Source: Dryococelus australis
Lineage: Eukaryota > Arthropoda > Insecta > Phasmatodea > Phasmatidae
DNA length: 64,000 nucleotides
Assembly (NCBI GenBank): GCA_029891345.1
Contig: CM057002.1
Location: 21,369,795 to 21,433,794, forward strand
Direction of reading: 5' to 3'
Shown here: piece after piece, positions 1-64,000 of the stretch
How positions within the stretch are numbered: position 1 is the stretch's first letter
Layout of the letters: every line of letters begins with the position of its first letter
The notes under the pieces: generated by a model
Seen by the model: the letters and a program-made list of their open reading frames with translations, nothing else
Told to the model about the DNA's origin: nothing
The model's database searches: none
Made by a program: the position numbers and the translations under genes

Positions 1-67
1 CCTTTCACATCAGATGAAGAATTGAGACGAAACCGTCGATCTCTCATTTGTCCTTGGAAGCCATTCT

Positions 68-105
68 GTCACGAGACCAGGAACCGAAATTCCCGGTCTC
101 GTGAC
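68..105. repeat. 38-bp inverted repeat
   Basis: GTCACGAGACC (68-78) and GGTCTCGTGAC (95-105) are perfect complements. GGAA/TTCC inside extend the pairing after one mismatch. Confidence 0.8.
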
Positions 106-165
106 GATGAGTGATTCATTCCACCTTATAAACCCACAGAGCCCGAGATGTCACATGAACAACAG

Positions 166-193
166 CCAATCACAAACGAGCAATGTGACGTCA
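166..193. promoter_or_regulatory. CCAAT box and consensus CRE
   Basis: CCAAT at 166-170 and palindromic TGACGTCA at 186-193, 60 bp from the inverted repeat at 68-105. Known binding motifs of NF-Y and CREB/ATF; activity here is inference. Confidence 0.3.
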
Positions 194-199
194 TCTTTT

Positions 200-1368
200 T
201 CTTTATCAGCGCATTCTAGGAGAAAATGCTGAAAACACAAGTTGTCAGCACACTCTTCAATGAAAAGATAGAAATTATAGCAACTGTGTCATTACATTGA
301 GGAATGAAATTGAAGAATATACTGGAGAATGAACTAGAGGAATGAATAATACGCTCCACTTTATTTAACACGTGATGTTTATTTTGAATTTAAAAAATAT
401 AACATGTACAAAGACCAAAACATATACGTTTTGACATAACCGATTCCTATAAAACAAATATTGCTACCAGTAACCAAAATATGTTTGAAGAATTAGTAGG
501 CGTAACCTAATACTAATGTTTTCTTTCTTTCTTTTAGACTACATCCAAGTAGTCTGGAGTAGAGGTGTTTCGCGGTTATCCCCTGCCATACACCAGTTCC
601 ACACACCTCCCGGAATCTGTTCTAATTTATACCTGTGTCATTATATAGCGGCACTAAATACGTGACTGATTAATTGATATTCGTATTTCGAATTCCAAAC
701 TCTGTATAGGTACATCCAGTGGAGAGCAGAGCCTCTGGACATCTCGATCCCCCTCTCCATGTTGCCAAACCTTTAGCCATGATGAATCTTGTCTAAAGTG
801 AACCTTGTCTGTATCGACCGTGGGCAGCATATACGCCTCAAGGCTTCCGGCTAACTGGAGCTTAAATCCGCATTTGAGGCCGAGAAGTGCGGGAGAGATA
901 AGGGTAATGTTGCCACGGGTATCAAGTGCGCCATCGCCGCTAAGCCCAGGGCTCTGGACTGGCGTGCAATGTTCTAGTCTAACTGCGAGTACCTTAGGGA
1001 CTTTCAGCTGTGAAACTGTTATTTTATTAGTGAAAAGTCTGATGGAAAGTTCACTGCGGGTCTCTTAAGTAGCTTAGTGTGTATCTGACACTTATATCTT
1101 GAGATACAGCACTTTGAAATAGCCGTTTTGGAATACTGTAATATGGCATTCCTTAGGTGCGTGACATTTTGTAAAGCTCTTAACACCCCTAGCCAGAAGT
1201 GTGTGTTATTTTCGTAAACCAGACATTAGACGCACGTTCCGTAGTTTCATAAGAAAATGTGTATTTCCAAAACTCTGCGACGAAGTTCAAGGGCCAGGTA
1301 GGCAGGAGCCTTACTAATGTGTTCGGTCTGGTCTGCCGTGGACGTCGAGAGTCATCAGACTCACTTAC
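200..1368. other. Oatp intron 7, left edge
   Basis: Apart from the R5 repeat at 869-970 I see no exon. The expected Kazal-loop exon of Oatp was looked for on the minus strand and not found. Confidence 0.5.
869..970 (+). repeat. R5 dispersed repeat, copy 1
   Basis: CATTTGAGGCCGAGAAGTGCGGGAGAGATAAGGG followed by GTGCGCCATCGCC; shared with 16876 and, inverted, 38829. Confidence 0.55.
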
Positions 1369-1561
1369 TGGTAGGCAATCTCGTTGGCGTGGGCGGCCTC
1401 GCTGTCGCAGGGCAGGAAGATGTAGAGGATGAACCTGGTGGCGTCAAGGAAGTCGACGACCATGTTCCAGCCGAGGATGAAGCTAGGGCTCGGCCTCAAC
1501 CTGCCGATGATAATGCCAGAGCCCAGGTGGCTGATCACCATCCCCAGAGTCAGCGCCGAGC
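1369..1561 (-). CDS. Oatp exon 7: TM8-TM9 up to the Kazal loop
   Basis: Acceptor gtcgtgtgtag, donor GTAAGT. It encodes SALTLGMVISHLGSGIIIG, RLRPSPSFILGWNMVV and a hydrophobic segment ending FILYIFLPCDS. The Cys begins the extracellular loop that carries the Kazal-type domain in this family. It is the only exon ending in phase 2. No following exon is visible in 1-1368. Confidence 0.88.
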
Positions 1562-4500
1562 CTACACACGACAAGCTGTGCTTCAAGACTCGGCTCTGCC
1601 GGTTACCAGAGGCCCGGAAATTTCGCGGCTTCATCCAGGATCAAGCTAGACTTCACTATCTTATATATACTCGAGCGTCAGTTAGTTGTTTATTGGTTGA
1701 TGCACCAATTGAAACCCAGACCAGGTAGCATGGTATAAGGTCCTATTTTACTTGCATGTATCCTACTGGTTCGAATTCGTGCAGGGCATTGCTTACAAAC
1801 TGATATCCAATATAAAAAAAAAAAGCTATTAAATATATATGCCTTTGATGTCTAGCTTGAGCTGAAATGAAATCACAAAACTTCTTGGTCCGTACCTATT
1901 ATGCAGGAATTCTTTGTTTTCATGCCATAGTTCCAGTTTCATAGGTATTATTGGACAATATTGATTATAGAAAATTCATAATTTACTAGATGTTTAATAC
2001 TCTTGTATCTAATTTGCACTGTGAGTTATTTCCTGCTTGCAAAAAGGCAGAAACGTATTGAAAAAATATACTTATGATTCTGACGTTTTACAGCTAGCAG
2101 ATAAAACACACTAAAATAAAGCACATAAGTATGAAAAAAACTCTTAAAATATGAATTTTCTACCATAGTAAGTTATCAGTAATTACAACGAATCTGAAAT
2201 TATGACATGAAAATGAAGAATTTCTTCAAAAAAAAAAAGGCGAAGCTGAGAACTGGGGGTGTTGTAAGAATGTATATCACATATTTAGTCATTGAACAGA
2301 AAATCATAGCTTTGTCATCATTCATTTATGCGAAAGTAGGTTATTTTGAAGGTCTGGGGTTTTTAAAACAGTGCCTGTCACAGTCAATAGATATTACATA
2401 CATGCAATTACTTTAAAAAAATTATAAGTTCATACTGTTTTAGAGGCATCCTGTAAAACTGCATGGGTACATATTTGGCGACATAGTGCAAAGTGATATG
2501 CGGACATTTCTAAGGCTATAGTCGTTTGTGAGTGGGTTTCTCTATGTGTCTCAAGCACCAAGCACATATTTTATTGTTATTAAAAGTTATGACTTTCAGG
2601 TGTATATAAAAAAGCAAATTTCAAATGATGCAAGAAGCCAATTTTTTTTTCTCCATAACTACACCAATAACATTTAACACTGCAATATCTTGGGCACATG
2701 AACACATGCTGATGTTTGATGTTATTGGCAACGATTGTTTATGCTTCTATTACATACAGTCCAACAGCGAATGATGCCTCCTACCTTGTGAAAGAATTTG
2801 CTTACTTTATGTAATTTACTTCAATGTGTAGAGTACATCATGAAATCCACTTCCTCTGCGAAGTTAAATATATTGACCACCGTGCCTGAAAGAGTTAAGG
2901 GCAATTTTCGTTGCTATAAGCCTATTGGCTACCTGTATTTGTTTTTACGAATCTAAATTCCGAAAGTTCTTCTACGGCGAACTAGCTAATGACATTATAC
3001 AACAGTACATACATAAAAACTGAACTACGAGTACATAATTACGTCATGATATCAGTTCGACCAAAATTTCGCAGAATAAATATTGTGACATAATTATAAG
3101 TTCGTAGTTCTTTTTCTATGTCTGCAGTGCATGGCAAGGTCTATAGCTCTTACGCTATAAACGCACTTTAAGGAAACACTAACGATACAGCAAAAAAAAA
3201 AAAAAACGATTCCAGTATGAAGCGTGGAGATACGCATTAGGGAGGCCTTTCCATTGTGTGTGTTTGAGAGATAATTATAAGGTTACTTACTCATAGGTAC
3301 TCCAGAGACAATGTCCGTATTCTCACGATTCGCCCTTTTCCACTCTACGTAAAAATACGACACTACCCACTTGTCCGAGAAAGCCCGCTCAAGGTTGTGG
3401 AGGAGGATCATCTTTGTCACGTGCCACTTTCCAAAGTGTCGTTGCGGGAATGTGTAACCTTTCTCGGGCACAGCGCTCCATGCGCGTAAGACACTTTTCT
3501 TCGCAAACACGACACGATGAAATGACCTGAGAATAAGTGTGAGGACTTGCCCTACCTACCTAGCAGAGAGACGAGGTCAAGGCTAATGGCGAGTTTGACG
3601 ATGGTCAGCGACTCAGGTTGTCGGGGATTCACCGACATACTAACCACGAGTTTGACTAGGCACTTGTCTAGGTTACTACGTGTTCTGCTGGCACCACGAC
3701 TCTACTACACGCCAGTCCGGAGACTGCTGGGGAGCTTCACTCCCTCGCCGATACAAATACGGGCGCGGAGACCTGCTCACACACGACAACTGCATCCCGC
3801 CGCCGTCCCTTTGATTAGTCCCAAGTCTGTCAGAATTGCAAACTCGAATTGCAAACCCACTGAATCGTGTTATTGTAACTTCGGTTGCTGGTCTCGTGAC
3901 AGCACTACGACCGGTGGCATACGAAAATGGCGGTGGTGGCAGCTGTTTCCACCGTCCTTCCCTTCCCTCTAACACCAGGTGCAAGGTCAGCCCAGTTAAT
4001 CTCCTCTCACATGACCGAGGAGGATCACCCCAGGCATTCCTGACAAACACCACACTAGATTTTTCCACAGAAAGCCGTTAGACAGACACGCGAATTGTGA
4101 CGTCACATAGGACGTAATAATCGCCGAACACGAGGAAGTGAAATCGTCGCTTTAGACAGTGTTGTCCTTAACAATAATAGTAACTTTGCTTACCAAAGGC
4201 GCTTTTGAAAGCCTGCTTAATATCTACTTGTATGCACATTGTGTTTTCTTCTACCTTATGTAAGATAAGCCTTGTCATGGGCCTCATTTCTTTACTCATG
4301 CATTGATCTAATAAAACTGCCGAATTATTATAAAAGAAATATTTTATCAATTTTATATAGTATCACACTTAAATGCATTGAAAACCAGAAAGTAAGTATG
4401 GAACTACTTACTGTCCATCGTTACCAACTTTACTGGGAACATCCCTGTCGGTGTGTCCGTTCGAATATATGCAGTTTAGTGGCAGAGACATTTTTTAAAG

Positions 4501-7500
4501 GTTGATTTCAAAAGTGCTCAGGTAACTGTGAACATTGTATAGATAGATATACGACGACCACTCACCAGATATAATGCTGGCACTCGCTGCTGATGTGTGG
4601 AACTGTGTCTCCAAGTACTTCAACGAGAACATCATCGTCCCCGAGCCAACTAAGTTGCTGAATAAGGCGCTCAAGGAGTTGTACACCAGGATTCTGTTCT
4701 TCATCAGTCGCCAAAATGATTTGAAGAAACCTTCAAAGCAGAAAAAATAGGCAGATAGCTTTCTTTGTTGAATAGTTAGGACGCTGTAGCCTACATATGT
4801 CTGGCTCGGTTTTGAAAATCATCATAAAAACTGCCTGTAAATTAATATGTCTCTGTGTGAAGACTGGGTTCAGGACTTACATTAATGTTTGCACCGAACT
4901 TTAAATTTTAACAAATGTTAATAAAAATATAACGTTATATATTGTACGCAACATACTATCAAATAGCCTTCCAAAAATTAATTTATATTTCTGATTATCT
5001 ACTATTTTCTCTTCATCGACGCCTGGAGATAGAGCATAAGCCTCATGTTACTGATATTTAATACGTGCAGCGGAGAGGTACGTAATGGATTAAAAGAAGA
5101 AATTAAGATGACGTTCAAAATTATTCAGTTAACCTTAGACCAACTATATTTGAACGTAGCTATCACGAAATGATGTTACTTTAACACTTGACTTTCTGTA
5201 TATTCTTACTGGAGTAGAGTGGATGTTGACATTTCAAAAGGAACGCCGTTCTGAACCTTATTATGTACACTGTAACGTCGTAAATTTGGGAAAAAGCGAT
5301 TTATTATTATTTAACTATTTATGTATTTGCAAGACAGAAACTATTTCTATTGTCACATTAGTTATTTTAATTGTTATGTAATTTCACTGATAGCTAAATG
5401 TTATTTTTTTACTTTATGTATTTCCAGTATGTCAATTTTGTTCTGTATTTATAAGGCAGTATATGAGCAGTTATCGATCCGTTGCCATGGTAACTAAGTG
5501 ACGTGTTGAGTAATACTTGTTTCTAGCTCTCTCGTGATTGGTCAGTTGTAGACGACGTTATTTTAATTTCGTGTTACAAAGGGATTTACATTATTTAATT
5601 ATTTATGTATTTGTAAGGTATAATATAATTGCACATGTGGGTCTGGCACGCAGGGTTTTAAATTAGATTATATTATTATGACCCGAGTTAGAACTTGAAA
5701 ACAGGTCGTGTCGAAGGAGACGAAGACGCGAGGAAAGTGTAAGGACGAAGTAGGCCTGTTTCGATCGTCGCCCGGGTACATTCTCAGGGAAATTAGTCCG
5801 AACTAGCGCGTGTGCTAATATGTGTTGGGACTGTAATGGCACTACATGCCTGAGATCCTGAATAGGGGAGCCCTCGATGAGAGGTCCTGCCGCATTCAGG
5901 GGGATGCGAGTGCTGTTGACGAGATCAACAGGAACGCCTAGAACTTCGATAATTCTTCGTTTATAAAATTATAATAAGCTAAGTTCCAGAAATATTGTTA
6001 TTAAGAACTAGAGACGAAATCATTATTTTTTAAAGAAGTTGAACCGACTCTAAATTAATTTAACCACGAACGCCTTGGAACTAAGAATATCACGCTTAAA
6101 ACCCTGAGTTAGTTTGGAGCTTAGAAGTAAATCAATTAATTTATTTTCCTGGAAGTTATAAATTTGCAAGTCTAAAAGAACACCTCTATCACGTGACGGG
6201 CAAGTGCTGCTGAGGTCGCGCATAAATTCTAGTCTATAAATTGAGTAATTTTTCCCTCCTCATTTCAGTTGACTGAAAGGAAACTAATTAAATTCCACAT
6301 TTCTTTTGGCCACATCTCTGCTGAGTAGCCATTCCAAGTAGCAGTAGATTTTTCATAAGCATTTATTCTCGTTGTTCTGCTTTTGAATTTTGTTAATGTG
6401 TTATTCGTGGGTGTTATTCTGTCACACACTTAACTTCTTTACATCTGTGTTGCACATTGTCTCCCTGCAATGTACTAACAACCTACATCATCACATGTAA
6501 GGCATACGTAACACGTAGCTGTAGCTGTTAGCTGATGACCGTTGTTACGTCTGGCGCCCCACATGTTAGCGGAACTGTTAGTGTATTGTTGTTACAACAC
6601 ATCACACGCATTTGCACAGAAGACGAGAAGAAATATACTTTATGAATTTCAGTGGGCTTTCAGCACGTCTAATATGAACCGGAAGCTGCGATTCTGACAC
6701 TTACTATGTTTACCAAAGTTTGATTTGTTACAGTCGGCACACGAGTGACGACTAAGCATAAATGACAGTTATGTTCAATATTGAAGTAAGGAAAGAAACC
6801 ATAAAGTAAATGGGGAGTGCGAGACATTAAATCAATAAACTCTCATTTGGTTTCATGGCAATTAAATTTTAAATGGTGTTAAATTTTAGTCCTGTCAAAT
6901 CGCATAATTTTCTGCTGATATTATTATTGATTAGGTCAATTACAATATAAAGTACATTTTGCAGACTTGAGATTAGTTGTGACTATATTAGGCCTATGTA
7001 TAGCTACACATGCGGAGATAAAAATCAATTATAATTCAACAAAATTACAGCTACAAATTAAACCAAAGCTAAAAAATTAAAAATTAAATTACTGGAGTGA
7101 GATGAAATTCGTTTAAAAATAATAACTTATAATAAATCTAGTGTTTATATGACGTATAATTAGTAATAGCAACATACAATTTCATTTTAGTGCTTTAATA
7201 AATACATCAAATAAATAATTATGTTTGCTTACGTAAACTTATTATTGTCATTAATCAAAAAAGTATAAAGATAAACTTTTATTAAAAACAAATGTAACTT
7301 ACTAAAATCTTCCCTTTAAATTAAAGCAAGATTTGATTACTGTAAACAAAACTACCTCAAAGAAATGCTTTCCTTTGTTATACAGAAATCTTTGTATGTA
7401 ATTTTTGCAGTGTATATTCACATAAAACCCACAGCCATGTTATCAACACAGCGACACATCGGTTTTGTTTCCCTCTCAGTTAAATTAACTGTTTCTTTCT

Positions 7501-10500
7501 CTCTGAATGTAGTTCACTTTTTCTGTCCCTCCAAGTGAGGTGCACTTATTCTCTTTCTGCCAGTGACTGCACTTACCATCGTTGTCGACTTGTTTGAGGG
7601 GGATGTCGGCGGGTAGTCCTGGAGTGGTAGGACTGAGCGGCTCCATCTCCTGCAAATGATCCTTGCAGTCGCTGCTGATGATCTCAGGCGTGGCGGACGA
7701 CAGGACATCTTCCTTGTCCTGGCTGGTGGGGATGGTCTTGGGGAAGAAGGCCATCAGCGTCGCTATGACCAGCTTCATCACACCCAGGATTACCCAACCT
7801 GCAGTTACAAGAAACTCATCCTTTCGTGCGAACTAGCTAAACAACGGTCCAAACCAGTTTTATTATAACCTATCTTAAAAACAAGAGAAGAGTCAGATGA
7901 CCTAGGCAAGGGTGAGGCCTAAGTGTTTGTGAAGGCAGAGCGTCCACACGCCCAAGCATGCAGGAAGTTTAACTACAAGGTTGCGTGCTCGCAGTTTTCC
8001 TAGCCTTAGCCCACAATATTTTTCCGTAATAAGGAGCTACTGTTAGTCTTCGAAACATCCAAACAATATGAAATAATTCAGAATGCCAAAGTCCTTTGTT
8101 CCTGCAACCACGACGACATATTGTTTGATTCTGCAAGTTAGAGATGCAGGCTTCAAAAGTTTCTCGGGATTACTGACCACAGTGTGCTAAGCGAATACAA
8201 ACAGGATGGTCGCCAGTTTGCACCTCGTTTTGCGTCCAGTCCTTGAAATGTATATCAATATTCAGGGATTCCATAGCCAAAGCTTCAATGTGTCCAAGGA
8301 GATCGCGATGTTCTACGACGATGATTGAACTATATAAAGAAGCTATTTGTGTCAAAGTTTCCGTGAAAAATATTGACGGGAACAATAAGAAGATGAACGA
8401 CTGGCTGACCACATATTGTTATGGACTAGAGTTGGACTAATCCAGATAGCCCCAGATAGCATGTGGACTTGCAGCAAGTTTGCCTTTTGACTTGAATTTG
8501 CCTTGCCGATCAACCTTGTCATATTATCATTCGTGATTTAAGTTTGATTCACGAGTGACACATACTTGCTAATGCCAAGCTTTCAGACGGCTTAAATTAT
8601 GCTTGCAGGTTGTCAACGTAAGCTTGTGGCAATTTTTAGTAATCAAGCTTGGTACAAGCTTGATATGTGTTGACTAGTTAGCTTAATTGAGACAGGTATG
8701 ATTCAAAATTTTGACTTGTAGAGCCGGCTAAATTCATCCTTACAGTCTTGTCATGACAATCTTGATTTTAACTGGACTCAAGCCAATTATGGTATTGGGG
8801 GATGTAAGGTTACGTAACATATATAAGGAAATGTGCTGGGTAAATTGCTGTGGAAGTGCAAAGGAGGTCCGATTTACACGGTGGTACTGGATCAGAAAAT
8901 AAATTGCTGTACGATTTGTGCAAAGGTTAAAGTTTATTCTACTGAGGTTGGAAACAAAACGAGACACCTTATGAGAGAATTTGGAATAGTGAAAATTCCC
9001 GCCGCTAGGAATGCTGCTTTTCCAAATAATAGTTTTTTAAGCTGGTGGTAAGTGGAGTGAGTTAGTTAAAATATTTGGGTGGCTCCTAAAATCGAGGTTT
9101 TGAGATACAATGAGGGTGAAACGAGGCGAATGTGGAGTAGCGCCAGAATGAAAGGGCATGGAAGACGGAGATCCCCGAGAAAATCCGCCTGCCAGCGGCA
9201 TCGTCCAGCAAGATTCCCACATGCCAAAATCTTGGAGCGACCCCGCCAGGAATCGAACCAGGCTCGCCTTGGTGGGAGGTGAGTAGTCAGACCCCTAGTC
9301 CTCCACGGCCCCCAAAATATCCATGAACTGGGACAAATTCCATGACCTGGCACCACTGTTGGGCAAGCAAACTAGTGTCAATATTGCAGACTACATTTTC
9401 CATTGGCTTCTACTCTTCTAAGATGTTCTTTACATTTGGTGGTAAAACGTAGGGAAATATTATTCTAAAGTAAATATATTTCACTTTTAACTTTTTTTTT
9501 TTTGTGAAATTGCTATAGAAAAAACTTAAAATTTAATTTCGTGTTTTATATTGCTAATAATTATTTGAATACAGAGGAATTTACTAACACAACGGTTATA
9601 TTCTGTGAGCTGTGATCAGTTACTATTGTGATGGTTTACACACAAAGTTTTTCGATTGATATGCTTGTATTATCAGTTTATGTTGATTAGTCCGGAAATG
9701 AATGTAGAACGGACAACTTTGCATGTCGTAGAGTTTTGCTATTGTGAGGTATGCAATGTGAGAAATGAAAAAAAAAACAAAGTAGAAAAACTCACCGAGC
9801 CACCAAGCCCCCAGCCAGCGTGGGTCTTTGGTCCCAATGACTGGCGTCAGTGTTGGGTCGACGTACATACTGAGGCAGAACGATGATAGTACATAACCGA
9901 GTGCGGGTCCCAGCCTCCTCACGGACAAAATCACTCCTGCAGAGAAACAAAAACAGAAAAAAACAGTTTGTTGCTACAAAACAGTTATGGACCATTCATG
10001 GTTGCTTCCAACTTGTCTGAAGCCATGCTGAAGTTCTACTTTCAGTCTATTCATCTGCCACATCCAAACAGTGTTCAACAATGTCTAGATTATTGCACCA
10101 TAGGGACAACGGACCTCATTCGTGCGCACACAGTATAATATTTTACATGATAACTATTTCTTACTAAGTATTACCAGCGCATTTATTTTCTCGCTGCATA
10201 TCTTCAGTTCAATCATAAACGAAATATTATAATTTAAAAATAAAATATTAGTAAAAGTTAAAGTTAAGTAAAAAAAACGATGATTTTGTGTGAGCAGATG
10301 TATAAAACACTTCGAGATACATAACATATTCAGGACACAACTAAACATGTCGTATATGGAGTGACTTTTCAAAGGTCTGGTCCAACAAACCTAAAGATAT
10401 TTCTAATGGTATGTTTATGAGTTTTTGCTTCAACGGACATTTCCAACAACTCAACTCACATCTGATCCTATGAAATAATAAAAAAAATTTATTTTTGAAA

Positions 10501-13500
10501 ATAGTTTTAAATACTATCTGCAATGTGCAAAAATCAGTAGTAAACATTAATTAATATTCTTCTGGACATGCACACGTAAATATGTATTTAGAATTTTTTT
10601 GTGGCTCGTGAATAGTAGTTTATCACAATTTTGTATTCTAACAAAATATTATGACATCATGTTAGACCAGCAGCATTAAGGTGTACCTATAATGGCGGAA
10701 GTGGGAAATCGCTGACACTGTGTTCATTAAATAATCAGCTTGTTTTCTAAGAATTCTGAGATACAGCATACTTGTAGTTCGGAAATTGTTGGACATAATT
10801 TTAGCTATTATATCCTGTATAACAAATCTGTGATAAGTTAAAAGAACGTAACACTCTTCAACACTAAGAAACTTGCAAGACCATGTAGTATCATCTTTAT
10901 CAACATAATAATTCACACTTAGAATATTAAGGTGTACTTTTCGTTTAATATAAGACCTTCTGGTGCGGTATTGTCTTCGTGGCATGTTGGATGTTATCAG
11001 TACGGAATCTGGAGGTGGACCTTTGGAGTTTTGTTTTTCCGTAAACATTACAATGCAGGTAATTCTGCGTTTACCAGTTTGTCTGGAATTGATCCCCGAT
11101 ATATTATTTGTTCGAAGACAGTTCCCATACATGAAGGTGCTGTTAATTAGACTACTCTAATTAGTTTTTATTCATCACCTGTTTTCTTTTCCTCGTAAGA
11201 AGATGAAGCTAGAGCTTGGGGATGAAGTGTGGATTTATAGGACTTTAATTTGTAACTAGAAATTCGCATATTTTTGGTCATTTTGAGCTTTTGTAAAATG
11301 CATAAATGTCAATAAAATTTGTTTGACCGAAATCAGTTTCGCGCTTCTAATTGAGACAACCTCAGCACCAGTGACACGAACAGCACACTTAACCTACCGT
11401 GTAGTGTCACATTCAAATATATTTAACCTTGAGATAGCAGCTGCGAAATTTTCTAAGTCTATGACCTTGAGATAATGCTTATCTTATCTTTCTGCTATGA
11501 CTGCTATCTTATTGCGCTTCGTATATATGGCATTCTCCTATCAGATTGTTGTGGGTACAGGCAAGCTTGACTTTAGCACTTGCCTAAATGCGCCAGCCCA
11601 CGCAGAGAAGCGATGCACCACAGTATTCAGGGTGAGGCCACAAGCAACGAGACATTTTGGAAACACGGAACTGATTTTGAAGATGAGTGGAATATCGTTG
11701 TTCCTGTTAAATCGCAGAAGAAATTAAATTCTGACAAACATGAGTTAATTGAACATGTTGGTATCCATAAAACTTACAAGGCACTGAGGCTACAATTCTT
11801 CTGGAAGAAAATGCTCAAGGTAGTGACAAATACGGTAAAAGTGAGTGACTTGTGTCAGTGATGTAAACACCTGCAAAAAAATTTAATGGACGAATTGAAA
11901 CCACTAATTCCAGAGAATTCACTAGATTTGGTATCTGTAGAACTCTTTGGGCTGTTACCCGATGTAAGGCCGGGGTAACATACATTTTCGTCATGGTGGA
12001 TGTATGCTCGAAATTCACCACACTGTATGCAATCGTCGAGGTAAATGCCCAAACTGTTTTAAGTAAGCTGGAATTGTTCATTAAGGAGGTCGGAAAACAT
12101 GTTTTTGTCTTATCAGATAAAGGTTCCCAATTCACGGGCCATATATGACAAGCAGACCTCAGAGCTCGATGAATTATTTTGACGACTACAGCTTTACATC
12201 ATATCCAAGGCAATCCTGTCGAGCAATGTATGAGACACTTGGGAAATATTTTACGCATTTTCTGCCATACATTACAACGAGGATGCAGAAACAAAATTCC
12301 GTTAATTGAATTGGTTCTGAATCACACTATTCATGAGACTATAAGTTTGACCCCATGAGAAGTGCTAATGAGCCAGTTTTCGAAGATTTTTGATGCCACA
12401 AAATTACCAGAGCTCCCAAAGATAACACATTAAACTGAGACGCACACCGAAAATTTGCCTGAAGAAATCAAGTTGATTGTATGGCGAAGACTGTATTTAG
12501 CAGCTCAGAGAATAATCAATTATGCATAGAAATCAAAAATACACAAGCTCAAACTCGGACAGTTAGTGCTAGTAATTGCTGTAGATTTCAGCAGGCACTG
12601 TTATCATATGAATGGAAAGCTAATGGCTCTTTTCGAGGGCCCATATGAAGTTAAGCGGGATGTATTTAAGAATGGCTATGAATTAATTTTCTCTACGAAA
12701 AAATTGGTCGGTAGATTCAATTTGTCAGCACTCCGAATATATTGCTCACATGAGGAGGAGAGCTCGATGCAGATACTGACTAACAGGGATTAACATAAGA
12801 AGCTAAGCAAAGGCTTTGAAGAACACCGGTATGCTGTGGCAAAATTATTGTAAGAGCTTCCGCTTGGTAAGAGGAAAGTTGTGTGTGAAACAGTAAGGGT
12901 GAGCTCGACCTGAGGGTTCTGCATCCCCTATACATGCCTCACCTGAAGTTAATTTAAGTACCTCCCGAGCTACTTTTGTTTTAGACACGTACCACATTTT
13001 ATTGAAGAGGGCTGTGTCGTCGCTTTGCTAAGAAGTGAAAGTATTATTACTGTGGCCTATTTCCACGTAGTAAGAAGCACAGTGAAACAAAGTATGTGTT
13101 GCAAGGGATACGCAATTTGCCTAACATCCTGAACTCCTACACAAGGGAAAATGAGCTGAGATTACCTATATACGTAGCTAGCTTACCTTAACTGCACTCT
13201 CAAAGCAGTACACTTACAGATTTCCAGAAATGCTGCTCTATCGTCAGATCTAAAACTGAGAAATGATAACCCAAAAGTTTTAAGGAACACAAAGAACAGA
13301 ATTCTGAATATACTAGAACATATTCACTTTAATGGGAAGTGTAGGTACCGTGGTTCATACAGCTGTCGTTAGTTTTGTTCGTATCCACTTTGGCTAGTAA
13401 AGTCTTCTCAGATAATCCAGTCTTGCAGTGCGAGGTATTTATTCTTGTCGAATATAATATTTTGATCCAGCATTGGTTATGCTGATATCCTTGAGAAACT

Positions 13501-16500
13501 GTTGTTTAAACATACAGAGAAAAGGATTGTTGTGAAGTTTTCATTCATATGTTCTTGTTGTAGTTCTAGTCCATTGCTTCAGAGTTAAGCAACTGCTTAT
13601 GTTTGTTTTTCCACAGAAGTACCTATAAATTTCAGGCAGGAGAAGTAACGATTGTTGTTTCTACATCGTTTTTTCACATGTGTTCTTTTGAATTAGTATA
13701 TTTCTTCTGTTAGCTACCTATTTTTGATCAAGGTAAATGTCACATTGTTAGTGGTCATTTAGTATAATTAAGAATTCCCTAAGGGAAACAGTCGTGGTTT
13801 GGGGCAGTGCGGTACACAATGTATGCCCAACCTCCCACAGTCCATCCATGGCGACTGGTAACGTGGTCTCTGGTGCACCGCTCAACACTCGTACCCACAG
13901 CAAGGCTGCCATGTTTGTGACGATTGCAGTTGAGCTGAGGAGGAACCTGTGCTGGTGGGTTGTGTCCCTGCAACAGTGGCTATGTGCTTTCTGCCTCAGA
14001 GGCCAACCATCCAGTCAGCTGACAAAGTCGCTCGAACATGAAGACAAGACTTCTGGGAATAGCAAGTCGACAACTCTTACATAACGCTACCCTCCAGATG
14101 GAAACAAGGGAAAGCTGGCTGAAAAAAGACCTAGCCCTTCTTTGGGCAACCACGTGGGGACAATGTTTTTTTTTTTTTTAAAGTGTGATTACGAACTCTT
14201 ACCGCTCACTCGTCTTTATGTTTCACTTGCTGTTCGTACACTTGCTAACAATGCATGTTAAACACAGCATGCATCCTATATTTTCCTTCCTAGCACAGAG
14301 AACCCACCCAGCATGCCTACCGCCATGGCTTCCTCCGGCAGCCTTGCAAGTGTACCACGACCCTTCCATGGGATTAGTCCTAGTTTAATTGGAGTGGAGG
14401 GCCAGGTCAGAAATGCTGGCTTGGCTCTCCAAAACCTTAGTTTGACGATTGATACATGTTCCTTCTACGCCCAAATTTTGTTTGTTGAGCATATATGCCT
14501 ATGGCCTGGCATGCATCTAGAACCTACTTCCCCTCCTAACTCCAATAGTTATAGGCTATCCACGGTAAATTCACTACGAACATCTCCTATAAAGGTTGGC
14601 CATGCTTCACACCTCTTAGTTTGTTTATTCACTGCAGTTAGCTGTTGACCGTCAAGCGTCATGATATATGACTGTCATCTGCTGTCCACCTGCAGGCCGG
14701 CTCCACTCTAGCCCACACGTGATTGGCCCAGGCAGAGCATCAAATTCAATTTGTGCGCATATTGTTTGATGGCTGTAACTTGGTAGGTGGACGTTTCCTG
14801 ACACATGTTCCTTATATCAAAAGTTTGTTTCGGTGTACCCTGTCACCCATTAAATTATTCCCATCAATTTCAGAACATCAAGTACATTACATCCCGCCCC
14901 ATGTATATACAGGATAATTCTTTCAGCCTCCCAATACATAAATGCTGTAAAATACATGACACTTGGCAACCATCATGTAGATTAAGTTGTGCCAGGTAAC
15001 ACACTGCATGTAGAACATAAAATAAAATTAGGAATACAGCTTATTTGCCTTCTGCGCATGTACGCCAACATTGCCCTAACCCAAAGGTACAAAATTTTCA
15101 ATGTCACATGGATAACAGTGACAAATGTGCTTGTTCATATATTTATTTTAAAAAGTCAATCACTTTAATAAATATAAAATACTTTCACCTATTTTGAATT
15201 TAATCTAACTGCATTCCAAATTGGTTAGAGGAAACAAAATCTCAAAGCACTTGTTTACTAAACAGTGTTCTAACCTCAAATACAATTAATCTATTTTTAC
15301 TAATCGTATTGGCAGAAAAGCAGTTCAATGTTGGGACTTGGAGATTGGTTGTGTGCAGTCAGAGAGATAGGTCCATCTCATCGTTAGTTTAAATTGTGGA
15401 CAAAGCGTGGGCACGTGAAAGGCGGGCGGACTCACCAAACATGATGGGAGTGTTCTCACGCTTGCTGTGATCGTCGATGTAGGTCTCGCCCAGCACTACG
15501 TTGAGCACCATGCCGACGCCGAATAGTAGGTGTGAGATGAAAATGATGGCCAGCGGCATCAGAGAGAACTCCCCGACGATTGACTGCTGCTTGCCGTCGC
15601 ATGTCTCTGAAGAGTTCCAGCCGATGTCGCACACCAGGCGTTTCTCTTCTGCAAGCACACGCACTTACCATGAATTATAGTACAGTATCCCGTCTACTAC
15701 TTGACCAAGTCAAGTCTGAATCCAGAAAATATGTAAACTACAACATGTGTTGTGTTCCAATTCACTTCAAAATGCTCTCGTTCACTTTTCCTTGATCCCT
15801 TCATGTTATTCCATTCATTGTTACTTCCAACTTTTCTAAAGCCCTGCATGAGTTCTATTTATAAGATATTCATCCACCTCATGCAACTAAAGTCTAGATA
15901 ATTACACCACAGGGACAACGCACCGTATTCGTGCGAACTCAGTATAGTAATATTTTGAGTAGGAACTATTTCTTACTACGCATTATCGGCACACCAGTTT
16001 TTTCTCTGAATTTATCATATTAATTGTAACTAAAATATTATAATAAAGTAATTTTTTACTAACACAAGTATAACATGCTTCTCATACAAGATATATTTAG
16101 TAAACAACCAATTAAGTCATTCATGGGGTAATTTTTCAATGGTTTGATTAAAAAACTGTGAAGAAAGCATGAACAGTCTATAGCCACAATCCCCAACATT
16201 CCCTCAATTCCTTCGAGGGGATGTGGGTTTAATTTCCAACATCCATCTTGGTTTTGAAGTTTACGGCGCATATAAGAAGACAATCAGTTAATTAAAGGGA
16301 TTTTCTTAGGTTGCCTCGGCTTGTGCACGAAAAACAGTGTCCAGCAAATTGCAGGAAGAAGACTTGTAAACAATTGAAAAATATGACTTACGGCGAAGGA
16401 CATGTGAAGGGGATGTCGCTCATGCCCTTGATAGAAGGGGACATTTGAGGGAACATTCGCATCCTTTATCTGAATTGGAACAGCTCTTACTTGAAGTCAC

Positions 16501-19500
16501 GACCTCGATATATTCTTGAAAGGCACCTAACCTGTCAAGGTCCATTGCCAGTTGGCTTGGAGCACATATATGGTCATCCCGTTATCTACCTTCCCTCTTA
16601 TATTACTTACTCCTTCCTCCTCCAGGATAAGGTAAAGCGAATGCAGGTGTCAAGTAATTGTGGCCCAGTGTTGACTAATTCGAGCTACCGTGTTGATACT
16701 TCCATGTGGGCCGGTGTCTATAGATTGCTTAAATTCATGTGGACAGGTGTACATGCGCCCGTGCAGACAGCTAACGTAATTGTATATTCCGTACTCACAT
16801 TTTTTATTGCTCTCTTCAACAGCTGTACTAGTGTTCCACTCTCGAGTTTTTTTTTAGCGCCTGAATTTGTTATTCACATTTGAGGCCGAGAAGTCGCATC
16901 AGGTGCGCCATCGCCTCTACGCCGCAAGGTTCTGAAACGACGTGCTGTTTTTTTCGTCGTGCTGTATCTCCCTATGGGACCGTAAATGACGACAATATTT
17001 TAAACCATGTTAGCGTGCTTTGAAATGGTGTTTCTAATTTGCCTGATGTGTTGAAAATATTGAACAGGTGTCATCTGAAGCGTTATTTTCGTAGATCAGT
17101 ACATTGTACTCATGTTCAATAGTCTCTTAGACTAAAACATGTGTTTCAAACATGAAAATTGGTTACACTCATATAATTTGGAAACAGTAGTGATTTCCTG
17201 CGACTATTGACAGGGCCAGGTTTCAAGAGACAGGCCTACTCGGACAACGACAGCGAAAAACCAGCGAACTCCATGGAGTAATCACTTATCTTTTATCTGT
17301 CTCTGTACTCGTTCTCCCTTGTTAGTGGTCCTAAGAGAGTTTTTTTTGTTTGTTTCAATTTGTTTGTAACTAATGAATCGTCATATTTTTTTTAAGTTTA
17401 AGTTATTTTCTTCGTGTATTCGCTTCGTTTTTTCTTGTTACTGTCACTGCTCGAGCTGTATCCTTATGTTATTCAACTTTGTTAGTTCCAGTACAGTAGA
17501 AGAGCTTTTTGATCATAGCATGTTGTGTTATTATTGAAAACCATTATGCTGTTACTTTGTTGTCATTGTTTGTTCATTATCACGAGAATACACAACATTA
17601 ACGGCTGTTCACAATAAACTGAGCACTTTTGACAACCCTGCTTAAGATCTACTTGTATGTGCGTTGTGTATTCTTCCGCCTCAAGCAAAATTAACATTGA
17701 CATAGGTCTCATCACTTTATTCATCCGTCGGTCAAGTGAAATTGTGAACGTATTAGAAAAATAAATATATTAAAAAATCCGGTAATTTTTCCACTCAAGT
17801 GCAAATAAAAAAAAAACAGAAAGTGAAAGAAATAATTTTAAGTTATCACAAATGGTTACCTAACCATTTTTATTCGACGTTAAGATATGGAACTGTGCTC
17901 ACATTATGGTGAACAGTCTTTACCTATGGAAGTGTGCGAGACATTGAACACAGAGGCGTCGAAGTGCTCCTCAGTGAGGGCCAGGGCTTCGCTCCCTGGT
18001 CCGTAGACGAAATGCAGTGTTGCCATCATGAGTGCAGATATCGACGCCAAGACGGATCCGAACGCCAACCAGAGTGGCCTGTGCCCTCGCCCGCCGTGGT
18101 AGGCCAGGATCAAGGACAACGTTATCTGAGAGATGTCCATGCCGCTTCTCAGAGTACCTGGAAGATATGGAGGGTCCATTTGAGATTACTTCCAACTTTT
18201 CTGAAACCCTGCTCTAGATCTACTTTCAAACTACTCCTCAGTAAATTGCAAATAAAGCTTCACCAAGCTTAGACTATTAGAATATAGCTGCAAAAGGTTC
18301 AACGCACCTCATTCGTGCGCATTCACTTTTATAATACTCTGCAGAAGAACTACTTTATAATAGGCATTATCAACATGCCTATTTCGATCTATTTTAATCA
18401 TATTAATTACTTCTTAAATAATATAATTCGTAGATAAAACATAAAACAAATGTTCAATTTAATCAAAAATAATATACTTGTGTGTTAGCAGAAGTACACA
18501 ATTCTTAGGAGACAACCAAACACGTTGGGTTGGTTTTCTACGGTATAATTCAATATATTGTGAGGAATTGCGAATAGAGTATGAAGTGATTGCGGCAGTT
18601 TGAACGAATGTAAGAATACTGTCATGCTGACCACATTGTTCTGACTACATTGTTCTACAAAATGTTAAGAACCTCTTATTCACGGGAATTCTTACAGATA
18701 TATACAGTTAATATCTGGAAATGCACACCGTATAGATATAAAATGGAATTGGGCTGCGTACGCATCAAACATTAAACCTGTTCTTATTCCCAGCAGCGTC
18801 GGCCGAGGCAACACTTAGTGTTCTCCGCCCTGGTAACTAGAAAACTATAGTACCTGAGGCAGTTAGGAAATTCATCCATCTTATACCTACCACTTCAATC
18901 AGAAATTAGCCCGAGCTACCTGCAACAGCTAGTAACACTGGAAATACTCAACAATTTTTAGAAATTGAAATAAGTTTCATACTTGAGTTTATTTTGATAG
19001 AATTTTCATGATGTCGGGACCAAGCCTGAAAACAGAAACCTGTATCTGAACCAAAGACTAAGGGCATAGCTCATAAAAAAAACATCGCAAAAGACAGAAC
19101 TACTAACGTGTCACTCGCTTATCGAAAATTACTTAAAATTAATTCAGACCAAACTAAACAATTTAAATGTAAACCAAATATCAACCAAAACTTAACGTTC
19201 TAGTGGTGGTGAAGAAATCATTAGGCTAGACTGCGAATTCTTATAAAAATGTCAGGAAATTTATTAAATAAGGCTTTGCTTTAAAATAACTCGATTTAAC
19301 TTTTTTTAACAAATCAAATTCAGCTATCTTGACAGTGTGTTCACATGGTTGTTGTTGTGGCAGCGTAGTGGTTTGACTAACGGGACCATTATCACTCGTA
19401 TTTAAATCCCGCTCTAAGACAAGAACTCCTACATAGAGTAAACAAAATATTGCTTTTCGTTATCACTTTATATCCTGTAAATAGACGAAAACTAGTAGGA

Positions 19501-22500
19501 CATTTATAGAGCGTTTCCGTGAGTTCGCAAAACATTTTGTGAATTTTATGGTAATTTTTACCGGGTAGTTCTCCCTAATTTCACTGGGTTTTTTCTACCT
19601 TGTACATTAGGAAAATACATGTTAGGAATACACAGTTAATATTTAACCAGTTATCCAACGTGATATTGCCGCTTAAGGAATAAAATCAGCTGCCATATTA
19701 GCACACTATAGCAAAAATTTTGCATCGGACATTTTTCTTGAAATATAATAATTTTCAGGCATAGAACCTAGTGTAATGGATTTCATATGCTAGTATATAA
19801 TCGGGGATACCTTTATATGGATTTTTTTTTGCTCATCAACATAAAAATTCAGACTTTTGAAATTTTTCTGTTTTGCTGGAGTTTACTGATATCTAACTAA
19901 AAAAAATTACAATTCGCTAACATTGCAATTCGTACGATTAAAACTATTATCTTTAACAATATCTCAAAGGCGCACGATGGATTGTAAAACATTTTATCTA
20001 TTGCTGTGATCTAACAAAGCTGTTTCCTGTGGTTGGCTGGAAACCACCCCAACCACGACAGTATTCGCGACGAGGACACGAGTAGCGAGATATTATTAAA
20101 ACATACATCTATACTAATATTATAAAGAGGTAGTGTTTGTAACTTTGTGTGTTTGTGTGTTTGGATGTAGGAGGTAATCTTCGAAACTACTCACCCGATT
20201 TTAAACATTCTTTCACCAGTAGAATGCTACGTTATCACTGAGTGTCATAGGCTATATTTTATTTTAAAAATCAATAGGGATCCCTACTAAAACTCCAATA
20301 ATGTAACCCAAAGTGTAAATAAATGACCTATAAAATTCCTTACATTGGGTGCGCTGCGAAAACTATTGATGATAGAACAAAATAATGTACTACGGCTTTG
20401 CAGGACGGACAGATTCGGAAAATAAAACGTGCTGTGTGCTGCGTACGGCGCCAACCTTAGAAGCTCTACTGCCATTATGGGGGGAGTTACGTTTGTGTTT
20501 GCTGGGGATTTTCGGCAGATACTCCACTCCCTGTAGTTACAAAAGGGACGCGTGCAGATATCATCAAAGCATGTCTTAAATCATCTCCCTTATGCAGTTC
20601 TATTCAACACCTAAATTTGCTAACGAATATGAGAGCCTATCTTGGTGGAGACACGCATAAAGATTTCCCACAACAATTGCTCAGACTTGGAGAAGGAGTT
20701 TTTCCTTCTCTAAATTTGGGCACTAATTCTGCTGAAATCATTTTTAATGAGACATTAGGTCAGATAGTCCACAGTCTGCAGCATCTTATAGAAGCAGTAC
20801 ATCTGGGCCTCGAAAATTTACTAGAAAGAGACTTTCACTGGTTGTGTTCCAGGGCAATAGTATCGCCTAGGAACTACACTGTCAATGAAATCAACAATCT
20901 CATTATACAAAGAGTTCCCGGCCAAGTCAAAACCTATAAGTCGATTGACACAGTCACCAATGTTGACGATGTCGTCCACTTTCCTCAAGATTTTCTAAAT
21001 TCGCTTAATCCTTCTGGCTTGCCACCTCACGAACTATCATTAAAAGTCGGTACTCCTATCATGCTTTTAAGGAATATAAGCCCTCCTAACATGTGTAATG
21101 GCTCAAGATTGCTCATTAAAGACTTGAAAGAAAATTTGATTGTCGCGACCATCCTCACCGGTCCAGCAGTCGGCCAGCTGGCAAACATCCCGAGGATTCC
21201 CATGATTCCCACGGATTTGCCAATATCTTTCAAACGGTTGCAATTTCCCGTAAAAACATCGTTCGCGATTACTATTAATAAGTCCCAGGGTCAAACCTTC
21301 TTTTTGGTTGGAATCGACCTACGAAAAGAGTGTTTTTCCCATGGCCAACTATATGTTGGTTTATCACGAGTTGGAAGTCCCGAGAAACAGTACATTTTGC
21401 TACCAAACAATAACAGGACGTCAAACATTGTCTACAGAGAATGTCTTAGCCAATAACATATTAAATACTTCTATCTCAGATAAATAGAATTGTAATATAA
21501 TGTATATTAATATGAAAAATTATAAAAAAGTAAAAAAATATCAAATAAAAATAGCAAAAAAACTTTAAATTATAATGTGCTTTTTTTAATGCTTTAGGAG
21601 AGTTTACCTAACCTAATTAACTCCGGGTTAAGCAGTTTTTTTTATCTTAATTGCACCCGTGCGAAGCCGGGGCGGGTCGCTAGTTCGTAATAATCCGGCG
21701 CCGTGTATTTAGCACACGCGGAGGACTGAAGCAGGGCCTGTCGCTGACCTGCTGCCAGACAGCTGCCACCTGACTACGGGCTGCAAGAGGACGTTCTGTT
21801 GCCGCCGATTCTGAGACTTCTGCAAGCAGCCTTCGGCATCATTAACAAGGTGCTATTGATCCAGTGAGTTACTGCAGAGACTTTATTAGATTTTGATGTC
21901 ATGGCTGATAATAATTGAGTTAATTATATCAATAAACTCCCCCAATTTAAAGTAAGGAAAATATTGTACGAGTTGCGACAGTTGTGTTTTGATTGTGTCC
22001 TATATAAAGAGATTAGACACGACATTGCATTTAATTTAAAGCGACACCTTGTAAGAGTGCTACACTGTCTGTCTACGCTTAACTCCTTTTGAGCGTGTGG
22101 CTTCCCCTCTTCAGTAAGAGCCACAGCAAGTGGTGGAGGCTAAGCGAAACTCCACCAAAACCATTAGTAGTTTTGGATATTTATATTGTTACATTGAAAT
22201 TCAATACATTTTAAGTGTGAAAAAGTTGAAAACTATTGCGAGGGATAAGTGGAAGCCACTTTCCCTCAACTATATTTGGATACCCCTCCATCGCACGCGA
22301 GAATAGTTAATGTGTATAGGTAATGAAACAAGGTTTAATTAGCAAGTAAGATTGATTACTACTGCCACGTAGTTAAAACACATTGGGCGATCTTCACGTT
22401 AGGGCAGGTGACGACGGAGTTACGTGAGCTGCAACGTAGCAACGACCTTGCTAAGCAAGCAGTTTCGAGAGCGAGGAGCACGCACGGGTGTAAGCTGCCA

Positions 22501-25500
22501 CACTGCTCTCTAAGCACAAGTCATTGTCGCTATCCATTTCATTAATTAATCGGGCATATTCCGAAGCAGTTCGTTTCCCGCCTGAGCATGGAAACTTTCA
22601 AAATTACGTAGCGGAACTATTTGAAAACAAAAGAAAACGATTGAGCCACTGACGAAATGGCAACTGCCAAGTTGTTTCAGGGCGTAATAAAGGAAGGACG
22701 TTCAACAGCAGAGGAAAAGGATTAACCGGGAAAGGAAACCCACGATATGTCACATGAGCAGTGCAGACGCGGCTCGTGGCGACTAGGATATGCCGCGATA
22801 ATGTCCCAAAGGGTAATACATTGCGACAGGAATGAAGTCTTTAAGAAAATAGAAATCAATTACATATAAAATAGCAATATTAAGTTACTTCAATGAAGTA
22901 CCTGTTAGCAATATGCATAGGTACTAGCCCAGTATAAAATTGAGAAGACTATAATTAGGAATCACACGAAATTGAAACGTAATTGTGCATACAAGTCTAC
23001 GTAAAGAGTATTAATTTAAAATTGCTAATTATATAGATATATGTAAAAGCGAAATGCTCAAATTTAATTTTAATGAAGTATCAAAGTTAGCCATTTAAAT
23101 GTATTCAAAACTAATAATCTATCATTTTCAGTTCGTCCATTTAGAATATTTTGCAGCAAAGTGCATAAATTAGATTGTTATAACAGCAAATAATATAGAA
23201 TAATGAGTTCTAAAAAGTAAGTTTCTTAATTAAATAAGGAAGCTGCCTAAAGAGTAATAAGTTCGGAAACTAAGGGAAAAATTCTAGGCAAGAGACATAC
23301 TATCAGCATAGCACAACATGGCATAGGGATAATATAATTTAAATTTAATGCATAAAAGCATTAAATATTTTTTGACACAGAGCTTAAGACGCCATCAAAA
23401 AAGAATGAATATGTAGAGAAGTGCGACTATTAATGTAAAATGTTATGTATAACTACGTAAAATCATGTCAGTTTTGTACAGTGTACACACTGTAAAAATT
23501 TCAAGCACCAAATTGTGTAGCGAGGGGCCGACACGAGGCATCCAAGGATGTGCTAGGCGCGGCGAACTCTTTTCCATTTCGACCCGGAATATTCCACACA
23601 TCCCCTCCCCCTCCCTGCATTTTACAAGTCCGCGTCACGCCAGGCGGCCGGCGGGCGAAAAGTGTCAACACACAGCATGTTTTAACAGTGCTTTCTCGTT
23701 TTATAACTACACGCCTGAATGCATGATCCCATTATAGACAATGACATTGTTTTCAAAATGAGAAAATATTGAGTTAATAACTATCAGCGAGGCAGCAGTA
23801 TTTGAGTGTATTCAATACATCAATATTTTATGAGGTTTTAACAAGAAATATAAAATATTGTGCTTAGAGAATAAGTAAAATATGCTGGGGTTATATGTTA
23901 AATTAAAATATTCCTTCAGAAAGTTAACACATCTGAAGGTGTTTCAGATTCCCCACCACACCAATTAGGAATACGGATCTAAATGTTAGGAATCTATTAT
24001 TCTCAACAAAAATTTAATATAAGTTAAAGACCAAAAAGAATGAAAGATTGGGCAACTATTGCATTTATTATATTAATTCGTACATATACACCAACTTTAA
24101 TTAAAGTTAGCTTGATATCCTGTGCATAAAGTCTATTTAAAGTATATTTAAACCAAGTAATATAAAATAATAAAATATAAAACATAATAATAATAATTAA
24201 ATTTTCTTAAGGATATATAAACTATCATAAAGTGTTATGTCTGAGTGCAAATCGACATCGAAAGTGTTACAGGTCGAGAAACTAGACGATAAAAGTTCAA
24301 GAAGACAACGCCATTACAGCACTATACCAGGACATCTGGATTACGAGCTCTGGAGGAGTCAGGCCAATGGCAAGCCATAGTGACGTCACACATGCGTACC
24401 AGCAATGCTCCGAAATGGGCAGCGCGTGATTAGGATACAAGGTAATAGAAAACCAATTATTTAATACACATAATTTCACATACACACCCCGGCCGGGCCA
24501 AGCACGAACTCAATCACGAATATGAACGTGAACAAACAATTTGCCACTCAGATTCATTTAAAATCAAATGCATTTTGCAGCAGTAAGGATAAATGATAAG
24601 AATTTCCCCCATGTGAATACTAAGAAAATGTTAATTACATAAAAGTTTTAATAAGCCCCACACATACGTTGACAGCAGTGCAGCTGTAGTTCTTCAGAAC
24701 AAAAGGGATAACATATACACACCTTCAATATTAAAATAATATACGTTATGAAAAGGTATAATTGATATCAACACATTAGCTGTATATACATATATGTTAG
24801 GAAGTTTGCAGAACCTTACACTATCATGCTGTGTATACTATATGAGATCATGTTTTTTAAAAATAATAATTCAGGTACTAGCTCTTAATGAAACCTATAG
24901 TCAAAATAATAATATACAAATAATACAGAAATGCACATCCTTATATGCTAGTGTTAAAAAAAAACAATTCTTTGTTAGGATAAGTAATCACTGAGACACC
25001 TAGACAAACAGTAATAAAACGTATAAAATTGTAACATAATTTTTGATACACATTTTTACTCATACATTAGGGAATAGTATAATCTACATTTCATTACGAA
25101 ATCCATGCCATCCCTTACTTAGCAATATATTGCATAAGAAATACAAGCTAGATAAGTGTTTTATCATGCAATGAAAAAAAACTTTAGTATAAGTTTTCTT
25201 TTGCTCTTCGTGTCGATGAAATATTTTTGAACAATTGAGTGTCTAATCATGTTTATTTTTCGATGTTAATCACATGAAGAGTCTAATCATGTTTATTTTC
25301 CAGCAACAGATAAATAATTTCTCTGTATAAACTCGCAAAACATAAATAATTATATAATGTATTCACCTTGACAAATTTTGTAATGGGAGGAGAGTATACT
25401 GTTTCCCAATTTTAAAGCAATAAATTTTGTTGCATTGTCAAACATTTTAAACTTTCACAAGTCTTAAAGAGTACCAAGCAATGTTAGGTAAGTTAGGACG

Positions 25501-28500
25501 TCAAGCAGGCTGCCGCATTCGCGACTGCAGGGAAGATTGCTTGCATCAGCCGCGCATCTGTGTGGAAGTCCGCCCTGTCCAGTACCAAGCTCAGGGTCTT
25601 GACCAGTAACACTGAACACAATGGGGTGTTTCCCAGTATTGAGAACACACACGAATGTTGAAATCATCCAGTAAACCTTACTATCAGGAGACACACTACC
25701 ATATCTGTCTTATTTGAATAACATACAATAACCAGACTATCCACAAATTTCAAGTAATAAGGCAAGGCAGTTCCTTAACTAAAACTTACAGTGTCATGTC
25801 CTATCCTCCTACTCTTTAATTTCCCAACTTATCGAAGAGGTCCTAATTCCCGCTGCCAAGAAACAAACGAGGACACTAAGGGGCCAGACTGTCATGCCAC
25901 ATCGCCAAAGCTCTGTCTCAGAGCTTGGGCCAGCTCTTAATTCGATTGAGGGGGTCATGCTGTGATCTAACAAACTGTTTCCTGTGCTTGGCTGGAAACC
26001 ATTCCAACCAAGACAGTATTTGGGACGAGGACACAAGCAGCGAGATATTATTAATACAAACGTTCGTAACAATACAATGCAGCGTATTCAGTGCATGTAG
26101 AGGACTGAAGCTGGGCCAGCGACTGACCTACTGACAGACAGCTGCAACACAAAGATGGACGCAAGAAGGCGTTCTGTTGCCACCGATTCTGAGATTTCTG
26201 CAAGCAGCCTTCGGCATCTTTACAAGGTAATATCGTTCCAGTGAGTTACTGAAGATACTTTATTAGACATTGATATCTTGGCTGATAATAATTGAGTTAA
26301 TTATTTCAATCAACCCCCCTGCTTTAAAGTAAGGTAAAGATTGTACGAGTTGTGTCAATTCTATTATGATTGTGTCCTATATAACGAGATTAGATATGAC
26401 ATTGTGTTTAATTTAAAGCTACACCTTTAAGAGTGCATCACCATCTGTCTACACTTATCCCCTTTTGAGTGTGTAGCCTCCCTCCTTTAGGAAGGGCTAC
26501 AACACTTTGTCACAACACAATAATTGATACACAGTTAACATGTGACTTCATTGGCTGACAGCCAGCTAGTTGTAGATGTGGGAAAGTATAGTAAGCATGC
26601 GCGGTGTAGCCAGAACCAATAGGATGAAGGTAAGTGGAAATACAGAGATCAAACCAACTTATATTACTAGGGACACCCTAATTTCGCGAAAAGATTTCCA
26701 TGCATGCAATATTTCAATACCCTACAGGTGTACCAGAAGTTTTCCTTTGTTTATTGTCAATCTGGCTCTGTGAAAGACATTTACTCACTTGACTGGTCAA
26801 TCAGAATTAGATTACCCCGATACTATATGTCTGTGATTCGCGGACAGACACCTAAGATGCATAATAACTAGGTCGTCCAATCACGATGGTGGATCTGAGT
26901 TAACGTGGTATGAAGTGTAACTTGTCCTGATATTTTTTTGCGAAATGCGGGTGTCCCTAGATATTGCTGTAGTGGAGATTATAGGTAGCTCACTTCCACA
27001 TTGTCCTTAGTGCCAGTAAATTTGTACCATCTTCAAAGGTTTAATGTTTTGATGGTAGCTGTTTTATCACATCCAGGCCCATCCTTAATAAGTATGCCGA
27101 ATGATGGTTAGGCTGCCGGCTGGGAAGTTAGTTACTAGGCACTGGTTGGAAAACGAAGTTCTGACATCTTAGTGGTGTATGTGGCTGGAGTCCGTGGAGT
27201 AAGTGATTATCTCACCACTGCATAGTTAAGTATTCTATGGCTACAACATGTTCACACATCAGCTCCTGTTGACTTACTTGCTAAGCGAACAGGATAACCG
27301 ATGGGTAGGATCACCTATTTCCCGCTAAGAGATTTCACGACTAGTTGTACTCCAAAACAAGTTAGTTCAGAACCAATATCGTGGGTTGGATGGTTTTAAC
27401 TCGCATGCTTCAAAAGTGTCCTTCACTACCGATCACGGACGTGCAGTTTCATGGTAACATTATTCTGATTGGCCGAAGGAAATGTGGAATATTGCACATA
27501 TGATGTTGAAGTCTAGCCTCAGCGTAGATCTTTTCGCGATAAAACTTCTGGCCACACCGATGAGGAATATTTCGCAGCACACAACAGCTTACTTCAAGAA
27601 CCTCGGGTAGCCAATCTGCAAGTGCGTAAGCTCACATCGAAGGAACCACCTCGCAATTTCTTTTCAGAGCAATTCGAGTGTCTATTGCATCATGATTATG
27701 TACATAACTCTATAACAGTGGCATGAGGTGAACTGTTCAATGTGGGCTGTGTTTTGCTCTGTGCTATATCTAGTCACTTGTTAGTGTATGCATCGGACAA
27801 TTTAACATAGTAGTGTAGTTGACGTAGCAGCATGTTTGTACCGGGTGCTTCCCCGCCCTCTCGTGAGTGGCCGCAATACATTCAGTTTCTCCCGGCTTCA
27901 CTCTGGTTGCTGGTTCCTGCTGCGCTTGCCGAGTGTGTCCACCATTGAGCAAACACCAACTGGCCTTGCAACACTTTACCACACGCCACTGATCTATAGG
28001 AAGTTCATGGTAAGCTGAGCAATTTTGAAAGACCTACTTAAAAATCTACTTGAATGCACATTGTATATTCTGCTGCCATATATGCATTTAATAATGACAT
28101 GTGCCACTTTATTCATGCATCTGTAAAGTGTGAGTGTGATTGTGTTAAAAAAAATAAATATTTTACAATTTTTTCCATTCTTGCACATATATGAATTCTG
28201 AAAAACAATAACAAATAATTATACTATTCTCGAATGTTGAACTAACTCCTTAAATCCAACTATATACATGGAACTAAGATTCCTGTGTCATTACCAACTT
28301 TATTAGTCTCATCCGAGTAGGCATGTCCTTAAAAATATATGCAGTTAGGAACAGCACATTTTTTCAAAGTTTGAATATCAAATGTGTAGTGTTTGAACCG
28401 TTACACGCTAATATTTTACTCATGAGCGAAAAAAATTTCAGCACTGACTCATGGTGCGGCTGGAAATCTTGAAGCGCTTCTCGATCATGGTGAAGGTGGC

Positions 28501-28644
28501 GACACTGAAGCTATTCGTCATGCCCTGGAACACGGCCATCATGCTGAAGATGACGATGTAGCAAGTAATGTTAGCCAGTCTCTGCAGCCATCTCGGCCGG
28601 AATCTCCACAGCCCGCACAAGCGCAGATCGGATTGCTTCATATC
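1369..28644 (-). CDS. Organic anion transporting polypeptide (Oatp/SLCO), seven exons, 3' part missing
   Basis: Polytopic plasma-membrane transporter of the SLCO/Oatp family, which moves amphipathic organic anions such as steroid conjugates. Exons 28644-28449, 18157-17924, 15648-15436, 9936-9796, 7798-7577, 4730-4566 and 1561-1369 join in one open frame of about 454 codons with GT-AG introns throughout. The product covers TM1 to about TM9. Landmarks are FRPRWLQRLANI before TM1, GGRGHRPLW between TM2 and TM3, sequons NVS and NSS in extracellular loop 2, YIDDHSK after TM4, the signature region DPRWLGAWWLG at TM6, and KYLETQF after TM7. The signature has Leu where Ile/Val is usual and WVI where F/L-L is usual. 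The Kazal-type cysteine loop and last helices are not in the window, so they must lie left of base 1. The coding start may be the ATG at 28641 or an unseen upstream exon. No frame break is seen. The paralogue cannot be assigned. Confidence 0.92.
3291..3526 (-). other. Candidate cassette exon in an Oatp intron, unrecognised
   Basis: An open frame of about 78 codons is bounded by a good acceptor (ttattctcag before 3526) and an excellent donor (ATGA then GTAAGTAA after 3291). The peptide (for example FGKWHVTKMILLHNLERAFS) matches no family I know. Spliced between Oatp exons 6 and 7 it would enter in the wrong frame and hit a TGA after about 35 codons. It is therefore not ordinary Oatp coding sequence. 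It may be a poison exon, a non-coding exon, or chance. Confidence 0.3.
4176..4540 (+). repeat. R1 MITE-like repeat, copy 1
   Basis: It starts with GCGCTTTTGAAAGCCTGCTTAA and ends with GGTTGATTTCAAAAGTGCTC then TGTGAAC. The two ends are inverted repeats of each other. It shares TCTACTTGTATGCACATTGTG and TATGGAACTACTT with other copies. It ends about 26 bp from the donor of Oatp exon 6. Confidence 0.65.
4566..4730 (-). CDS. Oatp exon 6: TM7
   Basis: Acceptor tgctttgaag, donor GTGAGT. It encodes FFKSFWRLMKNRILVYN entering TM7, then KYLETQFHTSAASASIIS, the well conserved post-TM7 Oatp motif. The exon is 165 bp, phase 1 at both ends, and joins directly to the next recognised exon (G|GC = Gly). 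Confidence 0.92.
5481..5541 (+). promoter_or_regulatory. RFX X-box, CRE and inverted CCAAT cluster
   Basis: GTTGCCATGGTAAC at 5481-5494 is a perfect palindromic RFX X-box. TGACGT lies at 5499-5504 and GATTGG (inverted CCAAT) at 5536-5541. The order X, CRE, Y recalls promoters bound by RFX, CREB and NF-Y. It lies within the Oatp intron between exons 5 and 6, followed by a GC-richer stretch (5700-5950) without a recognised frame. It could be an enhancer, a repeat-borne promoter, or chance. Confidence 0.4.
5550..7560. other. Oatp intron 5, unannotated part
   Basis: Mostly AT-rich sequence. 5590-5620 partly repeats 5305-5335 (TTATTTAAnTATTTATGTATTTG). No gene seen. Confidence 0.5.
7577..7798 (-). 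CDS. Oatp exon 5: TM6 and large cytoplasmic loop
   Basis: Acceptor tgtaactgcag, donor GTAAGT. It continues GAWWLG into TM6 (WVILGVMKLVIATLMAFFPK), then an acidic, Ser/Pro-rich loop (SPTTPGLPADIPLKQ) as expected for the TM6-TM7 intracellular loop. The exon is 222 bp, phase 1 at both ends. Confidence 0.9.
9103..9315 (-). repeat. tRNA-derived SINE
   Basis: Minus-strand copy of the family at 47896: B box GGTTCGATTCC at about 9248, head region CTCACCTCCCACCAAGGCGA, body TTCTCGGGGATCTCC at about 9182-9168. It lies in Oatp intron 4-5's upstream neighbour sequence. Confidence 0.75.
9796..9936 (-). CDS. Oatp exon 4: TM5 and family signature
   Basis: Acceptor ttctctgcag, donor GTGAGT. It encodes RRLGPALGYVLSSFCL (TM5), the YVDPTLTPVIGTKDPRW loop and GAWWLG, the core of the Oatp superfamily signature. 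The exon is 141 bp, phase 1 at both ends. This is the strongest single exon for the family call. Confidence 0.95.
9989..10395 (+). repeat. R2 MITE-like repeat, copy 1
   Basis: It starts GGACCATTCATGGTTGCTTCC, with AGGGACAACGGACCTCATTCGTGCGCAC in the body and GACTTTTCAAAGGTCTGGTCC at the end (complementary GGACCA termini). It begins about 50 bp upstream of the acceptor of Oatp exon 4. Confidence 0.65.
11497..12800 (+). pseudogene. Ty3/gypsy integrase fragment, broken
   Basis: The end of a pol polyprotein. 11580-11861 carries the HH-CC zinc-binding start (HVGIHKTYKALRLQFFWKK, then a C-x-x-C pair interrupted by a stop). The catalytic core follows with LVSVELFG (first acidic residue Glu instead of Asp), SDKGSQFTG near 12108 and NPVEQCMRHLG near 12213 (the catalytic Glu). 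12566-12793 is the C-terminal part with ALFEGPYEVKR and GRFNLSALRIY. There are several stops and one shift. No LTRs were identified. Confidence 0.8.
12801..15430. other. Oatp intron 3, unannotated part
   Basis: 13780-14650 is less AT-rich with short open frames on the plus strand, none with recognisable protein content. No repeat end was identified. Confidence 0.5.
15436..15648 (-). CDS. Oatp exon 3: extracellular loop 2 and TM4
   Basis: Acceptor tgtgcttgcag, donor GTGAGT. It begins with a Cys-containing extracellular stretch (LVCDIGWNSSETCDG) with an N-S-S sequon, then TM4 (LAIIFISHLLFGVGMVLN) and the family motif GETYIDDHSKRENTPIMFG, equivalent to the usual SYIDDN..K..SP of Oatps. The exon is 213 bp, phase 1 at both ends. 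Confidence 0.93.
15808..16190 (+). repeat. R2 MITE-like repeat, copy 2
   Basis: Start CCATTCATTGTTACTTCCAAC, body CACAGGGACAACGCACCGTATTCGTGCGAA, AACTATTTCTTACTACGCATTATC. It lies about 160 bp upstream of the acceptor of Oatp exon 3. Confidence 0.65.
16876..16940 (+). repeat. R5 dispersed repeat, copy 2
   Basis: CACATTTGAGGCCGAGAAG and GGTGCGCCATCGCC, with an internal deletion relative to copy 1. Confidence 0.5.
17604..17916 (+). repeat. R1 MITE-like repeat, copy 2
   Basis: Ends GGCTGTTCACAATAAACTGAGC and GTGCTCACATTATGGTGAACAG. The interior shares CCTGCTTAAGATCTACTTG and TTCGACGTTAAGATATGGAA with the copy at 63180. The right end abuts the donor of Oatp exon 2. Confidence 0.75.
17924..18157 (-). 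CDS. Oatp exon 2: TM2, TM3 and start of extracellular loop 2
   Basis: Acceptor catatcttccag, donor GTAAAG. It encodes RSGMDISQITLSLILAY (TM2), the intracellular GGRGHRPLW motif, TM3, and FVYGPGSEAL leading into the extracellular loop, which carries an N-V-S glycosylation sequon. The exon is 234 bp, phase 1 at both ends. The donor lies only about 8 bp from the end of an R1 repeat, and an R2 repeat starts about 23 bp before the acceptor. Confidence 0.93.
18175..18600 (+). repeat. R2 MITE-like repeat, copy 3
   Basis: Start GTCCATTTGAGATTACTTCCAAC, body GTTCAACGCACCTCATTCGTGCGCA. It begins only about 20 bp from the acceptor of Oatp exon 2. Confidence 0.65.
20108..21683 (+). mobile_element. Truncated Helitron
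   Basis: The 5' end TCTATACTAATATTATAAAG and 3' end ...CGCTAG, preceded by a short hairpin (ACCCG 21655-21659, CGGGT 21673-21677), are Helitron hallmarks. Insertion is between A (20107) and T (21684) with no target duplication. At 1,576 bp it keeps only the last part of the RepHel protein and cannot move by itself. Confidence 0.85.
20530..21456 (+). pseudogene. Helitron RepHel, C-terminal Pif1-type helicase fragment
   Basis: SF1 DNA helicase domain that unwinds DNA in rolling-circle Helitron transposition. The frame from about 20530 through the TAA after 21453 is open and contains LKVGTPIMLLRNI (about 21040), INKSQGQTF (about 21274) and HGQLYVGLSRV (about 21341), the C-terminal Pif1 motifs. 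The Walker B-like GDFRQI motif lies just upstream (about 20507) in another frame, so a small deletion lies near 20525. The Walker A region and the Rep nuclease are missing. Confidence 0.85.
22129..25957. other. Interior of the 20.0-26.5 kb LTR element
   Basis: Very AT-rich, without a frame longer than 90 codons. No gag, protease, RT or integrase motif is readable. It may hold further nested insertions or be a non-coding (TRIM or LARD-like) interior. Confidence 0.45.
25958..26504 (+). repeat. 3' LTR, uninterrupted
   Basis: It aligns with the 5' LTR throughout (for example GGCTGGAAACCA, GCGAGATATTATTAA, TGCAAGCAGCCTTCGGCATC). It shows the pre-insertion state of the Helitron site near 26062. 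Confidence 0.65.
26669..26958. mobile_element. MITE with TA-flanked inverted ends
   Basis: Left TAGGGACACCCTAATTTCGCG (26669) and right TTGCGAAATGCGGGTGTCCCTA (to 26959) are inverted copies flanked by TA, as for Tc1/mariner MITEs. About 290 bp with no coding potential. Confidence 0.7.
28010..28405 (+). repeat. R1 MITE-like repeat, copy 3
   Basis: Diverged copy: GCTGAGCAATTTTGAAAGACC start, AAATCTACTTGAATGCACATTG, CATGGAACTAAG, AATATATGCAGTTAGGA, ending near GAATATCAAATGTGTAGTG. It lies just past the donor of Oatp exon 1. Confidence 0.6.
28449..28644 (-). CDS. Oatp exon 1 as recognised: N-terminus and TM1
   Basis: Acceptor ttgtctgcag precedes 28644 and the donor after 28449 is GTCAGT, a weaker site than the others. 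It encodes a short cytoplasmic stretch with CGLWRFRPRWLQ, TM1 (about ANITCYIVIFSMMAVFQG) and the MIEKRFKISS segment typical of Oatps just before TM2. An ATG lies only 3 nt into the exon (28641), so this may be the first coding exon behind a 5' UTR intron. The convincing acceptor also allows an upstream coding exon, which I could not find. The exon ends in phase 1. Confidence 0.88.
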
Positions 28645-28832
28645 CTGCAGACAACACAGAAACAATATACGGTAAGTTCCAAAATAGGAGGAAAGTAATC
28701 GAGGAGTGAATAGTACCACCAAAAATAACACAATATGTTTGTCTGAACATATTGTTACATGTCGATGGTCTTCACCGCTGAATTTGGCCCATCCCTTACA
28801 AGCAGGTGGAAGAGAAGGACAGAGTATTTATA

Positions 28833-29040
28833 TGATAATGGGTGGCAATTCAATGGAATTATTTTAATGACAAGTGAGCTATAATCCTACCTGGGTTTTG
28901 AGTTATGAATGCATTCTTCCGCGATAATTAAAGGGCGGCACACCACTCCAGAAATTCGGTAGATACGATACTTGCATTTATCTAAAGAATGCTCTAGATT
29001 ACTGCCATCATTCTCTCAACATGATTCGCGGTGTGTTGAG
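28833..29040 (+). repeat. 5' LTR of the 28.8-32.3 kb gypsy element
   Basis: It aligns with 32076-32285 with clear divergence; the borders are accurate to about 15 bp. Confidence 0.6.
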
Positions 29041-29234
29041 AAGGAATCGAAAGAATATCTTCAATAACTGAGTTTCAATATCTACACACCAGCAGCCAAG
29101 ATCACAGCTATCACAGTTGAAATCAATACAGCTGCCACACAGTAGAGCAAGATCTGCGGCATAGGTGCAACACAGCCAGGGGTGGGGAAGGGGGTCTCAA
29201 TTAAGCTCGTGCATTATGATGGCCAGATTTTTGG

Positions 29235-29895
29235 CGGGAGTATCAACATAAGTTTGAAAAAATCGCTACCCTGAATGGCTGGTCAGGCGAACAGCAGGCT
29301 TACTGCCTCACTACTTTACTGAGAGTCCTCATACTAAGAATACTACAATTTCTGCAAGAGCGACATCGACTGGAGTACCCCACACTGGGGTCGGCTTTGC
29401 TGCTATGTTTCGGCTACTGGTACTTCCAAAATGCCCACCAAGCCCATCTTTAGAACCTCACCCAGCGACCAGTGGAACCACTGCAAGAACTATGGCAAGA
29501 CATTGAGTGGCTATCCCGCCTATCTCTAGATGGGTGCCCCAAAAAGGTACGCGACATCATCGCAGTTGGCTTCTTCGTCGATGCCATCTCCGACACAGAG
29601 GTACAGCAAGTACTACGTCTGGCTGCACCCCACAACATGCAGGATGCCCTGGCCCAAACACTGGAAGTGGAGTCAGCGAAACAGGGAGCCGCACCCTGGT
29701 ATCATGTACGGGCAGTGATGCTGAAACAAGATGACGAAGACAGTATGTAGAAGACACTGAAGGAGTTGTATATGGTTGTGATGGTCATCGCTTCGAGGGT
29801 CTGAGCTACAGAGATTCACCACCACCCCTTCAATGGCCTGAGTGTTGGTCATGTGGACAGCTGGGTTACCTTAAAGCCTAGTGCCCACAACAGCC
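29235..29895 (+). pseudogene. Gypsy gag remnant
   Basis: The frame FEKIATLNGWSGEQQAYCL near 29255 runs with one stop into 29472-29750 (DIEWLSRLSLDGCPKKVRD, VGFFVDAISDTEVQQVLRL), which matches the capsid region of arthropod gypsy Gag. A zinc knuckle follows at about 29842-29883 (CWSCGQLGYLKA-stop-C); its His is Tyr and a stop precedes the last Cys. Confidence 0.7.
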
Positions 29896-30094
29896 ACAGC
29901 AGTGGCAACAGAAGCAGCAGTGGGAAAAGAGGCAGTGAGAGAGAGGTGAGAATAAACACATTCGGAAAACATATAAATACCGATCTAAAAAGGCGAAGGT
30001 CGGTGACTTCTGGAGGAAAGGCCCTAATGTTATTACATATTCTGTCGGTAAAACAGGGCTGTGATGCGATACTGGTCGAGGGGAGCCAGATTGA

Positions 30095-30388
30095 TGTTCC
30101 TTGCTAGTTGGTCGTCGACAATGGGGCGACCATAACAATAGTAAGACCAGACACCCTAGGGCATTACAGCGATTGCCCAATGATAGTATAGAATACTGCT
30201 ATTTGACTACAGTAACAGGTGAGACCACACCGGTTAGAGGTAAGAGGAAAGTGCTCTTAAAGCTTGATGATGTTAGCATAGATCACGTGGTTTACAAGGC
30301 AGAAATAGAGGATGAAGATGTTTTGGGGCTTGATGTACTATGTAGGCTAGGCTGTTGCATCGATACTCGATTTTTGTGCTATGGATAG
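30095..30388 (+). pseudogene. Gypsy protease remnant
   Basis: VVDNGATITIVRPD at about 30111 aligns with the retroviral aspartic protease active-site region, but the motif DT/SGA is DNGA. After a shift, 30230-30388 holds KLDDVSIDHVVYKAEIEDE and LGLDVLCRLG, the second half of the protease. Confidence 0.65.
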
Positions 30389-30829
30389 GCAGCATAGAGT
30401 TGTTGGTGTCAACACAGCATGATTTGTCCTTTCCAATTAGCTGCCCAGTTGTATGTGCTCAAATTACTGTGCTGCCCGCTTATAGTGAAATTGTCATTAC
30501 AGATAGATGATAATGAATGTTTGTCAGACTTTTGGGTCTAATTAAGCCAACAGAGAGGATAAAGATCTTGCCAAGTAAAGTTGTTGTAGCAAGGACTTTG
30601 GTTTTTTCTAATCTGACAGTTTTACATTTAGAATGATAACATTTTCAGATAGTGAAATTCGTCTTGAGGATGGGGCTGTGATAGGTGTTTGCAAGCATGT
30701 CACACAGATACTTCCAAATGTTCCAAAAGATTCTGGAGTTGAACAATCATAATGTGTTCTACCTGAAGTACTGGATTAACTACTAGTATGATAAAACTAA
30801 ATTTTAACTGGTGCCAGGAGAAGGATGTC

Positions 30830-32040
30830 TCCGAATTACTGCAGAGAAATAGGGATGCTTTATCCTGTGGTCCAAACCAACTTGGAAGGACTAATATGAC
30901 CTGACACCACATTGATACAGGAGATACCAGGCCCATAAAGCAGCCACCAAGACGACTATCATTTATTCGCATGAGGCAGTTGAAGTAATTCTGTAGAAAA
31001 TGAATGCTCTGGTTGTGATAAAATCATCAGTTAGTCCATGGTCATCCCCTATTTCTTGTTAAAAAAGGACGATGGCTCACTAAAGCAAAATAATATGACA
31101 AAGAAGTCTTTATTCCACTTCCAAGAATAGATGACACATTGAACAGCTTAGCAGATTCACTTTGGTTTTCTACTTTGATCATTAAGAGTGGGTATTGACA
31201 GTGCGATGTGGCTCCAGATGACCAAGAGAAACTGCATTTTGTGTCCAAAGGAAATTAATCTGGCAGTTCAAAGTTATGTCGTTTGGGCTATATAATGCCC
31301 CTGCCACCTTCGAATGCCTGATGTAAAATGATCTGCCATTAGAAATTTTTCAGGTTTTCCTTAATGGCATTGTTGTGATAAGGACATTTCAAGAACACCT
31401 ATCATGCCTCAAATCTGTATTCCAGAAATGACCACAGCCAACTTGAAACTGATTTCTTAGATTTGCCACCTGGTCTAAAATAAATTTTATTCCTTGGAAC
31501 ATATATTGCCAGTCCATGGACTCGAAACAGACCACGAGAAGAGCAAAGAAAAAAGAAATTGGCCGACACCAACTATCAAAACTGAAGTACCGAATTTTCT
31601 GGGATTATGTGTCTATTACCTCTACATAAACTGATTGAAGCAAAAAGGAAACTTCATTGGACCAATGAGTGTGAAGTTGATTTTAGTAATGTAAAAGCAT
31701 TTCTGATATCACCCGATAAGTGAGTGCATTTTCATCTTGGATACTGATGCCAGTAATTTAGGCAATGCAGCTGTTATCAGGTTCAAGATGGGAAGGAAAG
31801 ACTACTAGAATCCTTAAGTAAGTTATTGCATAAGCATGAGATAAATTTCTGTTTTACTTGTAGGGAGATTCTGGTCATGGTGAAGGAAATTTAACACTTC
31901 CAATCCTACCTTTACAGCAAACATTTTATTCTAAGAATTGACCATGCTACATTGCGTTGGCTACTAAATTTCAAGAACCCGGAAGTTGCAGAGAGTGTTA
32001 CAAGTCGCTGGTCTGCGCCGCTGACCTTGGCCCGCCTTGT
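30830..32040 (+). pseudogene. Gypsy reverse transcriptase and RNase H remnants
   Basis: Pieces in shifting frames: IDTGDTRPIKQPPRRL (start of RT, about 30915), PLPRIDDTLNSLADSLWFST (about 31117), FILDTDASNLGNA (RNase H start, about 31731) and RIDHATLRWLLNFKNPE (about 31937). There are many stops and no intact catalytic YxDD box. Confidence 0.7.
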
Positions 32041-32075
32041 GTGAGCAACCGGAGGAGGGGGACATTGTTGTGGTA

Positions 32076-32285
32076 TGATATTGGGGAGGCAATTAAAGGA
32101 ATGTTTTGAATGAAGAGCGAACGATAATTCTACCAGCGCTTGGAGTTATGAATGCATTCTGCTGTAATAAACATTTTCCAGCTAGCTGCTCCTGACCTTA
32201 GGCGGATAGAATTTCTACCTTTATCTGAAGAATGCTATGGATTACTGATCTCATTCTCTCAGCTTGACTCGGGTGCCTAGAACAT
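32076..32285 (+). repeat. 3' LTR of the 28.8-32.3 kb gypsy element
   Basis: Partner of 28833-29040, directly after a polypurine tract. It contains an AATAAA-like TAATAAAC near 32167. Confidence 0.6.
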
Positions 32286-32864
32286 TCCAGATGACCAGGG
32301 CGACCGAATTAAGAGTGGGACAGACCTCCGAGCTGAAAGCTAATGATTGGAGTGTGTTGCGATTGCTGACGTGGCAGGTTTGGGCGTGCATTCAGGCACA
32401 AAGGCAGACATTTTGGGCCCTTCTTATAGCGTGAAGTATCACTGGTGGTACACAGACATGGCTACAACTACTCGAACAGGAATTGTTCTGGAAGACTATT
32501 ACGAATACTTACCGTGCAACTTTGGAAGGTCTGTAACTTGGAAACTATCGGAATTAGAACATGTATTCACCGGAATATTTTGTGTTGCTTTAGGGTGTAC
32601 TATCAACTCGACTATATTTAAAACATATCTGAGAACATCCTGTTTATATACTGCACCATGATATCTGAAAGCTTGAATAACGTCACTAGGCCACGAAAGG
32701 CGAGAGGCAGGAATCTATGGAGACTATAATTAGTACACACGAGTTTCAAGATACATAATTTCCAGTTCACCAGTTGTGGTTTGCCTATCATTGCAGTTGA
32801 TGAAGGACAGTTCAAACAGTCGCCACGCTTTCAGCCATCACTTCTAGTCCTTTCATTACTATGT

Positions 32865-33150
32865 CCATCTATTCTGAAGTCTTACGAAAGTTATACTTCA
32901 AAGCTATCCCTCCACATCATGCAAACCAGGTTTAGTTAAGTATAGAAAATTTCATCAAAAGGGACAACGCAACGCATTCGTGGGAACTCGGTATAGCAAC
33001 ATTTTGTATGAGAACTATTTGTTACTAGTCACTACCGACTCATGTTTTCTCTCTGTTTTAGTTAATATTATATATAAATGAAATATTATGACTTAGATCT
33101 AAAATGTATGTAAAAGTTCAGTTTAACCAAAAATAAAACAGTTCAGAATT
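32865..33150 (+). repeat. R2 MITE-like repeat, copy 4, partial
   Basis: Body AAAGGGACAACGCAACGCATTCGTGGGAAC, GAACTATTTGTTACTAG, AAAAGTTCAGTTTAACCAAAAAT. The right part is missing. Confidence 0.55.
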
Positions 33151-33329
33151 TTAATTATTTCCTTTAAACAAAATCAGGATATTAAACTCTCTTCGACGCA
33201 CTTAATACGCCAGGTTGGCAGGTCCTGTTTTACCCTAATTTTTAGTCTACTTTCCGAAAGATAAAAAGACTTATTAGACCACTTTCCAGTCTGTGTGTCT
33301 GCGTGTGTGTGTCTGTTTGCGAGTGTGTC

Positions 33330-35230
33330 GCCACCTTAAATTTTTGAACGTGTCAACCTAATTTCACCAAACTCAGTATACATAATAAGTACTTAGTAGG
33401 TACACCTGACTTTTGTAGTCTTCGGCCTCAACAGACACTTCCTTTCAAAATTGCAGCATCTTAGCATTTAGGGTAAAGTTAAACCTCGGGATATATTCAA
33501 CAGATTTGCACCAACTTTTGTATGCTTGCAGAACATCTTTTAAGTAATAATATTTGAGATTGGTATTGTTTTTATTCCGCAATTTTGGACGATAGCATTA
33601 AATGAAGAAATTAAGATTTTACGTTATATCTTGAAAAACATGAAACCAGTTTTCAACCAAATTGGCAAGTAAATAATACTATTGCTGGCCCGATAAACGT
33701 AAGTAATTGAATTTGAATAGGTTATAATGTTTAAAATGGCGGCCATACAAATATTTTATGTTTATTTGGTATATCTACCATAACATTTTACCAATTCTAA
33801 ACACATTTTGTATGCTGAAAACATCTATTACAAGCGTCATATATGGCAACACCCAAGTCACTTTCGTCAGCCATTTTTTAGATAGCAGCAAATGAATCAA
33901 TAATGTTTTCATGTTATATCTCAGTAAAAGATTAACCGATTACTAAGAAATTTGGCATTCGCGTAGTACCGCGGCAGATGCTGTTAAAGGATATGTTTTA
34001 GGTATGTCAGATATTCATTTTAACAGTATCCGCCATGTAATTATCTTAACCTAGAATGCCATATCGTCGAAGCCATGGAATCAATTTCAATTTAACATTG
34101 TATACTGGCAGTAGATATTACAAATATCAGCTGTGTGTACACGGAGCATAATTTGTCCGCCATATTGTAAGATAGCGCTAAATGAATAAATACATTTTTT
34201 TTCTTCAAATATCGGGAAACAATCGACCGATTGCTATCAAACTTGACAATCCAGTAATACTACGGCAAGTTATGTAAAAAGTTATATTTTAAGTATGTTA
34301 GACACTTACTTTTAAAACGGTGGAGATATAGTCACTTTAGCTTAGAATGCTATATCGTCGCGTAACCATTTAATCAAATCCAAATATCAAACAACAAATA
34401 TAACCAATATAAAACGCGTCTACAAAGAGTATATTTTGTCCGCAATTTCGTAAAATAGGCCACATTAAAAAACAATTATTTTTTATATATTATTTTGGAA
34501 AACCATTGACTGGTTTTTACGAAATTTGGCAAACAAATTGTATTGTAGCAGGTTGTGTAAACTCGTATGTTCAAGTATGTCAGTCTCTATTTCAAAATGG
34601 TGGCTTATATATAAGCTCAGTATATTTACTTAAAACAAAATCAAACTGAATTTTTTATGCTTTCAGTATCAATTACAACCATCAAAGGTTTTTTATATAG
34701 AGCCCCATTTCTCTGTTACTTTTTAAGTTAGTCCCACAATAAAAATTAAGTTTCTTGTCATATCTCGGGATAAAATCAATCCATTCTTCCGAAATATGGC
34801 GAAGGAATTTTACTGTGGTAGGCTATACTAATATATGTATTTAAGAGTAACACACGCTTATTTCCAGAATTGCAGTTATAAAATAAAAATATCTTGTGTA
34901 GTATATCTGCGAAACTATGAAATATATTTTGACTTATCTTCATATACTGGCAGTATACACTCATCGAATGTGGTAATACATTACTTTTTTGTCTTTCATT
35001 TATGAAGATCATAAATTGAAAAAAAAAATGTTTATTTTTATGCAATATCTCAGGGTCCAATAAACCGAGTCGCATCAAATTCTTCACAGAAGTAGCCATA
35101 CAGTATACCACGGAAGCTTACGTGTTTTAAGTGGCTCGGTCACTTATTTTCAAAATGACGGCCTTGTAAATAGTTTAATTTAGTAAACCATGCCATTCGA
35201 AATATAACACTGATTAAATCCGAAGTTGAT
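33330..35230 (+). repeat. Old tandem array, about seven units of about 285 bp
   Basis: Units begin near 33330, 33599, 33889, 34179, 34463, 34736 and 35011. Each repeats in order: AAATGAATnAAT, GTTATATCTCGGGA, an ACCGATT...GAAATTTGGCA block, TAAGTATGTCAGACACTTAT, AAAATGGCGGCC, AGAATGCCATATCGTCG, GTATACTGGCAGTA and TTTGTCCGCCAT. The units are strongly diverged from one another, so the array is old. No conserved reading frame is apparent. Confidence 0.7.
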
Positions 35231-35234
35231 TCTC

Positions 35235-35410
35235 GGAACCCGATCTACGTAGTACAGTTGATTGCACACTAACTTATGGTACTAGGTTTTCTGTGTTCGA
35301 GTCTAGGGTAAGGCACCTGAGTATTTGTAATTGTCTTACTTATGGTACTAGGTTTTCTGTGTTCGAGTCTCGGGTAAGGCACCTGAGTATTTGTAATTGT
35401 CTTACTACTG
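35235..35410 (+). repeat. tRNA-like SINE head with tandem duplication
   Basis: GTAGTACAGTTGATTGCACAC followed by a B box-like GTGTTCGAGTCTCGGG resembles another tRNA-derived SINE family. A 66-bp unit containing the B box is repeated twice (35272-35337, 35338-35403) with one or two differences, so the B box is doubled. Confidence 0.5.
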
Positions 35411-36886
35411 AGGTGAGTAGGGTTTCCAGTTATATCAGTATCTTCTGGTATTATTATATTTATTCTTACTTCCATATGATTCTAGAAGCTTTTGTTTATA
35501 CGGAAAGTTCGTAAGCACAGTTATTGTAGTACCCAACATTTCACATGTGGCAGGTTGTCGTGGAATGTAATGATTGTCTGATGTCGTTTGGAAAAACTGA
35601 ATATGTATTTGGACTATTCAGTACATTCGTAGTCTCTTCTCCTTCGGCTTCCTTACAGTGCTTCAAGATGGAACTCTTTCTCAGCAAAGTTATCGTTGTG
35701 AGGGTAGATTCTCGTTGCCTTGGACTCACTCAAAGATACAGACATAGTAGTCGCTCTCACGTAGGCGTTTCGCAACAATTCAGTTAATTGGCAATATTTG
35801 TTCAATGTAAATTAATTACTATTTTAATACAAAAACGAATTTATAAATATTTTCTGTAAACCGGCAGTTACTATAACAGTTTGAACTATCTGTAGGTTAA
35901 ATAATTGTTGGGAAAATAAAATACACGTTCTGACAGCAGTTATGTAATCCACATCAGTTATAAAAAGTATTTGTAAATATATACTTAAAATCGCAGTAAG
36001 CCCTCAATTTTAGGCACATGATGAGGTTATCCCAGATGTTCGAAAATTATACTTACATTAACACGTGATGTTATCAATACTGTGTTAACTGAAAATTGCT
36101 GCCATCTTACTTGCTGACAAAACATATACTGTTATTTCTAGTTGTAATGGAAATTATATTTAAGATATTAAAATTTGTATTTTAAGTAATAAATTAATAA
36201 TCGTGTCTTAATATAATTTTATAGCTATTCCCAACCAATTTTGTGTGATATTTTCAGCAAGCGATCTTTATGGTTGTAATATAAACAATTTCTAAACACA
36301 TATAATGTTCTAGTTAAATAAAATTCTTTACCCAGTTGTAAAACGAAAGGGGAGCCTCTGGCGCAATCAAAAAAGGTTTTACAAACTTTATCTATATTTT
36401 ACGAAATTTTTATCTCGGCGTGTTTTTTTTTTAACCGGTAGCAACGTTTATTTTCTTTTAAATGAAAGGATTCTCGTAAACACTGAAGACTATTTCTTAT
36501 AATAATCGTAAATGGGAAGAATTATGTGATCTCTGTACAGAATTGCCCAGCTCTCATTCATAAACCACAAACGTTATATATGTTGTCACGTGAAAAAATA
36601 CAGCGTTCTCTCCTTTTTTTCTAATTTACCCGTTTGTTGATATCTCTGACCATTTTAAAGGTTTAGTACATTCAGCCTTAATCTGTACTTCCACAAAAAG
36701 AAAATCTTTGCTCTCTAAAAAGCATTGTTTTGAAACCGGTAGCGTGTGTTGATATGCAGACAGAAGAGTTGTAGAGCACATGCCTAGATTTTATCACAAT
36801 TAGAAATGGGAGTTGTGAAATATCGCCGTAAATTAATTAAAAATAAAAACTGAGGTCAGCGCGCCTAGCTCCTATGGAGGAAAGAA

Positions 36887-36962
36887 ATTGTTGTATGTCA
36901 TAGTAATTGTTGTATGTCATAGTAATTGTTGTATGTCATAGTAATTGTTGTATGTCATAGTA
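36887..36962. repeat. Perfect 19-bp tandem repeat, four units
   Basis: The unit attgttgtatgtcatagta occurs four times without a difference, so it expanded recently. Confidence 0.95.
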
Positions 36963-38828
36963 ATGTCATTTTTAGCAAGAAGAAAATTTGTATTGGCTTT
37001 AGATTCACTGAAGAAGTAGGAAGAGAAGGAAATGAAGAACATCCCCCACCCAAATGTATACATTGTTACTCGGACGGTGTATTATTTAAGAGAGTGAATA
37101 AGTAAACAAGTATTTCATAGTTAAAAGTCCAGGTCACAATAAAGTTAACATGGAGCTCGTTGTGTCAAACTTGCGTTAGTTATGTGTTAATATTTTTGGT
37201 TGAAGCTGTGTTCAGGTTGGAGTTATATAAAGTTAATCTTTACTAAGTTGTAATTCAGTGCTATCAAATATGTGTGTCTAGATTAGGAATTAAAACTAGT
37301 GCTTACGTGTTTATATTGGCAATTAAACATACATATCAGCAATTGTTACAATACTGAAAACATTGGCCTCTTATATGTAACATAAATTGTGGCCAATCTT
37401 CACCTACATATTTTATGTAATTACAGAGATTTTGAAAGCGTTAATTTATTTACCAACAAAATACACAATACCGAAATTGTAACTTCAATGTCTGTTGCAA
37501 TAGTGGCATAATACTCAATATAGTATCAAGAAGTTAATTGGTAGACATAAAAATGAATACGGTAAGCAGAAGAAACGAATCGTCCTTTGAATCCGATTGG
37601 CTAATACTATGTTACTGCCATGTTATGTTGAAGTCGGTTCGAGTCAACTTCTAGGCGTGGAAAATCTAGGTCTGTATCGCTCTTAATTCAGTGTAAATAC
37701 AGGACTACGCGATCTATACGTGAACATAACGGCAACATTAAGTTAAAGCAAGGAACTCCATGCCAATTTGAAAAGCGACGTTAAGACTCTAGTAGTAAAG
37801 TGAGAAGATACGAACCGTCAGTCAGCAGGTTTGGAAGCAGCTGATAGATCAAGAAGTCACGTTGTGCAATGAACAATCTGAGGTGTCGGGGTGTATGCAG
37901 TCTGTCACACCTGCTGTATCTTATCCACATTCTTAGCGAGGCGCTTACACGACACCAGCGCCTCCTATCGTGTGTCCTTGGAACTGCGCAGTATCTGGCA
38001 TCCTGTGGTCTCTGCAAACCACCTTATAAAAATACTTGTGAAAAAGTGTTCATGCGTCCTTATGTAAAGGTTACCATATCGTATGATTTCCAGATTGAAG
38101 ACAGGCGCAGCTGAGCAGAAGCAACTTCACATAGAAAGTCGCAAATTATCTTACAATACAAAATAAATACAAAAAATGTTATTTAAATTTTAACCCTATA
38201 GAATATTTTCAATCTACATTAACGCAACAATGCCGTATAATTTGCATACATTTTAAATGTTTATATATTGTTAAAGTCAACAACGCATTTCAACTAAAAT
38301 AAAGTAACCTTAAAGAAAAATCAGAGCTAAAGGCAAAGAAAAAGTATTTAGTCATTAGTGCCTTTTGCCAGACATGTATGGCCTCGCAAACTCTTCGTTA
38401 AGCACTGAGATGGGGACAGGTTTAAGTAAAGTGAATGGTGGAATCTCATAAAACGATAAGGATTAGAGGCTAGAGTTAAGGGGCCCCGCCTACCTGAACT
38501 TCATTGCAGAGTGTGTGACATACACGTTTTACAAAGGAACTATTAGATGTGCGTCCAATATGCTGGTGTACGAAAACCACTCTCATTTCAGACGAGGGCT
38601 GCTGTATGCTTTTAAAACATAGGAAGAAAATTTCTGAGAACCTTAAAAATGACTAAAAATGGCTTTGTCAGAGCTCTGTATCACATAACATACGGACCAA
38701 ATACATACAAAATAAATCATTGGCCCTGTATAAGACTTTGCCACAGATTTTGCACCAATAAAATTGCAGTTCTGCAGCTTAAAGTCCAATAGGTTCACGC
38801 AGGAAGACGAGATAACTGTACATGAGAT

Positions 38829-38925
38829 CAGAGCCTTGCGCATAGAGGTGGTGACGCAGTTGTTGCGCGTGGCAGTGTAGCCCTTATCTCTCCCGCGCTT
38901 CTCGACCTCAGACGCGACAAATAGT
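38829..38925 (-). repeat. R5 dispersed repeat, copy 3
   Basis: Inverted: CCCTTATCTCTCCCGCGCTTCTCGACCTCA is the complement of the copy 1 core. Confidence 0.55.
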
Positions 38926-39007
38926 TCAAGTAGACGAACCCTTTAAGTTAGTTGACTCGTCGCAAGATGGCACCGCGGGAAAATCGATCATAGAGCTATT
39001 TTGTATC

Positions 39008-39010
<3 letters not shown>

Positions 39011-39062
<52 letters not shown>
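39011..39062. repeat. (AG)26 microsatellite
   Basis: Uninterrupted AG dinucleotides. A run of 19 G follows 100 bp later at 39162-39180. Confidence 0.97.
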
Positions 39063-39066
<4 letters not shown>

Positions 39067-39698
39067 CGGATAAAATCTCTTGAGGTTTTATTCTTGATAT
39101 AATATTTGGTGTTCAGGCACGAATTTTAAAATAGGAGTGTATGTGTTGGTTTGGTTGTGATGGGGGGGGGGGGGGGGGGGTGTACAGGAGAGAGATACTT
39201 TTCTCTTAAAAATATTCATATACATATTTTAAAACTGGATGATGAGGAGTTCGTGATTAGAGAACAAACCGAAATATAATCAATTTATTTTCTTCAGTGA
39301 ATGTTACTCTAAATTACCTTGTCATGCTTAACACGAAATACTGTTTTTATCTTATCTGTCTATATTTTAATAAGACAATATGTACAAAAAGTATACAGTT
39401 AATTTGTTTTGCTTAATATCGTAAGATATTGTGTTGTGGAGAATAAGTGAAGAAGACTGCCAAGAAAAAAATTAATGCTTTACGCCACACACAAACAAGT
39501 TTCTTTGTCGTTCAGCACGTGTATGCCCCCTCCTGTTACAATTAACACCGGGATTGCCTTGTATAGTCACTAAATATTGTTCTCAGTGTATAGGTTCTAA
39601 CCCAATACAACTCGCAAAAAAATAATTTATATTATGAAAATTTATAATACATAACGGGAAAATCCGGTAGACATGCAATGCCAGTGATGCATAGTAAT

Positions 39699-40010
39699 AG
39701 ATGTAAAAGGCCGATCTTGGCTCACCTCACTTTTTGGGGTTATTTCTTCTAAAATACAACAAAAATTACAGTACACTATATAGGGTTATTTCGCCAGAAA
39801 GTACACGAAAAAGTTAAAAATTCAGAATCTGTAATTAGATTTTAAAAAACCGTGAAAATCATGCAAAAAGGCCAAAATCAAGGCATTTTGAGGGTAAAAA
39901 AAATGACACAGGTAAAGCAAGTAAAATTATGCAAAAATCAAGCAAATTTAAGACAAGCAAATCAAATCAGTTGAAAAGATAATTCATAGAATTTAAATAT
40001 TAAACTCGAT
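39699..40010 (+). repeat. Left terminal inverted repeat of the 6.2-kb element
   Basis: It matches the complement of 45495-45901 with diverged bases and an internal gap of roughly 80 bp. Shared blocks include GTAAAAGGCCGATC, GGGGTTATTTCTTCTAAAAT and CAAGTAAAATTATGCAAAA. Confidence 0.75.
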
Positions 40011-40094
40011 ATCATGTACAGATTTTCCATCTGTAAAAAATGTTATAGTGAATATGTTAGTAGTCGTTATGAATGTTAAAAGAGAGAGAGAGCA

Positions 40095-42395
40095 ATGTGC
40101 GAGTGTGGAAAATATGTTTATAATACATCTCTCAAAAAGCATAGAAATAGTATATTACACAATATAGCATTAGATAATTTAAACGAAAATCATGATAATT
40201 ATCCAAAAAAAACATGTAAAGCGTGTAATGAGATCAAATCTATACAATTATTTTCTCTTAATAAAAATAGTAGGGACAAATATTCAGTCACATCAAAAAA
40301 ATATTTTAGTGATTACTTGTATAACAACTGTGTTGAACGGTGAAGGAGTGAGGATGTTGAGACGTATTGCTGAAGATTTTAAAATAGAATATATAACTAG
40401 AGCAAGGAAAAAAGATCTAATAAGAACTCTTATAACAATTTTTATGCCGATGGTTTTAGACGGCGGAGAAAAATAAAGCAGATAAAAAGAACAAGGAATA
40501 ATTTTACGAATTCACCTTTGGCTTATGCAAATATCAATGAATTCACAAAATATTTCCATTCTATAACAATTTTGTTAACAAAAAATAGAAGAAAAACAAA
40601 AATTACTTAGTTAATCAAGCTTTTAAAACTAGAGTACCAACATATAACACTGAAAATACTTTTAATTCAGTATAATCCATTCATTTTTTGACTTCAGCAA
40701 AAAATAAGATATTTGAGATAATACACAATAATGTTAAAATATTTAGAGGTGTGAAAACCAGTATTAAATTATATGCTACTTTTCATAAACAAAAAAAAAA
40801 AAAAATCAAATACGATTGTTCACTTTTCAATCACCCAATTATACAGCATTGAATGCTGGGAATATTAAAAAAAAATTACAAATTCTTAATAGAAGAAATA
40901 CTTACACAATTAACTGAATTTCAAAAACGAGATTCTGGATGGGCTTTAGATAAAATAATTTGAATACAATTAGCAATAAATAAGTATAATCTATTAAGGG
41001 GCTCATCATATATTTATCTATCAGAAGTGATTAAAAATAAAAAAGCGTGCATAAATGTAAAGAATAATAATCAAAAATGATTTCTTTGGGCGATTAAATA
41101 TGCACTAATTCCTGTAAAAAAAATTCATTCAGAGTATCTAAATATAAAAACCTGGGGCTTAATATTAATGAAGCAATAGATAAATATGAATAACCTATTA
41201 AAATTGATGATATACCAAATATAGAAAATCAAATTGATACATCTATAAATGTATACTCTATTGATGATAAATCTATGGTATATTCACTAAAACTCACAAA
41301 AAATAAAAAATAAAAAACATAAATTTACTTTATTTCAAAAGCAATACAAAATCGCATTATTGTTGGATAAAAGATTTATCTAAACCGCTTTCTGCACAAA
41401 AAAAAAAGAACAAAACTTTTATATGTGATACGTGTCTTCAATTATTTTATTCTCAAGAAAAATGAAACAAACATACTGCAGATCGTTCTAAAAAAAGAAG
41501 CTGTAAAATTCACTTTACCCCTAAAAGGAGAGCAAATCAAATGTAAAAATTATAAACATACAACGAAGGTTCCATTAACTATCTATGCAGATTTTGAATC
41601 AATATTAAAGATAATACCAACAACTAAACCAAACCCAAGAGGAACAAAAAAAATTTCAATTAATTAAAAAATATCCAATTTGAACAGAGGATGATATTGA
41701 TAATGGTTTTTATATAGAAACACTTAAAGGACGATTTAATCTTACTAATGAACAAATAAATAACATTGATTTAGAATTAAATGATGAATCATACACAGTG
41801 AAATATCAATTACACGAAGTATGTGGTATCTAAGTATGGTGATTATAAGCCCCCAGTAGTATACCGAGGACCAAATGCTCATGAAATATTTATACATTCA
41901 ACAAAAATAGATGTAGAATAAATTTGGGAAATATATTCACAAATTGAAACAATGCATCTACTAACAAAAGAAGAAAAAATATTATATAGGAACTCTGATA
42001 AATGTGGATATGAATATACAGAGAACGATAAAAAAAAGTACACCATCATGATCATATAAGTGAAGAATTCATTAATCCTGTATGTCATCATTGTAATCTA
42101 CAATTAAAATTACCCAGTTATGTTCCAATTAATTTTCATAATTTAGCAGGCTATGATGATGAAAAATGTGAAAAATTAGTAGCAAAACTAAATTTCAAAA
42201 GAAGTACTATATTTAATGAAAATCTTGCAGCTATACATATGAATAAAACAAATGCAAAATGAGAATAAACCAATTTATGTGGGTATGTCAATTTTAGATA
42301 TTTCAAAATGATTAATGTATGATTTTAGTTATAACATAATAAAACCAAAAATGGCTATAAAATTGAATTAGGTTATCAATATATCGATAGGCAAT
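40095..42395 (+). pseudogene. Protein-primed family B DNA polymerase, N-terminal and exonuclease part, broken
   Basis: Replicative polymerase of the DNA_pol_B_2 type found in Polintons, adintoviruses and bidnaviruses. Visible pieces, in order and in shifting frames: a Cys/His cluster (MCECGKYVYNTSLKKH; KTCKACNE) at 40095-40345, FQKRDSGWALDK near 40920, NKYNLLRGSSYIYL near 40980, KKACINVKN near 41040, the exonuclease I motif IYADFES at about 41581-41601, and FHNLAGYD at 42134-42157. The polymerase catalytic palm motifs are not seen, so the C-terminal half appears deleted. At least ten stops or shifts interrupt it. Confidence 0.75.
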
Positions 42396-42413
42396 ATCAT
42401 TATATTTGTATGC

Positions 42414-43512
42414 TTAATATAATTTATTTACTTCTTTATCACCTCTTTCAAGTCTTTCATTTAATATTGTAAATGGACCACAATAATTATAACCTGGCAA
42501 ATGCATTTCGGGTAAATTTAAATTGTTTAATACCCAATTTATTACACCATTTCCATAGTGTTCTGAATTCCAAAATGAATGCGAAATAACATTTAAAACT
42601 CTTATAAGATATATTGTACCTTTTGGATTATTTTTAACAAATTCTGAAAATTTATTGTATAACATATTCATTATGTTCACTTTTTCATTGTAAACACTAT
42701 TATTTCCAGCATTTTCTTCGCACTGAACAACTAATTATTTATCAATTAATTTTCTAAAATCAACCATCCAAACGTACTATTTGGGCAAAATATTATATAT
42801 TTTTATACCTTCTCCAGATTTAGGAGTTGTTGTAGAAGCAATCTTTCTGGTGCATCTGGTAATGACTTTGACTGTGAATTTTTTATATATTCATCATAAA
42901 TTGGACTAATTATCTTAATATACTTAGTATTGTTACTTGCGGTTGGATTTTCCTTTTTTTTTATTAGGAATATATTTTTGTTATATAGCATTGGTTGCTA
43001 AAATAATATCTTTGTAATTTTTAATGTCAACATTATTGAAATTATCTTCGAGTTCTTCATACGTACTTTTTGTTAACAAATGAATAAAACCATCTGTAAA
43101 TTCACATTTTTTATCTTTGACAAATAAAAAATCAACATCTATTTTTACTTTTGTATCACCAATTTCAAAATCTTGACCAACTCCTCGTTAACCAAATTTT
43201 TCATTAAAATTAATATTTTCAGAAATAAATTTTCTGAGATTTATAGTAGAAACACCTGATATAGGCGGTAAATTTTTTTATGATACAATTCCCATTTGCT
43301 CTTCCAATTAGGAGATTCTTGTTCTGTAAATAATTATTTTTCAAAGGATGTTTCATCTGGTGATGGTGGATGATCTAAATTTTTTGCAGCAACAGGTAAT
43401 AGTGCTGTTATTAAATTTTTATTTTCTTCACACTTATTTGTTCTATGTTTTTGTTAATATTTTGTAATGCACGAATTAATGGTAGATCTTTCTTCTGTTT
43501 TTTTTTTTCCAT
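42414..43512 (-). pseudogene. Parvovirus VP1-type phospholipase A2 protein, broken
   Basis: The minus-strand segment 42680-42414 ends with LPEMHLPGYNYCGPFTILN and RLERGDKEVNKL. This corresponds to the calcium-binding loop of the phospholipase A2 domain in parvovirus and densovirus VP1 (LPGYNYxGPGxxL), the activity used to breach endosomal membranes. The second Gly of GPG is Phe here and the catalytic HD motif is not reached before the frame ends. Upstream pieces (ALLPVAAKNLDHPPSPDE near 43400; LYNKNIFLIKKKENPTASN near 42960) are in different frames. The copy is non-functional. Confidence 0.6.
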
Positions 43513-43618
43513 ATTCTACCTCATGGTTCTTTTTATAATTTCTGTACTTCTCGAGTAGCAATTTCACTCAATGAAATCTATTTTATTCTCCCATTTATAT
43601 ATAATTTTTTTACTTATA

Positions 43619-44870
43619 AATGAGTTATAAAAGCACTGAGAGTTTTGAGAGACAAACTTTTCCCCCAACTGATCAAACTAGTAAAAATTAAAATGTTTAC
43701 AATAACAGATTAGAGTTTCATATTCCTATAGGAGATGGCTTTTAGAAGAATATCGCTTACTAAAAGAGACAAATTTGGAGATGAGACAAAATACGAAAAA
43801 TTAGATAATATTGATATTTGTTCTATTTCAGTTTTCTAGAGTAGATATTAAAAAAATTTGGGCAGATTATTGAGGTTGATGATAATCCAGGAATAACGAC
43901 GACAATGATGGATATTTTCCTAAGATCACTAGGTGACCAAAGTTATTTGGAGTCTACTGGTGTTGATAAGAAATATCGAGTAAAATCGGTTAGTAGTGAT
44001 AAAATAAATGAAATAATGTATCCATTAAGTTATTTGTTTGGTTTTATTCGCGATAATAATGAAGTTTACTGGAAGGGTGGTAATGAAATAATTTTTTTTT
44101 CGAAATTCGTCTGATAAATGTTTATTTGTTTATGAAGAAAAATGCAGATGGGGCGGTTGATAAAACTTATGCTGATCCATGTAAAATTGTTATTGAAAAA
44201 TTAAAAAAATAATGTGGCTCATTGTTGAATACGAAGCTAACACATCAGTTACAATTAAAGAAAATGTATATGTAAATCCTAAAATTCATATTGGTTTTAA
44301 TTATTGGCTATTTTTAGAAAAAGAAGTTCATGCTGGGACGACTGTTTTTAACTTCGATTTAACATGTCTGATTTTGTAATTGTTTGATCACTGTAATGCG
44401 AGAAATATTTTTGTTAAAAATGGTAGAAATGAAATTTTTCCAAAAGAAAATTGGAATCTAGATATTGAAAATGATCTTTGTCTTAAAATGTCTCTTGCTT
44501 TTAATGATTTTAGAAATTCAGGAACAAAATTAGATACAATGTATGAAAATAATGATCTTTATTATAAGCCAACTATAAACTATGAGGGCGATATCAATTA
44601 TTATTCATTTTGGGGACGAAGACCTTTATATGTTATTGACTGCCTATTAGAAAACAGCAGTAGTTAAAGATAAAACAAATATAAAAATTGGTGTTAATTT
44701 TAAAAAGCTCTCGATGCTGGTACAATTTGGAATGTTGTTTTAATTAGTCAACGAAATTTTACTTATGATTATTTGAAAGAAAATATCACTGAAGATGTAT
44801 AAATTTCTAATTTTATTAAATGGGCAATGTGAACGGTTTTACAGAAACAAGAAATTGTTTCGATATTTTA
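43619..44870 (+). pseudogene. Unrecognised, possibly structural protein of the 6.2-kb element, broken
   Basis: A series of plus-strand open pieces: MSYKSTESFERQTFPPTDQ at 43619, 43905-44114 (MMDIFLRSLGDQSYLEST...), 44380-44667 (NARNIFVKNGRNEIFPKENW) and a tail to about 44870. Together they suggest one protein of about 400 residues broken by shifts. Position next to the PLA2 protein suggests a virion or capsid role, but I do not recognise a named family. A further short open piece at 45250-45462 may be another remnant. Confidence 0.45.
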
Positions 44871-44909
44871 ATACAATTTTGTAGACTCATAGTTGAGTGG
44901 TCGCATTAA

Positions 44910-44930
44910 TTTTTTTTTTTTTTTTTTTTT
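44910..44930. repeat. T21 homopolymer inside the 6.2-kb element
   Basis: It lies just after the third decayed gene of the element; it may be slippage or an inverted retroposed tail. Confidence 0.9.
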
Positions 44931-45494
44931 ACGAATTCTTAGAAGTATAGATGAATTATTCTATTGAATAAAAACAATAATTATATTTTAAAATGTTTTA
45001 TCTAATAAAGGACCTTATATTTTTGTCATATATTCAGTATCCGGCATGCCGGATACTAAAATTCCATAATGAATAAAGCATAACATATCGTTAGTAGTCA
45101 ACACATTATTTCTACAAATAAGGGAACCCAAACATTTTTGAACCAACTTCCTAAATTAATATTATAATCATTGTATTTTATACATTCGAAAATATTTAAA
45201 TAACAGTATCACTTTTATATATATACAGATTTTTAATATTATAAATTGATCAAATTACAGAACTTTTAGAAGTTTGGGATATTGGGAATGAAATGATAAA
45301 AACACAAACATTTATTGATAAAGAATTGGTCCTTGTTCATTTCAAAATTGTTTTAAAAATCGAAAAGAATGATTTAAGATCAAATAAATGTTCTGATTTT
45401 AAAGATTATGTTAATGGTTTGGAATGTTGTGATGGTTGGTATTATGGGTTTTTGACAACTTAAAAAAATCTTATTGGAGTTTTACTTTTGTTGA

Positions 45495-45901
45495 ATAATA
45501 TTGATAAATTCTATCAATAATCTTTTTTAATATTTCGTCTGGTTTGCCAATTTTAGCCTTAAATCTGCTGTATTTTGCATAATTTTACTTGTTTTACCAG
45601 ATCAAATCGTGTGTGCACATTTTTGAACTGCTAAATTTTTTTTTGCTTAAAACTGCCCGTTTTCGACAGCTCCTTTCAAAAATGCTTTTAGAGCATATAT
45701 TTAACACTCAAAATATTTTGATTTTGGCTTTATTTTACATAATTTTCACGGTTTTTTTCATCTAATTTCGGATTTTTATTTTTTAACTTCTTCATGTACT
45801 TTTTAGTGAAATAATACTATTAAGTGTACTGCATTTTGTTGTAATTTTAGAAGAAATAACCCCAAAGAAGTAAGGTGAGCTAGGATCGGCCTTTTACATC
45901 T
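45495..45901 (-). repeat. Right terminal inverted repeat of the 6.2-kb element
   Basis: Inverted partner of 39699-40010. It is longer than the left copy because the left lacks a block around 45605-45700. The end is at ...CCTTTTACATCT (45901). Confidence 0.75.
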
Positions 45902-46077
45902 ACTCATAGTGACAAAAAATGTTATGTGCAGATCAATTAGCATCGAGCTTGCCAACATGAGCAAAATAAACCTTAGTTTTTAAGTCAATTCCGCCTCGTG
46001 TGAAAAGCGACGTAACCAAAAACCTGATATGTTGTGACCATATGTCAATTACTGATGCTGTGAAACTGTTGATTTAG

Positions 46078-46490
46078 GCTGTCCACTGTAAACTAAGCAC
46101 TTCTGTAATTAACCTTTGAACAAATACAGGCCTATAGGCTGTTCACTGACACAACACTACGAGGATAATTTGCAAGCAGGCTCTTAGTTAATACGAATTA
46201 AGAACAGAAGTTCCAAATCTCGACACTGTATTCCGAGAGTAATTTTTGAATTCATTGGAAATCAAGTTGGGGTGTTTATACTCTATACATAGTATAGTAC
46301 GATATGGTATGTTACTAACACATTTAGGTAACTAACAATTTTCAAGTTTCAAAGTTACTGACTCAAGAATAAAGTCGTCAGGCTCATTAACAACGTAAAT
46401 TTAATATCAGGTGGAAGGATACATGACAAGGAGGAAAGTAGACCTCCAGCAAGGCTTTCAGAAGTTCTAAGTTTACCGTGAACTACGTAT
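46078..46490 (-). repeat. R1 MITE-like repeat, copy 4
   Basis: Minus orientation. Left end GGCTGTCCACTGTAAACTAAGC at 46078; right end reads back as GTTCACGGTAAACTTAGAACTTCTGAAAGCC. The interior is diverged. Confidence 0.5.
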
Positions 46491-47492
46491 AAAATAAATG
46501 TTTTCACTGCATAAAAAATAAATATAATGCATTCACGGTACCATTTCAAATGAAACCTTTAAAAATAACGCTAAATAAAAATAATCATTTTTTCTACAAT
46601 GTGTCATACTCCCAAGCGATTTATGTTTATGTTAAAATTTAGTACCTTATTTTTTTTTGTTAAATAAAACTTTCTCTTTCAATTTATGTATACAGTGTAA
46701 TATGTATTTTGTAGTCAATATGCTATGAAACTGAGAGAAATGCAGTATTTTTCATGGCAACTATTGTTAATCTCCCGAAAATGACCCAACACAGGAAATG
46801 TACTATTTAAAGTGGAAAATGTACCACAAGTACGTTTTAAATGTGACACACCCCATTGAGTATGCATGCAGGAATGCAAGGCAAGGGAAAAAGACAAACA
46901 CGGCCGCTTTACATTAATATTTAATTGATACTCTCTCGTATCAATTCTATACAGTCATTTACACTGGTACAAGTTATTTAACATACTGCAAAGTGGTTTC
47001 CGTGTTTGTTTATGGTTCGCTGACAGTGATGAGGCAGACGGGAAATACCATCGGCTGCATGAGATCCATCAAGGTGTTTCACCCCTTTGGGACGTGTCAA
47101 CGATTGCAAAAAGGTAGAAGAAGGTGCACAAACCTATGGTAGAGTTTGTCAGTACAAGACACATATATATATCGATATATTTAGCATGAATACATTAATT
47201 GCAAAATGCTTGATGCTGGCAGATGAACCTGTGTGCGTGTTGGAAATTTTGTTAAAAAGGGGGGGGGGGGAGATATTTTGCAACACACAACAAAATAACA
47301 CTGTGTAAATTTGTGCCAACAACATCACACCAAAAGATTATCCAGCTCTAAAATACCCTTTAAATGATCAAAGATCTCCTTTGGATACCAGTAGATAACT
47401 CAACCATAATGGACAAAGGTGCAAAAAGTAGAAAGCAGAGCCTATCTTATACGATCTGAGAAAAACATCTGATAAAATAGTACAGAATTCAT

Positions 47493-47515
47493 AAAAAAAA
47501 AAAAAAAAAAAAAAA
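47493..47515. repeat. A23 homopolymer
   Basis: A 23-base A run. It may be the tail of a retroposed sequence, but the 400 bp upstream hold nothing I recognise. Confidence 0.9.
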
Positions 47516-47895
47516 CACAAATATTTCCTCTATAATAGGCAATAAATACTATATTGAGGTAGCTATCAACACCCTTTTAAAAGTTTTTACTATTAAGAAT
47601 TCCTATAGGAAATACATTCAACCGACCCCGAAAACCATATCAGACGCCTTATATTAAAATCTAACCACAGAAAGACTACACTCGAAACGCAAGGCAGATA
47701 TAAATATTACCAAAATACAAGATCCTAACTACATGACTCTAATCTACTACAGAGCAACGTACGAACTACATTCTTGGAACATTACTTACATTTCTGGACA
47801 ACTACAAAATTGTCGCGCCTAACGCCATGAAGCCATACTGCATATTCCATTGTCGACGTCATCTCCCGCCAGCCAGTCCGTAACATTCGTAGATA

Positions 47896-48090
47896 AAGGG
47901 GAGTACAGTGGCTGAGCGATTAGCACGCTCGCCTCCCACAAAGGCGAACCGGGTTCAATCCCCGGCCGGGTCACCGGATTCTCGCAAGTGGGAATCGTGG
48001 TCGGCGGGTTTTCTCGGGGATCTCCCGTTGCCCCCGCCCCCTCATTCCAGCACCGCTCCATACTCACATCAATTACCCTCATCGGCTCTC
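47896..48090 (+). repeat. tRNA-derived SINE
   Basis: A box-like TGGCTGAGCGATTAGC at 47909 and a B box GGGTTCAATCCCC at 47951 give an internal pol III promoter spaced as in a tRNA, but the flanking sequence does not fold as a tRNA acceptor stem. The body (GGTTTTCTCGGGGATCTCCC, CCTCATTCCAGC) is shared with the copies at 9103 and 62970. Confidence 0.8.
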
Positions 48091-48754
48091 AATACCTCGT
48101 TAAAAGACCCCTAAATCTCTTCACTCACTCGTAGAGGAAGACTGCACTATGACTCAGGCTGGCAAGCGGTTATTTATACAGCCCCAAAAAGTGAGGCTCA
48201 AATATAATGTAGGGAGCAGGAACGGGAAAGGAATTGATGGCAAATGCCACGCGTTTTCGCTCCTGTCGCCAGAGGGCGCCTGAAGGCCTCGCGGGCGCTT
48301 GGCGGCGCCTGGCAGTAGACGCGTGCTTTGTAGAGGCAAGACGTATGCGTGTCGGCTGGACGACTATGGGTCCACTTGTTAACTTGAACAATATGTCTTA
48401 GGTATTTTACGCACCACTGTAGTATTAAATGTTCTCTAACGTGAGGCCACGTTCTTATACTAAAAGTTTTTAATAACCTGAAAGCAGTGTTTATTATATG
48501 CAGGCTACTATTTTCAAATTACTTCGCTATAAATTTTACGTAAACGACACATATTTTGAAGTTAATACGTCTTTAAATTCGCAATCAGAGTGGGAGGCAA
48601 TCCAAAAAATCCGATGATAAAATCGGGAGATACTGTTTGGCATTGCAGTTCCGTATCTATCGTATGCATTCAATATTCATTTACATCAGTCGATTGCCAA
48701 ATGACCAAAGAATATGTTACGTTGAAAGAGGACTGTGAAGCATCACATAAAATA

Positions 48755-49222
48755 ATCGTAGTTGAAAATTTTGCGCCGGGGGGGGGGGGGGACGCAGCAA
48801 TTAAGATCGTTTCACCACGTCTCATAATTTCCGTGTAGTATAACTTTGGACTACGAGAAGCTACGACGCTCTTTTAAGTTCCAATCGACAGATTTCGTCA
48901 AGATCAATCGATAGCGTGTATAAAAAAAGCATTTGTGTGTCGTGGCTATGGTGAAATTGTATGAGTTTAATGTAAACAATTAAGAAAACTTAAATAAATG
49001 TGGTCCTATACCCGTCAAAAAGCCAAGCCGAAGTACAGAAGTGGTATACGGTTGGAAATAGCATCTCAAGAGAAATCCAGTAATACCCACAAAAGCCCAT
49101 ATAATCGAGTGAAGCGGTGCCAGGGACGTAAAATAAACATCAAGGTGTCCGAGCGAGTCAACGTAGACGTGTTCAAGCAAAACAAAAGGCCGTGTCCACA
49201 ACACAGCCAAACCCACTTTTTT
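48755..49222 (+). repeat. R4 dispersed repeat, copy 1
   Basis: It matches the complement of 61437-61858: GCCAAGCCGAAGTACAGAA, AAAATAAACATCAAGGTGTCCGAGCG, CGTGGCTATGG. It includes a 12-13 base G run at 48779 that has a counterpart in the other copy. Confidence 0.7.
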
Positions 49223-49470
49223 TAACATACGTAGTTTCGTCGATACGTGACTGGAAGCAGGTAGCAATCAAATTGGAGATGGCAAATTTGCCTATTTTGC
49301 TGTGACAATTTCAGCAGAAGTAGTAAAAGCGTTTATTTACAACAACGGAGTTCCCTGCTCGCTAGACCCAATTCACCTGACGTACTATACATCGTTCATA
49401 TCAGGTCACTCTGCAAGTGTTCTATATGAGCTTCAAAACAGCTCATTGCTAATTCGCGTGTATTTTCAGA

Positions 49471-49582
49471 TTTCGTAGCAGCTATTACGGGGACGGGAAT
49501 TAAACACTTCACTCGGGGATGAACATTTTCGTAGCAGATATTACGAGGACGGGAATTAAACTCTTCACTCGGGGATGAACAT
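49471..49582. repeat. 56-bp tandem duplication
   Basis: Two units beginning TTTCGTAGCAG at 49471 and 49527, each ending in CACTCGGGGATGAACA, differ at only a few bases. Confidence 0.85.
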
Positions 49583-49599
49583 TTTTGTAGGAAACCGGA

Positions 49600-52500
49600 G
49601 CACACACATAATTGTTTTAAAGTAGAGATGAGTTCACACGCGTGTCAAATTTGAAACAAAAACGCTTCGAACCATGGACAACCTCGGAGACTACTGTGAA
49701 AGATTTTAAAACAGCTCGAACACATACGATACCTACCCTTTCAAATGGATGTATACAGTTTGTACGAGAATGTATTAATTAAACAGTGATTTCAAACATC
49801 CATGTCTTCTTTGTTCCTTGCCGGACATTCCTGCATCCATACCCAATGTGGTGTCACCTTTAAAACGTACTTGTATGTACACTTTCAACTGTACGTAGTA
49901 CACTTCCTGTGTTGGGTCATTTTCGGGAGATAAACAGTAGTTGCCATGACTCCTGAATCAGCCGTCGTGTATATATATACAGTTTTGTATATCTTCTTTC
50001 ATTTGAGGTAATATCGTCGAGGTTGTTTATAATAACGCTACAATGCACCAGCCACACTGAACAGCACTAATGCTGCCCTAATTGCCACATAAACTCTAAC
50101 CGAATATTCGAACTGTATTATCGAACTGAGACTCCTACACAACTGAACCAAATGAAAGACGCAATGTAACCATTTGAATCTTGTTACAACATACTGGGGT
50201 ATTAATAACGTCAAATTGTTCCCGCCAACAAAATGTTTGGTTAACACTTTTTTAAATCTTTTTAATTTAATTCACTATAATATATATTAAATTTAAGACA
50301 ACGCTTTTAGTAGTATATCACGCACCCGTGAAATAGTTTTGCGTAATAAATATATGATAATGATGTCAAAACAAAGAAATATGTGCTTAGCACAAAACAG
50401 ATTTTTAATATATTATTTGGTTCAATGGAACAAATGCGGTTGTTTGAAACAAGAGCAGTTCGGTTGTGTGAACAAAACATTGTTCAACGTAAACAATTCT
50501 TTCCAAGTAGCCTAAACTGCGAAAATTGTCTCTTTGCCAAACTCACCCATAAGGGATCTCGTTTTCTTTCCAACCCAAGAAGAAGAAACGTTAAAGAAAC
50601 TATGTAGAACTTAGAAAACAGTTAACAAATGTCAGCAACCGGCTTACCCATATTTTTCCCAACAATCGCTTTCTCCACAAGACGATTTAAAAACAGTTAA
50701 ATAAAAATGTTAGTAATTTCGTCACGCTTTTTGAATAACTAGCAAATATTCGATACTAATTCCCAAAATATTGTTATTCGGCATTACAAGAAAAATTCTC
50801 AAACTCAATTTTTTTTTCGTACTATATAAATGGCGATGTATGTGAAATTTATTTTATTAACTACATGTTGTAAAAGTCAAAGCACTTTGCCTCGGTGTGA
50901 TTAGTGTCTACTCCACATGCGCGAGTGAAAACGAGACGTTTATTCACCAACTATCCTAAATATGATTCAACTGCAAAAACACTCATTGTGGTAGAAAAAT
51001 TGAAAAAAAAAGAACTATCTGGTTATTAATTAATAAACCTCCTTTAAAGCGCTGTATAAAACTTTTAAAAGTAATAAATATTCTCCCTGTTGCATTTAGT
51101 TATTTTTATACAGAGCTGTTGTATATGTTTGGAGCAGCATTCGTAAATTCAGCTCTAAATGGGAATTTCATAAATACTCTATTAGAGCCCATCACAAAAT
51201 TCATATTAATTGAACAAACAAAACTGCTGCCAGAGCAAATAACTTCTCTAGTAGTGTAAAACTTTACAACAGCATCCCTAACGACATAAGATATGCTGAT
51301 GATGTTATTAGATTTAAAAACCTTGAAACAATTGTTACTAAATGTGTGCTTTTATACTTTTGATGAATTTATATACTGTTACAAGTATTATTGTATGTGT
51401 TATCTAACTGAGTGTATGTAAATTTATTATGAAATGTAACTTGTGTGTTATGTTCCATTTTATGTATCCAGTTATGAGCATATAAAATAATTGTGTTATT
51501 TCTGTCTTAGATGTAAATTTTGGCAATGTCTTTAACATATTTGTATGTTCGGATAGCTGATGATAAATATATAAGTAAACTAGTTTCATGGGTTATTTTA
51601 AAGTATATAAAAACGTATTTACCCCCGTCCTAAGTTACTTTATATGACTTGGTAGATAAGGAGACTATGCTGGATAACTGTCGACGATAAAGAGTATTTG
51701 TAGTAATGATGGACGTTCACAGTAATCACAGCCTCAATAGTATACAGACTCTCGTCAATAAAACCTTTAGCGCCCATTATGACTAGTTGAATTTCACGAA
51801 ATGAGCGTTTACATTATATCGTCAGCTGTTAAGTTAACTGCCGTAACTACACAAGTGACTATCATTGCCGTTACAAGCGATAATATTGTAAGTGAACAAA
51901 TATTCCAGAATCACCAGAAGCAAGCTTGTCATCATACGAATTGCCACAAAATACGCTAATGAGCAGTTGATTGAGAGACACCTGCCGTGTTGGCGAAAAG
52001 GCGTCGTGGTCGTCCCATTCAATGGAATAGTACCCAGCCACGCATAATGAGATGTCAGACCTTAAACTGACCGTATGAGTAACATACGAGCACGGATTGA
52101 GGAAGAAACTAGATATCGACTAATTTGATCCTGGCCGGGTCATTGCAACCAGACGTGTGGGGGCTCCATCTTCTAAATCGCGCAGGCAATGGCCGCCGTG
52201 TCAAGAGTGTACTATAGCTAGGGGACGTCCTGGAATATCTGGTTGCGGTAGAATCGTGGTAGGCCAAAACCAGGGGGGACGACATGCGCGCGCAGATCTG
52301 GCCGTGCTATCGGCTGTTCCACAAACATCAGTTACTGCGGGCTCAGTTGTATGTAAGGCGATGGAGGACGCAGGACGTCTGCAGAAGCCCTGAAAAGTTA
52401 TCCCCTGTTCTACAAAAGTGCACTTGCCCACAATTACAATATACATGAACGACCACATATCATAAAAATGACACAACTGTGTAACACTCGGTGCAATGTC

Positions 52501-54400
52501 CCGTAAATTCATTTATGTGTGCATTTTAACAAAGTATTACTAAACAGTAACTTCAGGCCAATGCATTTCATTTAAAACTATAGAAACATCGTATAGCTTT
52601 GGGTGCTCAAAGTCGTGATAATGGGTGTTTTTATTTATAGTGGACTGTTCCGAGGTATAAAGAAAGCCTACACACCGATGTTATAAAATAAGAAATAAAA
52701 TAATTAATATTAAACATTGCCGTTGCTAAGACACATTACACTATACAGTGTAATGTGCTTCGACTTTAGAAATTCCACACAATTAAACTGCGTGTAGGCA
52801 TTCTTGCTGTATAACGGTAGTTTATGTGAAATTGTGGTCCGCATACGCCTAGGTGTTCAAATTATAAAATCCACGCAAATCATAGTAAATCATAGATAGT
52901 TTATATAAAAAGGTTTTAATTACCATGTCGGTTTATGTATGTGCAAAAGTAATGCCACCTGTAAAGATGTTTTCCCAAATAATGCTGGCTTCGGCAGCAC
53001 GGTGTAATCGCGACAAAAATATATGTGCAGCCTTTATTATAAAATAATAGTTTGTACTAACTTAACAGTCCGTAGTAAATTTTCGTATATGATTTATGCC
53101 GGTACATGTTATTCCAAACGCAACGTTTACTAAGAGAAAATAAGTTCTCAATTATTAGAGATAGGAAAAATTCGCGATTCAATGACCTGTAGGCTAGACT
53201 CCACAGTCATGCGTATACTCGATCCTCAGCTGTGTGTTCATTGGCTGCTGCTCCATAGAGTAGCCAGTGTTACTTCACATCTGGCAGTATGTCACTCTCT
53301 ACTTGTTTCCCTGCAAGTCTGCTATTTGCTCAGAGTCGTCCAAGGTGTGTCTAGCAGCGAACCAATTACAAAGTCAGCTTCAGTGTACACGTGTTTGATA
53401 TCTATCTTGTCCTGAAATGAACTCGCGAAATGTTCCTATCCCTATCGTTTATGGAACAAAACATGTGCAAATATGTAGTCATATTTGAAAAGCATTAAAA
53501 ACTAAGACATTAACAAGTTAGAATTATATTCCTGCCAAATTACTAGAAAAACAATTTCGAAACTAACGCTATTGTAACGTAGATATGTTTGTTGGGGCTG
53601 AAGTTACGTTCACAAGTTTTTGCTCAAGAGGGTGCGGGTTCTATTCCGCGTTGTAGCCTATTTGTTTTATATATAATATAAATAATAATCCTTATATTAC
53701 TGTTATGGTACAAATAAAGGTATTCCCGATAGCATATTATATTTTTACATTCGCTATTTACCAATGTAATGGAAATACAATCGTACCTGTAATATTACAT
53801 ATACATCTTGCAATTCCACTTAGTAGGTTAATGTAATTATTCCAAGTAAAAGCAAGTATTCAGCTGGGTACTATTATCAAAGGTTTTACTTGTAAAAGTA
53901 CAAGACAAAATGCAAATATATTTCCAAATGTACAGCACACACTTAATTCCGTGACATATGTGTTCTCGCAGTTGACGTATTGGGAGTGATGTTTCCAATG
54001 AAAGGGTGGCCCACACGGACGAGCGTTAATCACACCCATGTCCTACCCGATATTCCAAACCGGAACCACACACGCTCAACACTCAACTGACTGTGTCACA
54101 GAGGGCAGCCAATAGGTAAACCAGAACAGTCAGTGGTAATATGAACTTATTTAAAGTGAACAACAACCTGCTTATTTCACTGGAAATAATAGTAAGTTAT
54201 AATTTACGTAATACATTCAGTGATTGTTCCACATTTTATGATTTTCTGCAGTGCAGGTTGGGATAAACCTGCATATATTGGCGCCTAATTAAATGCAGTT
54301 ATTGGGGGAGGAGTTTTGAACGTTGATTTAAAACATGTACAGTTTAGCTGAGCAGATCACGTTCCAGCTACAACCTATCCTGAGCGAGATACCTCAGTTG
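49600..54400. other. Intergenic stretch
   Basis: Apart from the non-LTR 3' end at 51000-51365 and a 26-bp near-palindrome (CACATTACACTATACAGTGTAATGTG, 52732-52757) I see no supportable feature. Confidence 0.45.
51000..51365 (+). pseudogene. Non-LTR retrotransposon 3' end, broken
   Basis: Pieces KLLKVINILPVAFSYFY (about 51060) and KLYNSIPNDIRYADDV (about 51261), then RFKNLETIVTK and a stop at 51362, resemble the C-terminal tail of non-LTR reverse transcriptase ORF2 proteins (ILP..., then NSLPxxIR...FK). A likely 3' UTR continues to about 51600. The body of the element is missing. Confidence 0.5.
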
Positions 54401-54409
54401 TTTGTCATG

Positions 54410-54700
54410 GCAGCAAGACCAGAGAGCAGATAGCCCGTATCCCTGTCGAAAAAAGGATAAAGCGAAGTTAAAAATAAATATACTTAGGCGTGATGTCACG
54501 TGACGAGAGCATGTTTACTGTGTTCACTCCACGAGTGTTTTTCGCTCTTATTTAGTTATTCTTTTCACCTTCATGCTATCGGCTTTGCAAGTCATGCTAT
54601 GTCATGTTCTCGTCACGTGACATCACACCTCGTATGTATATTTTTGCCTTCACTTTTTTTCCTGTTCGACGTATCAGTCGCTTTGTGCTCTCGTTGCTAC
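54410..54700. mobile_element. MITE with terminal inverted repeats of about 65-90 bp
   Basis: GGCGTGATGTCACGTGACGAGAGCATG near 54487 is matched in reverse by CATGTTCTCGTCACGTGACATCAC near 54602. The similarity continues outward through AAAAATAAATATAC and GAAAAAAGG to about 54410 and 54700. The outer limits are approximate. Confidence 0.7.
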
Positions 54701-54944
54701 GCAAAAAAATAAAAAGTATTTAGCACCAGGAAATGCTGGCTTTTAAAGAAACAGGTCACAATATCGTGGATTTTTTGAAATGGGAATCTAGCGTGTGATA
54801 AGGATACAAGGAAAATCATTTAATTTTAGCTTACATCCCTTGGAATGATAGGCTTATTAAATTGAAGGAATATCTGTCCATATGTACATTTGTATATCCT
54901 TTACTAATAACTTTTTTATCTTTCAGCAGATTTTGAACGTCATA

Positions 54945-56294
54945 CTGACGCGAAAAATTTGCAACATCCTAAAGAGTGCTGACCAACTGAACGTTGGTAC
55001 AACAATTGCTTGCTGGAGGAGTGTAGTTAAATCGATGAACTTTTGAAGGACGTCGGTCAACAGATAGAGTTTTACCATTCACTTCGTTGCACCGTGTGCA
55101 GCAAGGAACCAGATGGTATTGTGTACAACTGGAAGGTTGAATGTTTAGTACATGTGTAGCAGTCAAGCTATCTGCCATGCCTCGAAGACAGTTACGTTCC
55201 CTTGTGTACTCAAAGCTGTTTGAGAGGGGTTGTATCATGTGGCTTCGCAACGCGGGATGGAAATATCGACGGACTGTTGCACATGTTGGTCATGATACAT
55301 CCGTTGTATGCCGATGTTATTGACTGTTGTCAGTTGAACAGGCCAATCTCGTCGACCATGTTCGGGACGGCCGCGTAGTACAGATGGACTTCAACATCGG
55401 TTCATTGTTAGGGCAGCAACTGCAGACCGTACCTCATCTACAGCAGAGGTCAGAGCGAATGTGGCACAAGCAGTGTCCAGACGCTCAACTGGGAACCGTC
55501 TACTTGCAGCTTGAATACGAGTACGCGTGCCTTTGGCCAGGCTTCCTCTTCTGCCACATCGACGTGCTTACATCTCGTGGCGTTGTGAAAAGATCTCCAA
55601 GAGTAATGAACTTCGCTCTATTGTGTTTAGCGATGTGTGCAATGTACACGTGGTGAGGATCAACTTCCAGAGTGCATTAGCTCCCAGAATACGGACCCAA
55701 CTTCTGGAATCGTGATGCGGAGTGCAATAAGCTAAAATTCCCGTTCATGATTGGTGTTGGAGAATGAACTGTTAAACAGTGCCCGCTACATTCAGCACAC
55801 TCTTCAGCATATTCTGGTCCTATTTCTTCATCGGCAAGGTGTTTTACTGTTTTTTTGCAGGAAAATGCTGGTCCACACACTACCGCTACTACTCGACATG
55901 ATCTCCGTAGTGTTCGGCAACATCTCTGGCCACCACGATCCTCAGACCTCTCTGCGATTGAATATGTTTTGGACATGATGGGACGATGTTTGACCAAGTC
56001 TGTAAGGCTATCTACTAACCTTGCACAACTGTGACAATAGGTGCAAGAGGCTTGGAGCACTACACTACGGGATGATGTTCGTCACTATCTACATGCGAGA
56101 ATACACTCCTGTTTAGATGCCCGTGGGCTAATACTGTCTACTGATGTAGCGGTTAGGACATTCAGTATTGGCTTCTATTGCTTGTTTTGGTCTAAATATT
56201 GTCGATCATGTAGTGTCATCAAGCTATTTACCTCTAGGTTGAATCGTGAATAAAGTGACATACACAGTCACGGTGTTGCAGTTCTTTCCGTCAG
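54945..56294 (+). mobile_element. Tc1/mariner-type transposon, inactive
   Basis: Inverted ends CTGACGcGAAAaAttTGCAACA and, reversed at the right, CTGACGGAAAGAACTGCAACA. A TA stands before the left end and TG (decayed TA) follows the right end. It is 1,350 bp, a normal length for the family, and contains one transposase pseudogene. Confidence 0.85.
55174..56120 (+). pseudogene. Tc1-like transposase, broken
   Basis: N-terminal helix-turn-helix: RRQLRSLVYSKLFERGCIMW, then RRTVAHVGHDTSVVCRCY, followed by a stop near 55320. The catalytic end is at about 55858-55980: QENAGPHTTATTRHDL (Asp of the usual DNA-x-PH motif is Glu) and PPRSSDLSAIEYVLDMM. At least four stops or shifts; it cannot be active. 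Confidence 0.8.
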
Positions 56295-56299
56295 TGTTT

Positions 56300-59250
56300 C
56301 TATAGGAATATGATGCCAACAACGATCATTACGATGCAACATTTCTTAAAAGAACATCATTTGTATCCATAAAATTGTGAAAGTGCAAACTCCTCAGCAA
56401 ATGAGTTTAGCTATATCAGTCCACGATGTATCAGTATGGACATATTACAGTTTTAGCAATGTAACATCCAGTATTTACCAACACACGATTATAATCACTT
56501 GTCACAATTCTGACTATGTGTTTATTATTCACTTGTATTACATGCAATGTTTCGCAACTTGTTTCCGAACAACCCTGACAATCTCCAGCAGGTTATTCCT
56601 GACGAAACAATACCACGAAAATGTCTGTACTCCTTTTTCCCTTAAGTGATTAGTAAGGGAGCTACGTGCTCCTAACAAAAAACCATGTTTGTGGATGTAA
56701 TTGAGTAAAAAATATCAGGGACTAATCACGATTAAGCAACAAATCGGCGAAGAGTGTTTTGTAGAATGGAGCTATTACACCTGTGAAATTGTGGATGGTA
56801 ATAACATCCCTCGTCATCAAGTAAATAGGGGTTGCCACCCCTATTTTAAGGAGTTAGCATGAAATTCAGGATCTCAACACCAACTTGATAATCCTTAATC
56901 ACAGCTATCGGATGAAAGCCAGATTTCTTAACCAGCACAACTTACTCAGCTGAATTCGTCGTCAAGAAATGATCACATGTGATCGCCACGATCATGCTCA
57001 GATCATGACCAATATCAAAATCGTTCATAATTCAGTACCGACTTCGGTTGTGTAGTTTCCGTTGTGTACTACTGTGATCTCAACTTCCAGCTGCGTCGAC
57101 TAAAGCTGGCAGAGCGCGGTGCGTTGAAAAACGCAACAAAATGACACTGATCTACATCGAGGTGTTGTGAGCACTGTATGTTCCGACCGAATGTTAGAAC
57201 TCAAGATCACTGGTTATCCTTCGACCAATTTTAACTGGTTTTATGATGTCATACGGTGCAATACTGCATGAGATATCGGAATTCATAAATCTTTAAATGC
57301 TAGTGTTGGTTACACACATTCTTATTTTGTGTTATTTACAGCAGAATAAGAAACATTAGAATGAAAACTGTCCTCAGTTTTATGCAATTTACCAGCCAAA
57401 AAACCGAATAAACTCATCTTCTTGGTACAATCACTCTCAGACCTTACCAGGCACATAAACACATATCCGTCTCTCAGACTGAATGCATTTGAACAGCCCT
57501 AATGTATTGCATTCGTTAATCTGCTGTTTTCTAATACCCACCACAGACCGTGGTTATGACCTAATGGTGGATTATACCAGTATTTCTGTACGTAAACTGT
57601 TGTTTGGCCAGTTGATGCGCAAACCTCGCACTGGAATACTGGGGCCTCGACATACACCAAAGTAGGAACTGTGCAACACGCATCGCATGATATGGTCTTC
57701 AGAAGACACTACAAGGACTATTATTGACCCCACAACATGGATATTTGTGCCTTGTCTGGGTTTGGGAACGCTAGAACTGGACATGTAAAAGGATTAATCA
57801 CAGTTGCTGAAGTTATACGCAGTAGACTGTTGAAACTTGTGCGATGGCATACAGACACTGAAAGAAAGATACAGTGGCAGACACCAAATAAATTTACTTA
57901 AAAGATTTGTTAGCGCATTGCAATACCTTGTTTACTCGCTCTTATTTCCCAACATCTTCATTAGTTCCCCTTGAACCAAATAAATCATTAAAAAAATTGG
58001 TTGAGCCGACCATTTGTTTGGTTGTCCCAACATCACCTACAATTATAAATTAAATATTGTGATTTACAGATAAATTATAAGTAGAAGTTCAGTTTAACAA
58101 AAAACTAGGTACTTTTAAGTAAACGAAAGTATAAAAGGCCGGTGATATTTCAAATGTCTGATCTAAAAAGTGTGAAGAACCCGCTAATGGGCTATAGTGT
58201 AAAAGGCCGAATCGCGAGGAAATGGGTATTGTCTACTAGTACCCACGAGCAAGTGACGTCACCATGCTCGCAGAAACACGCACCATACGAGGTTATCTAT
58301 TTTTGTTCGGGGAACTTATGCTACCGTGTTTCTAAAATTAACATTATTTTTGTATGAGGTTTCTTACTTTAGGTGAATGGTGCACGCAAATCGTATATTT
58401 GTATGATTCTTGTCATAACTTGTAATACTGAGGATTTGTCAAATATTTGGCTCGACAAGAAGTAAATAACAATTTTGTGCACCTTCTTGCTCTGTTACAA
58501 ATTCACTGTGTTCGTTATTTTCGGAGCACTGATGGACGGCATTGAAAATCTAACAACGTAAAAAGGCGTTGAAAATCATTATATGTGTCTCGTCGAGCCA
58601 CAAATTTCGATAAACCCTTTGGAAAACGGCTTATATTAAAAATCGTGTAAAAATACTGCTTTCATGCACCATTCCCTTTAATGTAATTATTCCGATGTGA
58701 AAATGCCACAACCAGTTTTATTTTCCAGTGTGTCTGGTTTACACGGGATGTGCGTGAACATGAACACTTGAAATATCTGTGTAAACACGTAAACAGCACA
58801 ACGATGGACAACGCTACCAGCGTGACGTCGTAATATAGGCCTACAAATTATAATATTTGATTCTCAGTTGTGAGCTGGCAGCAATGATCATGCGTGTATC
58901 GCATTCTTCACACAAATGACGCACACATTCTCGAGCAAAGCTGGAGTCACAATAACCCGACGAACACAATACGACACACCGACACGACGTCACAGCTCGA
59001 CGGAATTTCTCACATTTACATTTTGTTCAGTGTTCACAATACCACGACGAAATCTGTCCTCAAGTTTGTTATTTGGCTGTTAGAAAATCCTAAAATGGCA
59101 AGTTATCCTATTAATATAAAATAATTACTTTTAAAATTCACGAAAAGCGAATAATTATTTTGCTTTTGACAATATTTGGATTTATACAAGAGAAAATATT
59201 TAAAATATTTAAAAACAAACCGAAACGTTATTTTGGAGGCAAATTAATTA
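56300..59250. other. Intergenic stretch
   Basis: Only a partial R2 repeat (58030-58215) is recognised. The open frames are short and unlike any protein I know. Confidence 0.45.
58030..58215 (+). repeat. R2 MITE-like repeat, copy 5, partial
   Basis: Only the right part: GTAGAAGTTCAGTTTAACAAAAA and GATATTTCAAATGTCTGATC, as in the other copies. Confidence 0.4.
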
Positions 59251-59256
59251 TTTATT
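59251..59256 (-). terminator. Poly(A) signal of the Gly/Met-rich gene
   Basis: AATAAA on the minus strand 110 bp downstream of the TAG at 59366, in AT-rich sequence; a plausible 3' end. Confidence 0.45.
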
Positions 59257-59365
59257 TACTGCAGTAGGGAAATATGGACGAAATTTTTTTTATAATGTTG
59301 TATTTACATTTTTTTTGCACGCGCTTTGACGATCCCGACACGACGGAAAGTAGAAATAGAAGCTA

Positions 59366-60076
59366 CTATTTTCGGGCTGTGGGGCCGCAATTATTGAGGC
59401 CATTCATGCCACCCATCCCCATACCTGCGCCGAAACCCATTCCACTACCAAAACCCATACCAGGCATCATGCCTAAACCATTCCCCATCAAACCGTTACC
59501 AGAACCTCCACTGAATCCCGCACCTGCGCCGAAACCCATGCCACTGCCCATGCCAGGCATAAAACCTAAACCATTTCCGAAAATGGGAGACATCCCTAAA
59601 TTATTACCCCAAACACTGCTTCCGCATAACCCCATGCGAGCACCGACTCCAGCACCACCCATGCCAGCACCCATCCCTGTACTGAAACTCAAGCTACTGC
59701 CGGCATAAGGCATCATGCCGACACCGTTGTAAAACCTCCCTCCCATGTCGGAGCCAACGCCGAAGCCCATCTTGCTGTCGCCGCTTGAAGCTTGAGCTGC
59801 GGCACCCATTCGCTCGTCGCCGATGGACCTTTCGCCCGAGGTCAGGCCGTACGACTCGGGGGTTGCCCGTGTCGGCTTTGGTCGCCACGTCGCCCTTGGC
59901 TGTCCCGTAGACTTGCTCCAGCCTGGCCGACACAGGGGCGCCGCCGCCCATCGTCCCCACGTTGCCACCAGCAGCATAGCCGGAGTTCCTGTCGCTCGCC
60001 TCGCTGATGAAGCCGTACAGCTTGCTGATCTGTCGTCTCTTCTTGCTCGACATCAGGCTGGACGTCCTCCGCCTGC
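59366..60076 (-). CDS. Gly/Met-rich low-complexity protein, terminal exon with a frame break
   Basis: An acceptor-like cgacctgcag precedes 60076. The N-terminal part is ordinary sequence (MSSKKRRQISKLYGFISEAS from ATG 60053; RLEQVYGTAKGDVATKAD). The C-terminal 160 residues are almost only Gly, Met, Phe, Ala, Asn and Pro, in repeats such as GLGMMPGMGFGSGMGFGAG, ending at TAG 59368-59366. Continuity from the first part to the second needs a frame change at the G5 run 59858-59862, which may be a sequencing error or a real lesion. An AATAAA lies about 110 bp after the stop. No signal peptide or transmembrane segment is visible in this exon. Such composition occurs in structural, adhesive and RNA-binding proteins; no function is assigned. 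An R1 repeat sits about 50 bp upstream of the acceptor. Confidence 0.6.
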
Positions 60077-60130
60077 CTGCAGGTCGAGCAACGCGCAATC
60101 AATTACTGACTAGACATGGCCGTTACCTAC

Positions 60131-60550
60131 CGTAAACTCTGTTCACGATCAAGTGAGCACTTTTGAAATCAACCTTGGAAAAAAGTCACTGCTCCTACCT
60201 GCATAATATTATAACATGTGCACTAAGTGACATGCGCCTGGTAAAGTTGGTAACGATTGAGGAAAATTAGTTCCATATCCGATGTTAACGTCGGATTAAA
60301 AGTGTGAGGACTTAAATTATTTATTTCGCTTCCTGTTTTTTTTTTTTAAATTGCACCGGAGTGTAAAAATAAGCAGATTTGTAAAATATTTACTTTTCTA
60401 ATAACTTCACAGTTTGACTAGACCGACGCATAAATAAAGCTCTGAGGCCCATTGCAATGTTAATTTTACGTATGTTGGAGGAATACACAAAGTGCATGTA
60501 AGTAGATCTCAAGCAGGGTTTTCAAATGTGCCCATTTTACCGTGAATAGC
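60131..60550 (-). repeat. R1 MITE-like repeat, copy 5
   Basis: Minus orientation. Ends CTGTTCACGATCAAGTGAGCACTTTTG and, at the right, CATTTTACCGTGAATAGC. It contains AGTAGATCTCAAGCAGGG, the complement of the R1 start. It is about 55 bp upstream of the acceptor of the Gly/Met-rich exon. Confidence 0.7.
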
Positions 60551-61436
60551 TTATAATAGTTATAATGAACTACTTCAATTCGGTAACGTAATACCATATA
60601 TTGAAGATGACGTAGACCGATCTTGGTATCTGCGCACGGCCAATCTCCGTGTCCCAACACTGAGCTGCTTTTCTGCCTATACGACTAGCAAACATATCGT
60701 GGATTGGATTTGTGGTACACAAGTGCTTTGAGATGTTTTTATACTTCCTGTAACCGATCTGTAATGCAGTTGGATTAAATTCAAAATGAGTACCTTATTT
60801 TATTTATATAATAGTGCTTACAATTTAAAACTCAAAAACAAACACGTTCGTCACTGTTGACCATGTAACTTTGACAGTTGTGTTCCTTTGGGGTAGGTCA
60901 GTGTTGGGTACATGCGCAGAAGACGAATAATCGGCATTACTCATCTTTAGCATATGAAAAACACGTTCCATTTTTATAACGTTTTTTTTCTGGAACGTCT
61001 TCGTTTGCCTCACTTACACCAACGCTTGACTACTGCGCAAGCGTAAAAGTCGTTTTTCTTTTTTAAACCCCTGGCTTGTAACTTTCAGCTTCCCCTACCA
61101 CAATAGACAATTGAATACTATGCATGCGTAAAATTGAATTTTTTTTTGGAACGTCTTGGCTTGCAACTGTGCTCATGCCCAAACGTTATTTCTTGGAGTG
61201 CCAAGCTTTGGAACACTGAACAACGTAATCGCAATATCCCGGATCGTCGAGACAGGCGAGAAACGTTTCTCAACAACCTGTTACAAAAATAACAGTTTAC
61301 TGGAACGTGTTTCTTGCTTGAAACTGGAACGACCGAATTCGTTTTATGAAAGTAACTGAAACATTTCCTGTGAAATCGTTGTTTGCGCGAATACGCATAT
61401 CTCTTTAAATAAACGTTCTGGAAATACACATTTTCG

Positions 61437-61858
61437 ACATAAAAAGAAAAAAAATGTGTTTGGCTGTGTTGGGGACACGGCCGGTTTTTTTTTTCGTTGA
61501 CGCGCTCGGACGCCTTGATGTTTATTTTGCATTCCTAGCACCGCTTCGCGCTCGATCATATTGGGTTTAATGGGTATCACTGGAGTGCTTTTGTGATGCT
61601 CTTTCCAACCGTGTAGGATTTCTGTATTTCGACTTGGCTTTTTGACGAGAACAGACCGAAATTGTTTCCATTAAAAGCATACAACTTCGCCATAACCACG
61701 CCACAAATTTTTTTTATACACGCAATCGATTGACCTTGGCGAGAGCTGTCGATTGGAACTCAAACGAAGGTAGTAGCATCTCCTATTCAAAAGTTATCCT
61801 ACGCGGAAGTTATGAGATGCGGCGAAACGTACTCAAAATTATGCCCCCCCCCACCCCC
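61437..61858 (-). repeat. R4 dispersed repeat, copy 2
   Basis: Inverted relative to 48755-49222. It has an interrupted C run at 61844-61859 corresponding to the G run of copy 1. No coding frame is conserved. Confidence 0.7.
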
Positions 61859-62969
61859 CGCTTCTCTCTCACTCTTCCTCTCCACGGCGCTCGATGATCC
61901 GCAGTCATCACTCAATCGAGTGGTGTAATTGAATTTTTAATGTAGACGATAGATTCGGAGCTGCAATGCCAAACTTTATCCCCCGTTCTTGTTATCATCT
62001 GGTTTTCTGGATTGCCTCCCGCCATGGTTGTAAATTTAAAGACGTATTCACGCCAAAAAAATTTATCCTTGCCCAATTTTTTTTTACTCTTACCATATTA
62101 ATTGTATTCTTGGAGAAAATATTCGTGAAAATGGTCAGGTTTCGCATTTTTAAAGCTTGCCTATGAAGTGTTTCCTAAAGCTGTATCATACGGGCGTAGC
62201 TAAAACTGCGGGCTTCCATTGCGTGAAATAAAATCCCACTGTTACACATCTAACTTCCACAGTACAGCATCACGGCGTAAACACAGCGCGCCTTGCACGT
62301 AGGAGCGATGAGGCGCTAGGGGTGCGTGTTAATGTCGCCGTATCGCTCTCTCGCATGACCTTGAACGCGCAGATACATACTCCTCTTAATGGTGTTTAAT
62401 GGTGTACCACATGTTGTTCAACAGTTGGGCATTGTCATTGCTTACTCTTTGTTCGCACAAAGATATTTCGAGCCCATATATATTTTTTTTTTTCATGAAA
62501 AGACACAATAAAAAGTTTTACTATTTTAGAATTGTACAAATAATGAAAATTAACTTAAGTACAGACATGAGATAATTCACACTGTAAGAAGTTGCCAAGA
62601 GCTACTCCAATGCGTAAGTAAAATCGCACAAAGGAATCAGTTTATTTTTTTCAATTTAAAAAGATTGTTAAAAATAAGGAAATACTTCCATATTTTTATT
62701 TGTCTCTTCCCTTGAATTTTTGTAAAATAACTTTTGCTAAGCATACATAGAAATTAATTAAGACCAGACCTTTCAGTTGCCCTTTTTTTAATGCTCTGCC
62801 AATAGCTTGGTTTATTTTATTTTTGTGTTACAAAAACAGTAAAAATTTCAGCTTTGAAACCATGTGATGTAAAAACATTTTATCTGAGGAAATAGTAGTC
62901 TACAAGCTGAAAAGTATGTGCAACCAATATAAAATAATAGATTTCTGGCGGGTTACGGTCTTAACAACG

Positions 62970-63140
62970 AGGGTGAAGAGAGGTGAGTGTAGAGCAGCTC
63001 CGGAACGCAATGGCGGCATGAAACGGGAGATCCCCGAGAAAACCCGCAGGCCAGCGACATCGCTGGGAGCTAAGACGCCAGGAATCGATCCCGGTTCCTC
63101 TTGGTGGGAGGCGAACGCTACAGTTGCTTCGCCTTTGAAA
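62970..63140 (-). repeat. tRNA-derived SINE
   Basis: Minus-strand copy: B box-like GGATCGATTCC near 63085, CGCCTCCCACCAAGAGGAA head, GGGTTTTCTCGGGGATCTCC body, tail CTCACCTCTCTTCACCC. Closest to the 47896 copy. Confidence 0.75.
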
Positions 63141-63179
63141 GACTGACGAGAGCACACAGCATTTGTTATATTTATTATA

Positions 63180-63728
63180 TAGGCGGTTTGAGGTTAACAT
63201 AAGCACTTTTCCACTTTTGAGGTCAACTTTTGACAAACTTTCACAACCTCCACCTTGCGTACATTTTAACAAGCACATCGACTGGCATGCCCTGCAAAGT
63301 TGGTATATGCTCTTCACTATAAAATACGCACTTTTAAAAGCCCTGCTTAAGATCTACTTGTGTGCACGTTGTGTATTATTCACCTTATGTACGATTAACA
63401 TTGTCGTTGCAGTCATCATTTTATTCATGCGTCGGTCAAGTGAAACTGTGAAATTATTATTAAATTAAATATTTTACAAATCTGCTCATTTTTACACTCC
63501 CGTTCATTAAAAAAATACAGAAAGAGAAAGAAATAATTTAAGTCAACATAAATGGTCATCTAACACTTTTTATTCGACGTTAAGATATGGAACTACTTTC
63601 CCGTCCATCACTACCAACTTAAATGGGCACGTGTGACTCAGGGCACTAGTTAAAATATGTGCAGTTAGGAGCAGTGACTTTATTCTAAGGTTGATTTCTA
63701 AAGTGCTAAATTTTTCGTGAACAGCCTT
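63180..63728 (+). repeat. R1 MITE-like repeat, copy 6, possibly compound
   Basis: CTTTTAAAAGCCCTGCTTAAGATCTACTTG at 63330 begins the familiar body, ending GGTTGATTTCTAAAGTGC and GTGAACAGCC at 63728. The first 150 bp hold a second R1 end (AGCACTTTTCCACTTTTGAGGTCAAC), so two copies may be joined. Confidence 0.6.
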
Positions 63729-64000
63729 TTAACAACAAACACGAGGAAAAAACCACACATTTATCTGGACAAAAATAAATAAACCAAAGTGTTTGCTAAC
63801 CAACAGAATCTACTTGAGAAATGTACGTTGAGAATGCAAGTGTTTTTAATGGCCCGTCGATGGCTCCACACACGGGATTTCGGCTTCTCGAACGTACCTG
63901 AGATCTTTCTAGTTTCTCCTACAGATTTCATGTAGGTTTCTCATAAAGGAGTGGCAGGCAAGAGTAAAAGATGCGAAGACACCTCAGATACTACACTCCA

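Follow-up and report, generated by a model that had tools for sequence, protein, structure and literature searches.

Among described systems the closest are the Polintons/Mavericks (polintoviruses), which, according to the excerpted text of PMC8097293, possess terminal inverted repeats (TIRs), ends of the AG...CT type, a 6-bp target-site duplication (TSD), PolB, an rve integrase, an A32-type ATPase and a double-jelly-roll-type capsid gene. The pairing of PolB with PLA2 has been published for Polintons (PMC4642659, in excerpt) and for the insect Sf Mavericks (PMC5803895, in excerpt). As far as the excerpt of the latter goes, the Spodoptera frugiperda elements Sf Maverick 1 and 2 each combine INT, ATP, PRO, a PLA2-bearing protein and a POLB of ~1160 aa that includes an endonuclease VII part, in eight tandem ORFs; the PLA2 protein is called the capsid, and no homologue of the PY capsid is reported. 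Bidnaviridae, represented by Bombyx mori bidensovirus, have inverted terminal repeats and a Polinton-type PolB as well, together with a parvovirus capsid and helicase, and in the excerpted account of PMC4061559 the capsid protein of the Bombyx virus has no PLA2 domain; the Polinton origin of the bidnavirus PolB is also given in the excerpt of PMC11071308. In the excerpt of PMC11071296, what defines adintoviruses is an OTU-like domain in their PolB, a recognisable hexon and a chromodomain-bearing rve integrase.

The window, that is, the whole stretch of DNA analysed, is 64,000 nucleotides of Dryococelus australis (GCA_029891345.1, contig CM057002.1, positions 21,369,795 to 21,433,794). The element that it contains is a new, degenerate member of the already known Polinton/Maverick kind, and its family shares with that kind all the features listed above. 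Compared with a typical member, the window copy is only 6.2 kb long and lacks the integrase, the ATPase, the protease and much of PolB, and its fullest two-ended relative reaches 13.0 kb. The features are as follows.

39690-39695: left target-site duplication CATAGT (sequence)
39696-39936, + strand: left terminal inverted repeat, starting AATAGATG, in the family AGTAGATG (repeat comparison, family copies)
40183-40476, + strand: reading-frame piece that carries a Rho_N-like motif and precedes the matched PolB (PF07498, E 3.3e-5, 24.2 bits, cut-off 24.9)
40865-42160, + strand: remnant of the N-terminal and exonuclease half of PolB, broken by stops and frame changes (tblastn E 2e-17, 4e-8; DNA alignment to copy L033)
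42155-42161: deletion junction 1, where PolB has lost about 1.2 kb, P0003 residues about 444-860 (tblastn, copy alignment; spanned by 0/6 copies)
42161-42350, + strand: short late segment of the PolB remnant, corresponding to P0003 residues 861-923 (tblastn E 1e-12)
42381-42384: deletion junction 2, about 5.1 kb gone relative to the 13-kb copy (copy alignment; spanned by 0/10 stretches)
42384-42734, - strand: PLA2 gene remnant (PF08398; P0001, P0002)
42735-43567, - strand: likely N-terminal portion of the PLA2 protein in broken frames (frame pieces only; DNA alignable to other copies)
43732-44802, + strand: capsid gene remnant of putative double-jelly-roll type, with inferred limits and a matched core at 44302-44667 (P0005)
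45036-45057: 22-bp perfect palindrome downstream of the capsid gene, common to some copies (sequence)
45573-45904, - strand: right terminal inverted repeat, ending CATCTACT (repeat comparison, family copies)
45905-45910: right target-site duplication CATAGT (sequence)

We set the left end from the 18 family copies that are readable there. Of these, 13 start with AGTAGATG, and the other 5, the window copy among them, differ by one base. The element therefore spans 39696-45904 (6,209 bp), and its 6-bp target duplication, described as imperfect in the first-pass annotation, becomes perfect with CATAGT on both sides. The inverted repeats noted by that annotation are real: within the window, 39698-39899 matches 45902-45694 with 83% identity over 206 bp (E 2e-46), and weaker blocks reach 39936 and 45573. 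The window copy begins with AA, and the AG...CT type of ends is found in the family. The divergence of the window's own TIR arms was K 0.200.

The first-pass annotation also read PolB on one strand and PLA2 on the other, here + and - respectively, and homologues were found for both. With one window piece as the query, two long homologues of the PolB type were obtained, P0003 (E 3.1e-8) and P0004 (E 4.6e-4). When P0003 was compared with the window by tblastn, it matched in pieces at 40865-41628 and 42035-42350 (E 2e-17, 4e-8 and 1e-12). Within the longer remnant the protein-level match covers P0003 residues 47-302 and 401 to about 443, and the stretch between these two parts is alignable to other copies as DNA only. 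A DNA polymerase profile was found for P0003 in none of Pfam, PHROGs and NCBIfam; endonuclease VII was returned by Pfam and PHROGs, and nothing by NCBIfam. Pfam gave no meaningful match for the PolB and capsid pieces of the window. A tblastn search of phages with P0003 gave, among the best 15 of 319 matches, only weak matches of the endonuclease type, and a structure predicted from the two-sequence alignment was unusable (pLDDT 28). The best PDB sequence matches of P0003 were to arrestin (E 7e-4, and 0.013 in a second search); these appear to be spurious. The window element contains motifs that we take to be those of PolB. The PolB assignment draws on these motifs, on the context and on the endonuclease-VII/PolB layout of the Sf Mavericks (PMC5803895, in excerpt). 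A putative protein-primed PolB is present through P0003 and P0004, as a remnant in the window.

PLA2 on the - strand matched PF08398 with E 2.9e-4 (21.5 bits, just under the cut-off of 23.9), and the PLA2 piece of the window found the homologues P0001 (4.5e-16) and P0002 (7.5e-15). In the remnant the domain is truncated and interrupted by an in-frame stop, and the catalytic motif is not conserved. In the 13.0-kb copy (C9) the same domain reached E 8.6e-14.

A third gene, overlooked by the first-pass annotation, lies at about 43.7-44.8 kb on the + strand. The window piece 44380-44667 is 82% identical to P0005 across 41%, and the P0005 match in the family stretch L013 corresponds to window positions 44302-44496. 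P0005 itself matched the double-jelly-roll major capsid profile PF21738 with E 1e-4 (22.1 bits, under the cut-off of 27); the window capsid piece itself had no Pfam match. These matches, which lie below the curated cut-off, suggest that the window gene is of the double-jelly-roll type and not the parvovirus single-jelly-roll type seen in Bidnaviridae. Among the 15 distinct pieces of the window element that were scanned, neither a parvovirus-type superfamily 3 helicase nor a parvovirus capsid profile was matched.

A search of the insect's own genome with the terminal repeat gave 43 rows (40 scored of 924 first-look candidates), and the repeat proved to be part of a multi-copy family. According to the first-pass annotation, younger copies of about 15-20 kb with integrase, ATPase and protease would make the element a simple deletion of an ordinary Polinton. 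In substance such a copy was found, with integrase, ATPase and a protease candidate, but it is 13.0 kb long and itself old (TIR K 0.227). This copy, C9, has like ends and a 6-bp TSD, is the fullest two-ended copy seen, and has the same gene order as the window: PolB, a minor-capsid candidate, ATPase, integrase, a protease candidate, PLA2 and the capsid gene of double-jelly-roll type. Shorter two-ended copies measure 2.6, 3.7, 4.8, 7.1, 8.4, 8.5 and 10.4 kb, with a perfect TSD in four of the seven. Counting the window, a perfect 6-bp TSD was present in 6/9 two-ended copies, and the other three agreed at 4/6, 5/6 and 5/6 positions.

The integrase profile PF00665 was matched above the cut-off in L043 (E 8.7e-12) and below it in C9 (E 6.5e-5); matches of the integrase ORF to IS481/IS3 transposases in NCBIfam were far under the cut-off, and we do not take them as an identification. 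The ATPase profile Pox_A32 (PF04665) was matched above the cut-off in L041 (E 5.6e-5). The ATPase of C9 was named by its likeness to two ATPase ORF pieces of L042, which themselves have no Pfam match. We retrieved 17 family stretches, many of which end at 10 kb. The integrase and the ATPase ORFs each matched 5/17 of them, the ORFs' own loci included, and the protease candidate matched 8/17; the latter had no Pfam match, and its sole PDB match was a viral cysteine protease (E 0.46). The minor-capsid candidate, an ORF of 179 aa, was found in 6/17, with a weak and unrelated Pfam match (E 0.049) and none in NCBIfam. The integrase, ATPase and protease ORFs of the family matched nothing in the window, in agreement with the first-pass annotation. 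Searches of viral contigs (with the PLA2 homologue, the capsid piece, two PolB pieces and the PLA2 alignment) and of genome contigs confirmed no relatives.

We think that the window element is very probably a degenerate copy of an ordinary Polinton/Maverick of ~13 kb, shortened by internal deletions after its integration. The ends, the duplication, the fuller copies with integrase and ATPase, the gene order, and the positions and sizes of the deletions are observed. The first-pass annotation was right in calling this a Polinton-type integrated element, as the repeats, the perfect duplication and the multi-copy family indicate, and the last of the options it offered, namely that a larger PLA2-bearing Polinton had been shortened by deletion, is the one favored by C9; its idea of a compact virus-like transposon is not supported in view of that 13.0-kb copy. 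The course of events may have been as follows. An element of ~13 kb would have integrated and made the 6-bp duplication; its TIR arms would then have diverged while stops and frameshifts built up, and losses of ~1.2 kb within PolB and of the ~5.1 kb separating PolB from the PLA2 domain would have left 6.2 kb. The living element would presumably have replicated by its protein-primed PolB, inserted itself by its own integrase, and crossed membranes during entry with the help of PLA2, by the analogy with parvoviruses drawn in the excerpt of PMC4642659. The window copy itself should be inactive.

At junction 2 the end of PolB, the minor-capsid candidate, the ATPase, the integrase, the protease candidate and the end of PLA2 are missing. 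The two sides of junction 1 are separated in three copies, and those of junction 2 in three. L031, which duplicates the right side of the window, is close to it in the right flank (K 0.038) and the right TIR (K 0.044), as against K 0.200 for the window's two TIR arms. Since ~2.3 kb of the interior that the window has lost survives in this duplicate, the large deletion is likely to have occurred in situ. Divergence from L031 is higher in the window segment 42381-44351 (K 0.111) than in the flanks, and conversion between copies may blur this argument. Overlaps of 3-4 bp at both junctions might be microhomology; we do not use them as evidence.

An endogenous virus of the adintovirus type, instead of a strict transposon, is possible but the less likely description: PolB, a capsid of double-jelly-roll type and an integrase are all present in the family, and, since the names overlap, this description is compatible with the Polinton explanation.

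It is much harder to accept that the 6.2-kb form was deleted before integration and is a mobile non-autonomous derivative that depends on full-length relatives for movement or packaging, as a defective genome does. The seven shorter two-ended copies, with their perfect TSDs in four cases, and the window's own two TIRs and perfect TSD speak in favor of it, but the junctions were spanned by 0/6 copies and 0/10 stretches among those retrieved with sequence there, a minor part of the family, and L031 with its flank keeps the interior. We consider it equally improbable that phasmid Polintons give rise to short genomes which have internal deletions but intact terminal repeats and insert again in trans, and that the window element was one such mobile satellite, already 6 kb long on landing, in which the PLA2 and capsid genes were kept as virion parts.

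A bidnavirus relative or intermediate, i.e., an integrated parvovirus-type virus that had taken a Polinton PolB, as the first-pass annotation proposed from PolB-type and PLA2-type remnants lying in one small inverted-repeat element, is hardly credible, being already contradicted by the integrase and A32-type ATPase of the fuller copies and opposed by the double-jelly-roll-type capsid matches. Bidnaviridae are not known to have an integrase. Nor is the pairing of PolB and PLA2 characteristic of bidnaviruses, as had been claimed, given the Bombyx capsid described above.

Preferring the degenerate Polinton/Maverick, we discard an attractive but mistaken connection of bidnaviruses with Polintons, and add a multi-copy stick-insect Polinton family that unites a PLA2 gene and a capsid gene of double-jelly-roll type in one element. 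Unlike the arrangement in the Sf Mavericks, the strand arrangement here is not one of tandem ORFs, and the capsid gene adjoins the PLA2 gene. This bears on the published view, given in the excerpt of PMC5803895, that the PLA2 protein of insect Mavericks is a capsid replacing PY: in the stick-insect family the PLA2 protein looks like a protein separate from the capsid.

The element lies at 39696-45904 (6,209 bp), and CATAGT, a perfect 6-bp duplication, stands on both sides of it. The first-pass annotation had reported an imperfect duplication because it placed the element's ends inward by two or three bases, and the ends of the family correct it. The left-end start AGTAGATG was found in 13 of 18 family copies and differed by one base in the other five, and the right ends of the nine two-ended copies were at most two bases off CATCTACT. 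The two terminal inverted repeat arms of the window copy are 83% identical along 206 bp, and weaker blocks of similarity follow further inward; the divergence (K) of the arms was 0.200, a value that dates the insertion only if the arms started identical. GC content was 25.5-26.2% inside the element (three 2-kb blocks) versus 32.5-43.5% in the other blocks of the window.

The search of the host's own genome gave 924 first-look candidates, of which 40 were scored, yielding 43 rows. We retrieved 17 stretches, each at most 10 kb long; many of these are cut short, so gene absences in the counts below mean little. Both ends were in hand for nine copies including that of the window, with lengths of 2.6 to 13.0 kb; the target-site duplication was perfect in six, and the other three matched at 4, 5 and 5 of 6 positions. 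The 13.0-kb copy lies on contig C9 (the C9 copy); its gene order, starting at the PolB side, is PolB, then a 179-aa minor-capsid candidate, ATPase, integrase, the protease candidate, one small ORF, PLA2 and capsid. Another stretch, L042, has the same gene set, but its PolB-side repeat was either lost or lies beyond the stretch. Among the first 16 stretches, 8 (7 copies) matched PolB, 8 matched PLA2 and 13 matched capsid. Across all 17 stretches, with the loci that gave the queries included, the same 5 held integrase and ATPase, 8 held the protease candidate and 6 the minor-capsid candidate. The Pfam cut-offs were passed by one integrase ORF, that of L043, and one ATPase ORF, that of L041; the integrase ORF of the C9 copy fell below its own, the ATPase pieces of L042 gave no Pfam hit, and the protease candidate had no significant hit in Pfam, PDB or NCBIfam.

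The genes remaining in the window copy are as follows.

40865-42350, plus strand: PolB-type protein pieces, with homologues P0003 and P0004
40865-41628, plus strand: P0003 residues 47-302, mapped back to the window
42035-42160, plus strand: P0003 residues 401 to about 443, likewise mapped
42161-42350, plus strand: P0003 residues 861-923, likewise mapped
42384-42734, minus strand: PLA2 domain, truncated at the second deletion junction
about 43.7-44.8 kb, plus strand: capsid remnant, with one relative found, P0005

The long homologues P0003 (1,099 aa) and P0004 (973 aa) were found with one PolB piece searched alone. Between P0003 residues 302 and 401 there was no protein match in the window; the DNA there does align to the family copy L033. 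About 417 residues are lost at 42160, and everything beyond residue 923 at 42350. Conserved blocks of P0003 and P0004, which we take to be the polymerase motifs, fall in these lost parts. A Rho_N-like motif occurs in a plus-strand frame at 40183-40476, between the left repeat and the matched PolB.

The PLA2 of the window copy is interrupted by an in-frame stop, and its catalytic motif is not conserved. P0005, named as a Dryococelus australis protein, had a Pfam hit to the double-jelly-roll-like domain (E 1e-4) that did not reach the curated cut-off. Its residues from about 132 to 224 match the element copies, and it looks like a composite gene model. The predicted double-jelly-roll capsid of Polintons corresponds to the PY protein (PMC4028283).

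Between the capsid gene and the right repeat lies a perfect palindrome (45036-45057), possibly a terminator or recombination site. It recurs at L031:2410-2431 and L043:8878-8897 and is 20-22 bp long: the window and L031 both have an exact form, L043 one of 20 bp, and near-perfect forms are indicated for L034 and L037. A stretch of about 210 bp (44994-45205) is whole in some copies, partial in others and absent from L038-L040, which suggests subfamilies.

Aligned with the C9 copy, the window copy shows two breaks, one at 42158 with about 1.2 kb lost and one at 42383 with 5,141 bp lost, and smaller gaps besides. Among the fetched stretches, the first junction was spanned by none of the six copies with sequence there, and the second by none of ten such stretches. 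Both sides were seen apart in three copies for each junction; others show one side. L031 (G000:C10:21528384), about 113 kb from the element, is an inverted duplicate of the 42.4-47.8 kb region, with K of 0.038-0.050 against the right flank and right end of the window. It runs on for about 2.3 kb beyond the second junction, and this interior sequence aligns with other copies. Neither L031 nor the stretch L047 gave a PolB match, so both are uninformative on the first deletion. Segment 42381-44351 has diverged further from L031 (K 0.111) than the flank and end have, and this unevenness hints at exchange between copies. The simplest order of events would be insertion, long decay and local duplication, with the window copy losing the 5.1 kb last.

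Elsewhere in the window, organic anion transporter (OATP) exon-like pieces lie on the minus strand at 7485-7832, 9623-9973 and 28438-28827, the second above the Pfam cut-off and the others below. A 331-aa open frame at 20461-21456 (plus strand) with PIF1-like helicase domains (PF21530, E 2e-17) is probably a Helitron remnant. A 228-aa glycine/methionine-rich open frame at 59366-60052 (minus strand) had no Pfam hit.

The pairing of PolB with PLA2 had earlier suggested a possible bidnavirus relative. Bidnavirus PolB was taken from Polintons (PMC4061559; also PMC11071308), and a passage of PMC4061559 describes the Bombyx bidensovirus capsid as without PLA2. In some Polintons there are lipase genes whose products most resemble the PLA2 of parvoviruses (PMC4642659), and some Polinton-like viruses have phospholipase clusters (PMC7805220). 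Two Spodoptera Mavericks carry INT, ATP, PRO and POLB with a PLA2 protein, and similar proteins occur in other insect Mavericks (PMC5803895). Vertebrate Mavericks have 6-bp duplications and AGT-type ends, and their copies are mostly degraded (PMC8097293). A search pairing Dryococelus with Polinton terms gave, among the matches listed, no paper on Dryococelus Polintons by title; Dryococelus is named in a Helitron paper (PMC6544945).

Taken together, the family is an ordinary Polinton/Maverick, here in a phasmid genome, and the window element is one decayed, internally deleted copy of it.
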